64,000 nucleotides of DNA from a virus: IMG/VR virus record IMGVR_UViG_3300031772_000007, positions 29,826 through 93,825 of that record; one strand, given 5' to 3'. Position numbers and translations under genes: made by a program. The first letter of the stretch is position 1; every line of letters begins with the position of its first letter. Below are positions 1-64,000 of this stretch, in pieces. The notes below the pieces were generated by a model. That model was not told the origin of the DNA, made no database searches, and saw only the letters and a list, made by a program, of their open reading frames with translations.

Positions 1-200
1 GGATTGACCTTCGCGGGAGCGGCGCCCGGTGCGCCTGGAGCTGCCGCCGGGGGGATGTGCGTCGCCGCTCCCGGAGGAGCCCCACCCGCGAGCTGCGGAG
101 CCGCCGGAGGGAAGCCCGGCTTCTTCAGCTTGGCGAGGGGAAGGTTCACCGGAGACTGCTTCTTCACCATCACGCCGAGCTTCCGCTTGTCGAGGTTCAT
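1..200 (-). CDS. Pro/Ala/Gly-rich protein, C-terminus cut by window edge
   Basis: The reading frame starts at ATG 200-198 behind a GGAGAA ribosome site and is open to base 1, so only the first 66 residues are seen. The N-terminus is basic (MNLDKRKLGVMVKKQ), followed by a low-complexity Pro/Ala/Gly stretch. It lies downstream of the head-morphogenesis and HNH genes, so it may be a head-region protein, but no domain is recognisable. Confidence 0.6.
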   Translation of the reverse strand, partial: MNLDKRKLGVMVKKQSPVNLPLAKLKKPGFPPAAPQLAGGAPPGAATHIPPAAAPGAPGAAPAKVN

Positions 201-227
201 GGGTTCTCCAGAAGGGAATGGGGGATT

Positions 228-677
228 CTATACCACAGGAGGGGTTGGTAGGGGACCGCGAGCTTCGTAGAGGCGCTTGGCCTTCGCCAGCGCCTCCACC
301 TTCGGACGCTGATCCGGCGCGAGTCGCACCGTCTGCGAGTCGAGAGCCACGTCAGGGTTGAACGCCTTGAAGTCGTCCCCGTGTCCGATGCGAATGTGGC
401 ACTCGAACGCGCCCATGCAGAGCCCGATGAGGTTGCTCGGGTCCAGCTCTAGCGCCGGGAACAGGTGGAAGGGCTTGCGGTGGTGAACCTGGAGCCGTGT
501 CGATCCGCCGCATGCCGCGCAGGAGGGGTGCTCCTTGACGTAGGCGTGCTGCACCTCGTCCCAATGCGGACTGCGCGCCGTGCGCTTCCGGCGCTCGCGG
601 AGCAAGCTCTTGGCGACGCGGTAGGCGTGGCGTATCTTGTGGAACACCGACGGCTTCTTCTCTTCGGTCACTGCCAT
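228..677 (-). CDS. HNH endonuclease
   Basis: This 149-residue protein carries a typical HNH nuclease core: paired cysteines (CAACG), then LQVHHRKPF, then a downstream NLIGLC segment that would complete the zinc-supported beta-beta-alpha metal fold. HNH proteins cut DNA, and in tailed phages one often sits in the packaging/head module and assists terminase. The start is ATG 677 with GGAGGA upstream. It overlaps the end of the MuF-like gene by 10 bases, so the two are translationally coupled. A homing-type role cannot be excluded, but the position near portal and head genes favours the packaging-associated type. Confidence 0.8.
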   Translation of the reverse strand: MAVTEEKKPSVFHKIRHAYRVAKSLLRERRKRTARSPHWDEVQHAYVKEHPSCAACGGSTRLQVHHRKPFHLFPALELDPSNLIGLCMGAFECHIRIGHGDDFKAFNPDVALDSQTVRLAPDQRPKVEALAKAKRLYEARGPLPTPPVV

Positions 678-1660
678 ATCCTCCTCCCAGCTTCGTAGCG
701 CCATCCCGGCACGCCCCACGACTTCATCCACGGCGAGAGCGTGCTCCGGTCGTTCGGTCGGTTCGGCGGGAAGTCCCAGCTCCGCCCGACCAGCTTGTGG
801 TACACCGCCGTCTTGCCATCCTCCCCAGGGAACGGTGCGTGCGCGGGCATCGTGAAGTAGCCGCCCGCCGGAGCAACCTGAAGGTGCATGGCGATGGAGT
901 CGGTGCCCACCCGGTCGTCCAAGGGCATCCCATTCGGCAGGCAGTGCTCCACCCACTGCATCATCATCTCCGGCACCTCGTCCGCGATCTCCAGAATCCC
1001 GTTCCGGTGCGCGAGGTTGTACGCAAAATTCATCTCCGTGCGGACGATGCGCTCGCCCTGCCACCACTCCCCGCTGATGGTGTCGGCCACGTCGTCGATG
1101 ACCTCGCCCGTCGGCGTTCCCGCGAGCAGCGATACCGAGAGCTTCTGCTCCACGTCCCCGACGACGCGCGCCCCGTACCGCAACCACACCTTCCTCCGCG
1201 GCTGCGCCGTGGCGTCCTCGACGTTCGCGTACTCGCGCAGCAGGCTTCGCTTCCCCTTCTCGACAACACCCTGGAAGGTCGCCGCTTCCTCGATGGGCAG
1301 TGGTATCTCCGCCCCGGTGAAGTGGGTGTGCAGCCGCTGCACTTGATTGATGAGTCCCTTCAGCGCAGCCTCCTGCGCCTTGTGCGAGAGCGGTCCCATC
1401 TGTCCCGCCAGCGCCTGCGCCGCCGCCATCTGCCCGTGCCGCACCTGCGCCAGCACGATGCGCTGTTGATGCGCCGTGAAGGTGTCACCCTTCTGCGCCT
1501 TCAGCAGATGACTCAGCCGCCGGTTCACCTCGGCGTTCGCTTGGTCGTAGATGCGCTTGAGCCGCGCCGCGGAGGGTTTCGTCAGCACCTTCTCCAGCCG
1601 GTTGCGGTGCTCCGCGACCGCCTTCAGGAACTCCACCGGCACCTTGGGATGGCTCGCCAC
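668..1660 (-). CDS. MuF-like head morphogenesis / minor capsid protein
   Basis: At 330 residues this resembles phage Mu gpF/SPP1 gp7-type minor head proteins. These associate with the portal and are packaged in the procapsid. The N-terminal two thirds is helical and charged. The RIVRTEMNFAYN segment near residue 215 matches the conserved R-T-E motif of the MuF domain. The C-terminal part has the usual hydrophobic, Trp-rich ending (WMKSWGVPGWRYEAG). It lies downstream of the portal gene, the usual order. The call rests on motif and position, not on a full alignment. Confidence 0.75.
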   Translation of the reverse strand: MASHPKVPVEFLKAVAEHRNRLEKVLTKPSAARLKRIYDQANAEVNRRLSHLLKAQKGDTFTAHQQRIVLAQVRHGQMAAAQALAGQMGPLSHKAQEAALKGLINQVQRLHTHFTGAEIPLPIEEAATFQGVVEKGKRSLLREYANVEDATAQPRRKVWLRYGARVVGDVEQKLSVSLLAGTPTGEVIDDVADTISGEWWQGERIVRTEMNFAYNLAHRNGILEIADEVPEMMMQWVEHCLPNGMPLDDRVGTDSIAMHLQVAPAGGYFTMPAHAPFPGEDGKTAVYHKLVGRSWDFPPNRPNDRSTLSPWMKSWGVPGWRYEAGRRIWQ

Positions 1661-1664
1661 GGGC

Positions 1665-1826
1665 TCACTTTGGAGGGGGTGGGACCTGCTTGCCCGCTGC
1701 CCGCGCCTTGGAGAGCTTGATGGCTGTCTCCTGCGCCTCCGCCTTCACGTTGGACTCATGGACGCCGAGCCGCTTGCTGCCGTCGGCGCTGTAGAGGACG
1801 AACTTGCCCTTCTGCTTGCGGATCAC
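1665..1826 (-). CDS. Small basic protein, unknown
   Basis: 53 residues from a GTG start at 1826 with a good GGAGAAG site. It overlaps the stop of the upstream gene by four bases (GTGA). The body KGKFVLYSADGSKRLG looks like a short beta-hairpin, followed by a helix and a proline-rich tail. Small proteins of this shape are common between portal and head genes. No function is assigned. Confidence 0.6.
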   Translation of the reverse strand: MIRKQKGKFVLYSADGSKRLGVHESNVKAEAQETAIKLSKARAAGKQVPPPPK

Positions 1827-2041
1827 GTCGGCTTCTCCTTCCCGCTTGCCCCATTCGGAGGGGGTCCAAAGGTCGCACCATACTCCTTCATCGCAACCGT
1901 GAGGAAGTCCCTCGCGTCCGTCAACGCCTTCCTCGCCGATTTCGGCGTCTCGCCCGCCTCCACCCAACAGTTGAGCAAAGCGGAAGGAATCTCCGCCTCC
2001 CCGTGGTGCAGGTAGAGGTTCAACGTCAGCCTGATCCGCAC
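1823..2041 (-). CDS. Small protein, unknown
   Basis: 72 residues. A predicted helical centre (EIPSALLNCWVEAGETPKSARKA) is followed by KEYGATFGPPP and a basic tail. The stop overlaps the next gene's GTG start, which supports translation. It lies in the virion-gene cluster between the Cys-rich 144-residue protein and the MuF-like gene. Confidence 0.55.
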   Translation of the reverse strand: MRIRLTLNLYLHHGEAEIPSALLNCWVEAGETPKSARKALTDARDFLTVAMKEYGATFGPPPNGASGKEKPT

Positions 2042-2044
2042 TGG

Positions 2045-2479
2045 TCAGTTCACCGTGCCGGGAACCGCTGCCTGAATGGTGTCCTTGATGTTGCGCTCGA
2101 TCTCCACAAAGCACCTGTCGCTGTGCGGGCTTCGCGCCACAGTGACCTCTGCTTCCTTCTTGCAGAGCTTGCAGAAGCAGTTGTCCGAGATGCAGACCAT
2201 CTCTCGCACGCTCCCGCCGAACTTCATCTTGGCGCTCGGAACGTAGGGTCCGTTCGGGTTCGTGCCCTTGATGAGCGCGATGATGTCCGGGCACTCCTGC
2301 TCCAGCTCATCGAGCCGCCGCCACACCTTGATGCGAATCTCCGGCGGTCCCTTGCAGATGGTGCAGCGCTTCCCGAGCGCGAGAGCCGCGTGGACCTCAC
2401 TCGGCTTGAACTCGCCGTTCATGAACTTCTTGAGGTGGATGACCTCTCCCCCCTGCTTCAACCTGCCACGCTTCGACAT
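2045..2479 (-). CDS. Cys-paired protein, probable zinc binder
   Basis: 144 residues with two cysteine clusters: CTICKGPPEIRIK near residue 40 and CFCKLCKK near residue 100. Such spacing suggests one or two zinc-binding knuckles. The gene sits directly downstream of the portal gene and upstream of head-morphogenesis genes. It may be a structural or DNA-contacting protein, but the fold is not recognised. The ATG at 2479 has a GGAGGGGAAC leader. Confidence 0.6.
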   Translation of the reverse strand: MSKRGRLKQGGEVIHLKKFMNGEFKPSEVHAALALGKRCTICKGPPEIRIKVWRRLDELEQECPDIIALIKGTNPNGPYVPSAKMKFGGSVREMVCISDNCFCKLCKKEAEVTVARSPHSDRCFVEIERNIKDTIQAAVPGTVN

Positions 2480-2532
2480 CGTTCCCCTCCTCCGGTTGCC
2501 CGCAGCCTAACCACTCTGCGCTCCAACTCTAG

Positions 2533-4236
2533 CTACCCCACTCCACCGAAGCCTGCGTCCGCCGTGTTGTGGACGTAGCCCCCCAGCGCCATCGACTCCA
2601 ATTCCGCCTGCTTCTTCGTCGTCTCCTGCTGAACCTTGAGGAGCATCGCCTGCACGTCCTCGACCTTGAAATAGGGTGCAACGAACTTCGCCCCACTCTC
2701 TTGGTCGATGAGCCCACCCGCGGTAGCACCTGCGGCAGCCTGGGCAGCCTGGAGGGAATCCTGAAGGGTCGGCTCGAAGTACGGGGGCCACTTCAACCGA
2801 ATGGTCCCGCCCGTACCCGGCTTCCTATCGACATGCTGGTAGGTGCCGTCCGGGTTCTTGACGTGCCGTGGAGGCAGAGTCAGCGTGCCGCGCAACATCC
2901 CCGGCTGTCCAGGCTCCGTCGCCTGCGGGTTCGGCTGCGCCTGCGTCATCTTCTGAACCACGTCGAACATCATCCCGAGGAGCTTCTTGACCCCGTTCTC
3001 CCCGTACTGCTCGCGGAGCATGTCGCTCTTCGACATCATCGAGCTGTAGGCACGCAGAATCTCCGTCGCCGTCTTCAGCGCGTCGCCCGTGTGCTCCAGA
3101 ACGCACTGTGCGCTCTCCAGCGCGTAGCGGCGCATCACCTCGATGAACTCCACCGCCGACTTCGGCGCGGACGCGCTCATTTCGAGGAAGGACGCGCTCC
3201 CCGTTTCGGTGAGCTTGATGCACTCCTCGTTGCCCTTGTGGACCTCGGAGAGATCGCTCTTGTCGGAAATGACCAACGTAGCCGAGCAATTGTGCAGCAG
3301 GGTCTTGTTCGCCTGCGCCAGCAGCGCGTCGATGGCCTTCACCGTGTCGTAGATGCCGTCGCAGTCCGAGCGCCCGTCGATGTCGTCCTGCACCGGGAGA
3401 TTCTGAATCCACACCACCGGGCAGAAGCCGAAGCCGTGGACGACTTCCTTCCTCTCCACCTCGTCCCAGTTGGGCTCCTCGCCCTTCCCGACAGGGCACG
3501 GTGCGAACAGGACATCCTTCTCCTGATCGATGATGCGCCTGTACCAGTACGACTCCTCCTTGATGACGCCCGTGATCTGGTCCATCACCTCCATCGGGTA
3601 CTGGTACCGCTTCTCGATGGACTCCAGGATGAGAGCGTGCCGGTCGATGAACTTCGGCGTCGTCCACAGCGGATCGTGAACCTCGATGACCGGCTTGCCG
3701 CCGAGGAACTGGAACCCAATGCAGGCGCTCCCGGTCGCCCCGCCGTACTGCCGCGCCAGAATCATCGCAGGCCAGAGCCGCGCCACGTCCGCTACGCAGT
3801 TGATGAAGTCCTCGGTGTCCGGGTCGCCGTCCACCTGAATCTGCGGCGACTGGCGCTCGCTGAACAACATCCCCGTGAAGCGGTCCACGATGACTTTGAC
3901 CAGCGGGTAGGGAGCCGTCGGCTTGCGGAACTTCAACGGGACGTTCTGCTTGCTGGCGTCGTAGAAGCCCGGCGGGATGATGCCGGAGGTGGCGATGTTC
4001 TCCGTCGCAATCGGATCCGCTTCCTCCTGCGCGTTCCAGTCCAGCTTCCGAGTAGCGTAGGCTTCGCAGTTGTACCAAGCCCACAGTCGGTTAAGGCGCT
4101 GCTGACGCGGGCTTATCCCCAGGCGCTTGACCTTATTCGTCGCTTGGTCAGGTCGGTCGCCCGAGCCCAGCTTCCCGACAACGCTTCCCAGCACCCGGCT
4201 GACGATGCTCGGGTTGGACGCCATGCCGCTTCCCAT
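2533..4236 (-). CDS. Portal protein
   Basis: This 567-residue protein has the size and features of a SPP1/HK97-type portal, the dodecameric ring through which DNA enters the capsid. Supporting regions are VDRFTGMLFSERQSPQIQV (early wing), a conserved DGIYDTVKAIDALLAQANKT helix in the stem/clip region, and a Gln/Ala-rich C-terminal crown helix with QETTKKQAELESMA. A second in-frame ATG (4224) is possible. It is placed between a deformylase and head genes and about 6.7 kb from the large terminase, with many small genes between them, which is more spread out than usual. Confidence 0.85.
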   Translation of the reverse strand: MGSGMASNPSIVSRVLGSVVGKLGSGDRPDQATNKVKRLGISPRQQRLNRLWAWYNCEAYATRKLDWNAQEEADPIATENIATSGIIPPGFYDASKQNVPLKFRKPTAPYPLVKVIVDRFTGMLFSERQSPQIQVDGDPDTEDFINCVADVARLWPAMILARQYGGATGSACIGFQFLGGKPVIEVHDPLWTTPKFIDRHALILESIEKRYQYPMEVMDQITGVIKEESYWYRRIIDQEKDVLFAPCPVGKGEEPNWDEVERKEVVHGFGFCPVVWIQNLPVQDDIDGRSDCDGIYDTVKAIDALLAQANKTLLHNCSATLVISDKSDLSEVHKGNEECIKLTETGSASFLEMSASAPKSAVEFIEVMRRYALESAQCVLEHTGDALKTATEILRAYSSMMSKSDMLREQYGENGVKKLLGMMFDVVQKMTQAQPNPQATEPGQPGMLRGTLTLPPRHVKNPDGTYQHVDRKPGTGGTIRLKWPPYFEPTLQDSLQAAQAAAGATAGGLIDQESGAKFVAPYFKVEDVQAMLLKVQQETTKKQAELESMALGGYVHNTADAGFGGVG

Positions 4237-4263
4237 CCGAAGCTCCTTGGTTGAGGCGGCAGA

Positions 4264-4845
4264 CTACACCGCTGGAGGCGGCTGCGTGAAGTCCTTGGGC
4301 TCGGGGCGGTCGAAGTTGTACCGGAGCCCGCGCTTCTTCATCTTCACGTACTTCGCCTTCAGCATATCCCGCGCCACCGGCCCGAGACGGTCGCTGATGA
4401 GCTTCCCATCCAGGTGGTCGATCTCGTGTTGGAGCGCGAGCGCCAGCAGCCCGTCGCCCTCGACCTCGATGGGGTTGCCGTTTTCGTCCAGCGCCTTCAC
4501 CTTTACCCACTTCGCGCGCCCGACGACCTTCACCGCGGTTCCGGGGAAGGACAGACAGCCCTCACCGCCGGTCTGCTCTCCCTGCCGCTCGACGATCTCC
4601 GGGTTGACGAGCTTGATGACGGTCTTCTCGCCCTCCTTGCCGATGTCCTTCTGCTCCGCCAGCAGCACCACCAGTGGAAGAGGGTAGCCGAGCTGTGGAG
4701 CCGCGAGTCCCGCTCCCTTCGCCGCGAGCATCGCCTCCTCCATGTCGGCGAGGAGCCGCTTCACGTCCTCGGTGATCGCGATCTTCGTCGGTGGCACCGG
4801 ACGCGAGAGAATCGGGTCCGGCCAGATGATGATCTGTCGCTTCAT
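4264..4845 (-). CDS. def: Peptide deformylase
   Basis: 193 residues with all three deformylase motifs in order: GAGLAAPQ (about residues 44-51), EGCLSFP (about 95-101) and the metal-binding QHEIDHLDG (His140, Glu141, His144). The enzyme removes the N-formyl group from nascent proteins using Fe2+ or Zn2+. Phage deformylases are known, especially in cyanophages and vibriophages, and may keep late protein maturation going. The ATG at 4845 follows a GGGGGAGAG site. Its position between the portal and two membrane metallopeptidase-like genes is unusual. Confidence 0.93.
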   Translation of the reverse strand: MKRQIIIWPDPILSRPVPPTKIAITEDVKRLLADMEEAMLAAKGAGLAAPQLGYPLPLVVLLAEQKDIGKEGEKTVIKLVNPEIVERQGEQTGGEGCLSFPGTAVKVVGRAKWVKVKALDENGNPIEVEGDGLLALALQHEIDHLDGKLISDRLGPVARDMLKAKYVKMKKRGLRYNFDRPEPKDFTQPPPAV

Positions 4846-4867
4846 GGTGCTCTCCCCCTGCCTTTGC

Positions 4868-5368
4868 CTACTGCGTGTACGGCAGACCGGCCTTGTACGC
4901 CGTCTCCGCCTTGTCGAAGCCCCTCGCGGGCCAACTACCGTGGTCGGCATCCTCGTCACCGAGAACCAGCGCGCCGATGATGTGCTCCGGCTCGTGAACG
5001 AGGTTATGCAGCGCCGGGTCCACCCAGATGGTGCGGGTCGGAGCCCACGCACAGCCGGTCATCATCGTTCCGGTCCCAGCCACCGGGTCGGAGAAGGGTG
5101 AGGTCGGCATCACGATGACCGTCAACCCACGCAGAGCGCCGTCCACCTGCGCTTGTGTGCAGGAGGGGAGCGCGTGCAGCGCGTCCACTGCCGCATCCGC
5201 TGCCCGGAGAAGTTGGAACGGATTGCCCCCGCGGTACTTCCAGCCCAGGGTGTTGCCGAGCGGAATCGGCTCCGGCAGCGCCGGTCCCGGCTTGGTCTTG
5301 ACGTAGGCGTCCCAGATGGCCCAGGCGATGAGCCCCGCGATAGGAAGTGAGAGGAGGATGGCGAGCAT
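4868..5368 (-). CDS. Membrane-anchored protein with HEPEH motif
   Basis: 166 residues starting at ATG 5368 with one N-terminal membrane segment (MLAILLSLPIAGLIAWAIW). A soluble domain follows with VHEPEHIIGALVLGDEDADHG near residue 125. HEPEH fits the HExxH zinc signature, with Asp/His downstream that could complete the site. The neighbouring gene also combines a membrane segment with HExxH, so the two may be a divergent pair. Catalysis is an inference from motif only. Start and previous stop overlap (ATGA). Confidence 0.55.
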   Translation of the reverse strand: MLAILLSLPIAGLIAWAIWDAYVKTKPGPALPEPIPLGNTLGWKYRGGNPFQLLRAADAAVDALHALPSCTQAQVDGALRGLTVIVMPTSPFSDPVAGTGTMMTGCAWAPTRTIWVDPALHNLVHEPEHIIGALVLGDEDADHGSWPARGFDKAETAYKAGLPYTQ

Positions 5369-5769
5369 CAGACCTTCTCCCCGGCTGCGCGCCGCGCGTC
5401 CTTCTCGAAGATGTTGCCGCGATAGATGCCCTGCCCCAGCGCCCACGACACCAGCGAGGCAACGCCGTAGCAGATGAACCGGACAGGACCGAGCCACCAG
5501 CCCTGCCGGACGTGTCGCAGCTCGTGGACGACGAGTTGGCGCACCTGGATGTAGGTGCGCTCCTTGAGGAAGATGAACCCACCGCAGGTGATGCCCGCGA
5601 ACTGGAAGCGGTCGAACCACCAGTTGAGCAGCCCACCCTTGTTCGAGGAGTAGAAGGCGATGCCGTCATTCCAGCAGATGAAGCTCGGCTTGCCGAGCAG
5701 GAGAATCAACGCCCCGAACAGGCTCTCCGGCAGGGTCCACAGCAGGTAGAGCGGCCACCACCACTTCAC
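5368..5769 (-). CDS. Membrane protein with HELRH zinc motif
   Basis: 133 residues from GTG 5769. It opens with a hydrophobic segment (WWWPLYLLWTLPESLFGALILLL), then VRQLVVHELRHVRQGW with a HExxH zinc-protease signature near residue 85, and a second hydrophobic stretch (GPVRFICYGVASLVSWAL). Proteins of this type occur in phage genomes as small HExxH membrane proteins of unknown substrate. It is coupled at both ends through GTGA and ATGA overlaps. Confidence 0.6.
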   Translation of the reverse strand: MKWWWPLYLLWTLPESLFGALILLLGKPSFICWNDGIAFYSSNKGGLLNWWFDRFQFAGITCGGFIFLKERTYIQVRQLVVHELRHVRQGWWLGPVRFICYGVASLVSWALGQGIYRGNIFEKDARRAAGEKV

Positions 5770-6242
5770 GGCGTCACCTGGCCTTCGAGCGGGTTGCAGT
5801 CCGCGTCGGTGACCTGCGCTTCGTGAATGCGCCGCTCGTGCTCCGCCCGGCGCTGCGCGGAGTCCACTTCCTCCTTGGCCCGCTTCGCCATCTCCTCGTC
5901 GAGCTTCGCCATGATGGCGTCGGCATACTCGATGGAGAGGTCGGCCACCTGCCGCGCCTCCATGCGCTTGCCCACCGCGCCCTCGCCAATCCAGGCGGCT
6001 GCGACGCGCGAGATGAGGTCGTGCCGGAACCGGGTGCGCGAGTCCTCGACCTTCCACTTGTCGCGCTCCCGACGCTCCGCGTCCCACTTGAGCTGCATCC
6101 GGGCTTCGACCTTCTCCGCGGCGTCCTTCATCTGCCGGGAGACGTGCTCGACGAGCTGCCCAGGCAGGGCCAGCGCGGAGCCTGCGTCCACCGGCTGCGC
6201 TCCCTGCTCCAGCACCGCCTCGGTCGCCTTCTTCTTCGACAT
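5766..6242 (-). CDS. Coiled-coil protein, unknown
   Basis: 158 residues, strongly charged and helical, with a long predicted coiled coil (HVSRQMKDAAEKVEARMQL; MAKRAKEEVDSAQRRAEHE). No catalytic motif. It begins a coupled run of three genes that ends in the two membrane HExxH proteins, and could be a scaffold or partner for them. The start is ATG 6242 after a GGGGAGGAA site. Confidence 0.55.
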   Translation of the reverse strand: MSKKKATEAVLEQGAQPVDAGSALALPGQLVEHVSRQMKDAAEKVEARMQLKWDAERRERDKWKVEDSRTRFRHDLISRVAAAWIGEGAVGKRMEARQVADLSIEYADAIMAKLDEEMAKRAKEEVDSAQRRAEHERRIHEAQVTDADCNPLEGQVTP

Positions 6243-6269
6243 GCGTTCCTCCCCTGCGAAGCCGCAGTT

Positions 6270-6491
6270 CTACGCCCGGCGAGGCTTGGTGTCGAGCGCG
6301 GCTCGCGCGGCGCAGGCAGCGTCAAGGGCTGCCTCGTCCTTGACGCTGGTGTAGAAGTACCGCTGGTCGTACCGCCAGCAAGCCATCGCCGCCCGCACGA
6401 TAGCCTTGTCCGCGCGCCGGACGGCGTAGGCTCGCTCGGCGTGCAGCGCACAAGGACGGTTCGGTTCGCAGCAGCACGAGCGGGCTTTCAC
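6270..6491 (-). CDS. Small Cys-rich protein, unknown
   Basis: 73 residues from GTG 6491, which overlaps the stop of the preceding gene (GTGA). The N-terminus has CCCEPNRPCALHAERAY, a cluster of four cysteines and a histidine that could bind a metal. The remainder is Ala/Arg-rich and helical. It belongs to the run of small genes between 6.2 and 10.9 kb. Confidence 0.5.
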   Translation of the reverse strand: MKARSCCCEPNRPCALHAERAYAVRRADKAIVRAAMACWRYDQRYFYTSVKDEAALDAACAARAALDTKPRRA

Positions 6492-6691
6492 GGCCCCTCC
6501 TTCCGAACGTACTTCGCCACGCGGTACTTCCAGATGCTCGCCGTCACGCGGCGCATCTCGTGCGCGAGGAACTGCGCCTTCGCCTTCTTCACCGACGCCT
6601 GGCGAGAGCAGGGGTTCCACTCTCGCAGCTCGGGCTCCTGCGCGCTCGGCATCTTGGCCTCGACAACGTACAGCACCGGGTTCTTCTTCAT
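6488..6691 (-). CDS. Small protein, paralogue of the 7250-7465 gene
   Basis: 67 residues. It starts with VLYVVEAKMPSAQEPELREW and ends with WKYRVAKYVRKEG. The product at 7250-7465 has the same arrangement (YLYMVETR... REW... ARVVRYVREGK), so the two look like diverged duplicates with a beta-strand opening, a helical centre and a basic last strand. No function known. Confidence 0.5.
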   Translation of the reverse strand: MKKNPVLYVVEAKMPSAQEPELREWNPCSRQASVKKAKAQFLAHEMRRVTASIWKYRVAKYVRKEGP

Positions 6692-6701
6692 GGCGTTCTC
6701 C

Positions 6702-7250
6702 TCAGTCCAGCGGCGTCGTCAACGGCCCGCCGTTCTCCATCTCGGCTTGGTGCATCCCCTTGCACCGCCGCACGCCTTCCTTGAAGTCCTCATTGTAGAG
6801 CGGCAGCTTGAGCAAGCACTCGCAGGTTCGGATGCACTTGGCGTAGGTCTTCCGTTGGATGGACGCCACCTCCGCCCGCGCCTCGTTGAACTGCCGCGCC
6901 AAGTCCTTCGCGCTCGCGTGCTGAAGCGCAGCGTCGGCACGAGCCTTGGCAAGCTCCCTTCCAAGCCAGCTCCACGGCGGACAGTTGACCTCCTCGCTCC
7001 AGCCTATCGCCAGCGCCTCCTGCTCGACACAGGTGTTGACGGTGGCGTAGGACTCCTGCGCCTTGGCAAGCCGCTCCCCCAAGCTCGCGCACTTCGCACC
7101 CAGCTCGCGGTAGCCGTCGAGCCGGTTGTTGGGCTGCTGCATCAGGAGGTCGCGCTCCCGTTCCGCCTCCGCCAGCTTCTTCCGCAGCCCCTCCGTCTCA
7201 ACCCCGACGGCCGAAGGCGGCGCTCGGTGAACCATGCCGGTGCCTTCCAT
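6702..7250 (-). CDS. Coiled-coil protein with Cys pair
   Basis: 182 residues from ATG 7250, overlapping the previous stop (ATGA). The first half is a Leu/Glu/Arg-rich helix (GLRKKLAEAERERDLLMQQ; LGERLAKAQESYATVN), the second a charged helix ending in KCIRTCECLLKLPLYNEDF with closely spaced cysteines. Unknown role; the shape suggests a structural or scaffolding helper. Confidence 0.5.
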   Translation of the reverse strand: MEGTGMVHRAPPSAVGVETEGLRKKLAEAERERDLLMQQPNNRLDGYRELGAKCASLGERLAKAQESYATVNTCVEQEALAIGWSEEVNCPPWSWLGRELAKARADAALQHASAKDLARQFNEARAEVASIQRKTYAKCIRTCECLLKLPLYNEDFKEGVRRCKGMHQAEMENGGPLTTPLD

Positions 7251-7465
7251 CACTTGCCCTCCCGAACGTAGCGAACCACGCGAGCTTGGACGTACTGGTC
7301 CCCGTCGTCCCGGCGAAGCTGCGCCGCCCACTCCCGCGCCTCTCGCAACGAGTAGCACGCCAAGTCCGTTTCGTCGTAGTGGGTGCTCCAATGGTGATAC
7401 TGCATCCCGCGCGCATCCGGCCTTCGCGTCTCGACCATGTAAAGATACTGCCGAGTCATCGCCAC
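7250..7465 (-). CDS. Small protein, paralogue of the 6488-6691 gene
   Basis: 71 residues. YLYMVETRRPDARGMQ is followed by SLREAREWAAQLRRDD and a closing ARVVRYVREGK. Its similarity in order and motif to the 6488-6691 product suggests a local duplication. Start ATG 7465 or the next ATG at 7459; both share the frame. Unknown function. Confidence 0.5.
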   Translation of the reverse strand: MAMTRQYLYMVETRRPDARGMQYHHWSTHYDETDLACYSLREAREWAAQLRRDDGDQYVQARVVRYVREGK

Positions 7466-7686
7466 TCCTCCAAAATCGACAGCGCGCCCATCAGCTCTTG
7501 CTCAGCCTCGAACTCCCACTTCGGCGGGTTCGTCCGCGCGAGGTCTTTGCCGATGAAGCTGCGCGCCTTCGCCACGCGCTCCCGCACCGTTCGCAGCGCC
7601 TTCTCCGCCCTTCGCAGCCGCGCCTCGGTCTTCGCTTCGCGGGCGCAGATGGCCTCGATGTCTTTGTTGTGCCAGTCGCTGCTCAC
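7456..7686 (-). CDS. Small helical protein, unknown
   Basis: 76 residues from GTG 7686, four-base overlap with the previous stop (GTGA). Mostly charged helix (EAKTEARLRRAEKALRTVRE) with a C-terminal acidic helix containing EQELMGALSILEEW. It overlaps the next gene's start by about ten bases. Confidence 0.5.
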   Translation of the reverse strand: MSSDWHNKDIEAICAREAKTEARLRRAEKALRTVRERVAKARSFIGKDLARTNPPKWEFEAEQELMGALSILEEWR

Positions 7687-7904
7687 GGCTTCCTCCTGTG
7701 CTGCTCCCGAATTGCCCGAGCCCGAAGCTGCGCCGCCTCGCGGTCCATGTGCCCATCGTCTCCGTCGGTCTGCATCCAGTCCCCGCGCCCGTTGTAGATG
7801 TCGCAGACCCAATTCCCGTGCTTGCCGCCGTACTCCCTCTCCAAGCGGTCGGACGGGCGCACCCGGACCTCCAGCTTGATTGGCCTGCCGCGCGAGTCGT
7901 TCAT
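7683..7904 (-). CDS. Small basic protein, unknown
   Basis: 73 residues from ATG 7904 behind a strong GGAGGAC site. PIKLEVRVRPSDRLEREYGGK and WVCDIYNGRGDWMQTDGDDG suggest a small beta-rich domain, then a helix REAAQLRARAIREQ and a basic end. The layout of beta-domain plus C-terminal helix resembles the larger family of small proteins near 13-19 kb, but the shared motif is absent. Confidence 0.5.
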   Translation of the reverse strand: MNDSRGRPIKLEVRVRPSDRLEREYGGKHGNWVCDIYNGRGDWMQTDGDDGHMDREAAQLRARAIREQHRRKP

Positions 7905-7906
7905 CG

Positions 7907-8158
7907 TCAGTCCTCCTCCACCTCTACCTCGGGTCCTGCCGCCTCCAGAATCAGCTCTCCCGCGGCGAACAAGTCCTTGATGGCCTCGCGGAACGCCGTC
8001 AGGTCCAAGTCCGCCTTCGCCTTCTTCACCCGCTGCCCGACCTCCGCTCCCATCACCACCGCCTCGAAGAAGTTGCGGAGCTGCGGGTCCTTCACCGTCT
8101 TGAGCTTGGCCTTGGCCCGCTCCAGCTCCTCCAGCGTCAACGGCCCTTCGTCTGCCAT
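7907..8158 (-). CDS. Small acidic protein, unknown
   Basis: 83 residues; ATG 8158 is preferred over an ATG twelve bases upstream because GGAGGAAGG lies at the right distance. The sequence is helical and ends in a run of acidic residues (GPEVEVEED), a pattern seen in DNA mimics and binding partners. No family recognised. Confidence 0.5.
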   Translation of the reverse strand: MADEGPLTLEELERAKAKLKTVKDPQLRNFFEAVVMGAEVGQRVKKAKADLDLTAFREAIKDLFAAGELILEAAGPEVEVEED

Positions 8159-8565
8159 GCCTTCCTCCACCGCCGGTACTCCGCTTCCGCCGCCCGCCTC
8201 GCTCGGGATGCGCTGCTACGGCTCCCGCGGTACTCGCCCCCCACTGCGTCGATGAGGGTCCACTCCCACTTCCGGGTGTTGATCTGCTCAACCCAGGCGT
8301 GACAGAGCCCGAGTCGAACCTCATAGCCAAAGGGCTTCCACCTTGGCGCACTCACCGCTTTTCCGCCTTCCGCTTCGACGCTTCTTGGAGAATCAAACCC
8401 TCTATCTATCCACTCTAGGGCTTGTTGCGCTCCTCCGCAGCGCAAGGCGATGGTGTAGTTCTTCCCCGCGGCAGCGTCGTCCTCCATTCGCTTCCACTCC
8501 CTGCGCGCCTTCGCTACAAGCTTGGCGCACTCGACGAAGTGCTCCTGCCGCTTGGTCCGTCTCAT
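8137..8565 (-). CDS. Hypothetical protein, beta domain plus basic helix
   Basis: 142 residues. An N-terminal helix (HFVECAKLVAKARREWKRM) leads to a region with GYEVRLGLCHAWVEQINTRK and WEWTLIDAVGGEYRG, probably beta-strands, and a very basic C-terminal helix (ASRARRAAEAEYRRWRKAW). A nucleic-acid contact is possible. Start ATG 8565 is likely. Confidence 0.5.
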   Translation of the reverse strand: MRRTKRQEHFVECAKLVAKARREWKRMEDDAAAGKNYTIALRCGGAQQALEWIDRGFDSPRSVEAEGGKAVSAPRWKPFGYEVRLGLCHAWVEQINTRKWEWTLIDAVGGEYRGSRSSASRARRAAEAEYRRWRKAWQTKGR

Positions 8566-8567
8566 AA

Positions 8568-8867
8568 CTACCTTCCAACGTCTCCGAACCCACCAACCAC
8601 TCGCGCGTGCCCCCACCCGTCCCGCTCGGTGACGGTCCGTGCTTCTACTTTGCCCGGCAGGAGAGCTTTGTCCGCTTCCGCCAGCGCCTCCTCCATCACC
8701 CGCGCCGCGCGTTGGCAGAGGATGTGCTCCTTCCGATCCTCCTCGGCGATGTGCTTCTTCAGGCGGCACCGTTCGCAGACGAGCTTCCTGGCGTGGAGAG
8801 AGATGCGCCGGAGAGCCTGCTGAGTGCGATCCAGGTGCGCGCGTAGGAGATCGGCTTCCGGGTTCAC
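8568..8867 (-). CDS. Small helical protein with CERC pair
   Basis: 99 residues from GTG 8867 with GTGA overlap. Helical start (ADLLRAHLDRTQQALRRIS), then KLVCERCRLKKHIAEED with a CxxC pair and a later Cys, suggesting metal binding or a redox pair. Unknown function. Confidence 0.5.
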   Translation of the reverse strand: MNPEADLLRAHLDRTQQALRRISLHARKLVCERCRLKKHIAEEDRKEHILCQRAARVMEEALAEADKALLPGKVEARTVTERDGWGHARVVGGFGDVGR

Positions 8868-9424
8868 GACTTCCCCACCGCCTTCAGCAACCCGTCCGTC
8901 ACTTCCAACGCCTTCGTCACCGCCGCGTCGATGTCACTCGCGGACCAATCCCAGCAGCTCGGCTTGCCCAGCCTGGAGGGGTCGGCGGAGAGCCCGCACA
9001 TCGCGGCGAGGAGGTGGGAGGCGATGTCGGTGCGAAGCGCCTCCTTGCGCCGCTGGACAATCTGCTCGTCCGTCGGATGGCTCCCGTCACCCGGCCACTT
9101 CGGCTTCAACGGCTGCCGGTAGGCACCTGGCGGGAGCTTCGCTGCCTCCTCCGGCGTGATGAACTCGGGTGGCTCCCCGTAGATCGCCTGATGCCGTTCC
9201 TCTACCGCCTTCTGCTCCTCGACGGTCGGCGGGAGAACCACCGGCTTCAGTTTCGCGGGTGGCGGGACCGGCCTGGCAACCCGCTCCGGTACCGGAATCA
9301 TGGAAGAGGTCAGCAGCTCCTTCGCCGCTGCGAACTTCTCCTTGTGCATCTCCAGCGTGTTCGCTTCCGCCTTCTTCCGTGCCTCGTCGTCCTTCAACGC
9401 CTGCTCCAGCTCCATGTCGGTCAT
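8864..9424 (-). CDS. Hypothetical protein, first gene of an operon
   Basis: 186 residues. A charged N-terminal helix is followed by a proline-rich linker (PVPERVARPVPPPAKLKP) and a C-terminal helical domain containing SCWDWSASDIDAAVTKALEV. It begins a minus-strand operon behind the bipartite promoter-like motif at 9446-9473, with AAGGAGAGGG as ribosome site. Function unknown. Confidence 0.55.
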   Translation of the reverse strand: MTDMELEQALKDDEARKKAEANTLEMHKEKFAAAKELLTSSMIPVPERVARPVPPPAKLKPVVLPPTVEEQKAVEERHQAIYGEPPEFITPEEAAKLPPGAYRQPLKPKWPGDGSHPTDEQIVQRRKEALRTDIASHLLAAMCGLSADPSRLGKPSCWDWSASDIDAAVTKALEVTDGLLKAVGKS

Positions 9425-9445
9425 GTCCCTCTCCTTGGAAAGCTA

Positions 9446-9473
9446 CTTTGCCCGGGGCTTACCCGGTTGTCCC
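9446..9473 (-). promoter_or_regulatory. Bipartite promoter-like motif, copy A
   Basis: On the minus strand GGGACAA starts at 9473 and GGGCAAAG starts exactly 20 bases later (9453). The same two boxes with the same spacing recur at five other sites, mostly just upstream of first genes. The start codon of the downstream gene lies 22 bases beyond. Promoter function is inferred from position and fixed spacing. Confidence 0.6.
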
Positions 9474-9486
9474 CTTCGGTGTCCAA

Positions 9487-9846
9487 TCAGAAGCTCCCTG
9501 TGAGCCGTCGGGCCGCTTCCCGGGCTCGCATCACCTGCTCGACGTGCGCCAGCACGTCCCGGAAGCGCTTGAAGCACACGCCCACCCCGAGCGTGAGGGT
9601 GTTCCCCGGTGGCGAGCGGTCGTAGAAGACGTATTCCGTCCGCGTTCGGAACCGATGCCCCACCCACTCGTGCCGGGAGATGCGGTAGAAGAAGATCGCC
9701 TCCCCCGATGTCTCCCACGGGTTCTTCACCAGAAGAAAGGCGTTTCCCTTCTCGCGGGTGAGCGCCATCCCGTTCGACAGCCGGACGTGGCAGCCCACTC
9801 GGAGCTTGGAGGGAGCGCAACGAATCTCTTGGGTGAGGTTGCCCAT
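9487..9846 (-). CDS. Small protein of the AxxRLxG family
   Basis: 119 residues. A beta-rich body (KLRVGCHVRLSNGMALTRE; EAIFFYRISRHEWVGHRFR) is followed by a C-terminal helix ending AREAARRLTGSF. The closing [DE]AxxRLxG motif recurs in many otherwise dissimilar proteins of this window. ATG 9846 overlaps the stop of the gene before it. Role unknown. Confidence 0.6.
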   Translation of the reverse strand: MGNLTQEIRCAPSKLRVGCHVRLSNGMALTREKGNAFLLVKNPWETSGEAIFFYRISRHEWVGHRFRTRTEYVFYDRSPPGNTLTLGVGVCFKRFRDVLAHVEQVMRAREAARRLTGSF

Positions 9847-10286
9847 CAGTAATACCCCACGGACTCAGGCTTCCCGCCCAGCCGCGTTACCGCATCCCAC
9901 CGGGTGAACAGCGCGTTAGCTTGGTCCAGACACGCCTCCGTGCTCCCCCGATAGAGCACCTTCCTCACTCGGCGCTTCCGAACCCTGTACCAGTGCGACG
10001 AGAGCCACCCGTCATGCAGCTCCGCTTCGTGGTAGTGGTAGTGCCACCTCGGGCGAACCCAGAGATCAAGCCTGTATCCCTCTGCCAAGACGACCCAAGT
10101 GTTCCTGATGTGGTTCGGCTCCACGGTGAGCCCGAGCTGCGTCCCCACAAAGCGCGTCGCCCCGCCCAACGCGCAGATTTCGAGAAAGCGCCTGCGCGCC
10201 GTGCTCGCTCCCTGCTCCTTGAGCAAGTCCTGCCGCGCCCGCTCGCGCATCACCTGCCACTTCCTGTGCCCCTGCCAGTCGCTCAC
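9846..10286 (-). CDS. Protein of the AxxRLxG family
   Basis: 146 residues from GTG 10286 (GTGA overlap). The middle is aromatic and beta-like (YRLDLWVRPRWHYHYHEAE; GWLSSHWYRVRKRRVRK), then a helix leads to WDAVTRLGGKPESVGYY. The gene order and the final motif place it with its neighbours at 9.5-10.7 kb. Unknown function. Confidence 0.55.
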   Translation of the reverse strand: MSDWQGHRKWQVMRERARQDLLKEQGASTARRRFLEICALGGATRFVGTQLGLTVEPNHIRNTWVVLAEGYRLDLWVRPRWHYHYHEAELHDGWLSSHWYRVRKRRVRKVLYRGSTEACLDQANALFTRWDAVTRLGGKPESVGYY

Positions 10287-10636
10287 ACCACGAACCTTGC
10301 CCCGAGGCGCTTCCGCTGTCCCGTCAGCCGTGCAACCGTCTCCGCAGCCTGAAGGCACTGCCTTCCCACCGCGAACGCTTCCTTCACCGTCAGGCAGGAC
10401 TGCTCCCACCTGACGTGGACGCTTGTGGCTGTCTTCTCGAACACCCGGACAAACCACAGGTGCGAAAGCAATGGCTCCAGCATCTTCTGCACAACCACGT
10501 GATGACGGTCGGTGGTGAGCCCCCGCCACCAAAGCACGTAGAACTCCTTGCAGTACGAAACCGTAACCTCCCCCCAGTAGCACTGGCGGTCGGGAATGCC
10601 CCGCCCGTGGACCGGATCCAGCGGAACTCGCTGCAT
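10283..10636 (-). CDS. Protein of the AxxRLxG family
   Basis: 117 residues. ATG 10636 is preferred because it overlaps the stop of the 31-residue gene upstream (TGATG), a reinitiation arrangement. Beta-rich body (FYVLWWRGLTTDRHHVVVQ; LWFVRVFEKTATSVHVRW), then the helix ECFAVG-type region ending AAETVARLTGQRKRLG, a slightly relaxed version of the shared motif. Unknown function. Confidence 0.55.
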   Translation of the reverse strand: MQRVPLDPVHGRGIPDRQCYWGEVTVSYCKEFYVLWWRGLTTDRHHVVVQKMLEPLLSHLWFVRVFEKTATSVHVRWEQSCLTVKEAFAVGRQCLQAAETVARLTGQRKRLGARFVV

Positions 10637-10731
10637 CACGCCCCCAACCGAAGTGCCGCGTCCTCGATTGCCAGCCACACGAGCGCCACCGCCGCCCAGG
10701 CTGCCCAGAACGCTGCTTCGAGGTGGCTCAC
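10636..10731 (-). CDS. 31-residue membrane micropeptide ending in DAALRLGA
   Basis: GTG 10731 gives VSHLEAAFWAAWAAVALVW and ends IEDAALRLGA. It has one hydrophobic segment long enough to span a membrane and then the shared [DE]AxxRLx[GA] motif as its last residues. The start overlaps the stop of the 38-residue gene (GTGA) and its TGA overlaps the next ATG (TGATG), so it lies precisely in a coupled string. Too short for routine gene finders. Confidence 0.5.
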   Translation of the reverse strand: MSHLEAAFWAAWAAVALVWLAIEDAALRLGA

Positions 10732-10844
10732 GTTCCCCCCGGGGCTCCCACCTTCACGTCGTAGTCCTTCCTGTAGAAGTCAACCCACTTGACCCCGTTG
10801 GGGACGTACACTCCTCGTGCTCGCATGATGTCGTGCAGGCGCAT
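10728..10844 (-). CDS. 38-residue small protein
   Basis: ATG 10844 with a strong GGGGAGGAGAG site about 20 bases below the promoter-like motif at 10864-10891. The product begins MRLHDIMRARGVYVPNGVKW and ends DFYRKDYDVKVGAPGGT. It is the first gene of the transcription unit running to 9487. Unknown function. Confidence 0.5.
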   Translation of the reverse strand: MRLHDIMRARGVYVPNGVKWVDFYRKDYDVKVGAPGGT

Positions 10845-10863
10845 GTCTCTCTCCTCCCCAGAA

Positions 10864-10891
10864 CCTTGCCCGCCGCGCCGCCGGTTGTCCC
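10864..10891 (-). promoter_or_regulatory. Bipartite promoter-like motif, copy B
   Basis: Minus strand GGGACAA at 10891 and GGGCAAGG 20 bases on (10871). It sits just past the terminase stop codon and 20 bases before the start of the 38-residue gene, a natural promoter position. Confidence 0.6.
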
Positions 10892-10892
10892 G

Positions 10893-12449
10893 CTACCGGC
10901 GCACCACGTCCAAGTGGGTCTGCACCGCCTTGAGCGCGCCGAGGCGCACGCCCTCCCGCGCGAACCAGCTCGCCATGAGGCGGTCCCCGGTGTGCGCCCG
11001 CGGGTCATAGAACAGCATCTCGTTCACCCACTCGTAGAGCTGCGGGTGGAGGCTGCCGTCCGTGTTGGGGATGATCCACTTCCGCCCCGCCATCTCCGCC
11101 GCGATGGACTCAATGCCGAATTCAGGGTGCGCCTTGTTCCTGCCCGTCGTGAACGCCCTGATCGGCACCGCGAAGTCCCGCCGTGCGAACTGGATGATGA
11201 AGTCCTGCGCCGCGTTGTTCTCCACGATGCAGATGGAGAAGTAGCGCCGATGGTGGTCGATGATCTTCAGGATGATTTCCGGCCCAGCCCAACGTCCCGC
11301 CTCGACGTTCAACACCTCGCGGTCGCCGTTCGGGTGCGCCGCGATGGTGAACAGGCAGGTGAGGTCCGCGCCGTCCTTCTGTTGCACCGCCAGGTCCACC
11401 CCGGTGTACGTCTTGATGCCGTTCGGTAGCGCCTGGAGCCCGTGGCAGAGCCGCTTCCCATTCCCGCGCTCCAAGCACCAGCCCACCCACTCCTTGCGGA
11501 AGCGCGCTTCCTCATCGCTTCGGGCGACGCAGAGCATCGTGCGCGCGAACTCCAACGGCCCCCGCTCCTCCTTCACCCGCTGGATGCGCTCCATCGGCCA
11601 CCGCTCGGGCCAACGCGGCTGCCCGTCGTCCCCCAGCACCGGGTAGCGCATCGCCACCCACCCTGGGAGCTTCGCCAGCCGGTGGAGGGCGTCATCTGGG
11701 TGGAAGGCGGTCCCAATCACCAGCACCCGCGCCTTCGCCGTGAGACGGGAGAAGAGGGACGCCTGAATCCACTGGAAGCAGTCCTCCCGCATCTTGGCGG
11801 AGCGGGTGTTCTCCGTGTCGAGGAGGTCGTCCACGATGAGGATGTCGATGCGGCTTCCCAGCACGTTGCCGTGGACGCCGAGGGTCTGCACGCTCGGGTC
11901 CTTGCTCTGGTAGGGGCGCGCAATCGTGATGGCACGGCTGGTCCACTGCTCCTTGCCAGGACGAAGCTCGGGGAAGACGGCGTGCAGCTCCGGGCTCGCC
12001 TCGATGTACCGCTTGATGGTGCGGAGGATCTTGTCCGCCTGCCCCGCAGTGTTACTGACAACGGCCACGCGGAGCGTCGGGTCCTGCCCAAGAAGCCAGA
12101 GCGTCCGGGCAATCGCCACCTGCCACGTCTTGCCCGACTCGACCGAACTCCAGATGATAAGCCGGTCGTGCAGCTCCGCCAGCTCGTGCCAGGCGACGTG
12201 GCAGGAGGCTTGGTCCAGCGGGAGCCCCGTCTTCTCGTCCCGCATGACCGCGGTGGAGAAGGCGTCGATGTCAATGCGCGCCGCTTCGACCAGCTCCCGG
12301 TTCAGGAAGGCGTCCGCCTCGGGGTCGAACTCCAGCTCGTCGGGGATGGCGGTCACGGTCGGAGGCATTCCAGCAGGCCAGCCCTGCGCGTCAGCTCTTC
12401 CCAGCCCCCGTTTGAGGATGTTGTTCAGCCCCAGATGTTGGACCAGCAC
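10893..12449 (-). CDS. Terminase large subunit
   Basis: 518 residues, normal for a large terminase, the packaging motor and DNA-cutting subunit. A Walker A-like IIWSSVESGKTWQVA near residue 105, Walker B RIDILIVDDLLD near residue 210, a coupling segment (VLVIGTAFHPDD) and the RNase-H-like nuclease (YTGVDLAVQQKDGAD; ICIVENNAAQDF) occur in order. The first residue of Walker A deviates from the consensus. The chosen start (12449) overlaps the small-subunit gene by about 58 bases; a later start is possible. Confidence 0.92.
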   Translation of the reverse strand: MLVQHLGLNNILKRGLGRADAQGWPAGMPPTVTAIPDELEFDPEADAFLNRELVEAARIDIDAFSTAVMRDEKTGLPLDQASCHVAWHELAELHDRLIIWSSVESGKTWQVAIARTLWLLGQDPTLRVAVVSNTAGQADKILRTIKRYIEASPELHAVFPELRPGKEQWTSRAITIARPYQSKDPSVQTLGVHGNVLGSRIDILIVDDLLDTENTRSAKMREDCFQWIQASLFSRLTAKARVLVIGTAFHPDDALHRLAKLPGWVAMRYPVLGDDGQPRWPERWPMERIQRVKEERGPLEFARTMLCVARSDEEARFRKEWVGWCLERGNGKRLCHGLQALPNGIKTYTGVDLAVQQKDGADLTCLFTIAAHPNGDREVLNVEAGRWAGPEIILKIIDHHRRYFSICIVENNAAQDFIIQFARRDFAVPIRAFTTGRNKAHPEFGIESIAAEMAGRKWIIPNTDGSLHPQLYEWVNEMLFYDPRAHTGDRLMASWFAREGVRLGALKAVQTHLDVVRR

Positions 12450-13362
12450 CCGCCCCTCCTTGCACCAGAATCAATCCCTTGGCCTTCGCCCGCTCCAGCG
12501 CCCGCGCAACCGCTTTCAGCTTGATTTCCCGCTCCTCGATGCTGGAGTCCATGCTCTGCACCCCGATGACCTCGGTGGGCTGCCCCACCCGGAGCCGTTC
12601 CCCTTGGAGAGCCAGGATGATCGTCCGCTCCCCCATCTCCGCCAGGTGCATCATGTCCCTCGCCGTCTTGATGGCTTCCCGCGGAGACAGCTTGGACAGG
12701 TCCCCGAGCGCGGTGTGGAGCTGAGCAGCGATGGTCTGCGCGTCCTTCAGGAGCAGCGCCACGATGGCAGCGGCGGACAGCGCCGCCTTCCGCCCGAACT
12801 TCGCCGCGTTCGCCTCATCCGCCAGCGTCTCCGCGGCGTCCACCTTCGCCTTCACCAGCAGGTCCGCCAGCCGCCGCTTGGCCTCAATCTCCGCCCCCTG
12901 GAGGGTCGCCTGCGCCGCCTTCTGCGCGTCATCCACCTTGGACCGTGCCAGCTCCTCCACCTTGGCGAGCTGCGCCTGCGCGGCATCCAGGGTCGCCATC
13001 GCCTTGGCTTCCGCCACCCGGGCGTTCTCCGCCGCCTTCACCAGCATGTCGGTGGCGTCGATGGCCTCCGTTCGCGCCTGCGCCAACGAGGTGGATAGAA
13101 CGGACTCCACCACTTCCTTCTGCTCCTCAGTGGTGATACCCGCTCGCGCCGCCCGGGCGAGGAGACTGTCCATCTGGAGCTGATCGCGGACGGGAAGTGC
13201 GCCTTGAACGGTCGGCCAGCCCCGCTCGTACAACCGTTTCGCCGTGAGTCGGTCCATCTTGACCCTATCGGCGACCAGTTGGTGATGCACCCCCAGCTCG
13301 CGGTACGCTGCAAGCACCGCGTTGTAGCGTTGGATGGTCCGCGCTCGGTTGCCCCTCGCCAT
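12391..13362 (-). CDS. Probable terminase small subunit / DNA-binding coiled-coil protein
   Basis: 323 residues directly upstream of the large terminase. The N-terminus has a helix-turn-helix-like stretch (YRELGVHHQLVADRVKMDRL then AKRLYERGW), suited to recognising the packaging site. The centre is a long Ala-rich coiled coil (KVEELARSKVDDAQKAAQ). The C-terminus is Gly-rich. It is longer than most small terminases, so identity rests mainly on position and the N-terminal fold. Confidence 0.6.
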   Translation of the reverse strand: MARGNRARTIQRYNAVLAAYRELGVHHQLVADRVKMDRLTAKRLYERGWPTVQGALPVRDQLQMDSLLARAARAGITTEEQKEVVESVLSTSLAQARTEAIDATDMLVKAAENARVAEAKAMATLDAAQAQLAKVEELARSKVDDAQKAAQATLQGAEIEAKRRLADLLVKAKVDAAETLADEANAAKFGRKAALSAAAIVALLLKDAQTIAAQLHTALGDLSKLSPREAIKTARDMMHLAEMGERTIILALQGERLRVGQPTEVIGVQSMDSSIEEREIKLKAVARALERAKAKGLILVQGGAGAGPTSGAEQHPQTGAGKS

Positions 13363-13485
13363 GCTCAATACCCCCTCGCAACCCCTTCCGAATAGCACGA
13401 GGAGGCTCGCGCGGTCCAGCCTCCCTCGGGCAATACCCGGCGTCCGGTGCTCCCCGTGACCTAATACCCGGTGAACCCCCGCGGG
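13363..13485 (-). promoter_or_regulatory. Leader of the terminase operon with AATACCC repeats
   Basis: This gap of about 120 bases has no gene. AATACCCGGCG at 13432-13442 and AATACCCGGTG at 13463-13473 are direct repeats 31 bases apart, and a third AATACCCC lies at 13367-13374 next to the start codon. Repeats in front of the packaging genes could be promoter or operator elements; this is inference. Confidence 0.35.
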
Positions 13486-13821
13486 TTAATCCTCCGTGTT
13501 CCCGCGAAGACGCCCCGCCGCTTCTACTGCGCGCAGGTACACTTCCACGCCTTCCGCTGCTTCTCGAAGGTTCCGGTAGGGCGGGAGGGGGGATTCACCC
13601 TGGTTGAAGACCTCCAACCCTGACTGAACGAGCCACCAGCGTCGGACCCTCCTCTCGTTCCTCCCGGGAGGGTAATACTCCGCGTCCACCTGCGCCTTCC
13701 GGTAACGGGTGCCACTGCCCCAAGAACCCGGTTCCCCCTGGACACACACTGTAACGACCCACATGCCCCTGCCGCGCACGGTTAGGCTCAGCCCGGGGCG
13801 GATTCGTTGCCAGCACCTCAT
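13486..13821 (-). CDS. AxxRLxG-family protein, tandem paralogue 1
   Basis: 111 residues. MRCWQRIRPGLSLTVRGRGM opens a beta-rich domain, and the protein ends LRAVEAAGRLRGNTED. The next gene upstream has the same beginning (MRKWEGIRPGVNL) and the same ending (AARMLQGDTED), so these are tandem duplicates with conserved ends and diverged middles. ATGA overlap joins the two. Unknown function. Confidence 0.6.
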   Translation of the reverse strand: MRCWQRIRPGLSLTVRGRGMWVVTVCVQGEPGSWGSGTRYRKAQVDAEYYPPGRNERRVRRWWLVQSGLEVFNQGESPLPPYRNLREAAEGVEVYLRAVEAAGRLRGNTED

Positions 13822-14153
13822 CAGTCTTCCGTGTCCCCCTGGAGCATCCGTGCTGCCGCTCGGGCTCTCAGGTGCTCCTCTCCCTTCGCTGCCGCTACCT
13901 CCACCGTGCTAAACACCCCGAAGGGGAGATCCTGCCGATGGGTTCCTCGAAAGGCTCCGTTCGAGACGTACTCCATCAACCGCCACCCGTGGACCTTCTT
14001 GGTCGCCGTCACCTCGGGGACGATGTAGACCGCCTCGTGCCGAACGAAGCCTGTCTCCTCCATGCTCCCTGCGGTGCAGACCGTGAGGAACCAGAAACCG
14101 TTGGCCTGCCGGGTGAGGTTCACCCCGGGACGGATGCCCTCCCACTTACGCAT
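13821..14153 (-). CDS. AxxRLxG-family protein, tandem paralogue 2
   Basis: 110 residues, paralogue of the 13486-13821 product: same IRPG opening, WFLTVCTAGSME strand in the place of WVVTVCVQGEPG, and same xxGxTED end. The final motif is relaxed (AAARMLQG). Likely one small alpha/beta fold. Unknown function. Confidence 0.6.
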   Translation of the reverse strand: MRKWEGIRPGVNLTRQANGFWFLTVCTAGSMEETGFVRHEAVYIVPEVTATKKVHGWRLMEYVSNGAFRGTHRQDLPFGVFSTVEVAAAKGEEHLRARAAARMLQGDTED

Positions 14154-14466
14154 CCCCGCCCCCGAGCCGCCGGACGGCTTCCCTCACCCTCAACAGCTTC
14201 TTCGCGCCAGCCACGGCTTGCCGAAGGTAATGGTAGCGCGGTCGCGGGTCCACGAGCACCCGCAACCTCCAATCCAAGATGTCACCCCGCTCCCGTAGCT
14301 CATACACCTCGTAAACACGCCAGAACCTTAGTTCTTTGCGGAGAGTGCAGCTCAACCCGCCGCACCGGACTATCCACTCCCGGGGCTCGTCCTCGTGCCC
14401 CGTCTTGGCCGGATGAGAAGCGACAAAGAAGCCCTCTCCTTGGTCCCTGGTGACACCGCGGGCCAT
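14146..14466 (-). CDS. AxxRLxG-family protein
   Basis: 106 residues. Beta-rich segments (EWIVRCGGLSCTLRKELRF; LDWRLRVLVDPRPRYHYL), then a helix GAKKLLRVREAVRRLGGGDA. The end carries the strict shared motif. Starts at ATG 14466, overlapping the preceding stop. Confidence 0.55.
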   Translation of the reverse strand: MARGVTRDQGEGFFVASHPAKTGHEDEPREWIVRCGGLSCTLRKELRFWRVYEVYELRERGDILDWRLRVLVDPRPRYHYLRQAVAGAKKLLRVREAVRRLGGGDA

Positions 14467-14765
14467 CACCCTACCCCTTTCAGCCGGTCCACCGCATCCA
14501 TCGCTCTCAGGGCAGCCTCCGCCGCCTGGAAGGCTTCCCGGACCGTGCCCGTGGCGATCCGCCGGATACCTGGCGGGAAGACGGCAATCCAGGTCCCACC
14601 CAGCGTCCGGTACACCTCGGCGTCCCGCGTGACGTAGGGCTCGAAGTCCGTATGTCTTTGTAGACCCACCCCTGTACCCAAGGACAGCAGGTAGTCGGGT
14701 GCGCCAACCTCGCTGGAAGGCGCGTTGTCGATGACCAGCCCGGTCTTGGTGACGACGCGCCTCAT
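14466..14765 (-). CDS. AxxRLxG-family protein
   Basis: 99 residues. VYRTLGGTWIAVFPPGIRR forms the likely central strands, followed by FQAAEAALRAMDAVDRLKG at the C-terminus. The helix plus DAVDRLKG ending is one of the clearest examples of the shared motif. Unknown function. Confidence 0.55.
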   Translation of the reverse strand: MRRVVTKTGLVIDNAPSSEVGAPDYLLSLGTGVGLQRHTDFEPYVTRDAEVYRTLGGTWIAVFPPGIRRIATGTVREAFQAAEAALRAMDAVDRLKGVG

Positions 14766-15082
14766 CGCCGCCGCTCCCCCGCCGTCAGCCGGTAGATGGC
14801 GTCCGTTCGCTCCGCCCACCGCAGCACCCCCTCCGGGTGCAAGAACTTCATGCTCCGAACCCGAAAGGCTCCCCAGCGCAGGTTCCGGCGGTCCTCGATG
14901 ATGGCGATCCGCCCCATCGCCGCTATCACCACCCGGAAGACGTAGTCCGGTCGCGTTCCGACGGACTCCGGGGTGTCCCCTCCGAACCGGATACCCAACG
15001 CCTCCACCCGCCATCTCCCGCTTTGCTCTACGAGCTGGTCGAACAGGGAATGGTAGACCTCCTGCATCGCCGACACGGGCAT
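14762..15082 (-). CDS. AxxRLxG-family protein
   Basis: 106 residues from ATG 15082 (GGGAGAAGG site). YVFRVVIAAMGRIAIIEDRR is a hydrophobic beta hairpin; the end is LRWAERTDAIYRLTAGERRR, with the shared motif near the terminus. Overlaps the next gene by four bases. Confidence 0.55.
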   Translation of the reverse strand: MPVSAMQEVYHSLFDQLVEQSGRWRVEALGIRFGGDTPESVGTRPDYVFRVVIAAMGRIAIIEDRRNLRWGAFRVRSMKFLHPEGVLRWAERTDAIYRLTAGERRR

Positions 15083-15120
15083 CACCTTCTCCCACCGAAG
15101 CCCGCGTTGCGCTTCCAGCC

Positions 15121-15393
15121 TCACACTTTCCAACCCGCCTTCCTGATGTCGTCCCAACTGTAAACCGCGACCGATTCGTGCCCGTCCGGCTCGTGTCCAC
15201 CCACGCTGAGGAACCAGTTGCCGGTGAGCCGATGCACTGCGTCAACCAGCGAGGCGTACTCGGCGTCGTGATCTGCCGCCGTATGCGGGCTGTCGAACCG
15301 CCGCACCCGCCCGTGGTGTACCTGCTCGTCGAGCCATCCCCGGGGGAGCTTGTGCTTCCGCCAGAGCTGCCCGTAGGTCAGCCATTCGCCCAA
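15121..15393 (-). CDS. AxxRLxG-family protein, probable TTG start
   Basis: 90 residues. TTG 15393 is chosen because GGGAGG lies at normal spacing and no ATG or GTG is close. WLTYGQLWRKHKLPRGWLDE looks like a winged-helix/excisionase-type DNA-binding start, similar to DIWRDLKMTRGGLDVLVRSG in the 18621-19154 product. The centre has SLVDAVHRLTGNWFLSVGG, so here the motif is internal, followed by a predicted strand. Confidence 0.5.
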   Translation of the reverse strand: MGEWLTYGQLWRKHKLPRGWLDEQVHHGRVRRFDSPHTAADHDAEYASLVDAVHRLTGNWFLSVGGHEPDGHESVAVYSWDDIRKAGWKV

Positions 15394-15743
15394 GGGTCTG
15401 CCCTCCCTCCCAACCGCCGCTGCGCGTCCCAAATCCTGAAGGCTCGCACCGACCGCCGCTGTGCTTCCTCGAAGGTCGGGAACCAGTGCTGCACGCCCGA
15501 CGGTCCATCCACCCGCCACCGCACCTCCGCGAAGGTCGGCGGGAAGATGCTCATCTCGACCGGGTGGTAGAAGGCAATCTTCTCCGGGTTGCCGGGGTCC
15601 AGGTAGTCCCCTCCGACCGGAATGCTCAACCGGACGATGAAGTACGCCTGCCCCGACTTCCCCTTGTCGTCGAGTGGCATCACCCTCTGAAGGTCGATGC
15701 CTCCCCCCAGCTTCCGCTCCCACACGACGACCGGGACAGTCAT
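15378..15743 (-). CDS. AxxRLxG-family protein
   Basis: 121 residues. PVVVWERKLGGGIDLQRVM and GQAYFIVRLSIPVGGDYLD suggest beta-sheet; the helix FEEAQRRSVRAFRIWDAQRRLGG (split here only for length) carries the shared motif near the end. Starts at ATG 15743. Confidence 0.55.
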   Translation of the reverse strand: MTVPVVVWERKLGGGIDLQRVMPLDDKGKSGQAYFIVRLSIPVGGDYLDPGNPEKIAFYHPVEMSIFPPTFAEVRWRVDGPSGVQHWFPTFEEAQRRSVRAFRIWDAQRRLGGRADPWANG

Positions 15744-15967
15744 CAATGCCCCCCGGAGCGCCGAAGGTCCGCCCAAGCGGGCCAGACGTGGACCGTGCGC
15801 CCCTTTCCGGGGATGCCCGCCTCCCCCAGCTCCGCTCGACAGACGGCGCACTGCACCGCCGGTCCACACCGGCAGGTCTTGCTCTCCTCGTGCGCCGTGT
15901 CGAGCCCTTCCCGGTGGAGCACCACCAACCCATTCCGATGCCCACAGGTGTTCTTCGGCTGCGCCAT
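15743..15967 (-). CDS. Small Cys/His-rich zinc-finger-like protein
   Basis: 74 residues. CGHRNGLVVLH, then CRCGPAVQCAVCRAELGEAG gives six cysteines and several histidines, consistent with a compact zinc ribbon. It lacks the motif carried by its neighbours. ATGA overlaps the next gene. Confidence 0.55.
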   Translation of the reverse strand: MAQPKNTCGHRNGLVVLHREGLDTAHEESKTCRCGPAVQCAVCRAELGEAGIPGKGRTVHVWPAWADLRRSGGH

Positions 15968-15968
15968 C

Positions 15969-16259
15969 CTAAGCCCCCAACCTTTCCGCCGCTTCCTCTG
16001 CGCGGACGTGCTGCCGGACCAACCGAAAAACCGCGAGCGGGCTCGGGCAGTAGACGTGCGGGCGCACATCGACGTGCCGCCCGTCCCGGAACCCCGTCAG
16101 CAGCACGTCGTAGCCCGCCAAGTGCCGGGTGACGATGGCGCGAATCTTCCAGCTCCCGCGGAGCGCGAGCCAGCACACCCCGTACTTCTGCGGCATCACC
16201 ACGAGCCCGGCGACCTCGCGGACCTTCCGATTCCGCAGCCTGTCCCAAATCAACCGCAC
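15969..16259 (-). CDS. AxxRLxG-family protein
   Basis: 96 residues from GTG 16259. REVAGLVVMPQKYGVCWLAL and SWKIRAIVTRHLAGYDVLL are strand-like; the end is RQHVRAEEAAERLGA, the strict motif at the last residues. Unknown function. Confidence 0.55.
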   Translation of the reverse strand: MRLIWDRLRNRKVREVAGLVVMPQKYGVCWLALRGSWKIRAIVTRHLAGYDVLLTGFRDGRHVDVRPHVYCPSPLAVFRLVRQHVRAEEAAERLGA

Positions 16260-16507
16260 GCCCCGAGCCTCCTCACCGCGTCCCACAGGGTAAGAGCCCT
16301 CTCCGCCGCTGCCTGCGCTTCCTCCTCCTGCTCGTGCAAGGTCGTCGCCCGAAAGGGATGAAACCCGCTGTAGTGGCACACCCAATCTCCACCCGGCTCT
16401 CCCTTTGTCGCCCGCTCCTCGACCCAGGCATGAGGACGCTGTTCTATCGGAACGCCGTCGTAGGTCCGCAGTTCCACCAGAACCATCCGGCGTTGATTGG
16501 GCTCCAT
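16250..16507 (-). CDS. AxxRLxG-family protein
   Basis: 85 residues from ATG 16507. RRMVLVELRTYDGVPIEQRP and GDWVCHYSGFHPFRATTLHE form the beta part; the helix AQAAAERALTLWDAVRRLGA ends the protein. This is the cleanest instance of the final helix plus DAVRRLGA. Confidence 0.55.
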   Translation of the reverse strand: MEPNQRRMVLVELRTYDGVPIEQRPHAWVEERATKGEPGGDWVCHYSGFHPFRATTLHEQEEEAQAAAERALTLWDAVRRLGACG

Positions 16508-16581
16508 GCCCACCCGGCTCTCACCTCGGCGAAAGAGCCCTTCCTCCCCCCGAGGAGCCGTCGTTCTTGTCCTGCGCGGCT

Positions 16582-16827
16582 TCACGCCTTCTGCCACCGT
16601 GCCTTCTTCAGCACGCCCTTCTTCCGCCGCGGAATCATGTTCATGTAGAGCATGTCCTTCTCGTCGAAGCAGCCGGAGTGGGCCACCATCGCCCCAAGGG
16701 CGACGGACAGCGCCTCCTCGTGTTGCTCCTGCTCGAACGTCTGCGCCTTCCGCGACACGCACTGCATCAGCTCCAGCTTGCGCCGGAGGTTGTCGAATGC
16801 CCCTCGATACGTCAGCTTGCTTCTCAT
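16582..16827 (-). CDS. Small basic protein, unknown
   Basis: 81 residues, ATG 16827 overlapping the radical SAM stop (ATGA). Helical and basic (AFDNLRRKLELMQCVSRKA) with a Lys/Arg-rich end (IPRRKKGVLKKARWQKA). It follows the radical SAM gene in the same operon. Unknown function. Confidence 0.5.
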   Translation of the reverse strand: MRSKLTYRGAFDNLRRKLELMQCVSRKAQTFEQEQHEEALSVALGAMVAHSGCFDEKDMLYMNMIPRRKKGVLKKARWQKA

Positions 16828-18317
16828 GGCCCCTCCAAGTCGAACGCCTCGAACGTCTCCTTCAGCTTGCCCTTCTTCAGCGGACGGTACTGCTCCACGC
16901 GGCAGAACGAGGACGGCCCTACCTTCCCCGCCACCGCGTCCACGTACATCGAGAAGGCTCCGTCCTCGACAGTGTAGAACCACTTCGGAACGTGCGCTGC
17001 CTTCAGCGCCGACTCGCTCTCCCGAGCCAGCGCGGTGTCGATGCCGATGCTACGCGCCCGCGGATAGCCGCCGTCCAGCCGGTCCCCGGCGTCGAGCGCC
17101 AACACCTGCTTCACCCACTCGTCGTAGGAGTACGGCTGGAACGTCTCCGCCCGCCCCTGCCGCTTGAAGCCCAACAGCTTCACCTGCACCTTGCACCGCT
17201 CCGCTTCGGTGAGGATGTCCCCCAGCACCTCCAACGGCGTCGAGCCCATGACGTACTGCGCCGTAAGCCGCCCCTCTAAAAGCCAATCCTGCCCCTTCTC
17301 GTGATAGCCCGCCGCATGGGAGAGAGCTGTGACCTCGTCCGGGCTCGCAACCGTGTACGCGCAGGAGGAGTAGTACGCCATCGCCACTTTCATGTCCCCC
17401 GAGCCGAGATAGTGGATGTCCCGAGTGGTGAAGTTGGCGACCATGCCGTGCTCCCGGCACTCCCTCCCGATGTCGATGAACTTCGGATGCGAGGTGGGCT
17501 CCCCGCCACCCACCGCGATCTCCAGCACGCCCACCCCCGCCAGCTCCTTGATGATGCCCTTGAGCTTCGGGAACGATGCCGTCTCGCCGGTCGGGGTGCT
17601 CCCCTGGTAGCAGTAGGCGCACCCGTTCATGCAGCGGTCGGTGACCTTCAGGTCCACCAGCTCCGGCACCGATGCTCGCCACACCTTCGGGTGGCAGCCC
17701 TCGTCGGCGAACGAGAGGCGCGTCCGTGCGCCCGTCTCCCGGTTGAACAGGACCCAGTAGCCGTACTTAGGGTCCTTCCGCGCCACGATGTTCACCCCCC
17801 GTTGGAAGTCGCTGCCGAAGTCCACCGGAACCCTCTCAACACCCCCCGCCTCAAGGGTTGGGTGCGTGTCCCCGTTGTCGTTCCCCCCGAGAACGGCCAC
17901 CCTGTCGCTCAACACGAAGTCTCGCAGGTCCCGCGCGAACTCCAGATTGGGCTCCTTCTGCGTGCCCACCTGCGCCGGTAGCTTGTCCATCAGGCTTTGG
18001 TGGTCCACGTAGCCCTCGGGCTCCGGCCCGTCCGCCTTCTGCTTCCACTCCAGCACGCCCGGCAGCAAGTCCTCGACGAACCGCCGCGCCATTTCCCTGT
18101 CCGGGTGGAACTGCACCCTGAACACCTCCCAGAACTGGAGCGCCACGTACTTCGCCTTCTCCTCGCGCGACGTGAGCGTGAACATCTCCCACCCAAACTC
18201 GGGGCTGCACCACGCCTCCTCGCGCGCTTCGCCGGGGCGCAGGAAGATGAGGGTGTGATCCGAGCTGCTGTTGTTCGCAAAGCCCAGCCTGACGTTATGA
18301 ATCCTCGCGGTCCTCAA
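16824..18317 (-). CDS. Radical SAM enzyme 1
   Basis: About 497 residues. A radical SAM core carries the 4Fe-4S motif RCMNGCAYCYQGS (CxxxCxxC) near residue 230, followed by ELAGVGVLEIAVGGGEPTSHP, the glycine-rich SAM-binding strand with a GGEPT motif. About 220 residues before the core are extra and not recognised. Radical SAM enzymes generate a 5-prime-deoxyadenosyl radical for difficult rearrangements or methyl transfers. Within this phage it might act in base modification, but it is 2.3 kb from the main cassette, separated by small genes. TTG 18317 has GGGAGG at proper spacing; GTG 18323 is an alternative. Confidence 0.85.
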   Translation of the reverse strand: MRTARIHNVRLGFANNSSSDHTLIFLRPGEAREEAWCSPEFGWEMFTLTSREEKAKYVALQFWEVFRVQFHPDREMARRFVEDLLPGVLEWKQKADGPEPEGYVDHQSLMDKLPAQVGTQKEPNLEFARDLRDFVLSDRVAVLGGNDNGDTHPTLEAGGVERVPVDFGSDFQRGVNIVARKDPKYGYWVLFNRETGARTRLSFADEGCHPKVWRASVPELVDLKVTDRCMNGCAYCYQGSTPTGETASFPKLKGIIKELAGVGVLEIAVGGGEPTSHPKFIDIGRECREHGMVANFTTRDIHYLGSGDMKVAMAYYSSCAYTVASPDEVTALSHAAGYHEKGQDWLLEGRLTAQYVMGSTPLEVLGDILTEAERCKVQVKLLGFKRQGRAETFQPYSYDEWVKQVLALDAGDRLDGGYPRARSIGIDTALARESESALKAAHVPKWFYTVEDGAFSMYVDAVAGKVGPSSFCRVEQYRPLKKGKLKETFEAFDLEGP

Positions 18318-18624
18318 GCCCACCTCCCAGCCGGTAGGTGGATTCCCACCGGGCCATGATTTCCTCTGCGTCGTAGAGCGCCTGCACCAACGTCGGACGC
18401 CAGCGCCCCGTCTCCAGTTGGGACGCCCTCTGGTACTGGAGCATCCCCTGTGGCGTCCGTCGCGTCTCCTGCATCTCCACCGAGGCGAACCAGCCCCCGG
18501 CTCCCTTCCGCAGCCATCCCGTCATGCACCTTTCCTCGGGAGCCAACCTGACCACCCTCACGTAGCTGCCACGGGATATGCTCCATCCCTTCTCGGTGAG
18601 TCCCGTGCCTTCCTCGTCCGTCAC
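18295..18624 (-). CDS. AxxRLxG-family protein (relaxed motif)
   Basis: 109 residues from GTG 18624 (GTGA). SYVRVVRLAPEERCMTGWLR and GGWFASVEMQETRRTPQGM are beta-like; the helix LVQALYDAEEIMARWESTYR continues into LGGGLED. ESTYRLGG is a relaxed form of the shared motif. Confidence 0.5.
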   Translation of the reverse strand: MTDEEGTGLTEKGWSISRGSYVRVVRLAPEERCMTGWLRKGAGGWFASVEMQETRRTPQGMLQYQRASQLETGRWRPTLVQALYDAEEIMARWESTYRLGGGLEDREDS

Positions 18625-19154
18625 GGGCCACTCCCGAACGTCTCGTAGCGCCGTGGCGCGCAGATGATGCAGCCCCGCGGCGTCAGTTGCTCGGTGGGGA
18701 CCTCCGCGCCACAGTTGGGGCACCGGGACAGTTCCGCGTACAGCTTCACCTTCCCCGCTCCCGAGATGTTGACCCCCGACTGCTCGACCACCCGCTGCGC
18801 CGGAGATTCCTCCCCGGTGAGCCGCGCCGCCGCGTCGTTCACGATGAACTGCCCCACGTCGTAGTACGTCTCGCCGGGGCTCACCTTCGTCCCATCAGCC
18901 AACTCCGCCAAGACGATGCTGTTGTCCGGCTTGAACATCCACGCCTTCGAGCCGCCCGCCGGGAACTGCGCGATGTGCTTCAGCAGGCTCTCCCCCTGCA
19001 CCCACCGGACCTCGCCACTTCGCACCAGCACGTCGAGCCCGCCCCGCGTCATCTTCAGGTCCCGCCAGATGTCCGTGTACGTGCGCCACTGGCGGTCGGC
19101 GTCCCCCGGCTGGAGGACGTACTCGCTCGACCCGACGTAGCCCCAGCGGTTCAT
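18621..19154 (-). CDS. AxxRLxG-family protein with zinc ribbon
   Basis: 177 residues. An N-terminal winged-helix-like part (DIWRDLKMTRGGLDVLVRSG), a centre ending YYDVGQFIVNDAAARLTGEE with the shared motif, and a C-terminal zinc ribbon (CPNCGAEV ... GCIICAP). The modular composition suggests a DNA-binding regulator with a motif-bearing helix in the middle. Start ATG 19154. Confidence 0.55.
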   Translation of the reverse strand: MNRWGYVGSSEYVLQPGDADRQWRTYTDIWRDLKMTRGGLDVLVRSGEVRWVQGESLLKHIAQFPAGGSKAWMFKPDNSIVLAELADGTKVSPGETYYDVGQFIVNDAAARLTGEESPAQRVVEQSGVNISGAGKVKLYAELSRCPNCGAEVPTEQLTPRGCIICAPRRYETFGSGP

Positions 19155-19387
19155 AGCTCCAGAGTTACCTCCAGCACGTCGTACAACCTGCTCCCGAGTG
19201 CCCTGATGGTTTCCAAGTCGCCGTCCACCACGAGAAGCGCCTGCGCTCGTATCGGCTTCCCCGCCAGGACGCGCTCCGCCTTCATCGCCATGATCGCCTG
19301 CGCGCACTGCGTCAGAGATTCCGCAAGGCACTCGCCCGTCTCATCCACCACCGTTGCAACCGGCGTTGCCTTCGCTCGGAGCTTCAT
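19151..19387 (-). CDS. Small protein, unknown
   Basis: 78 residues. Mixed alpha/beta: TPVATVVDETGECLAESLTQ, then PIRAQALLVVDGDLETIRAL. Coupled at both ends (ATGA). No family recognised. Confidence 0.5.
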   Translation of the reverse strand: MKLRAKATPVATVVDETGECLAESLTQCAQAIMAMKAERVLAGKPIRAQALLVVDGDLETIRALGSRLYDVLEVTLEL

Positions 19388-19881
19388 AGGTGCCTCGGCT
19401 TCGGCGGTCGGGGCTCCCTCCCCTGAAGACGGTCCACCGATTCCCGAGAGGCCAACTCCATGCGCTTCGCCTCGTAGGCGTCGGCCAGCACCTTGCGACA
19501 GACCGGGTCCGCTACCCTGTAGACGTGCTCCCCCGCGGGGAACAGCTTGCCGAAGCGCCAAAGCTGCCCGTACTCCTCCACGAAGCCCGACCCGGCGAAG
19601 CGCTTCGTCTGCTCGAAGATGCCGAGCTGTAGGAGAGTCCGCTGGATGCGCCATCGGGCGGATCTGCCCTCCCGCGCCCCCGTCACCGGGATGAAGAACT
19701 CGTCAGGCTCCACCTTCTCGTCCACGAGGTTCACCGTCAGCTTGTCCAGCGCCTCCCCCGCGTCGGTGGTGACGTAGAGCGCCCCGTTCCCGTTGCTGTA
19801 ACGCCCCCCGTGAAGAACACAGGGATCCTCATCGAGATAGAAGCGGAACCCGTCCGCCGCCTTGAAGGGGTCCACCCTCAC
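19384..19881 (-). CDS. AxxRLxG-family protein (relaxed motif)
   Basis: 165 residues from GTG 19881. An early strand-rich portion is followed by RWRIQRTLLQLGIFEQTKRF and FVEEYGQLWRFGKLFPAGEH, a helix-turn-helix-like pattern akin to the 15121-15393 product. ESVDRLQG near the end is a relaxed motif before a basic PRPPKPRHL tail. Possibly DNA-binding. Confidence 0.5.
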   Translation of the reverse strand: MRVDPFKAADGFRFYLDEDPCVLHGGRYSNGNGALYVTTDAGEALDKLTVNLVDEKVEPDEFFIPVTGAREGRSARWRIQRTLLQLGIFEQTKRFAGSGFVEEYGQLWRFGKLFPAGEHVYRVADPVCRKVLADAYEAKRMELASRESVDRLQGREPRPPKPRHL

Positions 19882-20477
19882 CGCCCGCCCCCGTACCAGA
19901 TAACGAGGACGCTCGGGAAGCTGGCGGAGTCCCGCTTCACTCCCTCGGGGTTCCCGGGGCACCCGAAGGTGATGCGCCCTGGGAGGAACCGCGTCGTCAC
20001 CGAATTCCACGGCTTGTCCCGCGAGTGCTCGATGTGCTCCTGCCACCACTTCCTGTCCGTCCAGCTCGGGAGCAACGCGACCACCAGACAGCAGTGCGCC
20101 ACAATCTCCTTCCGCGCCTTCTCCAGCCACGCCCCGATGTTGGAATAGGGCGGATTGAGGAACACCCGCGCACCCCTCCACGACTGGCGGAGCCCGTTCT
20201 TCTTCTTGGTGAAGTACCGGCGGCACTTCGCGCTCTCCCTGGAAGCGCACGGGTCCAGGGTGAAGTGGAACTCCGCGTCGAGCTTCTTGTAGAACTCCGT
20301 CGGCGTGAACTGATCGTCGAGCGACTTGGTAGGCGGAGCGTTCCGGCAGGCGTCCTCCGGCAGCCACCCCATCTGCCCCGTCTCCGGGTCAACCGTCAAA
20401 GCCAAGCTGACGCGCCGCTTCGAGCGCAACCGCTTCTTCAACGTCCGCCGCTTCGTAACAGGCATAGAATTTCCCAT
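19878..20477 (-). CDS. Phage-type DNA N6-adenine methyltransferase
   Basis: 199 residues. DEFHFTLDPC-like FHFTLDPCASRESAKCRRYF, WRGARVFLNPPYSNIGAWLEK and CCLVVALLPSWTDRKWW follow the order of phage Dam-type adenine methylases. NPPY is the catalytic motif that binds the flipped adenine, and FTLDPC is the position of the D-containing motif. Methylation may protect phage DNA from host restriction, alongside the proposed thymine modification. ATG 20477 (GAGGAAAC site) is preferred; the gene overlaps its upstream neighbour by about 89 bases. Confidence 0.85.
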   Translation of the reverse strand: MGNSMPVTKRRTLKKRLRSKRRVSLALTVDPETGQMGWLPEDACRNAPPTKSLDDQFTPTEFYKKLDAEFHFTLDPCASRESAKCRRYFTKKKNGLRQSWRGARVFLNPPYSNIGAWLEKARKEIVAHCCLVVALLPSWTDRKWWQEHIEHSRDKPWNSVTTRFLPGRITFGCPGNPEGVKRDSASFPSVLVIWYGGGR

Positions 20478-20607
20478 CGCGTTTCCTCGCCGCGCAGATA
20501 GCTGCCCCGCCCCGCCGCCGGGCAAGAGCGCCCAGCGCCAGGGCCAACGTCTCCTCGTCGATGTCGTACATGATGGAGGCTTCCAAGAGGGTGAGCAGCT
20601 TCTTCAC
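20389..20607 (-). CDS. Small helical protein, unknown
   Basis: 72 residues from GTG 20607. Helical start (KKLLTLLEASIMYDIDEETL), and an end VEEAVALEAARQLGFDG that resembles the shared [DE]AxxRLxG helix with R/Q changes. A promoter-like motif lies only eight bases before this start, so an internal ATG at 20571 could be used instead. Confidence 0.45.
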   Translation of the reverse strand: MKKLLTLLEASIMYDIDEETLALALGALARRRGGAAICAARKRDGKFYACYEAADVEEAVALEAARQLGFDG

Positions 20608-20614
20608 CTGGAAA

Positions 20615-20642
20615 CCTTGCCCGGACGCAGGCTCATTTTCCC
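20615..20642 (-). promoter_or_regulatory. Bipartite promoter-like motif, copy E
   Basis: Minus strand GGGAAAA at 20642 and GGGCAAGG 20 bases on (20622). The upstream box has one change from GGGACAA. It lies at the end of the radical SAM 2 gene and would serve the Dam/small-protein operon. The very short distance to GTG 20607 makes this copy less certain. Confidence 0.4.
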
Positions 20643-22042
20643 TTCGGCAGCTCCGCGCCACCCGGAAGGGCTCCGGCCATCTGCCGCCCGAACTCCTCCA
20701 ACCCACTCGCCGCAACCCCGAACTTCTCTAGCTCCGTGCGGGTTTCGTACAGTCCCCGCTTGTAGTCGAAGAAGTAGACGAGGTCGTTGTTGGAGTCCAC
20801 CGCCGCCGGAACGAGAACCCGGTCGAAGAAGTTGTAGACCCCCATCGCGCTCTTGGTCGGGATGTTCCACGCCCCGCGCACCCGGTCGAAGACCGACTCC
20901 TGCCGGAGCTTCCGCATCAGGCGGTCCTTCCCGCGCACCCCGTCGTCCTGCAACGGGTCCAACGTCACCCGCGCGTCACCGCTAATGTCCGCGAAGCGCA
21001 CGCTGCCCCGTCGGAAGGCGATTCGGATGGCCTCGGTGAATGTACCCCGCGTCACCTGCCCGCCCTCCAAGTCCTCCGGGGAAAGCCCACAGCAAGTGGA
21101 GGCGTTGGTCAGCTCCTTGTAGTCAGGGTCCGAGCAAGCGAACCGCACCCCGCGCTTCTCGCACTCCTCCCACATCCCGTAGACGTAAGGCTTCTTCCAG
21201 TGCCGCGACAGGCGAGGCTGCCCGCGAGCGTGCCGAGACATCGCCTTGTAGATGGCCGTGAAGTCGAAGTCCGCCGCCTTGCCCATCCGGTCGAAGTACC
21301 GCCTGGAGAACTCGAAGTCCGGGAAGGGGATGCACAGAAACTCGGTGGACAGCGCCTTCGCTCCGGCGTCCGCCGCCGCCGTCAACAGCTCCCGCCAGGT
21401 TCCGGTCGAGATGCCGGGGCAGAAGGGGCGGAAGCGCAGAATCGTCCTGATTCCCCGCTTCGACAGCGCCTCCACCGTTTTGATGCGGTCCTGCGGGCTC
21501 GGGGCGCTGACCTCGATCTTCCGCGCGATCTCCGGGTCGTAGGTGATGATGCTCGACTGGAAGCCCCATCTGCCCGCGTTCGCCGCGAACACCTCCAGAA
21601 GCTCCTCGTCCTGCCAGAACGCGCCCTTCGAGCTGAAAAGCACGGGCCATTTGATGTCGGTGAGGAAGCGGAGAACTTCCAGCGTCTTCTCTCGGTACTT
21701 CCCGAGCGCGTAGTGATCGAAGGCGTCCGCCAGCCCGCCCCAGTGGAGGATGAGATGCTGGTCAACAAACGCCTGCCGGTGCGCCTTCTGGTCCTTCGAC
21801 AAGTCCTCGGGCGCTCCCTGGAACAACCGCCTGAACCGGGGGATGTTGATGAACGACAGGTCCGGCAGCCCGCCGTAGTCCTGATCGTCCTCGCCGTGCG
21901 GAACGCGCGAGCTGTCCTTGATGGGTCCGGCAAAGCAGTAGAGGCACCCGTAGCTGCACCGGCTGATGGCGTCGAACGTGAAGGGCAGCCCGCACTCGTA
22001 ATACTCGCTGGAGAGGCGCGGGGAGTTGTAGCAATCAGCCAC
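20633..22042 (-). CDS. Radical SAM enzyme 2, linked to base-modification genes
   Basis: About 469 residues. The 4Fe-4S motif RCSYGCLYCFAG (CxxxCxxC) lies near residue 30, unusually early, after CYNSPRLSSEYYECGLPFTF. The core continues with HLILHWGGLADAF and TILRFRPFCPGISTGTW. The overall shape resembles the spore-photoproduct-lyase-like radical SAM group. It lies immediately downstream of two ParB-like genes and the kinase/transferase/PLP operon. In known thymidine hypermodification pathways a radical SAM isomerase acts after amino-acid transfer, so that is the leading hypothesis. GTG 22042 is assumed; an earlier ATG at 22072 is possible. Confidence 0.85.
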   Translation of the reverse strand: MADCYNSPRLSSEYYECGLPFTFDAISRCSYGCLYCFAGPIKDSSRVPHGEDDQDYGGLPDLSFINIPRFRRLFQGAPEDLSKDQKAHRQAFVDQHLILHWGGLADAFDHYALGKYREKTLEVLRFLTDIKWPVLFSSKGAFWQDEELLEVFAANAGRWGFQSSIITYDPEIARKIEVSAPSPQDRIKTVEALSKRGIRTILRFRPFCPGISTGTWRELLTAAADAGAKALSTEFLCIPFPDFEFSRRYFDRMGKAADFDFTAIYKAMSRHARGQPRLSRHWKKPYVYGMWEECEKRGVRFACSDPDYKELTNASTCCGLSPEDLEGGQVTRGTFTEAIRIAFRRGSVRFADISGDARVTLDPLQDDGVRGKDRLMRKLRQESVFDRVRGAWNIPTKSAMGVYNFFDRVLVPAAVDSNNDLVYFFDYKRGLYETRTELEKFGVAASGLEEFGRQMAGALPGGAELPKGK

Positions 22043-22682
22043 CGAGCACCACCCGCGCGAGCGCGCTGCCATCCAAGGTGGGCTCCTTCGCCGCCGCGTT
22101 GTCCAGCCGGTACTTCCCCAGCACCTCCAGCGCCGCCGTCGCCGTCGGGAAGACGACCGGAACGTTCAGCGGATCCGGGGCTGCCTCGGGCTCCGCTGGC
22201 GACAACCCCGCGCCCACCGCCTCCTCGACCCGCCCGAGCGATGTCTTGAGCACTTCGATCTCATCCGCAGAGAAGCCCGTCACCCCCTGGAACCACTTGC
22301 CGTCGTCCCCGTTCTCCGCCAGCCACGAGCTGACGTAGGAGGACAGAGCTTGCTGGTCCCAATCCGCGCTGATCTGATTCAGCGCGAGGACGAGAGCCCT
22401 CGCCTTCTGGTCGTCGGGGAGGTCCACGACAACAACCTCCGCCTTGGGCAGCCCAGCTTCCTTCATCACGTCGTAACGGTGGTGCCCGTTGATGATCTCG
22501 TAGCGGTCCGGCGCTCCCGGGGATTCCCGAACGATGATGGGCTGCACCACCCCCAGCTCCTCCATCGAGGTACGCAGGTGCGCCCGCATCGCATCGCCCA
22601 TGACCCTCGGGTTGCCGAACTTGAACGGGTCCAGGCTCGACACCGGGACCGTCTTCAACGCCTTCAGCCGTGACTGAATCAT
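22035..22682 (-). CDS. ParB/Srx-like protein 1
   Basis: 215 residues. LKALKTVPVSSLDPFKFGNP is the ParB-like first strand/box, and RYEIINGHHRYDVMKEAGLP is the conserved GHHR phosphate-binding box of the ParB/sulfiredoxin/SerK superfamily; LPDDQKARALVLALNQISAD follows. A C-terminal helical part lacks the usual ParB helix-turn-helix. The next gene encodes a close paralogue, and both lead into the modification operon. They might bind nucleotides or act on DNA; the chemistry is not inferable. ATGA coupling on both sides. Confidence 0.75.
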   Translation of the reverse strand: MIQSRLKALKTVPVSSLDPFKFGNPRVMGDAMRAHLRTSMEELGVVQPIIVRESPGAPDRYEIINGHHRYDVMKEAGLPKAEVVVVDLPDDQKARALVLALNQISADWDQQALSSYVSSWLAENGDDGKWFQGVTGFSADEIEVLKTSLGRVEEAVGAGLSPAEPEAAPDPLNVPVVFPTATAALEVLGKYRLDNAAAKEPTLDGSALARVVLGG

Positions 22683-23371
22683 TGCCCCTCCAGGAACTTC
22701 GCCAGAGCCCCGCCGTCGATGGCGTCCGCCCTCAGAGTCCCGAAGCGGGTGCCCAGCCTGAACTTCCCCAGCACCGCGTCCGCCTCCTCCCGGGTGGCGA
22801 ACTGCGCCTTCAACACCTTCGGCTGGTTCGCGGCGACAGCCTCCTCCGCCATCTTCGCCACGAGATCGCTCGGGTCCTTCTCCGGTGCCTCCGAGAGCTG
22901 TTGATTCGTGGCGTCGATGGTCCCCGCCGACAGCACCTCGATCTCGTCCCCCGAGAAGCCTGTTACCCCCTTGAACCACTCCCCGCCCGCCGTGTTGTCG
23001 TTGAGCCACGCCGAGACGTAGTTCGACAGCGCGCTGTAATCCCACTCCGCGCCGATCTGGTTCAGGGCCAGCACGAGCGCCCGTGCCTTCCGGTCGTCCG
23101 GCAGGTCCACCACCACCGCCTCGATCTCCGTCGCCCCCGAGTCCTTCAGCACCCCGTAGCGATGGTGCCCGTTCAGAATCTCGTAGCGCCCCTTCGTCCG
23201 GGGGCTCGGTCGGACGACGATGGGCTCCACCACCCCCATCTCGGTGAGAGACTGCTTCAGCGTCTCCGTCATCCGGTCCGTCATCTTGCGCGGGTTCCCG
23301 AACGCGAACGGGTCCACCGCGCCGATGGCGATGCGCTTCAACGCCTTCAGCTTCGACTCGATGTTGCTCAT
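22679..23371 (-). CDS. ParB/Srx-like protein 2
   Basis: 230 residues, paralogue of the adjacent gene: SKLKALKRIAIGAVDPFAFG, RYEILNGHHRYGVLKDSGAT and DRKARALVLALNQIGAEW align in order, and both share GVTGFSGDEIEVLS-like text. The C-terminus adds DAVLGKFRLGTRFGTLR. Tandem duplication at this site is unusual and suggests a heterodimer or two substrates. Confidence 0.75.
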   Translation of the reverse strand: MSNIESKLKALKRIAIGAVDPFAFGNPRKMTDRMTETLKQSLTEMGVVEPIVVRPSPRTKGRYEILNGHHRYGVLKDSGATEIEAVVVDLPDDRKARALVLALNQIGAEWDYSALSNYVSAWLNDNTAGGEWFKGVTGFSGDEIEVLSAGTIDATNQQLSEAPEKDPSDLVAKMAEEAVAANQPKVLKAQFATREEADAVLGKFRLGTRFGTLRADAIDGGALAKFLEGQ

Positions 23372-23910
23372 GTCCCCTCCTGCCTCAGAAACTCCCTGAG
23401 CGACCGCTCCAGAACCTCGGGCACTCGCCGGGCATCCAGCTCGACCCTATCCCCTTCCGGGAAGGTTTCCCAGAAACGGCGAGACTTCGTCTCCCGCCCC
23501 TTCACCCACGAGGCGTTCTGCTTGCTCCCACGGGTGTCCCTGCGCGCCTGCGCCTCCTCCGGTGGGAGCGTCAACAGCGCGCACACCAGCCGGATGTTCG
23601 GGGCGTAGGGCAGCGAACGGAAGAAGCTCACCGGGAGCGCGTTGCTGAACCTGTCCCCGTCGAACAGCGTCAGCTCCGCGCGCATCGCCAGGTGCGTCGT
23701 CCAGAAGTTCAGCGCCTCCGCCGCCCCGTTGTAGGGCACGGTGTCCGCCCCATCGAACGGCCCGCCCGCGTAGTGCCCCGCGGCAACGATGCGCTGCCCG
23801 ATGGTCCACTTCGGCTTCGGGTTGAGGCGACTGAGCGGTTCGAGGAGCCTCCGCGCCAGCGTCGTCTTGCCCACCCCCGGCGTCCCCACCAACCAAAGTA
23901 CGGTCTTCAC
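23368..23910 (-). CDS. P-loop kinase, probable 5-hydroxymethyl-dU DNA kinase
   Basis: 180 residues. The N-terminus has Walker A WLVGTPGVGKTTLARRLL (residues 6-23), then GHYAGGPFDGADTVPYNGAA and ELTLFDGDRFS, the latter a DGD element of kinases. The fold is a small P-loop nucleotide kinase. Next to an amino-acid:DNA-transferase-like gene, the most likely role is phosphorylating 5-hydroxymethyluracil in DNA, the activating step of thymidine hypermodification in phages such as ViI and M6. A free nucleotide or dNMP kinase is the alternative. Confidence 0.65.
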   Translation of the reverse strand: MKTVLWLVGTPGVGKTTLARRLLEPLSRLNPKPKWTIGQRIVAAGHYAGGPFDGADTVPYNGAAEALNFWTTHLAMRAELTLFDGDRFSNALPVSFFRSLPYAPNIRLVCALLTLPPEEAQARRDTRGSKQNASWVKGRETKSRRFWETFPEGDRVELDARRVPEVLERSLREFLRQEGT

Positions 23911-25037
23911 TTCTGCGCCCTCCTCACCTCATCGTTGAAGTCGTTGGCAAAGCAGCCCCACTCCTTGTCCATCATGATCACCTGTCCGGTCAGCCGGTAG
24001 TGGTTCATCTTGCGAGGACAGAGCCCCGGGTCCTTGGGGTTGTCCTCCAGCCGCAGGTGCTCCGGCAGGCATTCCTTCCGCGCGTCCCAGAACAGATGCA
24101 ACCGTTCCCCCCATGCCTCCTCGGTCTTCTTCAGCCGGAGGTAGAGCATGTCGTTGTAGACGTTCGGGTAGCGTCGGTTGACCCGGTGCCAGCCCTTGTA
24201 CGTACAGAGGGTGCTCTCCATCGTGAAGTAGCCCACGTCCCGGTAGAAGCTCTCCCCCGCCGCGCGGACCTTCATCTCCTCCAACAGCTCCGCCGCCTCC
24301 TTCTCCAGCCAGCGCAGGACCGCGGGGCTGTAGGTGCCGTCAAAGCTCGTATTGTCGTCGTGCCAGTCCAGGTCGTCCCGGCCCAACACCTTGCAGAGCC
24401 CATTCCGGTGACTCTTGCTGCCCTGCATGTCGTCGAGAAAGAGCTGATCGCAGTCGATCCTCACCCCGTTGATGCGTAGGTACTCCGCGTAGCTGAACGA
24501 ACTCAACCGCCCGAAGTAGACGAAGAAGGTGTTGATCGCCTGCCAGAGCTGTCGGAAGTTGGTGCGCTCGTCCGCCGGGGTCAGCCGATTGAAGAACTCC
24601 TCTTGCGAGCGCCCGCCCAACAGCGTGACGTAGTTCTGAACGCAGGTGAGGAACTTGGTCTTAAAGTACCGCCGGTCGGTGTCGAACTCCAACCGCGTGT
24701 AGTTCTCCGCGAACCACCGCTTCATCCGGTCGAAGTCCACCCCCACGAGAGGGAATTCCCGGAAGATGAGCCAGCTCGTCGGCGGGTGCTGCGTGTTCCC
24801 GTTGATGAAGGCGAACCACAGCCGTTGCTCCGTGCTCCACCCCAGCCGGTCTGCCAGGTAGGGAAGAACGTAATACACCCCCCCTGGATGAGAACGGTAG
24901 CGAAGGTGAAACTCCCAGAACCGAAGGAAGACCTCCCGGCGGTAGCGGGACTCACGGAAGTCCGTGCCCACGCGGAGCGCCGTCTCCTCTGTCTGCCTGT
25001 GGAGGGCGCAGTAGCGCCCCGGTTCCGCCGTCTTCAT
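23907..25037 (-). CDS. Amino acid:DNA transferase-like protein (aGPT-PPlase-type)
   Basis: 376 residues, mostly helical with many Trp/Tyr/Phe, no nucleotide-binding loop. RFWEFHLRYRSHPGGVYYV, LGWSTEQRLWFAFINGNTQH, FLTCVQNYVTLLGGRS, YAEYLRINGVRIDCDQLFL and a final Cys-containing LCPRKMNHYRL resemble the phage proteins described as alpha-glutamyl/putrescinyl-thymine pyrophosphorylases, shown in ViI/M6-type pathways to replace the activated phosphate on hydroxymethyl-dU with an amino acid. The gene is sandwiched with four-base overlaps between the kinase and the PLP enzyme, which is the strongest support. Confidence 0.65.
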   Translation of the reverse strand: MKTAEPGRYCALHRQTEETALRVGTDFRESRYRREVFLRFWEFHLRYRSHPGGVYYVLPYLADRLGWSTEQRLWFAFINGNTQHPPTSWLIFREFPLVGVDFDRMKRWFAENYTRLEFDTDRRYFKTKFLTCVQNYVTLLGGRSQEEFFNRLTPADERTNFRQLWQAINTFFVYFGRLSSFSYAEYLRINGVRIDCDQLFLDDMQGSKSHRNGLCKVLGRDDLDWHDDNTSFDGTYSPAVLRWLEKEAAELLEEMKVRAAGESFYRDVGYFTMESTLCTYKGWHRVNRRYPNVYNDMLYLRLKKTEEAWGERLHLFWDARKECLPEHLRLEDNPKDPGLCPRKMNHYRLTGQVIMMDKEWGCFANDFNDEVRRAQK

Positions 25038-26077
25038 GGTTCCCCCAAGGCTCCTCGCATCGCGGCGAGCGTCGGGCGCGACCCGACAATCCAGAACAGC
25101 GCCTTCCCGCTCCCCCAGAAGTGGACGAACTCCTTGGCGTGCTTCCGCAGGTACGTCATCACCTTGCCCTCGTAGGTGGGGTGGAAGTCGATGCCGCCGT
25201 AGGTGAAGGGCATCTCGTCCTGATAGCTGGCGAAGTGCGTCGCATGCAAGTCGTAGTGAACCAGCCGGTAGGGAGCGCGCTTCGTCGGTTGGAAGCTCGC
25301 CGCCTGATCCGGGTCGTTCTTGTAGTCCCGGTTGAACAACGCCCGAATCTGGATGCCCGAGAACTGCTCGATGGCGCGAAGCCGGTCCTCAATCCAGACC
25401 AGCTTCGTCGGCCCTACTCCAAACAGGACGACCTCCCGAAGCCGCGGGGGCAGCCTGCGCGCGATGCCGTACAGCACCGAGACACAGCTATTGCAGCTCC
25501 CCGCGGGCATGTAGATGGCCTCCACGTCATCCGGGATGTTGAGAACCTGCTCGCTTCCGAGTCGGTGGAAGGCGTCAATCTCCGCAGGGTCGTCGTCCAC
25601 CGTGATGCCGTACTTCAAGACGTAGTGCCCGGGGTGCTCCTTAGCCAGCTCCGCCACCGCCCGTTGCAGCGCCGGATTGTAGGCCACCGGGTTGTACCTA
25701 AAGCGGGCTCCGAGCGCCCGAGCGATGGCGACGTTCTCATGCTTCCCCGCCGCCTTTTCCGTCGTCGCACCGATGACCAACAGCGTCTCCAACCCAAAGT
25801 GCCGAGCAACCGCGGTGCCCATGCAGAGTTGCGGGCTCTTGACGCTCGCCCCGGAGAGCAACCCCTTCGCCCCCGCCGCCGCTGCCCGGCTCACAAGCCA
25901 GATGCACTGGCGGAGCTTCGCCCCGTTGATGCCTCCGTACCCGAGAGGCGCGAAGCGGTCCTCCCGCTTGAACCGGATCGCCCCCATTTCCTCCACCGGG
26001 GTCCGGGTAAGCAGGTGCTTCTCCCACCGCGACTGCTCCCGGTCCAAGCTCAACGTGTCGAAGACGGACCCTCTCAC
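25034..26077 (-). CDS. Fold-type II PLP-dependent enzyme
   Basis: 347 residues from GTG 26077. FKREDRFAPLGYGGINGAK (about residues 37-54) matches the pattern around the PLP lysine in ACC-deaminase/D-cysteine desulfhydrase/threonine-synthase-like enzymes, with Lys54 the candidate Schiff-base residue. Further support: GLLSGASVKSPQLCMGTAVA (substrate loop) and AIYMPAGSCNSCVSVLYGIA (phosphate-binding glycines). Phage thymidine-hypermodification pathways use PLP enzymes on the DNA-bound amino acid, so the substrate may be a DNA base rather than a free metabolite. Confidence 0.8.
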   Translation of the reverse strand: MRGSVFDTLSLDREQSRWEKHLLTRTPVEEMGAIRFKREDRFAPLGYGGINGAKLRQCIWLVSRAAAAGAKGLLSGASVKSPQLCMGTAVARHFGLETLLVIGATTEKAAGKHENVAIARALGARFRYNPVAYNPALQRAVAELAKEHPGHYVLKYGITVDDDPAEIDAFHRLGSEQVLNIPDDVEAIYMPAGSCNSCVSVLYGIARRLPPRLREVVLFGVGPTKLVWIEDRLRAIEQFSGIQIRALFNRDYKNDPDQAASFQPTKRAPYRLVHYDLHATHFASYQDEMPFTYGGIDFHPTYEGKVMTYLRKHAKEFVHFWGSGKALFWIVGSRPTLAAMRGALGEP

Positions 26078-26346
26078 TTTCGCAGCTCCGCGTCGCGCAC
26101 TCCACGAACCCCCAAGGACAGCAACGCCCTCCACACCTTCATCCTGCCCCACCGCTCCTCGTTGGTGATGGCGTACCAGGCACCCCCACGGGGACCGAGG
26201 GGCTTGTAGGTGATCGCCCCGATGGAGAGCCCCTTCTTGATCATCGTGTACGAGAGACAGGGAACGTCATACCACTCCTGCGCGGGGCGGTAGTTCCCCA
26301 CCCCGAACTGCTTCAGAATGGCGTCGAAGTCGGGCTCGTACTCCAT
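26074..26346 (-). CDS. Small protein in the modification operon, unknown
   Basis: 90 residues between the Rad50-like gene and the PLP gene, with TGATG and GTGA overlaps. YRPAQEWYDVPCLSYTMIKK and GAITYKPLGPRGGAWYAITN are strand-rich; MKVWRALLSLGVRGVRDAEL is helical. Could be an accessory of the base-modification genes by position. Confidence 0.5.
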   Translation of the reverse strand: MEYEPDFDAILKQFGVGNYRPAQEWYDVPCLSYTMIKKGLSIGAITYKPLGPRGGAWYAITNEERWGRMKVWRALLSLGVRGVRDAELRK

Positions 26347-27962
26347 CAGGCCACTTCCACCCGTCCTTCAGCCACCTTCCACCGCTGCACGCACGGAACC
26401 CGCGCCGCCAGCTCCTCGTTGTGCGTGATGATGACGACCGCTCGTTCCCGGGCCAGATCGTCGAGCACACCCACAACCGCCTCGATTCCAGCCGAGTCGA
26501 GCCCGTCCAGAATTTCGTCAAGGAACAGGGTTCCCCGCCCCGCGAAGGCAAGAAGTAGGGCCAGGTCTATCCTCCTCCGCTCCCCCGCAGAAGTGGCCTT
26601 GTAGCCGTAGCCACCGCCAGCTCCCTGCACCTGCAAACTGATGGCGTCCGACACCCCGCCAGTCTTCTTCTCGGAGTACGGCTTCAGCTCCAGCTTGAGC
26701 CCCTTCCCCGCGAGCCGCGGGAGCCAGGCGTTCGCCGCCGCCTCCAGCCCCCCAAGCAGCTTCGCCAGGATGCCAGCCCGCGCCCCGCGGAGCCCCAACA
26801 CCATCTCCGCCGCCTTCAACACCTCAACCTCGTGCTCCTGCTTCGCCCGCGCTGCTTCCGCCTTGGCGATGTTGTCGGCGCAGACCTCCTCCGCCTTAGC
26901 CGCCAGCACCCGTACCTTCTCGGTGTTCGCCCTGAGAGCCGCCGAACGTTCGATGTTCCCCAGCTCCGCGTCGAGCGCCGTGGCCTTCTCCCGGAGCTTG
27001 CGGAGGGCTTCCTGTACGTCCCGCGCCTCGTCCCGGGTGTCCGACACCGCCTCGTTCGCCTGCGCCTGCTCTGCGCGGGTGTCGGTCTGAATCTTCTGGA
27101 TCTGCTCCTTCAGCCCCTTCCGCAGTTCCTCCGGCACAGCCTGCCCGCAAGAGTCGCAGATGCCTGACTCCCCCAGCCGGTTGAGCCGCCGGGTCAACGC
27201 CGCCAGCTCCCGCTCCGCGCCGCCCGTGTTGACGCTGTGCTTGGCGATCTCGTCTTGGAGCGACGCCAGCTCGGTGTCCCCCTTCCTGATGTGCTCCCGT
27301 AGGTGGTCCCGCCGCTGCTTCAGCGCCCCCACCGCTTCCTCGGTCCCCATCGGCATCCCCGCGAGCGCCTGCTTCGCATCTTGCTGCCGCTGCCGCGCGT
27401 GCTCGATCTCCACCTCCGCTATGCGCTTTCGGTTCGCCGCGTCACCCAACTCCCGCTCCGCGGTGTGGAGCTGCGCCCGGCATTTCTCCAGCGCGGCATC
27501 AAAGCGACCAAGCCCCAACATCGACTCCAAGAACAGCTTGCGCTCCTTGTCGGTGGCCTGCGTGAAGTGCGCCGCGTCCGCCGAGCTGAAGACGTGAGTG
27601 CGCCTCCAAATCTCGAACGAGCCGATGATCTCCTCCAGCGCCTCCTGCGCCTTGGTCGTCGTCTCGTAGTCGCGCCCCTTCCCTTCGTAGGTGAAGGTCA
27701 GCGCGGTCTTGGCTCCCTTGCGCTCCCGCCGAGCCACCAGAGCCCCCGCGGTGAACTCCGCAAAGCCCTTCAGCGAGTCGATGGCGAACGGGAGGACGCC
27801 CCGAAGCGTCTCACCCCATCCTGGGTACGCCACCCCCTCGATGATGCTCGACTTGCCCGAGCCATTCGGCCCCACAACCAAAACAACTCCTCTCTTGGGA
27901 AAGGCCAGCTCCGTCTTCTCGTGCGTCGTGAAATTCACCAGCTTGAGTGTCCCGAGATCCAT
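26346..27962 (-). CDS. Rad50/SbcC-like (T4 gp46-type) ATPase
   Basis: 538 residues. Walker A VVGPNGSGKSS (about 30-40), a long coiled coil with central zinc hook ICDSCGQAVPEEL (CxxC), then the ABC signature TSAGERRRIDLALLL and the Walker B/D-loop LFLDEILDGLDSAG. It forms a nuclease complex with the Mre11-like protein encoded 2 kb downstream. In T4, gp46/47 resect DNA ends for recombination-dependent replication and degrade host DNA. The pair is separated here by five genes rather than adjacent. Confidence 0.93.
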   Translation of the reverse strand: MDLGTLKLVNFTTHEKTELAFPKRGVVLVVGPNGSGKSSIIEGVAYPGWGETLRGVLPFAIDSLKGFAEFTAGALVARRERKGAKTALTFTYEGKGRDYETTTKAQEALEEIIGSFEIWRRTHVFSSADAAHFTQATDKERKLFLESMLGLGRFDAALEKCRAQLHTAERELGDAANRKRIAEVEIEHARQRQQDAKQALAGMPMGTEEAVGALKQRRDHLREHIRKGDTELASLQDEIAKHSVNTGGAERELAALTRRLNRLGESGICDSCGQAVPEELRKGLKEQIQKIQTDTRAEQAQANEAVSDTRDEARDVQEALRKLREKATALDAELGNIERSAALRANTEKVRVLAAKAEEVCADNIAKAEAARAKQEHEVEVLKAAEMVLGLRGARAGILAKLLGGLEAAANAWLPRLAGKGLKLELKPYSEKKTGGVSDAISLQVQGAGGGYGYKATSAGERRRIDLALLLAFAGRGTLFLDEILDGLDSAGIEAVVGVLDDLARERAVVIITHNEELAARVPCVQRWKVAEGRVEVA

Positions 27963-28175
27963 CTACTCGCCCTCCCCGAGCATCTGCTCCAGCGCCAACG
28001 CAACCTCCGCATGGGCATCCGCCCCTGTGTATTCAACAGAGCGCAATTGCTTTACTGCGTCCCAAGCTGTATCCAGCATCTCCGGCAAATGCCGCCTGAC
28101 ATTTCGATTCGCCGCTGCGAACGCCGCCGCCCAGACCATCTGCTCGCCCCTCGACATCTTCTTCCATGCACTCAT
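27963..28175 (-). CDS. Small protein, unknown
   Basis: 70 residues ending immediately before the Rad50-like start. Helical (GEQMVWAAAFAAANRNVRRH; AHAEVALALEQMLGEGE). Position suggests an operon partner of the Rad50-like gene. Unknown function. Confidence 0.5.
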   Translation of the reverse strand: MSAWKKMSRGEQMVWAAAFAAANRNVRRHLPEMLDTAWDAVKQLRSVEYTGADAHAEVALALEQMLGEGE

Positions 28176-28399
28176 GGCCGGTCCCACCCCACTCGCTTGC
28201 TCGCTGCCGCCGGGTTGTCCGCGGGACCTCCCAGCCGTTCCGTCGCATCCATCGCCTGCTCCTTCTCGCGCATCCGCTTCAGGTAGTAGTCCCCGACCCC
28301 GCCTTGAAAGAGGGGATCTCCCATCGGCGCGAACCTCCAGCGCCGAAGCAGCTCCTCGTAGGAAGCGTTATCGATCCACTGCTTCGTCGCGGCATCCAT
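28172..28399 (-). CDS. AxxRLxG-family small protein
   Basis: 75 residues. WIDNASYEELLRRWRFAPMG and YYLKRMREKEQAMDATERLG are helical; DATERLGG is the strict shared motif, followed by a short flexible end. One of few family members located among replication genes. Confidence 0.5.
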   Translation of the reverse strand: MDAATKQWIDNASYEELLRRWRFAPMGDPLFQGGVGDYYLKRMREKEQAMDATERLGGPADNPAAASKRVGWDRP

Positions 28400-29057
28400 C
28401 GTTCCAGACCTCCTCCTCCACCGGGGGTGCCGGTGGGAAGCCCTCCCTCTGAATCCAGATCAGCTTGAAGCCCTGCTCCCGAAGCCGCCCCAGCAACTTC
28501 GAGTAGGCGTGCTCCGCGTAAATCCACCAGACCTTCGCCTCCGGCCACCAGCCCGTGCGGACCAGAGACTCCTTCGCCGGGGTGTGCCCCCAGATGGCGT
28601 TGAACTGCTCCTTGAGCCTGTCCTTCATGTCGAAGTGCGTGCGGAAGGCCAGCGCCAGCCCCGGACACGAACGGTCCGGGACGAACGCCCAGAAGGCGTA
28701 GGCGGTCCGCTTCAACGGCTTCACGAAGGGAAGGTCCGCAGGGCTGTCCTCCGCCCCGAGCGCGACAGCCCCCACCCGCGCGCTGTTCTCCTGCGCGTGG
28801 TCCAGCACCGCCCGGTAGATGCGCTCCATCAGCCTGCGCGCTTCTCGGTGCTCCAGGGGTTGCGCCAGCTCCAGGTACACCGTGTACGCGCTCTTGCCCG
28901 CCGCCGGGTAGTTCGTCCCCGCCGCGCACACCGCGCCACCAGGAAGACCATCGACCTTCAGCGCGTACATCGGAACCCCAAGCTCCCAGCGAGCGATGCG
29001 CTTCTCCCTCGGGTCCTTGCGATTCCCGCGCGGGATGTCGCCGATGTCGTAAGGCAT
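28368..29057 (-). CDS. Hypothetical protein, 229 residues
   Basis: An alpha/beta protein with WELGVPMYALKVDGLPGGAV, KSAYTVYLELAQPLEHREAR, RTAYAFWAFVPDRSCPGLAL and VWWIYAEHAYSKLLGRLREQ. No domain is recognised. Its location between the Rad50-like gene and thymidylate kinase suggests a role in DNA metabolism, but nothing more specific can be said. Start ATG 29057. Confidence 0.55.
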   Translation of the reverse strand: MPYDIGDIPRGNRKDPREKRIARWELGVPMYALKVDGLPGGAVCAAGTNYPAAGKSAYTVYLELAQPLEHREARRLMERIYRAVLDHAQENSARVGAVALGAEDSPADLPFVKPLKRTAYAFWAFVPDRSCPGLALAFRTHFDMKDRLKEQFNAIWGHTPAKESLVRTGWWPEAKVWWIYAEHAYSKLLGRLREQGFKLIWIQREGFPPAPPVEEEVWNDGCRDEAVDR

Positions 29058-29062
29058 GGCTC

Positions 29063-29701
29063 CTACCCCGCCCGGTGCTCACGAGCCGCCGCCACCGCTG
29101 CGTTGATCTGCGCCGCCGTCTCCTCCTGCGTCCCCCGGGCGTTCACCACCACCCATCGAGTGGGCTCCACCGCACGCTGCCGGTCCCACAGCTCCCGATA
29201 GAACCCAGCCACTTGCGGCATGAAGCTCGCCGCCTTCTCGTAACGGTCCCGGCGGTCCGGTCGGCGCTCCGCAGAGTCCTTCTCGTCCACGTCGAGCAGG
29301 ATGAACAAGTCCGGCTGCGGGAGCCATCGGTGCAACCCGATCAGGTAATCCCCGTCGAGCCCGTCCGCCCGCCCGTAGGCATAGCCGCTCGGCCAGTAGC
29401 GATCCAGCACCACGTTCCCGCGAGATGCCACCTCGAACAGCTCGGTGGCGACCTCCATCCGATTGGCGACCTGGAGAGCCTGAAACACGAGAGGGTCCAG
29501 CAGATTTCCGTACTGCGCCGACCACTCCCCCAATTTCGCCGGTTGCGCCCGCCAAAGCCTATCGAGGTGCGCGTAGATGAGCTTCCCAGTGATGGTTTCC
29601 TTGTTCGGGAACTTCCAGACCCGCGCGCCCATGCGCTTCGCCAGCAGCTCGGTGTGCGTCCCCTTGCCGCAGGCGTCGATGCCCTCAAGACAGATGATCA
29701 C
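29063..29701 (-). CDS. tmk: Thymidylate (dTMP / modified dUMP) kinase
   Basis: 212 residues from GTG 29701. The P-loop is CLEGIDACGKGTHTELLA (residues 4-21) in the form EGxDxxGKxT, followed by DRYWPSGYAYGRADG, the DRY/nucleoside-binding motif, and DLFILLDVDEKDSAERR with the lid arginines RPDRRDRYE. This is a thymidylate kinase-type protein that makes dTDP from dTMP. In phages with modified thymine it may accept hydroxymethyl-dUMP; that substrate is inference. Confidence 0.88.
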   Translation of the reverse strand: MIICLEGIDACGKGTHTELLAKRMGARVWKFPNKETITGKLIYAHLDRLWRAQPAKLGEWSAQYGNLLDPLVFQALQVANRMEVATELFEVASRGNVVLDRYWPSGYAYGRADGLDGDYLIGLHRWLPQPDLFILLDVDEKDSAERRPDRRDRYEKAASFMPQVAGFYRELWDRQRAVEPTRWVVVNARGTQEETAAQINAAVAAAREHRAG

Positions 29702-29718
29702 CTTCCCACCCTCCCCCT

Positions 29719-30033
29719 CTACGAGCGAAGCTCGCGTAAGTCGAATACCCCTGCCAAGTCCTTCTCCTGCTTCATGATGAGGCGCGCGTACCGGCTCGGG
29801 TAGTTGTTGCACAGCTTGAACTCGCTGCCGTCGTCGGTCGTCTCCAACCACACGTTCCAGCGCAAGACCTCCCAGAGCATCTTGATACCGACCTTCCTCT
29901 TGCCCTTGCACACCGCCGCCCGGGCGAGCCTCACCAGCTCGTCGTAGACGTTTGGGTTCTCCCCGTGGAACTTCAGGAACGATCTCTGGATCTTCGAGGT
30001 GGGCTCCTCGAACAGTGGCAGTTGCGTCGTCAT
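29719..30033 (-). CDS. Conserved phage protein (LPLFEEP-type), unknown
   Basis: 104 residues. The text IQRSFLKFHGENPNVYDELV, GIKMLWEVLRWNVWLETTD and YARLIMKQEKDLAGVFDLRE is of a type I recognise from many phage genomes, but no function is established. It overlaps the Mre11-like gene start/stop (ATGA), so it is in the recombination operon. Confidence 0.65.
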   Translation of the reverse strand: MTTQLPLFEEPTSKIQRSFLKFHGENPNVYDELVRLARAAVCKGKRKVGIKMLWEVLRWNVWLETTDDGSEFKLCNNYPSRYARLIMKQEKDLAGVFDLRELRS

Positions 30034-31139
30034 GCCGCCCCCCCAAGTAGCTGCGTCACCCGCTCCTTGACCTCTGGGCGCAGAGCCTCGTTCTCCAGGG
30101 GCATCTGCGCGATGTAGTCGGACACCGCCTGCTCCGCCGTCTCCGCACTCCGCGTCACCCCCGCCGCCGTCCGCAGAGCCACCTCCGCCTCGGTCGTGTC
30201 CGGCACCACCTCGCCCACCACCCCCAACCGCTCCGCCAGCGCCTCCAGCTTCCCCTGCGCCGCCGCCACCGCCGTCGGCGTTCCGTCTGCCTTCAGCCGG
30301 AGGAACAGCTTGCACCCCTCGGGTGCCTTCAACACCTCCTCCTCGGTGGTGACGAACCGCGGACCGGAGATGGCCTTCTTCGTCCAGTTCCCCCTCTTGG
30401 AGTCCCAAACGAGAATGGTCCCGTATCCCTCCAACCCCGGGTTGCGCCAGTCGGTCGGCACGAGCGCCCCGATCTGCACGAGGTCCACCCCCTGCACCCC
30501 GTCGTGCCCCGACCAGCTCCGGTGAGGGTGCCAGTGCCCCGCCACCACCAGAGCGATGCCCAAAGAGGAACACTGCCCCGCTACGCTGTCCAGCGTCACC
30601 GCGTCCGAGGAACCCTTCAACCAAGGTGGCGTCGCCCCGTCTTGAAGACCAAGGTGTAGCGCAAGAACTCTCGGCGTAGGAGCCCCGTCCGTCGTGCCCC
30701 GAAGATCGTTCACAACCCGCGGGAGCCAGTCCTCCGCCTTCCCCGTGCGAAACGGAACCGCCCAGACCTCCCCGCCATCGACGTAGTACCGAAGCGGCTG
30801 GTCGAGAACGTGCGCCACCGGCACCAACGGTCCCAGTGCGTTGTCCCCCTCGGCGTCGCTCGTCATGTCGTGATTGCCCGAGAGGATGTACGTCGTCACC
30901 TTCTCCGCGTACCGGGCGATGATCTCCTGCACCGCCCGGATGACCTGCGGCTCGGGACGGGAGGAGTCGAACAGGTCCCCGCAGATGAACAGCGCGCCGC
31001 AGTCCTTGCTGATCTCCTCGTAGGCGCGCTTCAGGGCATCGAGCGTTAGGCGGCAACGGTCGTTGATGCCCGCCTTCGTCTGCCCGCCGTAGAGCTTCGA
31101 GTTCCCGATGTGACAGTCCGCTATGAAGGCAACGCGCAT
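30030..31139 (-). CDS. Mre11/SbcD-like (T4 gp47-type) nuclease
   Basis: 369 residues. The metallophosphoesterase motifs are in order: FIADCHIGNS (D8, H10), ALFICGDLFDSSRPE, TYILSGNHDMTSD and a later VVAGHWHPHRSW. This is the nuclease partner of the Rad50-like protein. The C-terminal region after about residue 250 is likely the capping/helical part. The ATG at 31139 overlaps the RecA stop. Confidence 0.92.
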   Translation of the reverse strand: MRVAFIADCHIGNSKLYGGQTKAGINDRCRLTLDALKRAYEEISKDCGALFICGDLFDSSRPEPQVIRAVQEIIARYAEKVTTYILSGNHDMTSDAEGDNALGPLVPVAHVLDQPLRYYVDGGEVWAVPFRTGKAEDWLPRVVNDLRGTTDGAPTPRVLALHLGLQDGATPPWLKGSSDAVTLDSVAGQCSSLGIALVVAGHWHPHRSWSGHDGVQGVDLVQIGALVPTDWRNPGLEGYGTILVWDSKRGNWTKKAISGPRFVTTEEEVLKAPEGCKLFLRLKADGTPTAVAAAQGKLEALAERLGVVGEVVPDTTEAEVALRTAAGVTRSAETAEQAVSDYIAQMPLENEALRPEVKERVTQLLGGAA

Positions 31140-32116
31140 GGTTCCTTCTCCTTCTTGCCGGTGATCTTCCCTTCCATCACCGAGTCCTCCCCCTTCGGAT
31201 CGGTGTCCGCCCACCCCAGCGCCTTCAGAGCCTCGGCGTGCCCCTTGTCGGTCGCCTTCGTACCCGCAGGTATCAGCTCGCGGTCCTTGGCGTGGTTCAC
31301 CGTCGTCCAGCGGTCGTCCCACCCGCCCGCAACATGGAGGCGAGTGTCCAACTCGTGCTGCGCCTCCGCCACCTTGTTCTTCACGCACTTCATGTGAACC
31401 CCGATGAAGCTCCCATCCCTCTTGTCCGGGCGCATCCTCACGCGGACCGAGGAGTAGAACTTGATGGCGTTGCCCCCGGGGGTCGTCTCCGGGTTCCCGT
31501 AGACCACCCCGATCTTCATCCGTGTCTGGTTCACGAACATCATGTGCGCCCGCTTCTTCGGAAGGATCTTCACGAGGTACGTGCAGAGCTTCGAGTAGAA
31601 CCTTGCCCGGATGCCCATGTATTCGTCTCCGGGGTCGCCCTCCAGCTCCTCCCTCGTTGGCAGAGCAGGTACCGAGTCGAGAACGATGAGCGTCGGAGGT
31701 CCATCGTCCGGCAACGACTTCAAGAACTGGATGAGCATGTTGCCTCCTTCCTGGAGATTCGGCGGGTCCAGCGCCAGCACCTCGTCCGGATCCACCCCGA
31801 AGGTCCGCGCCCGCGTCTCCGTGAAGGCGTGCTCCGCGTCGATGAGCGCGAAGATGCCCTTCATCTTCTGCACCGCCGCCCCTGCCGAAGCGACCAGACT
31901 GCTCTTGCCCGAGGACTCCGGCCCGAACCACTCGCTCATTCGACCGATGGGGAGCCCACCGACCCCGAGCAGGTGATGGTCCACCGCCACAATGCCTGTG
32001 GGGATGGCCTCCTTCACGTCCGCGCCGCCGCCCCCCGAGAGGGTTGCGATGGAGCCCGCCCCATACTTCTTCTCGATGCCCGCCTGAATCTTCGCCAGCA
32101 GTTGCAGCCTGTCCAT
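31121..32116 (-). CDS. RecA/UvsX-like recombinase
   Basis: 331 residues. Walker A WFGPESSGKSSLVAS (residues 63-77), a Glu/His-containing ALIDAEHAFTE strand, Walker B TLIVLDSVPALP and L2-like FVNQTRMKIGVVYGNPETTP with ATP-sensing glutamine-like features (ETTPGGNAIKF). It carries out homologous strand exchange for repair and recombination-dependent replication, with the UvsY-like and gp32-like products nearby. It lies downstream of a strong terminator and probably begins its own transcription unit. Confidence 0.92.
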   Translation of the reverse strand: MDRLQLLAKIQAGIEKKYGAGSIATLSGGGGADVKEAIPTGIVAVDHHLLGVGGLPIGRMSEWFGPESSGKSSLVASAGAAVQKMKGIFALIDAEHAFTETRARTFGVDPDEVLALDPPNLQEGGNMLIQFLKSLPDDGPPTLIVLDSVPALPTREELEGDPGDEYMGIRARFYSKLCTYLVKILPKKRAHMMFVNQTRMKIGVVYGNPETTPGGNAIKFYSSVRVRMRPDKRDGSFIGVHMKCVKNKVAEAQHELDTRLHVAGGWDDRWTTVNHAKDRELIPAGTKATDKGHAEALKALGWADTDPKGEDSVMEGKITGKKEKEPCALPS

Positions 32117-32133
32117 GCGCTCCCCTCCGGTGG

Positions 32134-32171
32134 AAAAACCGGAGATCGGCCAGCTTCGACCGATCTCCGGT
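32134..32171 (-). terminator. Intrinsic terminator after the gp32-like gene
   Basis: A perfect 12-base inverted repeat (32138-32149 and 32160-32171, arm ACCGGAGATCGG) with a 10-base loop is followed on the minus strand by a run of five T. It separates the gp32-like gene from RecA. A promoter for RecA would have to lie within or just after it, but none is recognised. Confidence 0.85.
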
Positions 32172-32186
32172 ACTACCCCCCTGCAC

Positions 32187-32972
32187 CTAGTAGTCGAAGT
32201 CCCCACCAGCCTCGCCGGACTTCGCCTTCCCACCACCCCGCGGCGTCACATCCTTCTCTCGCCGCTTCCCGCCGCCCGTCTTGTCCTCCCACTCGCCCTC
32301 CAGAGCCGCATCCTGATCCTCATCCGAGGGCGGTCCCTCCACCGCTTCCAGGTCCATCTGCGTCGGCATCAACTCCACCGCGCCCGGCAACGGCGACGGC
32401 TGCCGCGCCACCGCCACAGGGTCGTACTCGGTGTCGTTCGGTCCGGTCCCAGTGCGGTTGAACACGATGTTGTAGCCGCTCTGCGGATCGGTGAACACCT
32501 TGCCCACCTCGGCGATGTCGATGGCCTTGCGGACCTTCTTGAACAACCCCTGCGGAATGGTCCAGAGCTGAACCCCCTTCTCCGGGTTCTGCATGTCCAC
32601 GATGTTCGCGTAGACGTGCGCGCTCGGCTCGAACGCCCGAGCCTTCTTCAAGTCCAGCTTGTTCCCCGAAGACCGGAGCCGAGCTGCCCGCTCGCAGATG
32701 GGGCAATGCTCGTTATACTGGTACTTGACGCAGACGATGTTCTTCTTCTCCCCGCCCGCGGAGAAGAAGTGCTTGTACCAGATTTTCACCGGGGGCTTGC
32801 CCGCGATGGGGGGCATGAACCGGACGACGTTCTTGCCCTCCTTGGGCTTGAAGAAGTTGCCACCGCCCGCGGGGAGAGCCTTCTCCGCCTCCTCCATCAT
32901 CGTGAGGTCGAACTCCCCGTACTGCACCATGCCCTGCTGTCCTACCTTCTCGATCTCATTGCCAGTTGCCAT
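32187..32972 (-). CDS. gp32-like single-stranded DNA-binding protein
   Basis: 261 residues. The core KEGKNVVRFMPPIAGKPPVK and the metal-binding segment KYQYNEHCPICERAARLRSS resemble the T4 gp32 zinc-OB domain. The C-terminus is acidic (DEDQDAALEGEWEDKTGG) and ends EAGGDFDY, like the interaction tails of SSB proteins. It coats single-stranded DNA and partners RecA/UvsY-type proteins. It is a monocistronic-looking unit with a structured leader and its own terminator. Confidence 0.85.
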   Translation of the reverse strand: MATGNEIEKVGQQGMVQYGEFDLTMMEEAEKALPAGGGNFFKPKEGKNVVRFMPPIAGKPPVKIWYKHFFSAGGEKKNIVCVKYQYNEHCPICERAARLRSSGNKLDLKKARAFEPSAHVYANIVDMQNPEKGVQLWTIPQGLFKKVRKAIDIAEVGKVFTDPQSGYNIVFNRTGTGPNDTEYDPVAVARQPSPLPGAVELMPTQMDLEAVEGPPSDEDQDAALEGEWEDKTGGGKRREKDVTPRGGGKAKSGEAGGDFDY

Positions 32973-33000
32973 CTGTCTTCTTCCTTCTGTCGTTGTGAGT

Positions 33001-33046
33001 GCCCCCGAACAGCGCCGGGGCTCGCGCCTGCTCGTCCACCGAGCAG
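33001..33046 (-). promoter_or_regulatory. Paired hairpins in the gp32-like gene leader
   Basis: In the 78-base gap before the gp32-like gene there is a perfect 7-bp stem (33028-33034 with 33040-33046, arm CTGCTCG, loop 5) and a second GC-rich stem (33001-33005 with 33017-33021, arm GCCCC). The Shine-Dalgarno AAGGA lies downstream in an open A-rich stretch. T4 gene 32 is autoregulated through leader RNA structure, so a comparable role is plausible. Confidence 0.4.
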
Positions 33047-33050
33047 AAGT

Positions 33051-33515
33051 CTAGAAGCCTTCGCGCGCCACCCGGTCCGTGTTCACCCGATCCCGGATGA
33101 GAGGGTCGCCCTTCATCTCCTCACGAAGCTGTGCGCCCGCACTGACCAGCATCTCACGCTTCGTCCGCAGCGTTTCGAGGATGCCCTTCAGGTAGTCCCG
33201 CTCCGCCTGAAGCGAAATGACATCCAGGTGCGCCTGCTCATAGGCAGGGTCCGTCTTCACCATCGCGTCTACCGCCGCCTCGGTCGGCGGCTTCTTCCCC
33301 TCGGGCGCTTCCTTCTTCGCCAGGTAGAGCTGCGCCTGCACCTTCTCCTCGCGCCACTCCGCCTGGAGGAGCCCCCGGTTGGCCGCAGAGAACTTCTCGT
33401 TCCAGTAGGCGAAGTCCCCCGACATCCGCCCGTACTCCTCGTTGATGAACTCCGGCTTCAGGTCCACACAGTCCTTCAGGTAGTCGTCGATCTCCAAGTC
33501 CTTGAGCTTTGCCAC
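33051..33515 (-). CDS. UvsY-like recombination mediator (tentative)
   Basis: 154 residues, almost all helical and charged (FAYWNEKFSAANRGLLQAEW; QAHLDVISLQAERDYLKGIL; LSVAGA-type end with REEMKGDPLIRDR). Length, N-terminal pattern (LKDLEIDDYLKDCVDLKPEF) and location next to gp32- and RecA-like genes resemble T4 UvsY, which loads recombinase on gp32-coated DNA. No catalytic motif exists to test this, so the call is by shape and context. Confidence 0.5.
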   Translation of the reverse strand: MAKLKDLEIDDYLKDCVDLKPEFINEEYGRMSGDFAYWNEKFSAANRGLLQAEWREEKVQAQLYLAKKEAPEGKKPPTEAAVDAMVKTDPAYEQAHLDVISLQAERDYLKGILETLRTKREMLVSAGAQLREEMKGDPLIRDRVNTDRVAREGF

Positions 33516-33544
33516 GGTTCAACCTCCCTTTCGTGAGTCCCTTA

Positions 33545-33572
33545 CTTTGCCCCGCCCTTCCCCGGTTATCCC
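33545..33572 (-). promoter_or_regulatory. Bipartite promoter-like motif, copy C
   Basis: Minus strand GGGATAA at 33572 and GGGCAAAG 20 bases on (33552), in the gap between the polymerase stop and the UvsY-like start (30 bases beyond). It implies a separate start site for the UvsY-like and gp32-like genes. Confidence 0.6.
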
Positions 33573-33581
33573 CTCCCCCTC

Positions 33582-36500
33582 CTAATTCAGCTCCACCGTC
33601 TCCATGCTGCCCCACCGCGTACCCGCCTTGCAGTCCACTTCCAGAGGCACGAAACTTGTAGCCCACGGGTATGACACCATCTGCTCGCGCGCCGCTTGTG
33701 CCGTCTCCTTCCAAGTCTTCTCGGGACACAGCAGCATGATGGAGTCGTGAATCGGCAGGATGACCTCGGCGTCCATCTTGCCCGCCTCAATCAGATTGAC
33801 CAGACGCACGATACTCGACACGCAGAAGTCGCTCGCCGTGCCCTGAATGGGGCTGTTGATGGAACCGTTGCGCGCCGTGGATGCCGCGTGCGAGCCCTCC
33901 TCCGACTCGTCCGCGATCCTCCACAGAGGACGCCACCGCGCTCGCTGCCCTTCCCACTCGGTCCAACAGCCCCCGTTCGCCTTGGCGTAGGAGAGAGCCG
34001 TCTTGCTCCACCTGCCGAAGTTGATGAACGCGCCGAAGATGGCTGCCCGGATGGCTGCCGCCGCCTCGACCGGAATGCCCAGCTCCCGAGCCAGAGTACG
34101 ATCCGTCTTACCGTAAGCGAGCCCGAAGTTGAACGCCTTGGCTCCAGTCCGGTGAACCTTCGTGACCTGCTCCGGCGGGATGCCCCAGGCGAGCTTGCAG
34201 ATGAGCTTCGCCGTGCCCAGGTGGAAGTCCACCCCCGAGCGGAACAGGTCTGCCATCGCCCGGTCCTGCGAGAGCAACGCCGCGATCCGCAGCTCCAGTT
34301 GGGAGTAGTCCAGCTCGATGAGTACCTTGCCGTGCGGCGCAACGAAGCAGTCCCGGGCTCGCTTGCCGTCCTCGGTGTCTGCCCGCGGGATGTTCTGAAG
34401 GTTCGGGTCGCTACAGTTGTGGACCAGTAGCTCCCCGGCGATGAAGCACTCCTCACCCTCCACAGTGAGATCGTAAACGTCATCTCGCTCGGTCAAGTGC
34501 TCTACCGCCACTACTTCGTGATTATTCGACAACCGCGCTGTCCTAGCGTGTGCCGCCCCTTCAAGAATCTGCTCCCGCCGCCCTTCTCGGTTCCAACGCT
34601 TCAGCTCCTCCAAGTCAAAGCCTGCCCGTTCGACATGCCCCTTGAAAGAGTTGAAGTCGTACCCCCCCGCCTTTGCCGCCTTCGAGACAGCCCACGCATT
34701 CTCCCGAAGTAGCCACTCAACGTAAGATGCAGGAAGCCCCAGCCACCGCCCATTGCTAGATCCCACACGAGCCGAAAGGCACCCTTCCCGCCACATCCGC
34801 TGCATGCTCTCCGAGCGCGCCGCCCGCACTTCGGCGGAGGTCTGCTCCCCGTGCAAGCGTAGGTGTTCAGAAGCCCCAAGACCTGCAAGGTTTTCAGGTC
34901 GGTTGTCTAGCTTGTTACCGTTAATGTGGTGAACGTGCTCCGGCGCTTTTCCGTACATCTGCTCGTAGATGAAACGGTGCTCACGCGAGATTTCTTCAGC
35001 CCCCGTGGGCCACAACCGCGCGTACCCATCCACTTCGCCCCTGGCTAAAGCGTAAACGCGGTCGCCCGGCTGAAGATCCCCCGCCTCCCTCCATTTCCCA
35101 GTGGTAAGCCGTACCCGATGCTCAGGCGTGAGGTCAAGATACCCCTCGTGACGATGGCCCTGCCCCCGCCATTTAACCCGAACCAGCGCGCACTTCCTAC
35201 CAGCCCGCCATGCGCGCAAAACACGCCGCAGCACAAGGCGTCCCCCGGAGTCGTAGCAGTACGCCAAATCACCAAACCGCACCTGCTCAATAGGTACCCC
35301 TTTGGGAAAGCGCGACACATCCCGCGCGACATCCACAAGGGTGCCCTTCCGAATGCAAGAAGTCCTGCCACTCCGCGCGCCATCGGTGTGGATGCTTGGA
35401 TGCACCCTTCCGTCCGACCGGACGCAGCCCTCCCACTCCGCGACGTACTCGACCAGCTTCTTGTAGTGCCGGTACTCCAAGATGAAGCCGGGGAGGGAGT
35501 GTTCCGACTTGAGCTGAAGAAGCGCATCCTCCTCCGTGCTCGGCTGCCCCGTCTCCGTCTTGTAGGGAGCGTCCAGCTTGAGCTGATCGTACAGGAGCCG
35601 AGCGATCTGCTGTGGGCTGTCCGGGTTCAGCTCCCCGTACTTCTGGCACTGCGCCATCGCCCCATCCAACCCCTGCTGTGCAAGCTGTTGAAACAGAGAG
35701 CCCGCCTGCACGTCGTAGGGGACGCCCCACTCCTCGACCCGCTGGATGGCAACCGCCCCCGGCAACACCACCTTGTCCCAGATGCGCTGCCGCTCGGGGC
35801 TCCGGTGAAGCTGGAGACTGTAGAGCGAAGCCAGCCGCGCGGTCGTCAGCGCGTCGCGGCAGACGTACCGGAGCAGCTTGTCCCGGTCCATGAAGGCGTA
35901 GGCAATCGCCTTCGGGTTGCCCGCGTACTTCTCCACGTCGAACCCGAGCCGAGCCGAGGTATCCACCCGGTCCGCGAAGTCGAAGCCACCCTGCTTCGAT
36001 TGCCTCCGCTGGCGTTCCTTTTCCGCCATCTCCTTGATGCGCCGCTCGATGAGGACCAACGCCTGCTTCGCCTCCCCCTTGTGCTCCCCCATCCCCACCA
36101 GCTCGGCCATGTCCTCCAGGTTCCCCCGCGCGTCCGGGTCCAGGAGCTTGCGCTCAAGGCGGGTGTCGAACTTGATGCCGCGAACGCGGACCTTCTTCGT
36201 CCACCACATGCAGTGTTGATCGTACTTGACGTTGGAGCCGCCCTTCGGAACCTCCGCATCCTCTAGCACCCGCGCAAAGGGCTCGAACCTCGCCGGGTCG
36301 TTCATCCCCTCCTCGTCCCAAACCCACACCACGTCACGCCCGAGGGGTGCCGCCGCCGTCGTGAGGATGCGAAAGCCTGGGTTCCACAAGTGCCCTGCCG
36401 TCTCGCAGTCGAAGGCGAACCCCTCACCCCCGCACAAGTCCTGCACCGCCTGCGCCACGTCCGCTGGGGTCGTCACCACGCTGGCGAAGTAGTCCGGGCG

Positions 36501-37148
36501 GAGGTGCTTCGGCTTCGGGATGTGCGCGGTAAGCGCCCACCGAATGTCCTCCTCGAAGAACTTCCAGAGGAAGCGATTACGTAGCCCCGCCGAGGGGTGC
36601 AAGACGAAGATGACCGGCACCGGCTCGCCGTCGTTCCAGAGCCATGTGTACCCCCGACGGCTGTTGAGCGGACTGACGTTCCTGCCGGTGAGCGCGTAGA
36701 TCGCCGCTGCCCCGAAGGCCACGATGCGATCCGGCTTCGCGTCCTTCACCGTCTGCGCGAGATACGGACGACAGGCTTCCAGATAGGTTTCGGTGATCTC
36801 CTTCTTGGCCTCGCCACTGCCCGGGTAGCACTTCGTCCCGTTGTCCAAGACGATGGTGCCCTTCCACCACTTCCGCAGGAGGGGGCGGACCTTCGCCCCC
36901 GTCCTGCCACAGAAGGGACGCTTCTGCGCGTCCTCGTGCTCCCCAGGACCCTCTCCCACCACCAACAGGGTCGAAGCCTCGCCTAGGGCAATCTCGGGAC
37001 GGACGACGTTAGCCTGGACGGTGGTGCCGTCCTCCTTCTGCCGAACGGTCCGCAGACCGCACTTCTTGCAGTCGTCGCAGTAGCCCTCCGGGCTCGTGCG
37101 CTCGACCACCAGCTTCTGCGGCGTCGGGTAGAGGACGAACTGTTCCAC
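33582..37148 (-). CDS. UDG-domain / 3'-5' exonuclease / family A DNA polymerase with intein
   Basis: 1188 residues from GTG 37148 (TAGTG overlap), 874 after intein removal. Residues 1-215 form a uracil-DNA-glycosylase family 4-like domain: CDDCKKCGLR, VVGEGPGEHEDAQKRPFCG and VLHPSAGLRN, with two further Cys for an Fe-S cluster. Then comes a proofreading exonuclease (FAFDCETAG, GSNVKYDQHCMWW, YVCRDALTTARL, all acidic residues present). The polymerase has motif A LDYSQLELRIA, motif B RTGAKAFNFGLAYGKT and motif C PIHDSIMLLC. A UDG-like N-terminus on phage Pol I is known from SPO1-type phages with hydroxymethyluracil DNA. A 314-residue intein interrupts the conserved RTS/SDPNLQNIP region. Confidence 0.95.
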   Translation of the reverse strand: MEQFVLYPTPQKLVVERTSPEGYCDDCKKCGLRTVRQKEDGTTVQANVVRPEIALGEASTLLVVGEGPGEHEDAQKRPFCGRTGAKVRPLLRKWWKGTIVLDNGTKCYPGSGEAKKEITETYLEACRPYLAQTVKDAKPDRIVAFGAAAIYALTGRNVSPLNSRRGYTWLWNDGEPVPVIFVLHPSAGLRNRFLWKFFEEDIRWALTAHIPKPKHLRPDYFASVVTTPADVAQAVQDLCGGEGFAFDCETAGHLWNPGFRILTTAAAPLGRDVVWVWDEEGMNDPARFEPFARVLEDAEVPKGGSNVKYDQHCMWWTKKVRVRGIKFDTRLERKLLDPDARGNLEDMAELVGMGEHKGEAKQALVLIERRIKEMAEKERQRRQSKQGGFDFADRVDTSARLGFDVEKYAGNPKAIAYAFMDRDKLLRYVCRDALTTARLASLYSLQLHRSPERQRIWDKVVLPGAVAIQRVEEWGVPYDVQAGSLFQQLAQQGLDGAMAQCQKYGELNPDSPQQIARLLYDQLKLDAPYKTETGQPSTEEDALLQLKSEHSLPGFILEYRHYKKLVEYVAEWEGCVRSDGRVHPSIHTDGARSGRTSCIRKGTLVDVARDVSRFPKGVPIEQVRFGDLAYCYDSGGRLVLRRVLRAWRAGRKCALVRVKWRGQGHRHEGYLDLTPEHRVRLTTGKWREAGDLQPGDRVYALARGEVDGYARLWPTGAEEISREHRFIYEQMYGKAPEHVHHINGNKLDNRPENLAGLGASEHLRLHGEQTSAEVRAARSESMQRMWREGCLSARVGSSNGRWLGLPASYVEWLLRENAWAVSKAAKAGGYDFNSFKGHVERAGFDLEELKRWNREGRREQILEGAAHARTARLSNNHEVVAVEHLTERDDVYDLTVEGEECFIAGELLVHNCSDPNLQNIPRADTEDGKRARDCFVAPHGKVLIELDYSQLELRIAALLSQDRAMADLFRSGVDFHLGTAKLICKLAWGIPPEQVTKVHRTGAKAFNFGLAYGKTDRTLARELGIPVEAAAAIRAAIFGAFINFGRWSKTALSYAKANGGCWTEWEGQRARWRPLWRIADESEEGSHAASTARNGSINSPIQGTASDFCVSSIVRLVNLIEAGKMDAEVILPIHDSIMLLCPEKTWKETAQAAREQMVSYPWATSFVPLEVDCKAGTRWGSMETVELN
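34416..35357 (-). other. Intein with HNH homing-endonuclease domain in the polymerase
   Basis: The polymerase text RSGRTS is followed by Cys1 and CIRKGTLVDVARD (block A). The insert ends LLVHN (block G, His-Asn) directly before CSDPNLQNIP, so Cys is also the +1 nucleophile. The insert is 314 residues. It has YLDLTPEHRVRLT (block B with His) and an HNH domain EHVHHINGNKLDNRPENL. It would splice itself out after translation; the HNH part would cut intein-free alleles. Insertion at the most conserved part of polymerase motif region is typical for inteins. Confidence 0.93.
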
Positions 37149-37816
37149 TAGGCCGGAACCTCGCCCGCTTCCTTGTACGCTGCCAGGTTGCTCTCCACCT
37201 TCTCCCTGATGTCCCGCACCCGTGCGATGACAGGAACCGCTGCCTTCAGCTTCTCGCACTCCGAGACGAGCTGATCCACCGCGTCCGGCTTGAGCCCCCG
37301 CGCCTTCATCACCCAGTCCAGAACCTCGATGAAGCGCTTGCTCTTGGCGATGTTCTCCGGGATGCCGTCCGCGTTCGGTGCGGTGGAGGGTGGAGGCGCT
37401 GCCGCCGCCTCCTTCGCGGGCTTGGAGGTCGGTCGGCTCGCGGGCTCCTCGGCGAGCCGCTGGATCTCCGACTTCTCCAACATCTCCTTCGCCGCCGCGC
37501 TCTGCGGAACACCCGCCACCGCTGCATGAACCAGCGCCGCCTTCGACACCTCCGCTGGCGCGGCTTCCTTCGCGGGAACCGCCGTCCCCGCGTGGCTCGG
37601 GAACTTGTCCGGCTGTGCGGGCTTCACGTTCTCCTCCACCGGAGCACGAACCCTCACCGCCTCGATCTTCCCCGCCGATGCGTGGTCCAGCACCGCGTAG
37701 GCTTCATCCACCGAGACGCCAAAGATCGTCAGGGTGTTGTTGTCCCAAACCACCCCCTTCAGCGCGCCGAAGACCTCTGCTTCTCCCTTGAACCCTTGCA
37801 GCTTCGTGATGCTCAT
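37148..37816 (-). CDS. Hypothetical protein with Ala/Pro linker
   Basis: 222 residues. N-terminal alpha/beta region (WDNNTLTIFGVSVDEAYAVL), an Ala/Pro-rich linker (PAKEAAAAPPPSTAPNA), and a C-terminal helical domain (RFIEVLDWVMKARGLKPDAV; LKAAVPVIARVRDIREKVE). It is coupled directly to the polymerase gene (TAGTG) and could be a polymerase accessory. Start ATG 37816. Confidence 0.55.
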   Translation of the reverse strand: MSITKLQGFKGEAEVFGALKGVVWDNNTLTIFGVSVDEAYAVLDHASAGKIEAVRVRAPVEENVKPAQPDKFPSHAGTAVPAKEAAPAEVSKAALVHAAVAGVPQSAAAKEMLEKSEIQRLAEEPASRPTSKPAKEAAAAPPPSTAPNADGIPENIAKSKRFIEVLDWVMKARGLKPDAVDQLVSECEKLKAAVPVIARVRDIREKVESNLAAYKEAGEVPA

Positions 37817-37843
37817 GTCCTGCCTCCTGTTGGTGAGCCCTAC

Positions 37844-37871
37844 CTTTGCCCCCGAGGGGGTCGATTGTCCC
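37844..37871 (-). promoter_or_regulatory. Bipartite promoter-like motif, copy D
   Basis: Minus strand GGGACAA at 37871 and GGGCAAAG 20 bases on (37851), 28 bases before ATG 37816. It would drive the accessory protein and DNA polymerase. Confidence 0.6.
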
Positions 37872-38071
37872 TACAGCCAGCCTTGCTTCTCCGCGAGCCA
37901 CGCGGTCACGACGAGGGTGCCCTCGCTGTGCTCCTCCGCGTCGAAGACTTCCGAATCCTCATGAACCTGAGACTTCGGCAACCAGACCTCCTCCCCTTCA
38001 ATCTCACAGAGGAGCGCCTTCTCCGTCTCACGTAGGCACCGCACGTCGTCTATCGAGAACGGTTCCGCCAC
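37871..38071 (-). CDS. Small protein, unknown
   Basis: 66 residues (MAEPFSIDDVRCLRETEKAL... VWLPKSQVHEDSEVFDAEEH ... VVTAWLAEKQGWL). Acidic, with a strand-rich middle like EIEGEEVWLPKSQVH, a pattern I recognise from small phage proteins of unknown role. Overlaps the 57-residue gene by 22 bases. Confidence 0.55.
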   Translation of the reverse strand: MAEPFSIDDVRCLRETEKALLCEIEGEEVWLPKSQVHEDSEVFDAEEHSEGTLVVTAWLAEKQGWL

Positions 38072-38223
38072 TTGCGCTTCACCTCCTCCCAGCCCAGCCG
38101 CCGCGCCGCCGATTCAACCACCGCCCGCTTCAACCGCCGCGCAAACCATCGCTCCATCAGGAACCGCCCGGCAAAGTAGGCCAGCACCCCGTCGAGAATG
38201 CCGTGGAACACCATCCAGATCAT
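38050..38223 (-). CDS. 57-residue membrane protein with the AxxRLG motif
   Basis: ATG 38223 overlaps the stop of the neighbouring gene (ATGA). The product has a hydrophobic start (MIWMVFHGILDGVLAYFAGR) and then a basic helix with AVVESAARRLGWEEVKRKWR, a relaxed form of the shared motif. It is the second membrane micropeptide with this motif besides 10636-10731. Confidence 0.5.
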   Translation of the reverse strand: MIWMVFHGILDGVLAYFAGRFLMERWFARRLKRAVVESAARRLGWEEVKRKWRNRSR

Positions 38224-38570
38224 TCAGCGGTCTGCTCCCCGCGCAAGCGCCGCGCGGCGTCGTCCGCCATCCTCACCTCATCGAACACAACAACCCGCCA
38301 CCGAATGTCGATGCAGTCCGGGTTCGCTCCTTCGACGTACTCCCCCAAGTACCACTCCGGTCCGACCCTCGGACGCCCGTAGGCGCGCGCGTTCCTCATC
38401 CATCGCTTCCCGGCGGTCGTCCCCGTTGGGAGCGAGCAGCTATACTCCCCGTAGTGGCTTACCAGCCGAGGGAGGTGCTGCGGAAGGATGGACACCTCCT
38501 TCTCGGTGACATGCACCATCCCGACGTTGGGCACGTTCTCCCAAATGCCGTCCTGCGTCACCCAAGACAT
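38220..38570 (-). CDS. AxxRLxG-family protein
   Basis: 116 residues from ATG 38570. Beta-rich body (VPNVGMVHVTEKEVSILPQ; GPEWYLGEYVEGANPDCIDI) and the ending FDEVRMADDAARRLRGEQ, the strict motif near the terminus. Followed without gap by the 57-residue gene. Unknown function. Confidence 0.55.
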   Translation of the reverse strand: MSWVTQDGIWENVPNVGMVHVTEKEVSILPQHLPRLVSHYGEYSCSLPTGTTAGKRWMRNARAYGRPRVGPEWYLGEYVEGANPDCIDIRWRVVVFDEVRMADDAARRLRGEQTAE

Positions 38571-39412
38571 AGCCGCGCCTCCTCGTCCAGCCACTCCCGC
38601 GGCATCTCGTCCGGGTCCTTCCCCGGGGGCAACCTGACGAAGCCCGCCTCCTGCCCCTCAAGCTGAAGCGTCATCGCCAGCGTTCGTCCTTCCTCCCAGG
38701 CATCCCCGTCCAGGCACGCGACAATCGGTCGGGGTGCGTCCGCAAGCGCAAAGACTTGGGGGTCGCTCGGCTTGCCCAGCACAGCGACCGCATCCGGCCA
38801 GAGCGCGAGGGCGTCCATGACTCCCTCAACCACGAAGCACGGGCGGTCCGTCCGCTTCAGCAGCGCCGCATGGTTGTAGAGCAGTTCCCGCCGGTTCATC
38901 CCCTTCGGGTACAGGTAGGGCACCTGTGCCTTCTTCTCCCACGCTCGCGCGACGAACCCCCGCCACTGCCCCTCCGGGTCCAACACCGGAACGATGACAC
39001 GCCCGCGGTAGTACCCCTCGAAGCATCCGCCGATGTGAGCCTCCCGCCACAGCACCTCGTCGGTGAGCCCGCGTTTGATGAGGTGCTGTCGGTGGGGCTC
39101 CAAGCACTCCGCCGTCCGCCCGTCACCTCGCCCCAGCTCGTAGAAGCTCTCGGGCGGGTCGATGTAGAGGGTTTCCGGTTCCTCCCCCTGGAGGCGGTCC
39201 ACCGCGTCCGCGTAGTCCCCATCCAGCCGCCCCACCAATCCGCACTTGAAGCAGCGATACCACCCCGTACCCGCGTTGAAGCTGAAACTCCCGCGCCGGT
39301 CCGGCTTCCCAGTCCGCAGGTCGCACGCGAGACAGATGCCCCGCCGCCACTCGCCGCTCCCGCGGCAGTCGTGCGTGCTCCGCTCCGCGAGTGCTCTGAT
39401 CTCCGCCTTCAC
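38558..39412 (-). CDS. DNA primase (DnaG-type, zinc plus TOPRIM)
   Basis: 284 residues from GTG 39412. N-terminal zinc module: THDCRGSG, GICLACDL and WYRCFKCGLVG. Then the RNA-synthesis region with PYLYPKGMNRRELLYNHAAL, and TOPRIM elements PCFVVEGVMDALAL and IVACLDGDAWEEGR. It makes primers and pairs with the DnaB-like helicase gene next door. ADAVDRLQGEE near residue 65, between zinc module and catalytic part, carries the shared motif. Shorter than bacterial DnaG, as usual for phages. Confidence 0.88.
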   Translation of the reverse strand: MKAEIRALAERSTHDCRGSGEWRRGICLACDLRTGKPDRRGSFSFNAGTGWYRCFKCGLVGRLDGDYADAVDRLQGEEPETLYIDPPESFYELGRGDGRTAECLEPHRQHLIKRGLTDEVLWREAHIGGCFEGYYRGRVIVPVLDPEGQWRGFVARAWEKKAQVPYLYPKGMNRRELLYNHAALLKRTDRPCFVVEGVMDALALWPDAVAVLGKPSDPQVFALADAPRPIVACLDGDAWEEGRTLAMTLQLEGQEAGFVRLPPGKDPDEMPREWLDEEARLCLG

Positions 39413-39675
39413 TTCTTGTCCCTCACGCAAATTTCCAGGTGCAACGTCTCCGGCATGGGATCGCCCGACACGTACTTGCTCGACACCTCCCGAAGAATTC
39501 CCCGGAATGCTGTGTGCCCCCCGAAGTAGGTCCCGCTCGAAAGAATGACTATCGCGGCATTCTCAAGCGCACGGTGCCCCTGCACCCCCGTCAACCGGAG
39601 CGCCGCTTCGACGCCCAAAGGCACTTCCTCGTCGGGCGCGACCGCCATGCCCCAGATGAGATCCCGGACACGCAT
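39409..39675 (-). CDS. Small protein between primase and helicase
   Basis: 88 residues. DEEVPLGVEAALRLTGVQGH carries the strict shared motif, followed by ENAAIVILSSGTYFGGHTAF. TGATG and GTGA overlaps link it to the DnaB and primase genes. Might be a helicase or primase partner by context. Confidence 0.55.
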   Translation of the reverse strand: MRVRDLIWGMAVAPDEEVPLGVEAALRLTGVQGHRALENAAIVILSSGTYFGGHTAFRGILREVSSKYVSGDPMPETLHLEICVRDKK

Positions 39676-41234
39676 CAGAACGGCGCTTCCGGTAGATCGT
39701 CCGTCGGCTTCGCCGGTTGTTCTTGCAACACCTGCGAGAACGCCTCGCGCGCCGCATCCTGAGAGTCCGCTCCCAGGCGCTCCGCCGTCTCCGCGATCTT
39801 CCCCGCGGCTTCCGCCGCCGCCTTCACATTCGGGTCGTTCGACAACGACGAGACGAGCCGCAGGTGACTCGCCTTCCCCTCCCGCCGAATCAGCGGAGCC
39901 CGGCTCACCGGAGCCACCATCCCGCAAGCGAAGTTGACCGGCACCGGCCCGGAGGACTTCCGCCCCGGTCCGTAGCGATTCTTCGCCGTGAAGTAGTCCA
40001 TCTCCCCCGCCTCTTCGTCGAAGTTGAGGGTGATGAGCTGGTCTACGATGCGCCCCTTCTGCGAGCTATCCGCGAGGTGTTGGATGTCCAGCCGCTTCGC
40101 CCCGCGATCCTCCCGCCCCCGGCTTTGGCTCGCCGTGATGCCCTGGAGCTTCAGACCCCCGAGGCGCGAGACGGCGTCGCAAAAGATGCGGAGCTTTTCG
40201 TAGACGATCCGCATCTCCTCGTACATCCCCTTCTCGTTGATCTTCCCGCTCGCGGTGAGCTTGTCGGCGTAGTCCACCACCAGGATGTCCACCCCCTTCC
40301 CGGTTCGCGCCTCGATGTTCTTTACCCACTCCTCGATGATCTCGACGGTGGTGACGTGCGGCGTGAAGTCCTGCACCACAGGCGGCTTCCACTCCACCTG
40401 CGCCAGCCTCGCGTGAATCTCCGCCCAGGAGTTGCCCTCCAGCACCTCGTTGATGGGCACCCCGGTCGCGTTGGCGACGATTCGAGCTATGACCTGCTCC
40501 GACGGCAGCTCCAGCGTGGCGTAGACTGCCTGGAGCCCCCGGGATGCCGCCTGCCCGACGATGTGGCTCATCGTCATCGACTTCGCGCCGCCCGCTCCGG
40601 CCATGAAGCACGTCAGCGTCCCCCGCGGCACGCCCCCCTCCAGCGCGTCGTCGAGCGCGTCGATGTAGAACGGCTGCCGCGTGATGCCCCGAAGCCGCGC
40701 CATCGCCGCTTCGATGTTGTCCGGCGTCGCGATCACGCCGATGCCCGCCTCCCCCCGACCCAGGTTCTCCTCCCGGCGCATCAGGTCGCGGACGTTGCCC
40801 CACTCCTCGGAGGAGGAGTGCTCATCCACCGCCGCCTGCGCGATGGCGTGCCGAAGCCGAACCCGGAGGACCCGGATGGCCTCCTGCTCGATGTCCTCCA
40901 GCCGCGGGGGCTCCTTGCCGTCGTAAATGTCGAACAGCCCGGCGACGGCCCGCACATCCTCGTCGGTCAGCTTGCCCTTCTCCCGCCGGAACGCGGTGTG
41001 CTGGATGACTGCCTGCGGAGACTGCGGACCGACCCCGCGCTCGCGGAAGATCGCCTGCGCCGCCTCCATGGCAAGACGGCATTCCGGTTGGAGAAGAAGG
41101 TCTGGCCGAAGCTCGTGTCCCACCCGAGCCATGAACCGCGGAGTCGTACAGGCCAGGTAGACCGCCGCACGCTCGAAACTCTCCTCGAAGTTGTACGGTT
41201 GTTCCTGCCTGCCGCCCTTCTTCGCGCCAGCCAT
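39675..41234 (-). CDS. Replicative DNA helicase, DnaB-type
   Basis: 519 residues. The N-terminal helical domain (AVYLACTTPRFMARVGHELR) precedes a RecA-like motor with Walker A CFMAGAGGAKSMTMSHIV, Walker B GVDILVVDYADKLTASG, and a glutamine/Arg finger stretch (ITASQSRGREDRGAKRLD; RIVDQLITLNFDEEAGEMDY). It is a ring helicase that unwinds the fork and recruits primase. The P-loop sequence GAGGAKS deviates slightly from GxxGxGKS. Confidence 0.9.
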   Translation of the reverse strand: MAGAKKGGRQEQPYNFEESFERAAVYLACTTPRFMARVGHELRPDLLLQPECRLAMEAAQAIFRERGVGPQSPQAVIQHTAFRREKGKLTDEDVRAVAGLFDIYDGKEPPRLEDIEQEAIRVLRVRLRHAIAQAAVDEHSSSEEWGNVRDLMRREENLGRGEAGIGVIATPDNIEAAMARLRGITRQPFYIDALDDALEGGVPRGTLTCFMAGAGGAKSMTMSHIVGQAASRGLQAVYATLELPSEQVIARIVANATGVPINEVLEGNSWAEIHARLAQVEWKPPVVQDFTPHVTTVEIIEEWVKNIEARTGKGVDILVVDYADKLTASGKINEKGMYEEMRIVYEKLRIFCDAVSRLGGLKLQGITASQSRGREDRGAKRLDIQHLADSSQKGRIVDQLITLNFDEEAGEMDYFTAKNRYGPGRKSSGPVPVNFACGMVAPVSRAPLIRREGKASHLRLVSSLSNDPNVKAAAEAAGKIAETAERLGADSQDAAREAFSQVLQEQPAKPTDDLPEAPF

Positions 41235-42685
41235 CAAGCTGCCCCTCTGAGTTGCCGCGGCACCTTCCACAGCCACCCCCCAAGTTGCAATCGTGCCCGC
41301 AAACCTTGCCCCTCGGACTCGGTTTTAGCCCGGCACTCGCGCCGCGCCGCCAGGTAGCCCTCTGGGAAGATCCGCTCAACCGCCCGGCGAACGTCCGCCT
41401 CCGTCCAGCCAGGGATGGCCCGAACCTCCCACTCGACGCTGCGAAAGCGCCGCATGAACTCCTCCCCCGCCGCCGTCTTCTGGTACACCGTCGTCGTGTA
41501 GTCCGCCTCCTCCTCGCGGAACATCCACCGCTTCTCCGTCAGGAGCTTCGGAGACAGCAGCACCTTCACCTGCGGGTGGAACCGGGTGCGCGCCTTCGGC
41601 GGGAGCTTCAGGAGGATGCGGTCCAGCGCCCAGGCGACCCACGCCCCGGGTCGAATGTCCTTCTCCACCCAGATGTCCAGCGCGTCCTCGAAGAAGCCCT
41701 TGACCGGCCCGGACAGGCTGATGGGGTGGCACTTCCCCAGTCGGCTCTCCACCGCCGCCCGATACCACTTCACGCAGAAGGCGATCTGGTCCTCCCGGCT
41801 CCGCCCGGTCGGCACCCGCGGTGGCGGAGGGATGGTGATGTGGGTGTCGATGACCGCGGGGTAGGTGGGTGCGCCATCCTGTCCCCAGAAGAACGGCTTG
41901 GTGTTCTTCCCGGGCTGGATGTCGAAGAGGTCACGTAGATGCGCTGGAAGACCCGGCGGAGCGACGTTGATGACCTTCGGGGTGGCAGCAACCGGAGGGA
42001 GGGTGTCGCGCGGCTTCTCGACAGAACTGGAAGGTCTGGGCGCGGCGTCAGCCGCGCACCCCTCTGAGCGAAGCGAAGAGGGATCCCACATAGGTATCTC
42101 CCCTTCCTGCTTAGAGTGATCAGTTGCTACTACATAGGCGGGTCGCTTGAATGCCCCCCCTGAGAGGTCGCTTGAATGGGGGGGTAGCAGGTCGCTTGAA
42201 TGCCCCGTACCCCCATTCAAGCGACCCGATGGTTCCTTATGTGTGCTAGTGTGGTCTTGTGGGTCGCTTGAATGCTTCTTACGGGGGTACTTTCCGGTCC
42301 CCGGTCGTGCTCCTCCGTGCTTCCCGCCCTTCAACGCCATGATCTCTCCCCACACCCCAAAAGGCACCTGCACGTCGTCCCGCCCCAGGTAGCACCCGTA
42401 CACCCGGCGGACGTAGACCTTCTGCGGGAGCTTCCCGGCGTCGTTGGTCCAGCGATAGCCCACGTCCTCGACGAGCCCCGTCTGCCGTAGCCGCTCCAGC
42501 GCCCGCTTCACGGACTCCGGGTGCAGGCTCGTCTTGCGGCTGATGCCGCCGATGGTCGGGTGGACCCGCCCGTAGTGGTCGCGGAGCTGCCGCAGGAACC
42601 CCCAGACGGAGAGCGCGTTGGTGCCCAGCTTCTCGACGAACACCTTGCGCGGGACCTTGGCGACGCCCGGGATTACGGGAGGCAT
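41234..42685 (-). CDS. Replication initiator / helicase-loader-type winged-helix protein
   Basis: 483 residues from ATG 42685 (TGGAGGG site). N-terminal winged helix: GFLRQLRDHYGRVHPTIGGI, RKTSLHPESVKRALERLRQT and GLVEDVGYRWTN. A flexible low-complexity linker with repeated HSSD units comes next, encoded by DNA iterons, then a C-terminal domain with FFEDALDIWVEKDIRPGAWV and TTVYQKTAAGEEFMRRFRSV. As with phage lambda O, origin repeats inside the initiator gene fit a protein that binds them and loads the adjacent DnaB. A loader role is inferred. Confidence 0.7.
   Translation of the reverse strand: MPPVIPGVAKVPRKVFVEKLGTNALSVWGFLRQLRDHYGRVHPTIGGISRKTSLHPESVKRALERLRQTGLVEDVGYRWTNDAGKLPQKVYVRRVYGCYLGRDDVQVPFGVWGEIMALKGGKHGGARPGTGKYPRKKHSSDPQDHTSTHKEPSGRLNGGTGHSSDLLPPHSSDLSGGAFKRPAYVVATDHSKQEGEIPMWDPSSLRSEGCAADAAPRPSSSVEKPRDTLPPVAATPKVINVAPPGLPAHLRDLFDIQPGKNTKPFFWGQDGAPTYPAVIDTHITIPPPPRVPTGRSREDQIAFCVKWYRAAVESRLGKCHPISLSGPVKGFFEDALDIWVEKDIRPGAWVAWALDRILLKLPPKARTRFHPQVKVLLSPKLLTEKRWMFREEEADYTTTVYQKTAAGEEFMRRFRSVEWEVRAIPGWTEADVRRAVERIFPEGYLAARRECRAKTESEGQGLRARLQLGGWLWKVPRQLRGAA
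41304..41331 (-). promoter_or_regulatory. Bipartite promoter-like motif, copy F (inside a gene)
   Basis: Minus strand GGGCTAA at 41331 and GGGCAAGG 20 bases on (41311), within the last codons of the initiator gene and 70 bases before the DnaB start. The upstream box departs most from GGGACAA. Possible internal promoter for helicase and primase. Confidence 0.4.
42141..42274. repeat. Five iterons, probable replication origin
   Basis: The 13-mer GGTCGCTTGAATG occurs at 42141-42153, 42166-42178, 42190-42202 and 42262-42274, and inverted at 42214-42226. Distances between starts are 25, 24, 24 and 48, i.e. a 24-base period with one site missing. They lie inside the initiator gene, as in oriLambda. 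The AT-richer stretch at 42105-42140 next to them could be the melting region. Confidence 0.75.
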
Positions 42686-42890
42686 GGATTCCCTCCAGCG
42701 CACCAAGAGCCCGGGCTGCGGTTGCAGGGTCGTTCGGTGGGCGGAACGGAGGGATGCTTCCCCAACGCCCTCCGGTGACCTTCCACAGACCGCGCTCTCG
42801 CTACGCTGGAAAGAACCTGAAGCACTTTAGCATCCCCTTCCGTTCGCTGCACCAACGAGCGCTGCAAACGCTCGCTGAAGCAGGCGTGCC
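42686..42890. other. Intergenic gap before the initiator gene
   Basis: About 205 bases without a convincing gene. It has a possible stem around 42857-42880 (AGCGAGCG / CGCTCGTT with one G-U, no T-run) just past the helicase stop. A promoter for the initiator gene is expected here, but the bipartite motif is not found and no clear -35/-10 pair is visible. Confidence 0.4.
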
Positions 42891-44405
42891 TTATGCCTGA
42901 TCGCCTGCTGAAAGCAAAGCCATTTGTGTGCCCGCGCCGCCGCCTCCCTCTGAAGAAATCACCAGCGGAACCACCGTCACCGGGTACTTTTCCCGTTGGT
43001 AGGCGTGCCGCCGCCGCTTCGCGTGCCGCCGCAGCCAGGCGTTGCCGTCGTCGGCCACGTCCCACACCTCGAAGGTGCTCTTGCCCGCCGCTGTTCGCAT
43101 CCCGCGTCCGATGCGCTGGAGCGCCGCAATGAGGGACTTCCCGCCAGAGGCGATCACCACGGACTGAAGCTCCGGGATGTCCACCCCCTCTTGGAAGATG
43201 ACCGAGGTGACGAGCACTTCGATGTCGGCCCTCACCAGCCGCTTCACCGCCGCCTGCCGGGTGCGGAGGCTCGCGTCCCCCCAGACGAACTCGCTCTTGA
43301 TGCCCCGCTTCGTCAGCGCCCGCTGGAACGCCTTGCCGTGCGCGATCTCCTTCACGAACACCAGGCACGGCTTCACCGCCTTCGCCGTGGCTGCGAGCAG
43401 CGCCCGGTTCCGCGGCAGCGACCGGACGACCCCCTCGTTGTAGACCTTCTGCCAGGGCCACCGCTTCAGGAGCCCGTCCTTGTCCACCTCGACGAAGTCC
43501 TGCCGCACCGGGACCATCCTGATGATGGGCAGCGCCAGCCGCCCCTCATCGATGAGCGTCTTGCTCTGGATGTCGTAGATGATGGGTCCAAGCGCCGCGA
43601 CCGCGTAGACGCTCCGCTGGTCCTCCCGGTCCAGGGGGGTGCCGCTGATGCCGATGCGCCAGTAGGCGTTCACCAGCAGCATCGCCACTTTCCAGAAGCT
43701 GTCCGCGGGGAGGACGTGGCACTCGTCGATGATGACCCCCTGGAACCCGGCGAGGAAGGCCGAGAGCCGCGCCCGCGCGCCCGGGTCCTTGTTCCGCGCC
43801 GCGGTAGCGAGGGTCTGGAACGTGGCGACCGTGAACCGCTCCCGCGGCTTCCACCGGCCTTCTCCCACCCGCCCGGCTTCCTCGTCGGGGCACCGCAACT
43901 CGTATCGCTGCGCCGCCTGCTCCATCAGGGTCTTGCGGTGGACGAGGAACAGCCACCGGCAGGGGATCTGCTTCACCAGCCCGATGGCGATCTCCGTCTT
44001 GCCACCGCCGGTTGGCACCCGGATGATGCCCCGCGCCTTCGTGTACGCCGCGACCACCGCCGCCTGTTGGTAGTCCCGAAGCCAGCTCGACCCCGTGAGT
44101 CGAGCAACCGCCTCCTCCACCTTCAGGTCTACGGGCAGAGGTGGCGCTCCCGGAGGCGTGCGCGCGTCGATCAGCTCCACCTTCAGCCCGGCGTCCGTCG
44201 CCCGCTTCAGCACCGTCGGCAGGAATCCCGAGGGGAAGTGCGATTCGAGGAGGTCGAAGAACCGGACCTTCTCCACTTCCCCGGAGGAGAACAGCGTCTT
44301 CTTGTTCGCGTAGGTCAGCCCCGCGTCCTTGGAGCGCAACCACTCAACCTCGGCGTCCGTCGCCCGCTGCACCTTCGTGTAGAGATTCCCTTGCGTGAGC
44401 CACAT
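42891..44405 (-). CDS. SF2 helicase, UvsW-like
   Basis: 504 residues. Motif I RVPTGGGKTEIAIGLV, motif Ia/Ib region FLVHRKTLMEQAAQ, motif II VIIDECHVLPAD (DECH), motif III GISGTPLDRED, and motif VI ALQRIGRGMR. T4 UvsW-type helicases remodel branched DNA and switch replication modes. EEAVARLTGSSWL at about residue 105, just before the helicase core, carries the shared motif. The N-terminal 100 residues are a likely accessory domain. Confidence 0.9.
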   Translation of the reverse strand: MWLTQGNLYTKVQRATDAEVEWLRSKDAGLTYANKKTLFSSGEVEKVRFFDLLESHFPSGFLPTVLKRATDAGLKVELIDARTPPGAPPLPVDLKVEEAVARLTGSSWLRDYQQAAVVAAYTKARGIIRVPTGGGKTEIAIGLVKQIPCRWLFLVHRKTLMEQAAQRYELRCPDEEAGRVGEGRWKPRERFTVATFQTLATAARNKDPGARARLSAFLAGFQGVIIDECHVLPADSFWKVAMLLVNAYWRIGISGTPLDREDQRSVYAVAALGPIIYDIQSKTLIDEGRLALPIIRMVPVRQDFVEVDKDGLLKRWPWQKVYNEGVVRSLPRNRALLAATAKAVKPCLVFVKEIAHGKAFQRALTKRGIKSEFVWGDASLRTRQAAVKRLVRADIEVLVTSVIFQEGVDIPELQSVVIASGGKSLIAALQRIGRGMRTAAGKSTFEVWDVADDGNAWLRRHAKRRRHAYQREKYPVTVVPLVISSEGGGGAGTQMALLSAGDQA

Positions 44406-44408
44406 GCC

Positions 44409-44900
44409 CTACCCCCCTCCCTTCATCAGCGACCGCCCGCGATTCAGCATCTCGTCGTAGCTCTCCCCCGGCAGCCGGGTGATGCCGAACACCGCCGCTA
44501 GAATCTTCTCCCACGCGGGGTCGTAGGTGCCTGCCAGCCGCGCCGCTGCCTCCGCGACTTCTGACATCCTGGGGGCACCCCGAAGGATGCCTGCCGCCAC
44601 CCGGGTTTCCAGCTCGGCGAAGTCGATGTTGCTCACTATCGACTCAAACACCTGTCGGGGGTCACTTGCCACCGAGCTTCCCCCCCCCCCCGCCTTGATC
44701 GCCTCGTTGAGCACCCGCGCCATCGCCTCACCGACCTTCTGCTGTGCCTGGAGGGACGAGGAGATCCTGCCGCTCGTCATCTTGAGAAACCAAGCGCTCT
44801 CCTTGGAGGTGAGCCCGTGCGTATCGACGCCCTGGAGCCGCTGGACGGCTTCATCTATCAGCTTGCGTCGGTGCCACCGCTTGCTTCGCTTGGAGCGCAT
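44409..44900 (-). CDS. AxxRLxG-family protein with two motif copies
   Basis: 163 residues. Very basic start (MRSKRSKRWHRR), then IDEAVQRLQGVDTHG and later VAEAAARLAGTYDPAWEK, two strict copies of the shared motif. Mostly helical. It precedes the helicase gene. Function unknown, but the basic head suggests DNA contact. Confidence 0.55.
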   Translation of the reverse strand: MRSKRSKRWHRRKLIDEAVQRLQGVDTHGLTSKESAWFLKMTSGRISSSLQAQQKVGEAMARVLNEAIKAGGGGSSVASDPRQVFESIVSNIDFAELETRVAAGILRGAPRMSEVAEAAARLAGTYDPAWEKILAAVFGITRLPGESYDEMLNRGRSLMKGGG

Positions 44901-45066
44901 CAAACGGACCCTCCGTGTCGTAGAAGACCTCGATTTTCGGCGCGGGAACGACTCGCGTGAACTCCCACGTCCCAAGGTCCGGCTCCCGTGGCGGGTTCAG
45001 CCGCCGAACCGCCTCCCCCACCTCCCGGTCCCTCTTCCTGCGCGCCTGCTGTCGGCGACTGCTCAC
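44851..45066 (-). CDS. Small basic protein with relaxed motif
   Basis: 71 residues from GTG 45066 (GTGA). Basic start (SSRRQQARRKRDREVGE) followed by EAVRRLNPPREPDLGTWEF and a strand-rich end (VVPAPKIEVFYDTEGPFDAL). Overlaps the next gene's start by 50 bases. Confidence 0.5.
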   Translation of the reverse strand: MSSRRQQARRKRDREVGEAVRRLNPPREPDLGTWEFTRVVPAPKIEVFYDTEGPFDALQAKQAVAPTQADR

Positions 45067-45362
45067 GATTTCTTCTCCCCGTAGAGGAGCTTCGGAAAGA
45101 GCGCGGTGTGGAACGCTCGGTTCATCAGATTCTTCTGCACCAGCGTCCTGGCCTCGTCGCTCAGATCCCAGATGCTCCCGCCCTTCAACCGCCGCGCCGC
45201 GTCGTTGACCATCCAGTCCTTGCACCGCCGACACGTCACCTTCGCCGGGTTCTGCGTGATCTGGATGCCCTTCGCCTTCGCCCCGGGCGAGCAGACGATG
45301 TACCGGCAGGGCTCCCCGGGGTAACTGGCAGTGTCGGCCCGAAGGTGAACGATGCGCGGCAT
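45063..45362 (-). CDS. AxxRLxG-family protein with CxxC
   Basis: 99 residues. CRYIVCSPGAKAKGIQITQN and KVTCRRCKDWMVNDAARRLK place four cysteines for a zinc ribbon directly before the shared motif (DAARRLKG), then SIWDLSDEARTLVQKNLMNR. Same arrangement of beta/zinc part and motif helix as the 18621-19154 product. Confidence 0.55.
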   Translation of the reverse strand: MPRIVHLRADTASYPGEPCRYIVCSPGAKAKGIQITQNPAKVTCRRCKDWMVNDAARRLKGGSIWDLSDEARTLVQKNLMNRAFHTALFPKLLYGEKKS

Positions 45363-45610
45363 CACACCAGCCCGGCGAGCTTTGCCGCCTCTGGCGACGC
45401 CTTCTTGAAGTACGCAATCACGCTCGCCCACTCCACCCAGCGCCCCTTGCTCAAGCGGACTTCGTGGATGAGCTTCGCATCCGCCCAGTTGTAGAGGCAC
45501 TGCGTCGTGTAGCCCAGCCGTTCCGCTGCCTCCGTCACCGGCAGGTAACCCCGCGATCTGAGCTGCGCCTTAGCGCCTGACTCCGTCACTTCCTCTTGTT
45601 CCTTCTTCAT
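45362..45610 (-). CDS. Helix-turn-helix (MerR/excisionase-like) protein
   Basis: 82 residues. YLPVTEAAERLGYTTQCLYNW is a canonical winged-helix start; KLIHEVRLSKGRWVEWASV is the wing. Likely a small DNA-binding regulator. TGATG and similar overlaps connect it to its neighbours. EAAERLGY belongs to the HTH and is not counted as the shared motif. Confidence 0.7.
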   Translation of the reverse strand: MKKEQEEVTESGAKAQLRSRGYLPVTEAAERLGYTTQCLYNWADAKLIHEVRLSKGRWVEWASVIAYFKKASPEAAKLAGLV

Positions 45611-46257
45611 GGCTCCTCCGCCCCCCCGCCCAACAGCCTCAACAGCCCGTCCGAAAGCGGGTTGCCCTTCCCCGCCGCCCGCTTCAACCCCTTCTTCGCC
45701 CGCTGGTACTCCTCCCGGCTCGTGAACTCGATCTCCAACACGTAGGGTTTGGTGTCCCCGCTGTCCTCAACGTCGTAGTCCGCCGGGGGTGCCTCCATGT
45801 CCTTCGGGAGCGCCGCATCCACGCTCTGACTGACGCTGGCGAGCAGGTCCGTGACCTCCCCCACATTGAACCCGGTGATGGTCAAATCCTCCACCTGCCA
45901 GCCCTGCCCGACCAAGTCCTTCAGTGCTCGGCCCACGCTCGTCAGGTCCAGCTCTCCGCGGAGCCGGTTCATCCCGATTCGGATGGCGATGGCGTGCGCC
46001 TCCTCCACGTCGGCGACGATGACCGCGGGTACCTCGACCATCCCCACCTCGCGCGCCGCCTTCACCCGATGGTGCCCGTCCACGATGCGGTACTCCCCCG
46101 GGGTGCCGAGCGGGTACGCCAGCACCGGCTGGAGGAAGCCCTCTTTGCGGATCGCCTCGACCAGCAATCCGTACCGTTCGGGCTCCATGACGTTCGGGTT
46201 CTCCGGTGCCTCCTTTAAGGCGTCGATGGGCACGTTGGCGATGGTGACTTTCCTCAC
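45607..46257 (-). CDS. ParB/Srx-like protein 3
   Basis: 216 residues. TIANVPIDALKEAPENPNVM and EYRIVDGHHRVKAAREVGMV give the same boxes as the two ParB-like proteins of the modification region; EAHAIAIRIGMNRLRGELDL continues the fold. Located in the sigma-factor operon, away from the other two. Could be a regulator or a nucleotide-binding enzyme. Confidence 0.72.
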   Translation of the reverse strand: MRKVTIANVPIDALKEAPENPNVMEPERYGLLVEAIRKEGFLQPVLAYPLGTPGEYRIVDGHHRVKAAREVGMVEVPAVIVADVEEAHAIAIRIGMNRLRGELDLTSVGRALKDLVGQGWQVEDLTITGFNVGEVTDLLASVSQSVDAALPKDMEAPPADYDVEDSGDTKPYVLEIEFTSREEYQRAKKGLKRAAGKGNPLSDGLLRLLGGGAEEP

Positions 46258-46805
46258 GTCCGTATCTCCTCGTAGAGCGAGCGGAGCACCGGGCTCCGCT
46301 TCGCGTTGCGCCGCAGGTTCTTCGCCGCGTGGTACACCTGCTCCACCGGCACGCCCTCTATCCGCGCGACCTCCGCGGGCTGGAGCCCATCAAGGCTGAC
46401 TCGAATGCCGAGCTTCTTCCGGCTCGTGTCGCAGGCGCGGAAGGCGGCTCGCGCCCGGGTGCGGATCTCCGCGTCTGCCAGAACATCCACCGGCAAACCC
46501 TCCAACACCTCGCCCCCGGTCATCTCCAACGGGACCGCGAAGGTGAGCTGTCCCCCGTGGTACGGCTGTGGGGTTGAGACGGGGTTCTGCGTTCGCCAAG
46601 TGTACCGCCGGAGGGCGTACAGCGCCGCGCAGTAGGCGTAGGTCCAGAAGCTGGTCCCGCGCTTCCGTTGGTACGTCGCCCTGGCTCGGAGGACGGCCAG
46701 CGCCGCCTCCTGTACCAGCTCCGCCGGTTCCGACCACCGGAGGGCTCGGACGTAGTACGACGCCGCCGCCTGAGCTATCTGTTGTATTTCTTCTAGCCCT
46801 TGCAT
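46254..46805 (-). CDS. RNA polymerase sigma factor (sigma-70/ECF-like)
   Basis: 183 residues. Region 2-like part: EPAELVQEAALAVLRARATY and TSFWTYAYCAALYALRRYTW, which matches the -10 binding helix with aromatic residues. Region 4-like end: VSLDGLQPAEVARIEGVPVE with QVYHAAKNLRRNAKRS, a recognition helix. A phage sigma factor would redirect host polymerase to late or middle promoters; the GGGACAA/GGGCAAAG motif is a candidate target. ATG 46805 has AGGAG at 46815-46819. Confidence 0.78.
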   Translation of the reverse strand: MQGLEEIQQIAQAAASYYVRALRWSEPAELVQEAALAVLRARATYQRKRGTSFWTYAYCAALYALRRYTWRTQNPVSTPQPYHGGQLTFAVPLEMTGGEVLEGLPVDVLADAEIRTRARAAFRACDTSRKKLGIRVSLDGLQPAEVARIEGVPVEQVYHAAKNLRRNAKRSPVLRSLYEEIRT

Positions 46806-46841
46806 TCTGTGGACTCCTATACTCTGTTGGCTTCGTTGTGT

Positions 46842-47321
46842 CTACGGGGCTCCCAACCGCTTCGCGGCGAGCAGCGCCTTCCGTGCTGCCGTGTCGTGCT
46901 TCCCCCGCCGCAGCAGGTTCGAGTACGGCCCTATCTCAGCGACCCAGTCCGGCACCCGTGTCTCCTGGAGCACCCCGTCCTTGCTGTAGCGCGTTCGGAT
47001 GGCGACGCACGCCTCCGCGCACGCCTGCGTGAACACGTCCGTCTGATACCCCGCGCCCAAGCGAATCCATCCTCGCGCCTCCCACCGCCGGAAGCGGATC
47101 GCCCGCCGCTGGTACGCCGTGAGCCGCCTGCCGGTCCCTTCTTCCTTCTTTGGCTCCGCCTTGGCGATGGACGGGTACACCTCGTCCACTGTCCGCTTCA
47201 GCCGGGAGACTCCCAGGAGCACCGCCCGCCGCGCGTTGCGGCGAGAGATGCGACCCTGTTCGGGATTGAGACGGCGGACGGCTCGGGTGATGCCCTTCAA
47301 CGCCTGCTCCAACGGTGTCAT
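46842..47321 (-). CDS. Basic protein with relaxed AxxRLx motif
   Basis: 159 residues. TPLEQALKGITRAVRRLNPE at the start and ALLAAKRLGAP at the end, both relaxed forms of the shared motif. The centre has AYQRRAIRFRRWEARGWIRL and FTQACAEACVAIRTRYSKDG. Very basic, perhaps DNA-binding. Its leader carries the repeated hairpin element. Confidence 0.55.
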   Translation of the reverse strand: MTPLEQALKGITRAVRRLNPEQGRISRRNARRAVLLGVSRLKRTVDEVYPSIAKAEPKKEEGTGRRLTAYQRRAIRFRRWEARGWIRLGAGYQTDVFTQACAEACVAIRTRYSKDGVLQETRVPDWVAEIGPYSNLLRRGKHDTAARKALLAAKRLGAP

Positions 47322-47334
47322 GCCTTCCTCCTTG

Positions 47335-47378
47335 GGAGTTGTAGCACTCCATCGGAGCCCCGGTTCCCCCGGGGCTCC
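47335..47378 (-). promoter_or_regulatory. Structured leader 1 (SD-adjacent hairpin plus GC stem)
   Basis: On the RNA a GGAGT/ACTCC stem (47346-47350 with 47335-47339, loop 6) directly precedes CCAAGGAGG and the start codon at 47321. Upstream is a perfect 10-bp stem (47369-47378 with 47354-47363, arm GGAGCCCCGG). The changed but complementary pair in this copy (T-A for C-G) supports pairing. Confidence 0.6.
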
Positions 47379-47389
47379 TGTGCAGCGCC

Positions 47390-47647
47390 TCAACCGTCCT
47401 TTTTCTCCTCCATCTCCGCCTTGCGGAGCCGACTCGCCCAGATCCGCAGCTTCCGAGCCTGCGCTACCAGCTCGATGTGTGCCTGATGCTCCGTCCAGTT
47501 CTCCTTCCGGGTCGCTCCGCAGCAGCCGCACTTGCTCTCCCGGATGTCCATCTCCGCGGCGACCTCCTCGATGATGGTCGCCGCCTTCACCAGCCGGAGC
47601 GCCGCCCGAGGCTTCTTCGGTGCCGGAACTTCCACCAGCGCGCTCAC
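47390..47647 (-). CDS. Small Cys-paired protein
   Basis: 85 residues with CGCCGATRKENWTEHQAH, a CxCC cluster followed by His, and a basic helical end (LRIWASRLRKAEMEEKKDG). Possible zinc binding. The ATG overlaps the stop of the DUF6744-like gene. Unknown function. Confidence 0.5.
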   Translation of the reverse strand: MSALVEVPAPKKPRAALRLVKAATIIEEVAAEMDIRESKCGCCGATRKENWTEHQAHIELVAQARKLRIWASRLRKAEMEEKKDG

Positions 47648-48549
47648 GCCGCCTCCACGCTGTGCGCGATGAGCGCCGCCGCTGCCAGGTTCGCTCGGAG
47701 CCCTTCCAGCCGGGACCGAAGCTCATCGAGGCTCACCCCAGCCAGCCGCTCGTAGACCTCCAGCTTCTCCGCCATCGCCTCGCACTTGCCCACGCGCGTC
47801 TTGATGGCTCGTCCGCCGAGCGAGGCAACCGCCGCCTCCTTCAGCTCCTCCTCCATCCCGGCCATCTGCTGTGCCGCCTCGCGTGAGAGGCTGTCCAGGA
47901 TGGCACCGATGGCCTCGGTGGACCGCAGCGCCGGAATCTCTGCCACGTAGGTAGCCGATGCCGTCTTGAGCGCGGCGACCAGCTTCCTCCAGAGGGGCAA
48001 CGTCTCCCGCGGGACGAAGTAGACACCCCCGGTGTCCCGGAGCGGGACCGCGCTGACCCCGCGGACCATCGCCGAGAGCCAGCTCGCCGTGTCCTCGGCG
48101 GTCAGCTTGGTGAGGTTCAGTTGGTAGTCCGCCACCACCTTGTTGAACTCCGCCAGCGCCGTGTTGCTGCACTCCAGGGTGGGTTCCGCCTGTCCCTCCA
48201 CGCTCACCAGCCGCGTGGTGAAGCGCACCCGGTACCGCAGGGGAGTGCCCTCGCTGGCCTCCTGCTCCGTGGCTTCGTACTCGTCCACCAGCGCGAAGCC
48301 CGCCCGTCGGCCCGGCAGGGTACGCAGCAAGGTCCGCTTGCTCACGTGTTCACGCATCGCCCGCTGCAACGCCTCCTGCGGGCTCGGGAGGTCGGGGAGC
48401 AGCTTCTCCTCCACCCCCTGCGCCACGAAGGCTGCCTTCAGATGCCCGTAGTTCGTCTCCCCCGACAGCCGCCACAGGACGATTGCGCCCGCGGTGTCCG
48501 GGGTGAGGTCGCTGATCGCTACCACGTCCGCCGTCTTGTCCAGTGTCAT
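47644..48549 (-). CDS. DUF6744-like phage protein
   Basis: 301 residues. LTPDTAGAIVLWRLSGETNY, GRRAGFALVDEYEATEQEAS, RYRVRFTTRLVSVEGQAEPT and SAVPLRDTGGVYFVPRETLP form a strand-rich first half; the second half is coiled (MEEELKEAAVASLGGRAIKT). I recognise this type from phages that also carry MoxR/VWA genes, where it lies next to them. Function unknown. Start ATG 48549. Confidence 0.6.
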   Translation of the reverse strand: MTLDKTADVVAISDLTPDTAGAIVLWRLSGETNYGHLKAAFVAQGVEEKLLPDLPSPQEALQRAMREHVSKRTLLRTLPGRRAGFALVDEYEATEQEASEGTPLRYRVRFTTRLVSVEGQAEPTLECSNTALAEFNKVVADYQLNLTKLTAEDTASWLSAMVRGVSAVPLRDTGGVYFVPRETLPLWRKLVAALKTASATYVAEIPALRSTEAIGAILDSLSREAAQQMAGMEEELKEAAVASLGGRAIKTRVGKCEAMAEKLEVYERLAGVSLDELRSRLEGLRANLAAAALIAHSVEAA

Positions 48550-48562
48550 GTGCTTCTCCTTG

Positions 48563-48607
48563 GGAGCCTGAGTGCTCCATCGAGGAGCTGATCCTCAGAG
48601 GATCAGC
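48563..48607 (-). promoter_or_regulatory. Structured leader 2
   Basis: GGAGC (RNA; 48574-48578) pairs with GCTCC (48563-48567) directly before CCAAGGAGAAG and ATG 48549. An alternative GCTCC at 48584-48588 can pair with the same GGAGC. Upstream, 48587-48596 and 48598-48607 form a 10-base palindrome-like stem (arm GCTGATCCTC). Confidence 0.6.
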
Positions 48608-48622
48608 CCCTCTGTGCAGCCG

Positions 48623-50053
48623 TCAGGCAACGCGCTTCCGTTGGTACTCCTCCGGCTCTGAGTCGATGGTGACGACCTCGCCCCAAATCGCCGGTCGCTC
48701 GTTCCGGTACCGCCCGCACACCACCCAGATGACGTTCATGTAGGCGGGTGCCGGTCCCGGGTCGCCGATCTGGCCGTCCGTCACCACCACCACCACCTCG
48801 GGTCGTCGCGGGAGCTTCTGAACCGCTGCGAAGGCGGGTCGCATGTCCGTTCCGCCTCCGCCCTTCAGCGCCTTCACCGCGTCCGCGATGTTCTGAATCT
48901 TGCGGATCTCGTGAACGTCGGCGTCGCAGGCCAGCAGGTCAACCTGCGCCCCTACCGCGGCGAGGATGCCCTTCGTCTCCTCCAAGGCGACCTTCAGCTC
49001 CTTGTCACCCATGCTGCCGGAGGTGTCGATGATGACCGCCACCGAGGGAACCGGCATTCGGAGCGCCGGGAACACCGGGCTGCCGCTGCCGTATCCGAAC
49101 GCGCTCTGTCGCCGGGAAGGTCGGTCGTAGCGGTAGTCGCCCGCGCCCGGTCGGTAGGCGACAGCGCGCCTGCACAGCCGAGCCAGCTTCTGCCGCCAGG
49201 GGATCTTCGATGGGCCAAGCACCTCCTCGGCCCACCGCACCAACCCCGCGGGCACGGTACCGCGCCCCTTCTCCGCGTGCCTACGAACCGACTCGGCGAC
49301 CTCCCGCTGCATCCGCTTCTGCTCGGTCGGGCTCTTACCGAGGTGCGTCGGGATGGTGGCTTCCACCGGGTCCGGCTCGGAACCGCTACCCGAGCCGCAC
49401 CCCTTCTTCCCGGCTTGTCCCATCACGATCTCGATGTCCCCCGAGCCGTGCCCTTGGCCTTGGCCTTGTCCCTGCCCTTGGCCTTGGCCTTGCCCCCGCC
49501 CTTGGCCTTGCCCCTGCCCGCGTCCCTTCTTGCCACCCCCGGCACCCTTGCCCTTGATGGCGACGCCGATCTTCATCACCTTGGCGTGCTTGCGGAGGTG
49601 CGCGTAGTATTCCTCGCAGAGCTTGCCGTCGTCGCACCCGATGCGCTCCGGAGTGACGCCGGACACCGCGTTCTTCCCGGTGTCCGGGTCCACCTCCTCC
49701 AACAGAGGGAACTTCGCGTTCGCGGCAACGAGGTCATCGTTGATCTCCGCGTCGCCCGCGAGGTTCCAGAGCTGATGCTCCGCGGCGCACTGCTTCCGGC
49801 GACCAGCATGGTCCCGGAGCCAGTGCCCTGCCTCGTGCAAGAGGACCCAGGCCAACTGCTCCACCGTCCACTTCTGCGCCAGCTCTGGATCCCAGATGAG
49901 CACCGCCCGGTCGGTGACGCCGAGCGTACCGAACCCCGGCACAGGGTAGGGGACCAACCCCATCACCGCCGAGCTGAAGTACGGCATGAGCTGCGTGGAC
50001 TTGATGCGCCCCGCCGCGAACCAGTCCTGCGGGGTCTTGAGCTGCACGTTCAT
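48623..50053 (-). CDS. Metallopeptidase-like / VWA domain protein
   Basis: 476 residues. N-terminal part has LAWVLLHEAGHWLRDHAGRR, a HExxH zinc motif; a low-complexity Gly/Gln/Arg region (about residues 168-200) links to a C-terminal VWA domain with MIDAS motif AVIIDTSGSMGDKE and later VVVVTDGQIGDP. This is the DUF2201 type partner of MoxR AAA+ proteins. Such pairs act as chaperone-like complexes in bacteria (RavA-ViaA). The upstream MoxR gene ends directly before it. Confidence 0.88.
   Translation of the reverse strand: MNVQLKTPQDWFAAGRIKSTQLMPYFSSAVMGLVPYPVPGFGTLGVTDRAVLIWDPELAQKWTVEQLAWVLLHEAGHWLRDHAGRRKQCAAEHQLWNLAGDAEINDDLVAANAKFPLLEEVDPDTGKNAVSGVTPERIGCDDGKLCEEYYAHLRKHAKVMKIGVAIKGKGAGGGKKGRGQGQGQGRGQGQGQGQGQGQGQGHGSGDIEIVMGQAGKKGCGSGSGSEPDPVEATIPTHLGKSPTEQKRMQREVAESVRRHAEKGRGTVPAGLVRWAEEVLGPSKIPWRQKLARLCRRAVAYRPGAGDYRYDRPSRRQSAFGYGSGSPVFPALRMPVPSVAVIIDTSGSMGDKELKVALEETKGILAAVGAQVDLLACDADVHEIRKIQNIADAVKALKGGGGTDMRPAFAAVQKLPRRPEVVVVVTDGQIGDPGPAPAYMNVIWVVCGRYRNERPAIWGEVVTIDSEPEEYQRKRVA
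49447..49530. repeat. Hexamer repeat (CCTTGG) coding for Gly-Gln
   Basis: The plus strand reads repeated CTTGGC and CTTGCC units across about 80 bases. On the coding strand it encodes an alternating Gly-Gln/Gly-Arg linker (GRGQGQGQGRGQGQGQGQ). Simple repeats of this length are prone to slippage; length changes in multiples of six keep frame, so the result would be a variable linker. Confidence 0.8.
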
Positions 50054-51211
50054 CTATCTCTCCTTTGGGGCAACAAACCCAGCCGCGGTCAGGATAGGTT
50101 GAAGCTGTCCCAGCGCGGAGTAGGCGTCCTTGCCCGAGATGAACCCGCGCTGCGCCAGCACCATCGCTGCCTGCACCGTCACGTCCGCCGCATCCTTGCT
50201 GACCTCGGCGATGATCCTCCAGAGCACGTCGGACCGCTCCTTGCGCTTCGGAGCCTTGTCTGGAGCGATGATCGCCGCACAGGAGGAGAGGACCGCAGTG
50301 GTCCGGTCCAGCCGTTGCGGGTCGTGCTTGAACTTCACCTTCTCGTCCAGCACGTCAGTAGGGTCCGGGAGGTCGGACTTCTGTTGGTACTCCAACAGCT
50401 CCGCCGCAGGTCCGATGCCGATGAAAGCCGCCATCAGCTCCTCGCGGTCTGCGTCCTCCAGCCCGTGGACCTCGGCTCCGGCCATAGCGCGGACTTCCAT
50501 CTCCCAGGTGCGAGGGGACGGCCACGCCCTGCTCGCCTCGGGGCTGCCCATCGGCGGCATCTTGTGGAGGAGTCCCGGCTTCGCCTTGAGGAAGCCTGCC
50601 ACGAGCCCCTTCGCCTTGGCGAACGGCTCGTCGAACGCCTTGAGAACGCGCGCCTCGATGTCCGCCGCCTTCTCCGGCTTCTCCTCGTCGGCGATTCCAC
50701 CGAGCAGCCAGTTGGCCCACTCGCCCACGCCCGGAGGATCCCACGGCATGTGACCAAAGCGGTTCGCCAGCGGGGGGGTCAAGTCCCAGCCGCCCGCTGC
50801 CTCCTCCTGCCGGTTCATCATGGCGATGATGCGGACGGTCGGCGGCATCAGGTACTCACCCACCGCTCCGTCAGTGGCGAGGCGGAGCAGCGCCGCCTGC
50901 ATCGCCGGGACGTTCGTGTTCAGCTCGTCCAACACCACCAACCCGTGCTTCTTCTCGCCCAGCGTGATCGCCCACGCCGCGGGCACCAGCCGGAAGCGGT
51001 CGTCTTCCAACCGCGCCAGCCCACCCACGTCCGTCGGCTCACGGATACTGCCGATGATGACTTCGGAGGCGAGCCCGAGCTGCTTCGCAACCGTCTCCAC
51101 CCGCTGCGTCTTGCCGGTGCCCGGAGGTCCGATGAAGATGAGCGGAAGTCCCCACCTGCCCTTGCAGCCGGGGGTGAACAACACTGCGCGCATGATCGAA
51201 TTGAAGTTCAT
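50054..51211 (-). CDS. MoxR-type AAA+ ATPase
   Basis: 385 residues. Walker A FIGPPGTGKTQRVE (27-40), Walker B GLVVLDELNTNVPAMQAALLR, then sensor region VRIIAMMNRQEEAAGGWDLT and Arg-rich ANRFGHMPW. The C-terminal helical part (RKERSDVLWRIIAEVSKDAA) fits the lid. Together with the HExxH/VWA protein it would form a chaperone-like machine. In phages the target is unknown. ATG 51211 follows AGAGGCTG. Confidence 0.9.
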   Translation of the reverse strand: MNFNSIMRAVLFTPGCKGRWGLPLIFIGPPGTGKTQRVETVAKQLGLASEVIIGSIREPTDVGGLARLEDDRFRLVPAAWAITLGEKKHGLVVLDELNTNVPAMQAALLRLATDGAVGEYLMPPTVRIIAMMNRQEEAAGGWDLTPPLANRFGHMPWDPPGVGEWANWLLGGIADEEKPEKAADIEARVLKAFDEPFAKAKGLVAGFLKAKPGLLHKMPPMGSPEASRAWPSPRTWEMEVRAMAGAEVHGLEDADREELMAAFIGIGPAAELLEYQQKSDLPDPTDVLDEKVKFKHDPQRLDRTTAVLSSCAAIIAPDKAPKRKERSDVLWRIIAEVSKDAADVTVQAAMVLAQRGFISGKDAYSALGQLQPILTAAGFVAPKER

Positions 51212-51307
51212 TTTCAGCCTCTTGGACTGCGTTGGTTGAACTGCCCTTCGGTGCTCCAGTGCCGAGGCGAGTGGATGCTCGCCCCTTCCTGCAACCACGA
51301 AGGTGCT

Positions 51308-51505
51308 TCAGCTCACGTCGAAGTGCTTGCAGGCGGTCGCGAGCAGGTTGTCGTAGTCGCCCGCGGTCATCTGCCCGATGACCTCCTTTATCTTCTCCGG
51401 GGTCCAGCCCGCCTTCTCCGCTGCCCGGCGGCATCGCCCCAAGATGGCGAAAGCGTTTCCGTCGTTCCCTACCAGGACCACCTTCGGCTTCTTCTCGCTC
51501 GGCAT
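51308..51505 (-). CDS. Small conserved phage protein
   Basis: 65 residues. KVVLVGNDGNAFAILGRCRR is a compact alpha/beta start; KIKEVIGQMTAGDYDNLLAT follows. I recognise this pattern from small proteins next to MoxR genes in other phages. The leader carries the hairpin element. Confidence 0.6.
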   Translation of the reverse strand: MPSEKKPKVVLVGNDGNAFAILGRCRRAAEKAGWTPEKIKEVIGQMTAGDYDNLLATACKHFDVS

Positions 51506-51518
51506 GATCGTTCTCCTT

Positions 51519-51572
51519 GGGAGCTTCATTGCTCCCGTGAGGCTCCGAACTTCCTCGGGGCTCCACGGGAGC
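51519..51572 (-). promoter_or_regulatory. Structured leader 3 with alternative pairing
   Basis: GGGAGC (RNA, 51531-51536) pairs with GCTCCC (51519-51524) next to the Shine-Dalgarno AAGGAG. The same GGGAGC continues into CACGGGAGC, which pairs over nine bases with GCTCCCGTG (51564-51572) upstream. The two stems are mutually exclusive, as expected for a switch. Confidence 0.6.
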
Positions 51573-51597
51573 AGGCGGCTCGCGCCGCCGGTCCCAA

Positions 51598-51855
51598 CTA
51601 CTCCGCGATAGCGTCGTACAGCTCCCGGACTTCCTTCAGTACCGTGTCCACCGCCTTCAGCCGCGCAACATGCTCCCGCTGCGCCGCGTAGATCGCTGTG
51701 TCTCCCTGCGGGTAGTAGTCACGCCCGTTCGGTGCTGCCTCCATCAGCGCCGTGAGTGCTGCCTGGAGCGCGTGCCCGGCTTCCTCGTACTGCCGCTCCA
51801 ACTCCCCGCGGCTGGTCCCGTTCAGGTGGATGGTTGGCTTCGTCAGCGTCGTCAT
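51598..51855 (-). CDS. Conserved phage protein (LNGTS type)
   Basis: 85 residues. IHLNGTSRGELERQYEEAG, ALQAALTALMEAAPNGRDYY and HVARLKAVDTVLKEVRELYD are of a kind seen in many large phages, always near other small early genes. Unknown function. Start ATG 51855 (CGGAGGAGC site). Confidence 0.7.
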   Translation of the reverse strand: MTTLTKPTIHLNGTSRGELERQYEEAGHALQAALTALMEAAPNGRDYYPQGDTAIYAAQREHVARLKAVDTVLKEVRELYDAIAE

Positions 51856-51869
51856 GGTTGCTCCTCCGG

Positions 51870-52097
51870 TTACTTCGCGCTCCAGTCGATGTAGCACTCG
51901 TCCGTCTGCTCTCCGCAGCTCGTGCAGCAGTACGTCGGCTCCCGCTCGTCTCCGTTGCTGTCGTGAGGTCCCATCGAGCCGCACTCGGGACAGCGGAAGA
52001 TCCCACGGTCCCGGTTGGACAACTGAATCGCGAGCCGCTTGATGCCTGCGTGGTCGCCTTTGATGAGCATCTGCATTGCCATCTGGTCTGCCGTCAT
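51870..52097 (-). CDS. Zinc-ribbon small protein
   Basis: 75 residues. FRCPECGSMGPHDSNGDERE and TYCCTSCGEQTDECYIDWS give two CxxC pairs, a zinc ribbon. It opens with basic and hydrophobic residues (QMLIKGDHAGIKRLAIQLSN). Could bind DNA or RNA polymerase. Confidence 0.6.
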   Translation of the reverse strand: MTADQMAMQMLIKGDHAGIKRLAIQLSNRDRGIFRCPECGSMGPHDSNGDEREPTYCCTSCGEQTDECYIDWSAK

Positions 52098-52100
52098 GGG

Positions 52101-52313
52101 TCACGCTCCCTTCGGAAGAATGAAACCGCCCTCAATCTCACAGGCCAGCGCCACCGCCGCGTGCTCCCGGCAGGTGTCCACGTACCCCTCGTACCCCTCC
52201 GCGGCGTAGGGGTGGGCAACCCCACAGCAGTCGCCGATGCCGCACTCGCCCTCGTCCACCGAAGAGAGCCGGACGACTTTCAGAGTGGCTGGATCAACAT
52301 GCTTGCTCGACAT
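52101..52313 (-). CDS. Small Cys-containing protein
   Basis: 70 residues. ECGIGDCCGVAHPYAAEGYE and VDTCREHAAVALACEIEGGF have five cysteines and two histidines. Last residues FILPKGA. Leader with the hairpin element just upstream. Unknown function. Confidence 0.55.
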   Translation of the reverse strand: MSSKHVDPATLKVVRLSSVDEGECGIGDCCGVAHPYAAEGYEGYVDTCREHAAVALACEIEGGFILPKGA

Positions 52314-52327
52314 GGTTTGTCTCCTTG

Positions 52328-52401
52328 GGAGCGTGATCGCTCCGACGGACCCCCGGTTCCCCGGGAGCCCGTCGGAACGGGCGAGCCGCGCTCGCCGTTC
52401 C
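52328..52401 (-). promoter_or_regulatory. Structured leader 4 (three successive stems)
   Basis: GGAGCG/CGCTCC (52338-52343 with 52328-52333, loop 4) next to the Shine-Dalgarno of the 52313 gene. Then a 7-bp stem at 52342-52348 with 52369-52375 enclosing a GC-rich inner stem, and a third (52374-52386 with 52390-52401, one bulge). GGAGC at 52364-52368 is the alternative partner for the first stem. Confidence 0.55.
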
Positions 52402-52409
52402 TTCCTGCT

Positions 52410-52618
52410 TCACCACGGGTACTTCGTGGACAGGTCCGATTCGTAGACGTACACCTTGGTGCCCGACTTCTTGACGAGGTAGCGCGTCTCGCTGCCCCGC
52501 TCCGAGTAAGACTCGATGATCGTCACCTCGTCACCGATGCAGATTTCACCCCAGGCCACTCCGCCCGGGATGGCTCGCGTGAGGTACAGCGTTTGCCCGT
52601 CCACGTAGGTCGCTTTCA
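52410..52618 (-). CDS. Small strand-rich protein
   Basis: 69 residues (MKATYVDGQTLYLTRAIPGG, WGEICIGDEVTIIESYSERG, TRYLVKKSGTKVYVYESDLS). Predicted small beta barrel. It follows the next gene by ATGC overlap. Unknown function. Confidence 0.55.
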
Positions 52619-52801
52619 TGCTGCCTCCGTGTACCGGCAGGTACCGCCGAAGACACTCCAGGTTGCCGCGACGACGCCGCTGTTGCTCGCCAGCACCGCG
52701 AACTCGAAGCCCCTGCTCTTGCCGTAAGCAAGCGCCGCTTCGACCGTGCTGAAGTCCGTGTCCGCGAAGTAGTTGAAGTTGGTGTAGTGGATTCGGTACA
52801 T
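52616..52801 (-). CDS. Small protein, first gene left of the control region
   Basis: 61 residues. IHYTNFNYFADTDFSTVEAA, LAYGKSRGFEFAVLASNSGV and VAATWSVFGGTCRYTEAA. Strand-rich. It is the first minus-strand gene after the AT-rich region and would be transcribed from the candidate promoter at 53056-53084. Leader with the hairpin element. Confidence 0.55.
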   Translation of the reverse strand: MYRIHYTNFNYFADTDFSTVEAALAYGKSRGFEFAVLASNSGVVAATWSVFGGTCRYTEAA

Positions 52802-52815
52802 GGTGCTTCTCCTTG

Positions 52816-52867
52816 GGAGCTTTTCGCTCCGTGGTTTTGGGTGTTGCACTCCTCGGCGCGGCGGAGC
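52816..52867 (-). promoter_or_regulatory. Structured leader 5
   Basis: GGAGC/GCTCC (52826-52830 with 52816-52820, loop 5) directly before CCAAGGAGAAG and ATG 52801. Another GGAGC on the plus strand at 52863-52867 offers the alternative partner. Same arrangement as in the other four leaders. Confidence 0.5.
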
Positions 52868-53283
52868 GATCCGCCGCACTGAGGGATGGGCAACGTCGTT
52901 GCTCCGTTCGTTGCCGTCCCCGTCTCAACCCCAAGAATCCTTCCGACCCTTGACGCCGTTCGCGGTCACCTCTGGACTCGCGCCAGCGGGAGGGAATCAC
53001 CCTCCTTCGGGCTCAATTGGGTATTCGGTTTTCAGTCCTGCCCTACTACACCACCATTATGCGCCTTCTGGAAAAAGAAACCAACAAATTAAAGAAAAAA
53101 AAGAGGGGCAAAAAGGGCAAATGGGGCAAGGAGTTACAGAGAATCGCCCGAGCAGGTGCTTTTTTTTTCTCTTGGGGCTCCGTTCCTGCCGTTCCTGAAT
53201 CCTGTGGGGAGCGTATAGGTACGCCTCCTCTGGACGGGCCAATCGGCAGCCCTCGGGGTAAGGTTCTCCGCGGGAGGCTGCAC
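52868..53283. promoter_or_regulatory. AT-rich divergent control region
   Basis: About 400 bases between the divergent genes at 52801 and 53284. The segment 53071-53140 is strongly A/G-rich (for example AAATTAAAGAAAAAAAAGAG) and lower in GC than the rest of the window, with three GGGCAA units (53105-53130). A T-run lies at 53160-53169. A minus-strand promoter candidate is at 53056-53084. No gene seen. Confidence 0.5.
53056..53084 (-). promoter_or_regulatory. Candidate sigma-70 promoter for early genes
   Basis: On the minus strand TTGGTT (53079-53084) and CATAAT (53056-53061) are separated by 17 bases, close to the bacterial TTGACA/TATAAT consensus. It points toward the 52801 gene about 250 bases away, leaving a long leader. 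Inferred from sequence only. Confidence 0.4.
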
Positions 53284-53757
53284 ATGGCAACGAGGTCAAA
53301 GGCGAGCGCGGTCCGAATCGGGAAGCTCTCCCGTCGGAAGGGGAAGGTGTTCGAGCAGTTCGTCTCCCGGGAGCTGCGCGCGATCTTCGGAGGAGGCATC
53401 AAGCGCGGGTGGCAGGCTCGTGAGGGGGCGGACGCCCCCGACGTGGACGGCTCTCCGTACTGGGTGGAGTGCAAGCACCACCAGCGGGTCAACATCCAGG
53501 CAGCGGTCCTTCAGGCAGCCCAGGCTGTCGCCGACGCGCACGACTCGCGCCCGGTCGTCGTCGTCTCCAAGGACAACCGCACCGAGCCGCTGGTCACGAT
53601 GCTCCTCCCTGCATGGCTCGATCTCGTCCGCGCGACGCAAGCACCTCGTCCCGTGCTCCCGGTCCCCGCCGCGGAAGCGGAGCCCGTCGTGTTCCTGCGT
53701 TCGACCTCCGAAGCGCTCCCCACCAGCTTCCAGCTCGCCCAGCCGCCGGAGAGCTGA
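53284..53757 (+). CDS. PD-(D/E)XK nuclease, Holliday-junction-resolvase-like
   Basis: 157 residues, the only plus-strand gene. RRKGKVFEQFVSRELRAIFG, QAREGADAPDVDGSPYWVEC with a D and an E-x-K (WVECKHHQR), and SRPVVVVSKDNRTEPLVTML give the PD-(D/E)XK core of Hjc/VRR-type nucleases. Could resolve recombination intermediates or act on branched DNA. ATG 53284 has GGGAGG at correct spacing. A C-terminal tail of about 40 residues has no evident fold. Confidence 0.78.
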   Translation: MATRSKASAVRIGKLSRRKGKVFEQFVSRELRAIFGGGIKRGWQAREGADAPDVDGSPYWVECKHHQRVNIQAAVLQAAQAVADAHDSRPVVVVSKDNRTEPLVTMLLPAWLDLVRATQAPRPVLPVPAAEAEPVVFLRSTSEALPTSFQLAQPPES

Positions 53758-53799
53758 CCTCGCTCGTCCCAGGTGGACGGGTGTGATAGAACCTGCGCG

Positions 53800-53863
53800 C
53801 GGCTCGGGCGGTCAATGCCCCTGAGAGCAACCCCCCTGCGCTCAGATCAGCGCGCCCGAGCCG
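53800..53863. terminator. Inverted repeat between convergent genes
   Basis: CGGCTCGGGCG at 53800-53810 and its perfect complement at 53853-53863 (11 bp), with an inner CTGAG/CTCAG pair, lies between the plus-strand nuclease stop (53757) and the spanin stop (53868). Position suggests a bidirectional terminator, but there is no T-run on either side. Confidence 0.4.
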
Positions 53864-53867
53864 TAGT

Positions 53868-54194
53868 TCAACGCCCCGCGTCAGAGGTCCCCGCGTCGAT
53901 TCCTGCGTCCACCGGGGGTCCGCACCGCTTCCAGGCTTCGTCTATCCAGCGCTGGGAAGCCCGTAGGCGCGTTTCGAGCACCAACCCTGCGTCAACGGTC
54001 AGGCAGCCCGCGAACATCGCAGGGCAGCCCGCGTCGGCCCGCACGAGCCGTGTTCTTTCAAGGGGTGGGGGCGGATCCAGGCGGCACGCCGCCGCCTCGG
54101 GGGTCGGTGCCGTAGGCTCCGGGCACAGGCACTTCTGGAGGGTCGAGCAGCCGGTCGAGGCGGTCAGCAACAGCATCGGGAGTAGAGCACGCAT
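53868..54194 (-). CDS. o-spanin (Rz1-like lipoprotein)
   Basis: 108 residues. MRALLPMLLLTASTGC is a short signal sequence ending at a Cys that fits a lipobox, then STLQKCLCPEP and a Pro-rich stretch (LDPPPPLERTRLV). It overlaps the end of the i-spanin gene by 137 bases in another frame, the usual embedded arrangement. It would join the outer membrane and complete lysis with the Rz-like protein. Confidence 0.8.
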   Translation of the reverse strand: MRALLPMLLLTASTGCSTLQKCLCPEPTAPTPEAAACRLDPPPPLERTRLVRADAGCPAMFAGCLTVDAGLVLETRLRASQRWIDEAWKRCGPPVDAGIDAGTSDAGR

Positions 54195-54453
54195 GTAGGT
54201 CCGCCTCCAGGTTGGAGATTTCCGCCTTGAGCCCTGCGATGACCGCCTCCAGGCGGCTCTGCGCGTCGTCCTCGGTGACCCGGATCTTCGCGAGCTGCTG
54301 CGCGGCGTCCGCCAGCTTGGCCTTCAGCACGTCCACCTGCGCCAGCGCCGCGCCCGTCTCTGCGCGAGCCGCCACCAGGAGCCCCCAAAGGACGGCAGAG
54401 GCGACGACCGCGCCCGCGAGCAGCAGGATGAGGGCTGCAAGAACCCAGGTCAT
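54058..54453 (-). CDS. i-spanin (Rz-like)
   Basis: 131 residues. One N-terminal membrane segment (WVLAALILLLAGAVVASAVL) and a long periplasmic coiled coil (AQVDVLKAKLADAAQQLAKI; AVIAGLKAEISNLEADLHAC). Ends with a Pro/Gly-rich tail. Together with the o-spanin it fuses inner and outer membranes. Start ATG 54453 overlaps the previous stop. Confidence 0.8.
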   Translation of the reverse strand: MTWVLAALILLLAGAVVASAVLWGLLVAARAETGAALAQVDVLKAKLADAAQQLAKIRVTEDDAQSRLEAVIAGLKAEISNLEADLHACSTPDAVADRLDRLLDPPEVPVPGAYGTDPRGGGVPPGSAPTP

Positions 54454-54563
54454 CTACGCCTCCAGATGAACCGGCGCAGAACCTTGATGCCGGTGCGGTG
54501 GCAGAGCCACGGCGCGCAGTGGAACGCGCGCTTGTAGCGCATCCTGTACCGCCGGGTGATCAC
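54450..54563 (-). CDS. 37-residue basic protein in the lysis cassette
   Basis: GTG 54563 overlaps the holin stop (GTGA) and the gene's TGA overlaps the i-spanin ATG. The product contains MRYKRAFHCAPWLCHRTGIK and ends LRRFIWRRR, strongly basic with two Cys. Perhaps a lysis accessory. Too short for standard gene finders but precisely in the coupled string. Confidence 0.4.
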   Translation of the reverse strand: MITRRYRMRYKRAFHCAPWLCHRTGIKVLRRFIWRRR

Positions 54564-55099
54564 GGCTTGGGCGGGTCGGCCGGGGCGGGCGCGGGCAGCG
54601 CCGGAGCCTTCCGGGAGGTCCACCAGTCGTACAAGTCCTTCGCCAGCTCCCAAAGGGCTGCGCCGGAGAGCGACACCACCAGCACCGGCTTCGCCAGGCT
54701 CCAGTCGATCTTCTCGCCCGCGAGCAGCGCGCCGGAGAGCCCCGCGGCGACGGTCGTTGCGAAGTTGAGCACCCAGCCGCCGATCTTCGTGCCGAAGAGG
54801 AAGGCCAGCGCCTTGTCGAGCGGGTTGGTGTCGGCCAGGGCTGCCCGAATCTTCGCTCCGTAGACCCGGATGATGCCCACCAGCACGACGAGGACTGCCG
54901 CCGCCACCGTGCCCCACGCGCCGTCCTTGACGGCGTGGAAGGCGATCTTGATGAACGCGGTGAGCCCGCTCGGGTCGGTTGGGACCGCGGGAGCGGTCTG
55001 CGCGAGCGCAGTCGCGGCGCAGAAGCAGACGAGGAACATCAGGGAGCTGACGATGCCGGTGAGGAACAGCTTTCGGTGCTGCCGGTACAGGTCGAGCAT
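54560..55099 (-). CDS. Holin-like membrane protein
   Basis: 179 residues. Segments FLTGIVSSLMFLVCFCAATA, VAAAVLVVLVGIIRVYG and KPVLVVSLSGAALWELA, plus LNFATTVAAGLSGALLAG, suggest three to four membrane spans. Position beside amidase and spanins makes a holin likely. The C-terminus is short and rich in Pro/Ala/Lys. Longer than most class I holins. Confidence 0.6.
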   Translation of the reverse strand: MLDLYRQHRKLFLTGIVSSLMFLVCFCAATALAQTAPAVPTDPSGLTAFIKIAFHAVKDGAWGTVAAAVLVVLVGIIRVYGAKIRAALADTNPLDKALAFLFGTKIGGWVLNFATTVAAGLSGALLAGEKIDWSLAKPVLVVSLSGAALWELAKDLYDWWTSRKAPALPAPAPADPPKP

Positions 55100-55114
55100 G
55101 GGTGCGTCCTCCAG

Positions 55115-55185
55115 TTGCGCGCCCCCGAGTCGAACAGGGTCCTCCGGCTTATGAGGCCAGCGGGGTGCCGTTCCCCCAGCGCACG
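55115..55185 (-). tRNA. tRNA with CAU anticodon (initiator-like C1:A72)
   Basis: On the minus strand 71 bases fold as a tRNA: acceptor CGTGCGC/GCGCGCA, U8, D-arm GGGG-AACGGCA-CCCC with A14, G18G19 and A21, anticodon arm CTGGC-CTCATAA-GCCGG (anticodon CAU at 55151-55153), four-base variable region, T-arm CCCTG-TTCGACT-CGGGG, discriminator A73. All invariant positions match. C1 faces A72, a mismatch otherwise typical of initiator tRNA. CCA is not encoded. Lies between amidase and holin. Confidence 0.85.
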
Positions 55186-55195
55186 GGACGGAAAG

Positions 55196-55888
55196 CTACC
55201 CTGCGCCGAACACGCTGTCCAGCGCACCCGGCAGGTGGACCTGGAGCCATAGGTCGCCGGGGTCGTCTCGCCGGGTCGGGTCGAACTGATGGTGCCCGTA
55301 GGAGCACTCCAAGCGCGGCCACTGGAGCTTTGCCACCAGCGCTTCGAGCAACCGGGTCGCTGAAGCCACCTGCGCCGGAGGAAATTCGTCGTACCAGACG
55401 CCGTTCTGCTGTCGGGCTCGGCCTGCGTCGATGAGGTACTTGGGGTCGGGCTTCTTCGTTCCTGAGTCCACCCACGGCCAGCAGTAGAACTGCCCGCCGA
55501 CCTGCCTCAAGATGCCTGCGTTCTCCAGCTCGACTCCCACCGTGCCCCGGTTGATGTTCCCGAACAGGTGCCCGCCGATGCGCCCCGGTCGCCCGACGTG
55601 CCAGGAGCCCTTGTTGAAGGGCACGCTCTGGTAGATGCGTCCGTCCTTGCCGATGAGGCAGGTCCAGCTCGCGGCCACGTCGATGCCCTTGCGGTACTTC
55701 TGGATGCTGGTCGCCAGGTTCAGCCCGTAGTCGGGGTTCGTGCAGACGCCGCTGGTCCAGTGCCAGACGATGCCCAGTGGGAACGGTACGTCAAGAGTGC
55801 AGGTGCGCGTAGAGGGCAGCTTGACCAGCGCTGGTAGCCCGGCGTCAGCCGCCTGTGCCTGGAGCCACCAGTCCTTGCCGACCTGCAC
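55196..55888 (-). CDS. N-acetylmuramoyl-L-alanine amidase (endolysin)
   Basis: 230 residues. FPLGIVWHWTSGVCTNPDYG (zinc His), SWTCLIGKDGRIYQSVPFNK, SWHVGRPGRIGGHLFGNINR, GTVGVELENAG and ECSYGHHQFDPTRRDDPGD follow the amidase_2 order, with the late His-x-x-x-D zinc/catalytic motif. It cuts the bond between stem peptide and glycan in peptidoglycan. No signal peptide, so export depends on the holin. Confidence 0.92.
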   Translation of the reverse strand: MQVGKDWWLQAQAADAGLPALVKLPSTRTCTLDVPFPLGIVWHWTSGVCTNPDYGLNLATSIQKYRKGIDVAASWTCLIGKDGRIYQSVPFNKGSWHVGRPGRIGGHLFGNINRGTVGVELENAGILRQVGGQFYCWPWVDSGTKKPDPKYLIDAGRARQQNGVWYDEFPPAQVASATRLLEALVAKLQWPRLECSYGHHQFDPTRRDDPGDLWLQVHLPGALDSVFGAG

Positions 55889-55909
55889 GGTGTCCCCCTG
55901 CGCTTGGTC

Positions 55910-56158
55910 CTACTTCTTGCACTTGCTCCGGTCGATGCCCAGATGCGCCGAGCAGGCGTTGTAGCAGTGCTTCTGCGCCACCGGGTCGTCGCCCAGCATG
56001 GTGCAGCCCTTCATGCAGCCCTCCTGCTTGTCCTGCGCGGCTTGCAGGCACGGGTCGAGCTTGACCACCGCGGCCACCGGAGCCTTCTTGACCGGCTTGG
56101 CCTCCGCGCAGCAGGTGGCGAGGGCAGCGAGAATCGAAACTGCGAGCATCGTCCTCAT
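55910..56158 (-). CDS. Exported Cys-rich small protein 1
   Basis: 82 residues with an N-terminal signal (MRTMLAVSILAALATCCAEA). The mature part has DPCLQAAQDKQEGCMKGCTM and QKHCYNACSAHLGIDRSKC, a repeated C-x3-C pattern expected to form a disulfide-linked helical hairpin. The next gene encodes a similar pattern. Likely periplasmic; role unknown. Confidence 0.55.
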   Translation of the reverse strand: MRTMLAVSILAALATCCAEAKPVKKAPVAAVVKLDPCLQAAQDKQEGCMKGCTMLGDDPVAQKHCYNACSAHLGIDRSKCKK

Positions 56159-56379
56159 GGCGTTCCTCCGTCAGTCGTCCAGCAGAGCTTCTTCGCCGCC
56201 TCGAAGGCGACGTTGCACCTATCGAGGCACCTTGACGGGTCCGAGTGCCCGGCGTCTGCGTAGCACCCGCGCCAGCAGGCGTCCTTCGCGGTCGCAGCCG
56301 CCTTCATGCACGTCGGGTCGTAGCCCGCGAGAGCGACGACCGCCGCGACCAGTACCGCCCCTGCAATCAGCTTTTTCAT
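56155..56379 (-). CDS. Exported Cys-rich small protein 2
   Basis: 74 residues, signal MKKLIAGAVLVAAVVALAGY, then DPTCMKAAATAKDACWRGCY and RCLDRCNVAFEAAKKLC. Cysteine spacing parallels the neighbouring gene (C-x8-C-x3-C...C-x3-C). ATG 56379 follows GGAGAACC. The two may be duplicates. Unknown role outside the cytoplasm. Confidence 0.55.
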   Translation of the reverse strand: MKKLIAGAVLVAAVVALAGYDPTCMKAAATAKDACWRGCYADAGHSDPSRCLDRCNVAFEAAKKLCWTTDGGTP

Positions 56380-56390
56380 GGTGGTTCTCC

Positions 56391-57863
56391 TCACTCAATC
56401 CGAGCAACGCTCAGGTCCGCCCCGATGAGAATGTAGCCAGCGTCGTACACTTCCCAGAAGTAGTGGTACTGCCCGTCGATGTAGAGGGTCGTGCCGTCGC
56501 AGCTCGTCGAGTTGGGGTTGGCGTAGCCGCAGTAAGAAATACGCGCGCTGCTCGGACCGAACGGCGTGAAGTGGGTGAGGCAGTCCGCCATATCGTGACG
56601 GCAGAGGTGGAATGTCGAGCCGTTCGACGGGGCGTAGTTCGCGTAGCAATCCTGGCTCGAAACCCAGTCGAGGGTGACTACGTTGCCCGGTTGGTCGGCG
56701 CTGAACGCTCGGTAGGGGGGAGTCGTGGAGCAGACGACCGCAACCCCAATCACGTTGGCCTGCTTCGGAGCGCCACCGAACGAGAACACGTCCGAGCCCG
56801 CCGTGGTGTGCGCGAAGGAGTTGTAGACGTTGGTCTTGACCGCGCCAAGGTTATAGACGGCTGCCCCGTTTCCCAAGAAGGCCGTGTTGGTGACGGACAG
56901 GTAGCCCTTCGAGGTGTCCTCGATGTAGATGCTGGAGTACCCCGCCGGGTTGAAGAGGTCGCGGTACAGGGAGATGTTGGTGTTGAACTCGGAGTAGAGG
57001 AGGTTGTTGTACGCAGGGTCCACCCTGAACGTGTCGTTGACGAACTGGACGCGGTTCGGCGTGTTGACGTAGACGCCCGCGTTCGACCCAGCGAACGCGA
57101 TGTCAATCCACGCCCCACCTGCCGTGATGTACGCCCCGTACCCGGTGCCTGCGCCCGCGTCGATGACGGTGCCCGGCTCCTTGATGGTGAAGGTCGTGCC
57201 GGAGTTGACGCCCCAGTAGCCCGCCACCCAGACCTGGCTCGCGTTGTTGCCGATGATGGGGTAGCCGTCCGGGTCGCCGTCGATGGCGAGGAACTTCCCG
57301 ACCAGCGAATCGTCGGACCAGCCGCCGTCAGCAATCATCCAGCCGCCATCCCAACCGCCGCCGGGGTCCGCCGAGACGACATCACCTGTCGCTGCGCCGG
57401 AGCCAAGCGTGGAGGTGATTGGGGTGCCGTAGACGTTGATGACGCTGTTGAGGTGGGAGCACTGGTTGAACCCGTCCATGACGACCGGAGGGTACTCGCC
57501 CACGTCCACGTCGATGTTGACGTTGTGGCAGACGTTGGTGGGAATCTTCATCACCGCTCCCTGAATGGTCGCGCACGGGGTTCCCCAGCCCGCGCAGTCG
57601 TTGGCGTCGGAGCCGCCGTCCGCGCTGACGAAGTAGGTGACGCCTCCGCCGGTCTGCTCGGACACCGCGCTCCAGCGCCCTGCACGGTACGTCTGCGCGT
57701 AGTTCTGGTCGAGGTCGTAGTAGAGCCCGCCGCTCTTGTCGTTGGTCCCGCCCGGCGGTCCGTGCCGCTTGTCGAGGACGAGCACCTTGCCCTGCTGTGA
57801 CGCCGCGAGCGCTCCTGCGGCGAGGAGGCAGGCGACGACGGCTGCAATTTGAGTGGTCTTCAT
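56391..57863 (-). CDS. Exported right-handed beta-helix protein 1
   Basis: 490 residues with a clear signal peptide (MKTTQIAAVVACLLAAGALA). Then FVSADGGSDANDCAGWGTPC and CATIQGAVMKIPTNVCHNVN, which begins a parallel beta-helix of pectate-lyase type, ending with a compact C-terminal domain with HYFWEVYDAGYILIGAD. The C...PC.TIQGA unit also appears twice in the next protein. Tail fibres normally lack signal peptides, so an exported enzyme or surface protein is more likely. Confidence 0.65.
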   Translation of the reverse strand: MKTTQIAAVVACLLAAGALAASQQGKVLVLDKRHGPPGGTNDKSGGLYYDLDQNYAQTYRAGRWSAVSEQTGGGVTYFVSADGGSDANDCAGWGTPCATIQGAVMKIPTNVCHNVNIDVDVGEYPPVVMDGFNQCSHLNSVINVYGTPITSTLGSGAATGDVVSADPGGGWDGGWMIADGGWSDDSLVGKFLAIDGDPDGYPIIGNNASQVWVAGYWGVNSGTTFTIKEPGTVIDAGAGTGYGAYITAGGAWIDIAFAGSNAGVYVNTPNRVQFVNDTFRVDPAYNNLLYSEFNTNISLYRDLFNPAGYSSIYIEDTSKGYLSVTNTAFLGNGAAVYNLGAVKTNVYNSFAHTTAGSDVFSFGGAPKQANVIGVAVVCSTTPPYRAFSADQPGNVVTLDWVSSQDCYANYAPSNGSTFHLCRHDMADCLTHFTPFGPSSARISYCGYANPNSTSCDGTTLYIDGQYHYFWEVYDAGYILIGADLSVARIE

Positions 57864-57874
57864 GGCTCTCCTCG

Positions 57875-60517
57875 CTACTGCTGGTAGATGCGGCTACCCG
57901 TCTCCAAGTCGAAGATGCTGATGTCCTCGATGGAGCGCAGGTACGCGATGGTGTAGTTCTCGTAGCCCAGGACAATCTCGTTCCCGGTCGCGGTGATGGT
58001 GCTGTTCCCGCTGAGCGCCACCGTGCCGCCTTGGAAGACCCGCATCCCGAGCCCGTTGCCGGAGCCCTGGAGCGCGCTGGCGGTGACGGTCGAGTGCCCC
58101 CAGACATCCAGCGCGAGGGCGCAGTTGTTCATCTCATCGCTCCCGAGGTTCAGCGTTCCGAGCGCGCTCTCCCCGCCGTAGCTGAGCCCACCCTTCATGT
58201 TGAGGCACGTCCCGCCCGCGCCCTGGAAGAAGGTGTTGAAGATGGCGGAGTCCACCATCGAGCCGAGGTCCACGCTGTCGTAGGTCGTCGGGGAAATCCA
58301 GTTCGTGAACATCCCAAGCTGCCCGGCGTTCAGGGAGAGCGCGGTCGCCGTGCCGGTGAACAGCGAGTTGGTGACGTAGAGCGCCAAGCTGGGGCCAGAT
58401 GCCAGGATGCCGTAGTACCCGGTATTGTTGAGCACCGACCCGGTGAGCGACATGGTGTGGTTGCTCGTGTCGTAGACCTGGAAGTAGTTGATGGCCGACC
58501 CGAACGCGCAGTTGGTGCAGCTCGCCGAAGCGCCATTCTCGATGACCAGCCCGTAGTTGGCGCTCGCATTGAACTTGATGCCGGTGACGATGAAGTTGTC
58601 CATCCCTGACACCAGTGCGTTCCAGCCGGGGTTCACCGGGGTCGAGTTGATGACGACGCCCCAGTCCTGGATGGCGTAGGTCGAAGTCCCGTCCGGCGCT
58701 CCGCCGTAGAAGATGGTAGCGACGGTCACGCTGGTCGCGTCGTTTGCCACGATGGGGAAGCTGAAGTAGGAGTGCCCGGCTCCGGCGGTGATGTTCAGGA
58801 CGTACCCGACCAGCTCTCCCGGCGTCCAGGTCTGCGTGGCGTCCACCAGCGTTCCGAACAGGAGCGGGTTGCTGCCGCCCGTCGTGCCGCCCGAGGCAGT
58901 CCCGGTAGCTGAGCCGGTCGAGAGGGTCGCGTCCACCATCGCCCCGTTGAGGAAGACGCCGCCGACTCCCTGCCCTCCGCCGGAGCCCGGCTTGGCCTGC
59001 GTGCGCGAGAGCGCGCGGAAGTTGCCGTAGTTCCCCGCCGCGACGTTGATGGCGACGTTGTGCTGAATTCGCACCGGCAGCTTGTCGATGGCTCCTTGGA
59101 TGGTCGCGCACGCCCCGGTCCCGACTGCCGTGCAGCTTCCGAGGTCGTTGCCGGTCGGGTCAACGTAGAGCTGCACGTCGGCGGAGGTCGCGGCGAGCTT
59201 TCGGTTGAAGGCGGTCCAGTCGGGAACGCTCAGGATGCCTGCGTCGTTCGCTCCCGCGTAGTCGCTGGAGATGTTAGGGGTGGTGCCGCCTGAGCTGTGC
59301 ATCGGCCCGGTGGCAGTCACGCCCGTCACGCCGAACGGTCCCGCGTCCTCCGCGCCGACCAGGAAGTTGTACCAGGCGCTCCCGTTGGAGCCCTGGAAGG
59401 TGCCGGTCGTGAGGTTGGCGAAGGTTGCTCCGGTGGTGGCAGTCCCTGCGTCGGGGCGCTGCGCCGCCGTGCCTACGGGGAACCGGGTCATGTTGCCGAC
59501 TTCGGCTCCGGGGGCCAGGACGCTCATCGCCACGCCCGGCTCGTAGATGCGTGAGGTGGTCGTCCGGTCGAGGTAGTTCCTCGGGGTCAGCGTCCGAAGG
59601 GTCGCCATCGAGAGGGTGAACCCGTCCACGTTCAGCTCGTTCGGCGTGGAGAGCATCAGGTCCCCGGCGAGCTGCACGACGCCGCCCTGCACGACGTTGA
59701 TGGCCCGCGGGACGGTGGAGAAGATGCTCTGCTGAACCAGCGCCCGGCTCCCGTAGCCGACCTGCACCTGCGCGGTGGAGTTGGAGGAGTCGAACCGGCA
59801 GCCGGTGATGGCCGCCTGCTGATTGGGCACGATGTTGTAGACGCTGATGCCGGTGGCGACGGAGTTGGCCGAGAAGCGAATCCGCTCGATGGTCAGCGGC
59901 ACCGTGGCGGAGAGCATCGTCGCGCCGGTCGCCGCCGAGCCAATGACGTTCGCGCTCCAGTCCTGAATGGCGTAGGTCGAGGTGCTGTTCGGGGCGGTCC
60001 ACGGTCCTTGGATGGTGATGGTCGTCGCGGTGTTGGAGACGATGGCCCCGAGCTGCCCGACGCCCGTGCCCTTCAGAATCTCGACCACCTTGCCTGCGAG
60101 GGCGTTGGTGCCCCAGCCGCCGCCCGTGTCAATGAGGGTGCCGTTCACGGTCACGCTGCCCGCGGTTCCGCCGGTCGCCGTGCCGGTGTTCCGCCCGGTG
60201 ACGGTCGCCTTCAGGTAGTAGCCGCGCAGCCGCAGCGAGCCACCCGAGTTGACGTTGAACCCGCCCACGTTCGCGCCGTCCCGGTAGGTGCCGGGCATCA
60301 GGTTCACGATGACGTTGTGGTCGATGGTCTGCGGGACGTGCCCGAGGGCTCCCTGGATGGTCTTGCAGGGCGTCTCCAGGTGGACGCAGTTGTACCCGTC
60401 CGTGCCCTTCGCGGGGTCAATCCAGAACTCCAAGTCCTGCGTCGTGCTCGTGCCGGGGACTTGCGCCAGCGCCGAAACCGAGGCGAGCAGCGCCAGCAAG
60501 GGGATGAGCTTCTTCAT
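57875..60517 (-). CDS. Exported right-handed beta-helix protein 2 (large)
   Basis: 880 residues from ATG 60517 (GGAGGAAAC). Signal peptide MKKLIPLLALLASVSALA. Two beta-helix halves, each starting with the unit C...C.TIQGA and HNV (NCVHLETPCKTIQGALGHVP near residue 45 and SCTAVGTGACATIQGAIDKL near residue 455). Repeated phrases STYAIQDW and GTLxDxxxxW mark tandem modules. The middle carries FQGSNGSAWYNFLVGAEDAG, which resembles tail-fibre text. Ends DISIFDLETGSRIYQQ, so a virion role is possible despite the signal peptide. Confidence 0.65.
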   Translation of the reverse strand: MKKLIPLLALLASVSALAQVPGTSTTQDLEFWIDPAKGTDGYNCVHLETPCKTIQGALGHVPQTIDHNVIVNLMPGTYRDGANVGGFNVNSGGSLRLRGYYLKATVTGRNTGTATGGTAGSVTVNGTLIDTGGGWGTNALAGKVVEILKGTGVGQLGAIVSNTATTITIQGPWTAPNSTSTYAIQDWSANVIGSAATGATMLSATVPLTIERIRFSANSVATGISVYNIVPNQQAAITGCRFDSSNSTAQVQVGYGSRALVQQSIFSTVPRAINVVQGGVVQLAGDLMLSTPNELNVDGFTLSMATLRTLTPRNYLDRTTTSRIYEPGVAMSVLAPGAEVGNMTRFPVGTAAQRPDAGTATTGATFANLTTGTFQGSNGSAWYNFLVGAEDAGPFGVTGVTATGPMHSSGGTTPNISSDYAGANDAGILSVPDWTAFNRKLAATSADVQLYVDPTGNDLGSCTAVGTGACATIQGAIDKLPVRIQHNVAINVAAGNYGNFRALSRTQAKPGSGGGQGVGGVFLNGAMVDATLSTGSATGTASGGTTGGSNPLLFGTLVDATQTWTPGELVGYVLNITAGAGHSYFSFPIVANDATSVTVATIFYGGAPDGTSTYAIQDWGVVINSTPVNPGWNALVSGMDNFIVTGIKFNASANYGLVIENGASASCTNCAFGSAINYFQVYDTSNHTMSLTGSVLNNTGYYGILASGPSLALYVTNSLFTGTATALSLNAGQLGMFTNWISPTTYDSVDLGSMVDSAIFNTFFQGAGGTCLNMKGGLSYGGESALGTLNLGSDEMNNCALALDVWGHSTVTASALQGSGNGLGMRVFQGGTVALSGNSTITATGNEIVLGYENYTIAYLRSIEDISIFDLETGSRIYQQ

Positions 60518-60542
60518 GTTTCCTCCGAGGGGGTAGGGCATA

Positions 60543-60938
60543 TCACGGGACCGGGGTGGAAGTGGGCTCCAAGAGCAGAGTCGAGAGGGGCACCACCGGC
60601 CAGCGCTTGTGGCCCACGTCGGTGTACCAGATGTCGAAGACGTACCGGCGCGGGTCGAGCCTCTTGGTCGTCGCCGGGGTGCCGGTAAAGGTGGCACAGA
60701 CGCCCGCGAACTCCGCGACGAGGGAGAACGCCGCCTGCGAGTCGAGGCTGGAGGTCTTGGCGGTCATCACCAGGGAGCCGCCGGACAGCGTGACGAGGTG
60801 CCGCGCCGGGTCGAACACGGTCAGCCGGATGGTGAAGTCCTCGCCCTTGGTAATTCGGATGGTGGTGCGCGCGTTGGTCGGCGCTCCCGCGCGCTGCGCT
60901 GCGCCGTCCTCCAGCAGCCCGATGAGGTCGATGACCAC
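60543..60938 (-). CDS. Baseplate/fibre-associated beta-sandwich protein
   Basis: 131 residues from GTG 60938 (AAGGAG site). ARTTIRITKGEDFTIRLTVF and LVTLSGGSLVMTAKTSSLDS, then YVFDIWYTDVGHKRWPVVPL are like the N-terminal Ig-type domain of phage baseplate BppU-like proteins. It probably lies at the tail tip. Confidence is moderate as the domain is small. Confidence 0.55.
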   Translation of the reverse strand: MVIDLIGLLEDGAAQRAGAPTNARTTIRITKGEDFTIRLTVFDPARHLVTLSGGSLVMTAKTSSLDSQAAFSLVAEFAGVCATFTGTPATTKRLDPRRYVFDIWYTDVGHKRWPVVPLSTLLLEPTSTPVP

Positions 60939-60979
60939 GCTTCGCTCCTTGACCCCCTCGCCTTCTAGCACACCTCGGG

Positions 60980-61198
60980 CTACTGCGCTCCTACCACCGT
61001 GTCGATGATGCCGCCCTCTCCTTCGGTCAGGTCGTCGAAGCAGTGGACGGTAACGTGATGGGCGTCGTTGTCGATGCAGGAGACGCCGTAGAACCGCGCC
61101 CCGTCGTTCGGGTACTGAGGCAGCCCCACCCCCACGATTGCGAGCGTCAGCACCCCGGCGTCAACCGCGTGGTCCTTCTCGTAGGGTCGGTTCGTCAT
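60980..61198 (-). CDS. Small tail-region protein
   Basis: 72 residues (NRPYEKDHAVDAGVLTLAIV; ARFYGVSCIDNDAHHVTVHC). Strand-rich. Coupled to the 61195 gene by ATGA overlap. Unknown role among tail genes. Confidence 0.5.
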   Translation of the reverse strand: MTNRPYEKDHAVDAGVLTLAIVGVGLPQYPNDGARFYGVSCIDNDAHHVTVHCFDDLTEGEGGIIDTVVGAQ

Positions 61199-61773
61199 GC
61201 GCCAACCTCCTTGACCACCAGCGAGGCGTAGTCACTGTTCGGAGCCGTGACGGGCCGGATGCGACCCGTGCCTGCGCTCACGAGCCACTGGAGTTTGACG
61301 GTGTGCGCCCCCGCGGCCACCGCGTACTTCTTCATCAGCGCAGCGGTGTTCCAGATGGAAGCCCCAGATTGCACCGCCGCCGCCGCAACCTGAACGCCAT
61401 CGACGGTGAGCCGGTACTTGGTGATGGCGGTCGAGGCGTTGTCCCCGCTCGCCGCCGCCTCGATGACCAACGAGCCGTTCGCGGTCGTGGTGATGGCCAC
61501 GGTCAGCAGGTCCACGAAGGACGTGGAGGTCGTCGTCGTGTCGGCAATGATTTCCGCGAAGTCCGTCTTCCGGTACTGCCCCGTCAGTTGCAGCCACGTC
61601 GGAGTCACGTCGTAGGTCAGCAGCCAGAGGGAGTTGTCGTCTACCTGCCTGGCAATCTTCCCCACGTCCGCCGAGACGAAGCCCGTCGCGGCGTTCCTGA
61701 TTCCAGCGTTGGCGTAGCCCCAAGCGTAGGGCTGGTGGATGTCGTAGAGGATGAGCGCGTTGTGGAAACCCAT
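61195..61773 (-). CDS. Tail-region beta-rich protein
   Basis: 192 residues. An N-terminal unit (GFHNALILYDIHQPYAWGY) and a jelly-roll-like C-terminal half (SFVDLLTVAITTTANGSLVI; HTVKLQWLVSAGTGRIRPV). Similar beta-sandwich domains occur in phage fibre and host-binding proteins. The call is by context. Confidence 0.5.
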   Translation of the reverse strand: MGFHNALILYDIHQPYAWGYANAGIRNAATGFVSADVGKIARQVDDNSLWLLTYDVTPTWLQLTGQYRKTDFAEIIADTTTTSTSFVDLLTVAITTTANGSLVIEAAASGDNASTAITKYRLTVDGVQVAAAAVQSGASIWNTAALMKKYAVAAGAHTVKLQWLVSAGTGRIRPVTAPNSDYASLVVKEVGA

Positions 61774-61782
61774 GCGGTTCTC

Positions 61783-62304
61783 CTAGAGCTGGTACACGAG
61801 GTCACCCGTGGTGGTGACGACGAAGCTGCCGTTGCGCTGAATGACGACCCGAACGAACGTCCCACCAATGGCCGCGTCGAGGTCTGCGAGCGCTCCTTGA
61901 ACGGTGGTGCTCGACGAGTGCGCGAAGCCCGCCGTGTTCACCCCCACGTCCAGCGCCCCCGCGTCGAACTTGAACGACGCCGCGCCGCCGGTCGAGGTGC
62001 CGATGGTTTCGACCACGGTGAAGGTCGTGTTGCCCACCACCGAGGCGACGTGGAAGGTGCCGTCCCCAAGCCCGCCGCTCGTGCCGGAGAGCACCACGAG
62101 GTCGCCCGCCTCGACGGGGTGGTCCATGCTGTCGCGGATTCCTCCCCCGTCCGCGGCGAGGTTCACCACCACCGTCTGCGTTCCCGATGTCGTCGAGACG
62201 ACGGTGGTGGTGAAGTTGACGGTCGCACCCGCGCCGCCGGGAGACTTCAGCTCGGGCGCATCTACGAAGTCCACGTCAACGATGTCGGACTTCGAGATGC
62301 CCAC
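61783..62304 (-). CDS. Tail-region beta-rich protein
   Basis: 173 residues. TVVSTTSGTQTVVVNLAADG and HPVEAGDLVVLSGTSGGLGD, GTFHVASVVGNTTFTVVETI and VQGALADLDAAIGGTFVRVV, a Thr/Val/Gly-rich pattern of phage fibre or baseplate decoration. No catalytic motif. Confidence 0.5.
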   Translation of the reverse strand: MGISKSDIVDVDFVDAPELKSPGGAGATVNFTTTVVSTTSGTQTVVVNLAADGGGIRDSMDHPVEAGDLVVLSGTSGGLGDGTFHVASVVGNTTFTVVETIGTSTGGAASFKFDAGALDVGVNTAGFAHSSSTTVQGALADLDAAIGGTFVRVVIQRNGSFVVTTTGDLVYQL

Positions 62305-62307
62305 GGG

Positions 62308-62718
62308 CTACTCCTTCTTGGCTCGCGGCTTCCGCCCTTTGGTCGTCTCGACGGACACGACAGGCTGCGCCGCCTCACCCTGCGGCTGCCCGGCGACCCT
62401 GGCGGCTTCCTCGCGCTCCTTGGCGCGCTCCGCCGACTCGATGGCCGCTCGCTCCGCCTGCACCACGAAGCCGTTGATGGTGTTGTAGACGATGGAGCTG
62501 ACCGCCGCGAACCCGTTGGCCTGCCCCTCGGCCATCTTCGCCTGCGCCCTGAAGCTGTCCGCCTGGTTCATGCACGCCTGCCGCTGCCGCTCGCAGTCGT
62601 TGTAGAGCTGCATCAGCACGCTCTGGAGGACGCCGTGCCCCTTCTCGTCCACAACGCCCATCCGGAGGAGGTCCGTCATCCGCTGCCGCAGCTTGACCTG
62701 AGATTCACCCGCTTCCAT
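62308..62718 (-). CDS. Helical tail-region protein
   Basis: 136 residues. Charged helical protein (SQVKLRQRMTDLLRMGVVDE; DCERQRQACMNQADSFRAQA) with a basic end (VSVETTKGRKPRAKKE). May be a chaperone or tape-measure partner; unknown. Confidence 0.5.
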   Translation of the reverse strand: MEAGESQVKLRQRMTDLLRMGVVDEKGHGVLQSVLMQLYNDCERQRQACMNQADSFRAQAKMAEGQANGFAAVSSIVYNTINGFVVQAERAAIESAERAKEREEAARVAGQPQGEAAQPVVSVETTKGRKPRAKKE

Positions 62719-62947
62719 GCTGTACCCCCTGCTTTCGCGCGAGATACCCCGCCAGGATGAGGCAGGGCTCGCAGTAGATGCCTTCCACGCTCACGTCCTT
62801 GTCGCTCTCGACGCGGAAGAACCGCGTCGGGGTCGGCTCCCTGCCGTCCAGCCGAAACAGCTCTGGGGCTCGATGCCCGGACCGGCACCACCGCATCAGA
62901 GGGGAAGGCACCTCGGAGACGGTGGTGTCGGCCTTGGGGGGCATCAT
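62705..62947 (-). CDS. Small Cys-paired protein
   Basis: 80 residues. LMRWCRSGHRAPELFRLDGR and SVEGIYCEPCLILAGYLARK supply C...H and CxxC, a possible zinc site. Overlaps the start of the 62308 gene. Located between tail genes. Confidence 0.5.
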   Translation of the reverse strand: MMPPKADTTVSEVPSPLMRWCRSGHRAPELFRLDGREPTPTRFFRVESDKDVSVEGIYCEPCLILAGYLARKQGVQHGSG

Positions 62948-62982
62948 GGGCGGTCAGACTCTACCGCCCCACCCGGCTACTG

Positions 62983-64000
62983 TCACTGAAGCGCGAAGAA
63001 GTCGAAGATTTCCTTGTTCTTCACTTCGCTGTACGGGGTGATGTGGGTGGTGTCCGTCTCGGCGTACTCGTTCCCGGCGAAGCTCGCCAGGGTGCCGGGG
63101 TGCCGGAGGACGCCGCGCCAGTAGACCCACAGGTTCTTCCCGTTGTCGGTGCCGTCGAGAGTGTAGCTGATGCCGCCCGGCAGCAGGTGGCTGACGCCCG
63201 CCGGGGCGGTGATGGACAGCCGCTCGATGGTGCGGACCACGTTGGACGCCGCGATGGCGTCCGCGAGCTTCTGGATGCTGGCGGTGATGACCTCGCCAGG
63301 CACCAGACCCACGTTCGTCTTGCCGGGGTCGATGTAGGCTCGGTCGCCAATCTGCGCGTTCAGGGTGTTGAACGCTTCGACGACGCTCGGGGTCGCGTCG
63401 GGCAGGTTGACGAACGGGAAGTAGTTGGTCAGGTTGGTCAGGTAGCCGTTCAGCGAGGTGTCGCCGTCCACCGTCCCAACGGTGGTCCTGATGTCCTCCA
63501 CGTCCTGCCGCAAGTCCGCGTCGGTGGCGAGCCCCTGGCTCATCGTCACGCGGAGGTCGGTGTCCCCGAAGTTGTCGAGGCGCTTGCGGTAGCCGTAGGC
63601 GAGGTCCACCGCACCCGCGTTGAGCGCTTCCCAGGTGTACGCAACGGAGGTGGACAGGTCCGCGCCGATGGCGACCGAGTAGAACTTCACGTCCACGGAG
63701 TCCGGCGAGAAGCCGCCTGCGCCTCCCAACATGCCCGCGAGGGTCAGCCCGGTGGTGCCGGTTTGGGTGAGGAGGATGTTGCCCTGCGCGCCCACGTTGT
63801 CGTTGGTCAGACCGACCAGCGCAACAACCGGAGCAGCCGCAGTCACCTTCAGAGCCGCACCGACTCCGTTGATGGCGGTCTGGATGAGCGCAGCCATCGC
63901 CGCCGCCGTCTCGACGCCCGTGTAGACGACCGCGACGTTCCCAGGAGTGACGCCGCCACCATTGATGTCGAACTCGAAGATGGTGGGCGGGTTGATGGTG
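62983..64000 (-). CDS. Tail-associated protein, N-terminus beyond the window
   Basis: The frame is open to the right edge (codons from 63898 to 64000 read TINPPTIFEFDINGGGVTPG and on), so the apparent ATG at 63897 is internal. At least 338 residues are visible. VALVGLTNDNVGAQGNILLT, TWEALNAGAVDLAYGYRKRL, VNLPDATPSVVEAFNTLNAQ and a C-terminal RGVLRHPGTLASFAGNEYAE with IFDFFALQ fit a phage tail/fibre structural protein. Exact role unknown. Confidence 0.6.
   Translation of the reverse strand, partial: TINPPTIFEFDINGGGVTPGNVAVVYTGVETAAAMAALIQTAINGVGAALKVTAAAPVVALVGLTNDNVGAQGNILLTQTGTTGLTLAGMLGGAGGFSPDSVDVKFYSVAIGADLSTSVAYTWEALNAGAVDLAYGYRKRLDNFGDTDLRVTMSQGLATDADLRQDVEDIRTTVGTVDGDTSLNGYLTNLTNYFPFVNLPDATPSVVEAFNTLNAQIGDRAYIDPGKTNVGLVPGEVITASIQKLADAIAASNVVRTIERLSITAPAGVSHLLPGGISYTLDGTDNGKNLWVYWRGVLRHPGTLASFAGNEYAETDTTHITPYSEVKNKEIFDFFALQ

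Follow-up and report, generated by a model that had tools for sequence, protein, structure and literature searches.

A putative oxygen-independent radical SAM step in a phage thymidine-hypermodification operon

The six genes at positions 20633 to 26077 on the minus strand of the window (the whole stretch of DNA analyzed, 64,000 nucleotides) would constitute a post-replicative thymidine hypermodification operon, and the radical SAM enzyme (rSAM) encoded by one of them would belong to a family that makes the 5-hydroxymethyl handle without oxygen, in place of TET. On the basis of sequence comparisons, we give this reading a probability of roughly 0.6. The real anomaly of the locus is the absence of both TET and a ThyA-type hydroxymethylase. 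The viral contig whose final 64 kb form the window is 93825 bp long, and it was judged to be essentially complete and to close on itself because it has a direct terminal repeat of 155 bp (154/155 identical). Across the whole contig no TET was identified by a TET HMM, alignment A3 or PF12851, and no ThyA-type hydroxymethylase by a ThyA HMM, alignment A5 or PF00303, and as a consequence the kinase and transferase of the operon require a 5-hydroxymethyluracil (5hmU) that has no known source. Given that the window genome is without the known 5hmU source of cassettes of the ViI/M6/Tonitrus type, we describe its cassette as one that works like that type with a different first step.

The six open reading frames are real and consecutive, as the preliminary description had claimed, and encode a PLP enzyme, an amino acid:DNA transferase (ADDT), a kinase, two ParB-like proteins (ParBa and ParBb) and rSAM; the families named for them earlier were all borne out by matches to Pfam, phrog and cassette HMMs. 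The four-base overlaps that had been attributed to the genes were found on the coding strand at four of the five junctions (PLP/ADDT, ADDT/kinase, kinase/ParBa and ParBa/ParBb), but not between ParBb and rSAM, which overlap by 38 nt, or by 8 nt if rSAM starts at the GTG at 22042. Two further minus-strand genes are of uncertain membership in the cassette: one for a 90-aa protein of unknown family (26074..26346; no match in a Pfam search), which shares 4 nt with the PLP gene, and one for a dTMP-kinase-like protein (29063..29701; PF02223, E 2e-18) with a possible role in nucleotide supply. An Rfam search of 12-34 kb gave no match and a promoter scan found no promoter. Many genes of this phage have no family.

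The kinase, ADDT, PLP enzyme and rSAM support the earlier reading of the locus as a cassette of the thymidine-hypermodification type. A 5hmU-DNA kinase, an ADDT/aGPT-PPlase2 and a tailoring enzyme (here PLP; in such cassettes this can be a PLP enzyme, rSAM, flavin lyase or GNAT) are all present, and neither the kinase nor the 376-aa protein could be assigned to another family. The PLP-dependent enzyme (347 aa, GTG start; 25034..26077, minus strand) is of fold type II and ACC-deaminase/PALP-like (phrog_3650, E 6e-97; PF00291), with K54 as the predicted Schiff-base lysine, and is 40-42% identical to the Ackermannviridae enzyme at 98-100% coverage (blastp, E 1e-70). The ADDT (aGPT-PPlase2; 376 aa; 23907..25037, minus strand; PF18724, E 9e-22; phrog_3271, 6e-82) gave profile matches to the solved structures of an ADDT (25qc, E 1.5e-59) and a glycinyltransferase (8z2m, 1e-21), keeps all except 6 of the residues conserved across 68 relatives, and falls in the tree among ADDTs of TET/TS cassettes. 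The P-loop kinase of the 5hmU-DNA-kinase type (180 aa; 23368..23910, minus strand; phrog_800, E 4e-9) is weak in Pfam, but it retains the P-loop (Walker A GTPGVGKT) and scored 4e-38 with an HMM made from the kinases of related cassettes. Scans of viral contigs with single proteins returned one relative of the kinase and none of the PLP enzyme.

Judged by sequence, these three proteins resemble mycobacteriophage and Ackermannviridae enzymes more closely than those of Pseudomonas phage M6, to whose counterparts none of them had a blastp match. The ViI-like phages (Ackermannviridae), which make 5-NeOmdU, share the ADDT (28-29%) and PLP (40-42%) families with the window, but the window differs in having rSAM and ParBs, in carrying its genes in one operon and in lacking a gene for nucleotide-level 5hmdU, whereas ViI-like phages are thought to set out from 5hmdU synthesised at that level (PMC6449724). 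In mycobacteriophage cluster B and Rhodococcus phage Tonitrus the ParB, ADDT and kinase genes form one block, as in the window, and the window ADDT is 46% identical to Frederick gp3. The cassette of those phages consists of ParB, TET, aGPT-PPlase2 and kinase (PMC11955845), and where they have TET the window has rSAM, together with the additional PLP enzyme.

ParBa (230 aa; 22679..23371, minus strand; PF02195, E 3e-12; cassette ParB HMM, 2.8e-22) and ParBb (215 aa; 22035..22682, minus strand; PF02195, E 9e-13; cassette ParB HMM, 1.4e-21) are both ParB/Srx-like proteins with a GHHR motif. The same genes are grouped in a single cassette at 80 related loci, where ADDT identity is 50-61% and twin ParBs are frequent, and the gene set is no chance assembly since it recurs in dozens of independent phages. 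The twin ParBs had been singled out as a special feature of this phage; we rejected that view, as 24 related loci have adjacent twins and the pair is a standard part of the cassette.

What sets the window apart is the gene that follows the ParBs. The last ParB is followed by TET in 41 of 46 related loci (adjacent in 38), and in the window rSAM comes directly after ParB, in the slot that TET occupies in the relatives. The order ADDT-KIN-ParB-ParB-rSAM is also found at locus L240. Every locus retrieved with the ADDT as bait and having adequate flank contained TET/JBP or, in a smaller number of cases, a ThyA-like hydroxymethylase, and none carried an rSAM of the window type. An oxygen-free oxidation of the DNA base is suggested by the fact that rSAM occupies the usual position of TET while every known first-step enzyme is missing. 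The phage TET/JBP enzymes and rSAM share a genomic position (beside ParB) and partners (kinase/ADDT and TAGT, the TET-associated glycosyltransferase), but they are not homologous, and TET depends on O2 and 2-oxoglutarate, whereas rSAM would depend on SAM plus a reductant.

It is also conceivable, although we consider it improbable, that an unrecognised enzyme, of phage or host, produces 5hmdU at the nucleotide level ahead of replication, aided by the dTMP-kinase-like protein, and that rSAM adds a further decoration. The dTMP-kinase-like gene at 29063-29701, the numerous phage genes without a family and the existence of cassettes of the hydroxymethylase type are compatible with such a route; against it are the absence of a ThyA-type gene from the whole contig by three profiles and from 38 other rSAM records by alignment A5, and the placement of rSAM in the TET slot beside ParB.

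The rSAM (479 aa; 20633..22072, minus strand) matched PF04055 (1e-5) and the PA0069/Rv2578c (SplB-like) family (5e-14), and is thus one of the radical SAM proteins and not a TET/JBP 2OG-Fe(II) protein with HxD...H...R. Its CX3CX2C [4Fe-4S] motif is formed by C39, C43 and C46, each missing from no more than one of 83 homologues; C27, C327 and C328 are also invariant, and C247 is present in only 68 of the 83. The window protein forms a long branch (2.59 changes per site; nearest homologue 37% identical) and departs from the family at 4 of 38 near-invariant columns. Its closest solved fold in Foldseek was spore photoproduct lyase (4k9r, 4fhg and 4fhc; E 9e-6 to 1.5e-5), a modest match with TM 0.41/0.55 (TM to target, 0.54-0.55). 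A match to PDB multicystatin was rejected as a chance repeat match. Spore photoproduct lyase (SplB) repairs spore photoproduct, with Cys141 as H-donor, and like the proposed rSAM is a radical SAM enzyme acting on thymine in DNA; the two are only 12-13% identical, however, SplB being a repair enzyme and the invariant C27 and C327-C328 being features of the phage family. The SplB reaction runs via a thymine allylic radical (PMC5368176). The context of the phage cassette argues against a repair role for rSAM.

Searches with rSAM only of isolated phages, viral contigs and genome contigs returned no relatives or weak ones, and homologues were recovered by DNA-motif scans and an alignment query, giving 79 distinct proteins in uncultured phages. 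Within 3.5 kb, 55 of the 79 had a TAGT (31) or kinase/ADDT (25), one having both; ParB was a neighbour of 50 and a SAM synthetase gene of 10. The remaining 24 of the 79 showed neither partner in the sequence examined, most records being fragments. In a comparison set of 24 other viral rSAM loci, none had a TAGT, kinase or ADDT (0/24). At two loci (G032 and G034) rSAM is paired with C5- or N4/N6-methyltransferases. A Lachnospiraceae MAG has one family member on one of its contigs, the Lachnospiraceae being an anaerobic family; a scan of 397 Lachnospiraceae genomes gave matches in 93, with a full-length family member only in the MAG itself, and the remaining matches look like general SplB-like proteins.

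With controls detected, TET was identified in 3 of 54 rSAM records and a ThyA-type hydroxymethylase in none of 39 (38 besides the window) by alignment A5. A strict replacement of TET by rSAM was rejected, as three records (G041, G061 and G074) carry both. The rSAM tree requires at least 17 changes of partner from TAGT to kinase/ADDT or back, an interchange from which we infer that the common need is a base hydroxyl. The presence of a TAGT is in itself no proof of a fresh hydroxyl, since enzymes of the TAGT family are able to act on sugars already attached to the base (T6, PMC13390438).

This distribution bears on the placement of rSAM downstream, as in M6, that the preliminary description had adopted. 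There, 5hmdU would come from an unrecognised source, rSAM would act after the transferase to isomerise an N-linked to a C-linked amino acid, and the PLP enzyme would decarboxylate it to a 5-NedU-like product. The window does share the combination of kinase, ADDT, PLP enzyme and rSAM with M6/SN1 (5-NedU), and the M6 rSAM (gp53), which reportedly acts downstream (Lee et al. in 2022), bears a remote similarity to the window rSAM (30% over 76 aa; E 9e-9 with the family HMM, 1e-4 by blastp). However, M6 has a hydroxymethylase, a gene found neither in the window nor in the 38 other rSAM records searched, and the kinase, ADDT and PLP enzyme differ from those of M6 as noted above. In addition, only one of the 31 glycosyltransferase-linked rSAMs also adjoins kinase/ADDT, and thus there would usually be no amino acid to isomerise. 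We regard an M6-like course, the chief alternative, as unlikely, and the distribution of the family as better fitted to action at the first step.

Least probable, in our estimate, is that rSAM puts another handle on the base for TAGT or the kinase, for example an extra carbon, a thiol or an aldehyde, leading to new final bases. The breadth of radical SAM chemistry and the lack of an explanation for the invariant C27 and C327-C328 would be in keeping with it, as would the methyltransferases beside rSAM at two loci, but the kinase and ADDT keep their conserved residues, which suggests that their substrate is the usual hydroxymethyl group.

If rSAM makes the hydroxymethyl handle, the pathway may be envisaged as follows. 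The ParB-like proteins would load onto or target the DNA, and rSAM, in the new step, would take a hydrogen from the 5-methyl of thymine in DNA to leave a thymine allylic radical, whose oxidation and hydration would yield 5-hydroxymethyl-dU without O2. The kinase would then phosphorylate 5hmdU in DNA, the ADDT would displace the phosphate with an amino acid, and the PLP enzyme would tailor that amino acid, probably by decarboxylation; these last three steps are drawn from family membership and established knowledge of the pathway. The final base had been thought possibly new. Because the ADDT and PLP enzyme resemble those of Ackermannviridae and mycobacteriophages, as does the kinase, a known base of the ViI type, such as 5-(2-aminoethoxy)methyl-dU, is the likeliest single product, which we name tentatively, and the novelty would lie in the route and not necessarily in the product.

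To our knowledge, the 5-hydroxymethylpyrimidines of phage DNA arise through a ThyA-type nucleotide hydroxymethylase or through O2-dependent TET/JBP, and we know of no radical SAM enzyme that hydroxylates the methyl group of a DNA base. We see an even chance that the rSAMs of many uncultured phages oxidise the 5-methyl of thymine, perhaps also of 5-methylcytosine, in DNA anaerobically, as a non-homologous counterpart of TET. Functionally, the family would then match phage TET/JBP without a need for oxygen, and would supply kinase/ADDT as well as glycosyltransferase pathways. The swap of a single enzyme inside an otherwise conserved operon offers a direct test. If true, a radical SAM route that dispenses with O2 would add a new enzymatic activity on DNA, with possible use as a tool for base conversion, and would account for the ability of phages of anaerobes to carry out TET-style post-replicative hypermodification.

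Pfam, PHROGs, NCBIfam and PDB-profile searches bore out the preliminary description of six consecutive minus-strand genes of thymidine-hypermodification families: a PLP enzyme (26077-25034; phrog_3650, 6e-97), an amino acid:DNA transferase (ADDT, 25037-23907; PF18724, 9e-22), a kinase (23910-23368; phrog_800), ParBa (23371-22679) and ParBb (22682-22035), both matching ParB_N, and an SplB-like radical SAM enzyme (rSAM, 22072-20633). The four-base overlaps also described hold for all neighbors except ParBb and rSAM, which overlap by 38 nt. The public name of phrog_800, "terminase small subunit", is misleading; it is also given to gp054, the M6 cassette's own kinase. Nearly all conserved residues are kept in the kinase and the ADDT, and there is little doubt that the block is a hypermodification cassette. 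Immediately downstream lies a Dam-type adenine methyltransferase gene (19878-20525, minus strand; PF05869, 5e-26). Outside the cassette are a third ParB-like protein (45607-46257, minus) and a second radical SAM protein (16824-18317, minus), which has a MoaA/SPASM-like core behind a 220-aa N-terminal extension and is not of the cassette rSAM family. Inspection of the sequence points to a Family-A-like DNA polymerase gene elsewhere (33582-37148, minus; 1188 aa), with a putative intein-like insert. Two regions, 13.8-20 kb and 38-45 kb, contain numerous small, unrelated ORFs with a shared C-terminal motif like A.EA..L.D.VRRL.G, possibly a tag or common domain.

Among isolated phages, the ADDT has homologues in mycobacteriophages such as Frederick (46% identical), where the adjoining genes encode a ParB, an oxidoreductase matching TET and a kinase. 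Another homologue, in Glutamicibacter phage Montesquieu, adjoins a ThyA-type hydroxymethylase, PLP and kinases, and those of Ackermannviridae/Vibrio phages show 28-29% identity (the PLP enzyme shares 40-42% identity with its Ackermannviridae counterpart). Among 80 IMG/VR loci with ADDTs 50-61% identical, called with locally built HMMs, the recurring cassette was ParB-(ParB)-TET-ADDT/PLP-kinase. Adjacent twin ParBs occurred in 24 related loci, and TET was the next recognized gene after the last ParB in 41 of 46. A ThyA-type hydroxymethylase took the place of TET in five IMG/VR loci, as in Montesquieu, and where neither was found the record ended near the ADDT gene. Across the whole 93825-bp viral contig, of which the window is bases 29826-93825, neither TET (local HMM from 60 sequences, alignment A3 and PF12851) nor a ThyA-type enzyme (local HMM, alignment A5 and PF00303) was detected. 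A 155-bp direct repeat (154/155 identical; window 63846-64000), with no other copy, is common to both contig ends, so the contig probably closes on itself and the genome is very probably complete. Given the conserved kinase and ADDT, a functioning pathway would thus need another source of 5-hydroxymethyluracil (5hmU). The sole catalyst of the operon without an assigned role is the rSAM, which directly follows ParBb.

Single-sequence rSAM searches returned nothing useful; the family was recovered with motif scans plus an alignment query, as 95 loci that form 79 clusters at 90% identity, the majority on fragmentary records. Within 3.5 kb of the rSAM were ParB in 50 of the 79 clusters, TET-associated glycosyltransferase (TAGT; confirmed by PF20691 for example loci) in 31, kinase in 23, ADDT in 17, GNAT in 12 and TET in two. 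TAGT, kinase or ADDT accompanied 55/79, versus 0/24 of a comparison set of other viral rSAM loci. With controls positive, whole family records contained TET in 3/54, these three having both enzymes, and hydroxymethylase in 0/39. One locus (L240) has the window order, ADDT-kinase-ParB-ParB-rSAM; two others (L208 and L254, the latter with GNAT) have ParB-ADDT-kinase-...-rSAM. On the rSAM tree (SH-aLRT support only; window branch long), TAGT gave way to kinase/ADDT as the partner, or the reverse, at least 17 times. Glycosyltransferase and kinase share one need, a base hydroxyl, which is what TET provides elsewhere, with the caveat that TAGT is also able to attach a second sugar (PMC13390438). On the ADDT tree the window groups among TET/thymidylate synthase-type cassettes, away from other rSAM cassettes, so rSAM and ADDT came together at least twice.

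Several family members have other neighbors. Phage-encoded SAM synthetase N-domain genes adjoin the rSAM (L254:3860-4699, L264:8770-9561; within 3.5 kb in 10/79 clusters), as if to supply SAM. Homologues adjoin a C5-cytosine methyltransferase and PLP enzyme (L154/G032, 8759-12912) or an N6/N4 methyltransferase (L146/G034, 10757-13026), so the substrate may sometimes be 5mC. A 99.6-kb phage contig (L148/G035, 8494-13272), in which neither TET nor hydroxymethylase was found, combines ParB, glutamine amidotransferase, ADDT, a possible amidoligase, kinase and rSAM; its final base possibly differs. In phage contigs L165 and L168, in-frame TGA interrupts the rSAM and TAGT genes; of 13 such sites checked in the L165 rSAM, 7 correspond to Gly in the family consensus, a code-25-like recoding.

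The AlphaFold model of the window rSAM (pLDDT 79.8, pTM 0.84) has spore photoproduct lyase as its best solved structural match, and a thymine allylic radical arises in that enzyme's reaction (PMC5368176). The CX3CX2C motif is conserved (C39/C43 in 82/83 homologues, C46 in 83/83); C27, C327 and C328 are invariant (83/83) and may be second-cluster ligands or catalytic residues. We propose, at a probability of roughly 60%, that the rSAM makes 5hmU; it would abstract hydrogen from the thymine methyl group, with oxidation and then hydration following. Alternatively it could modify the base later in the pathway: the related M6 rSAM can reportedly act downstream, according to work attributed to Lee et al. 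in 2022. The literature searched, which did not include the field's main papers, gave no description of the rSAM family or of a TET replacement. The ADDT, PLP enzyme and kinase are of the ViI/mycobacteriophage type and, by blastp, not detectably of the M6 type; the likeliest product, as predicted from these relationships, would therefore be a serine-derived ViI-like base, although a new base is possible. In ViI-like phages the base is 5-NeOmdU (PMC6449724, PMC11721090).
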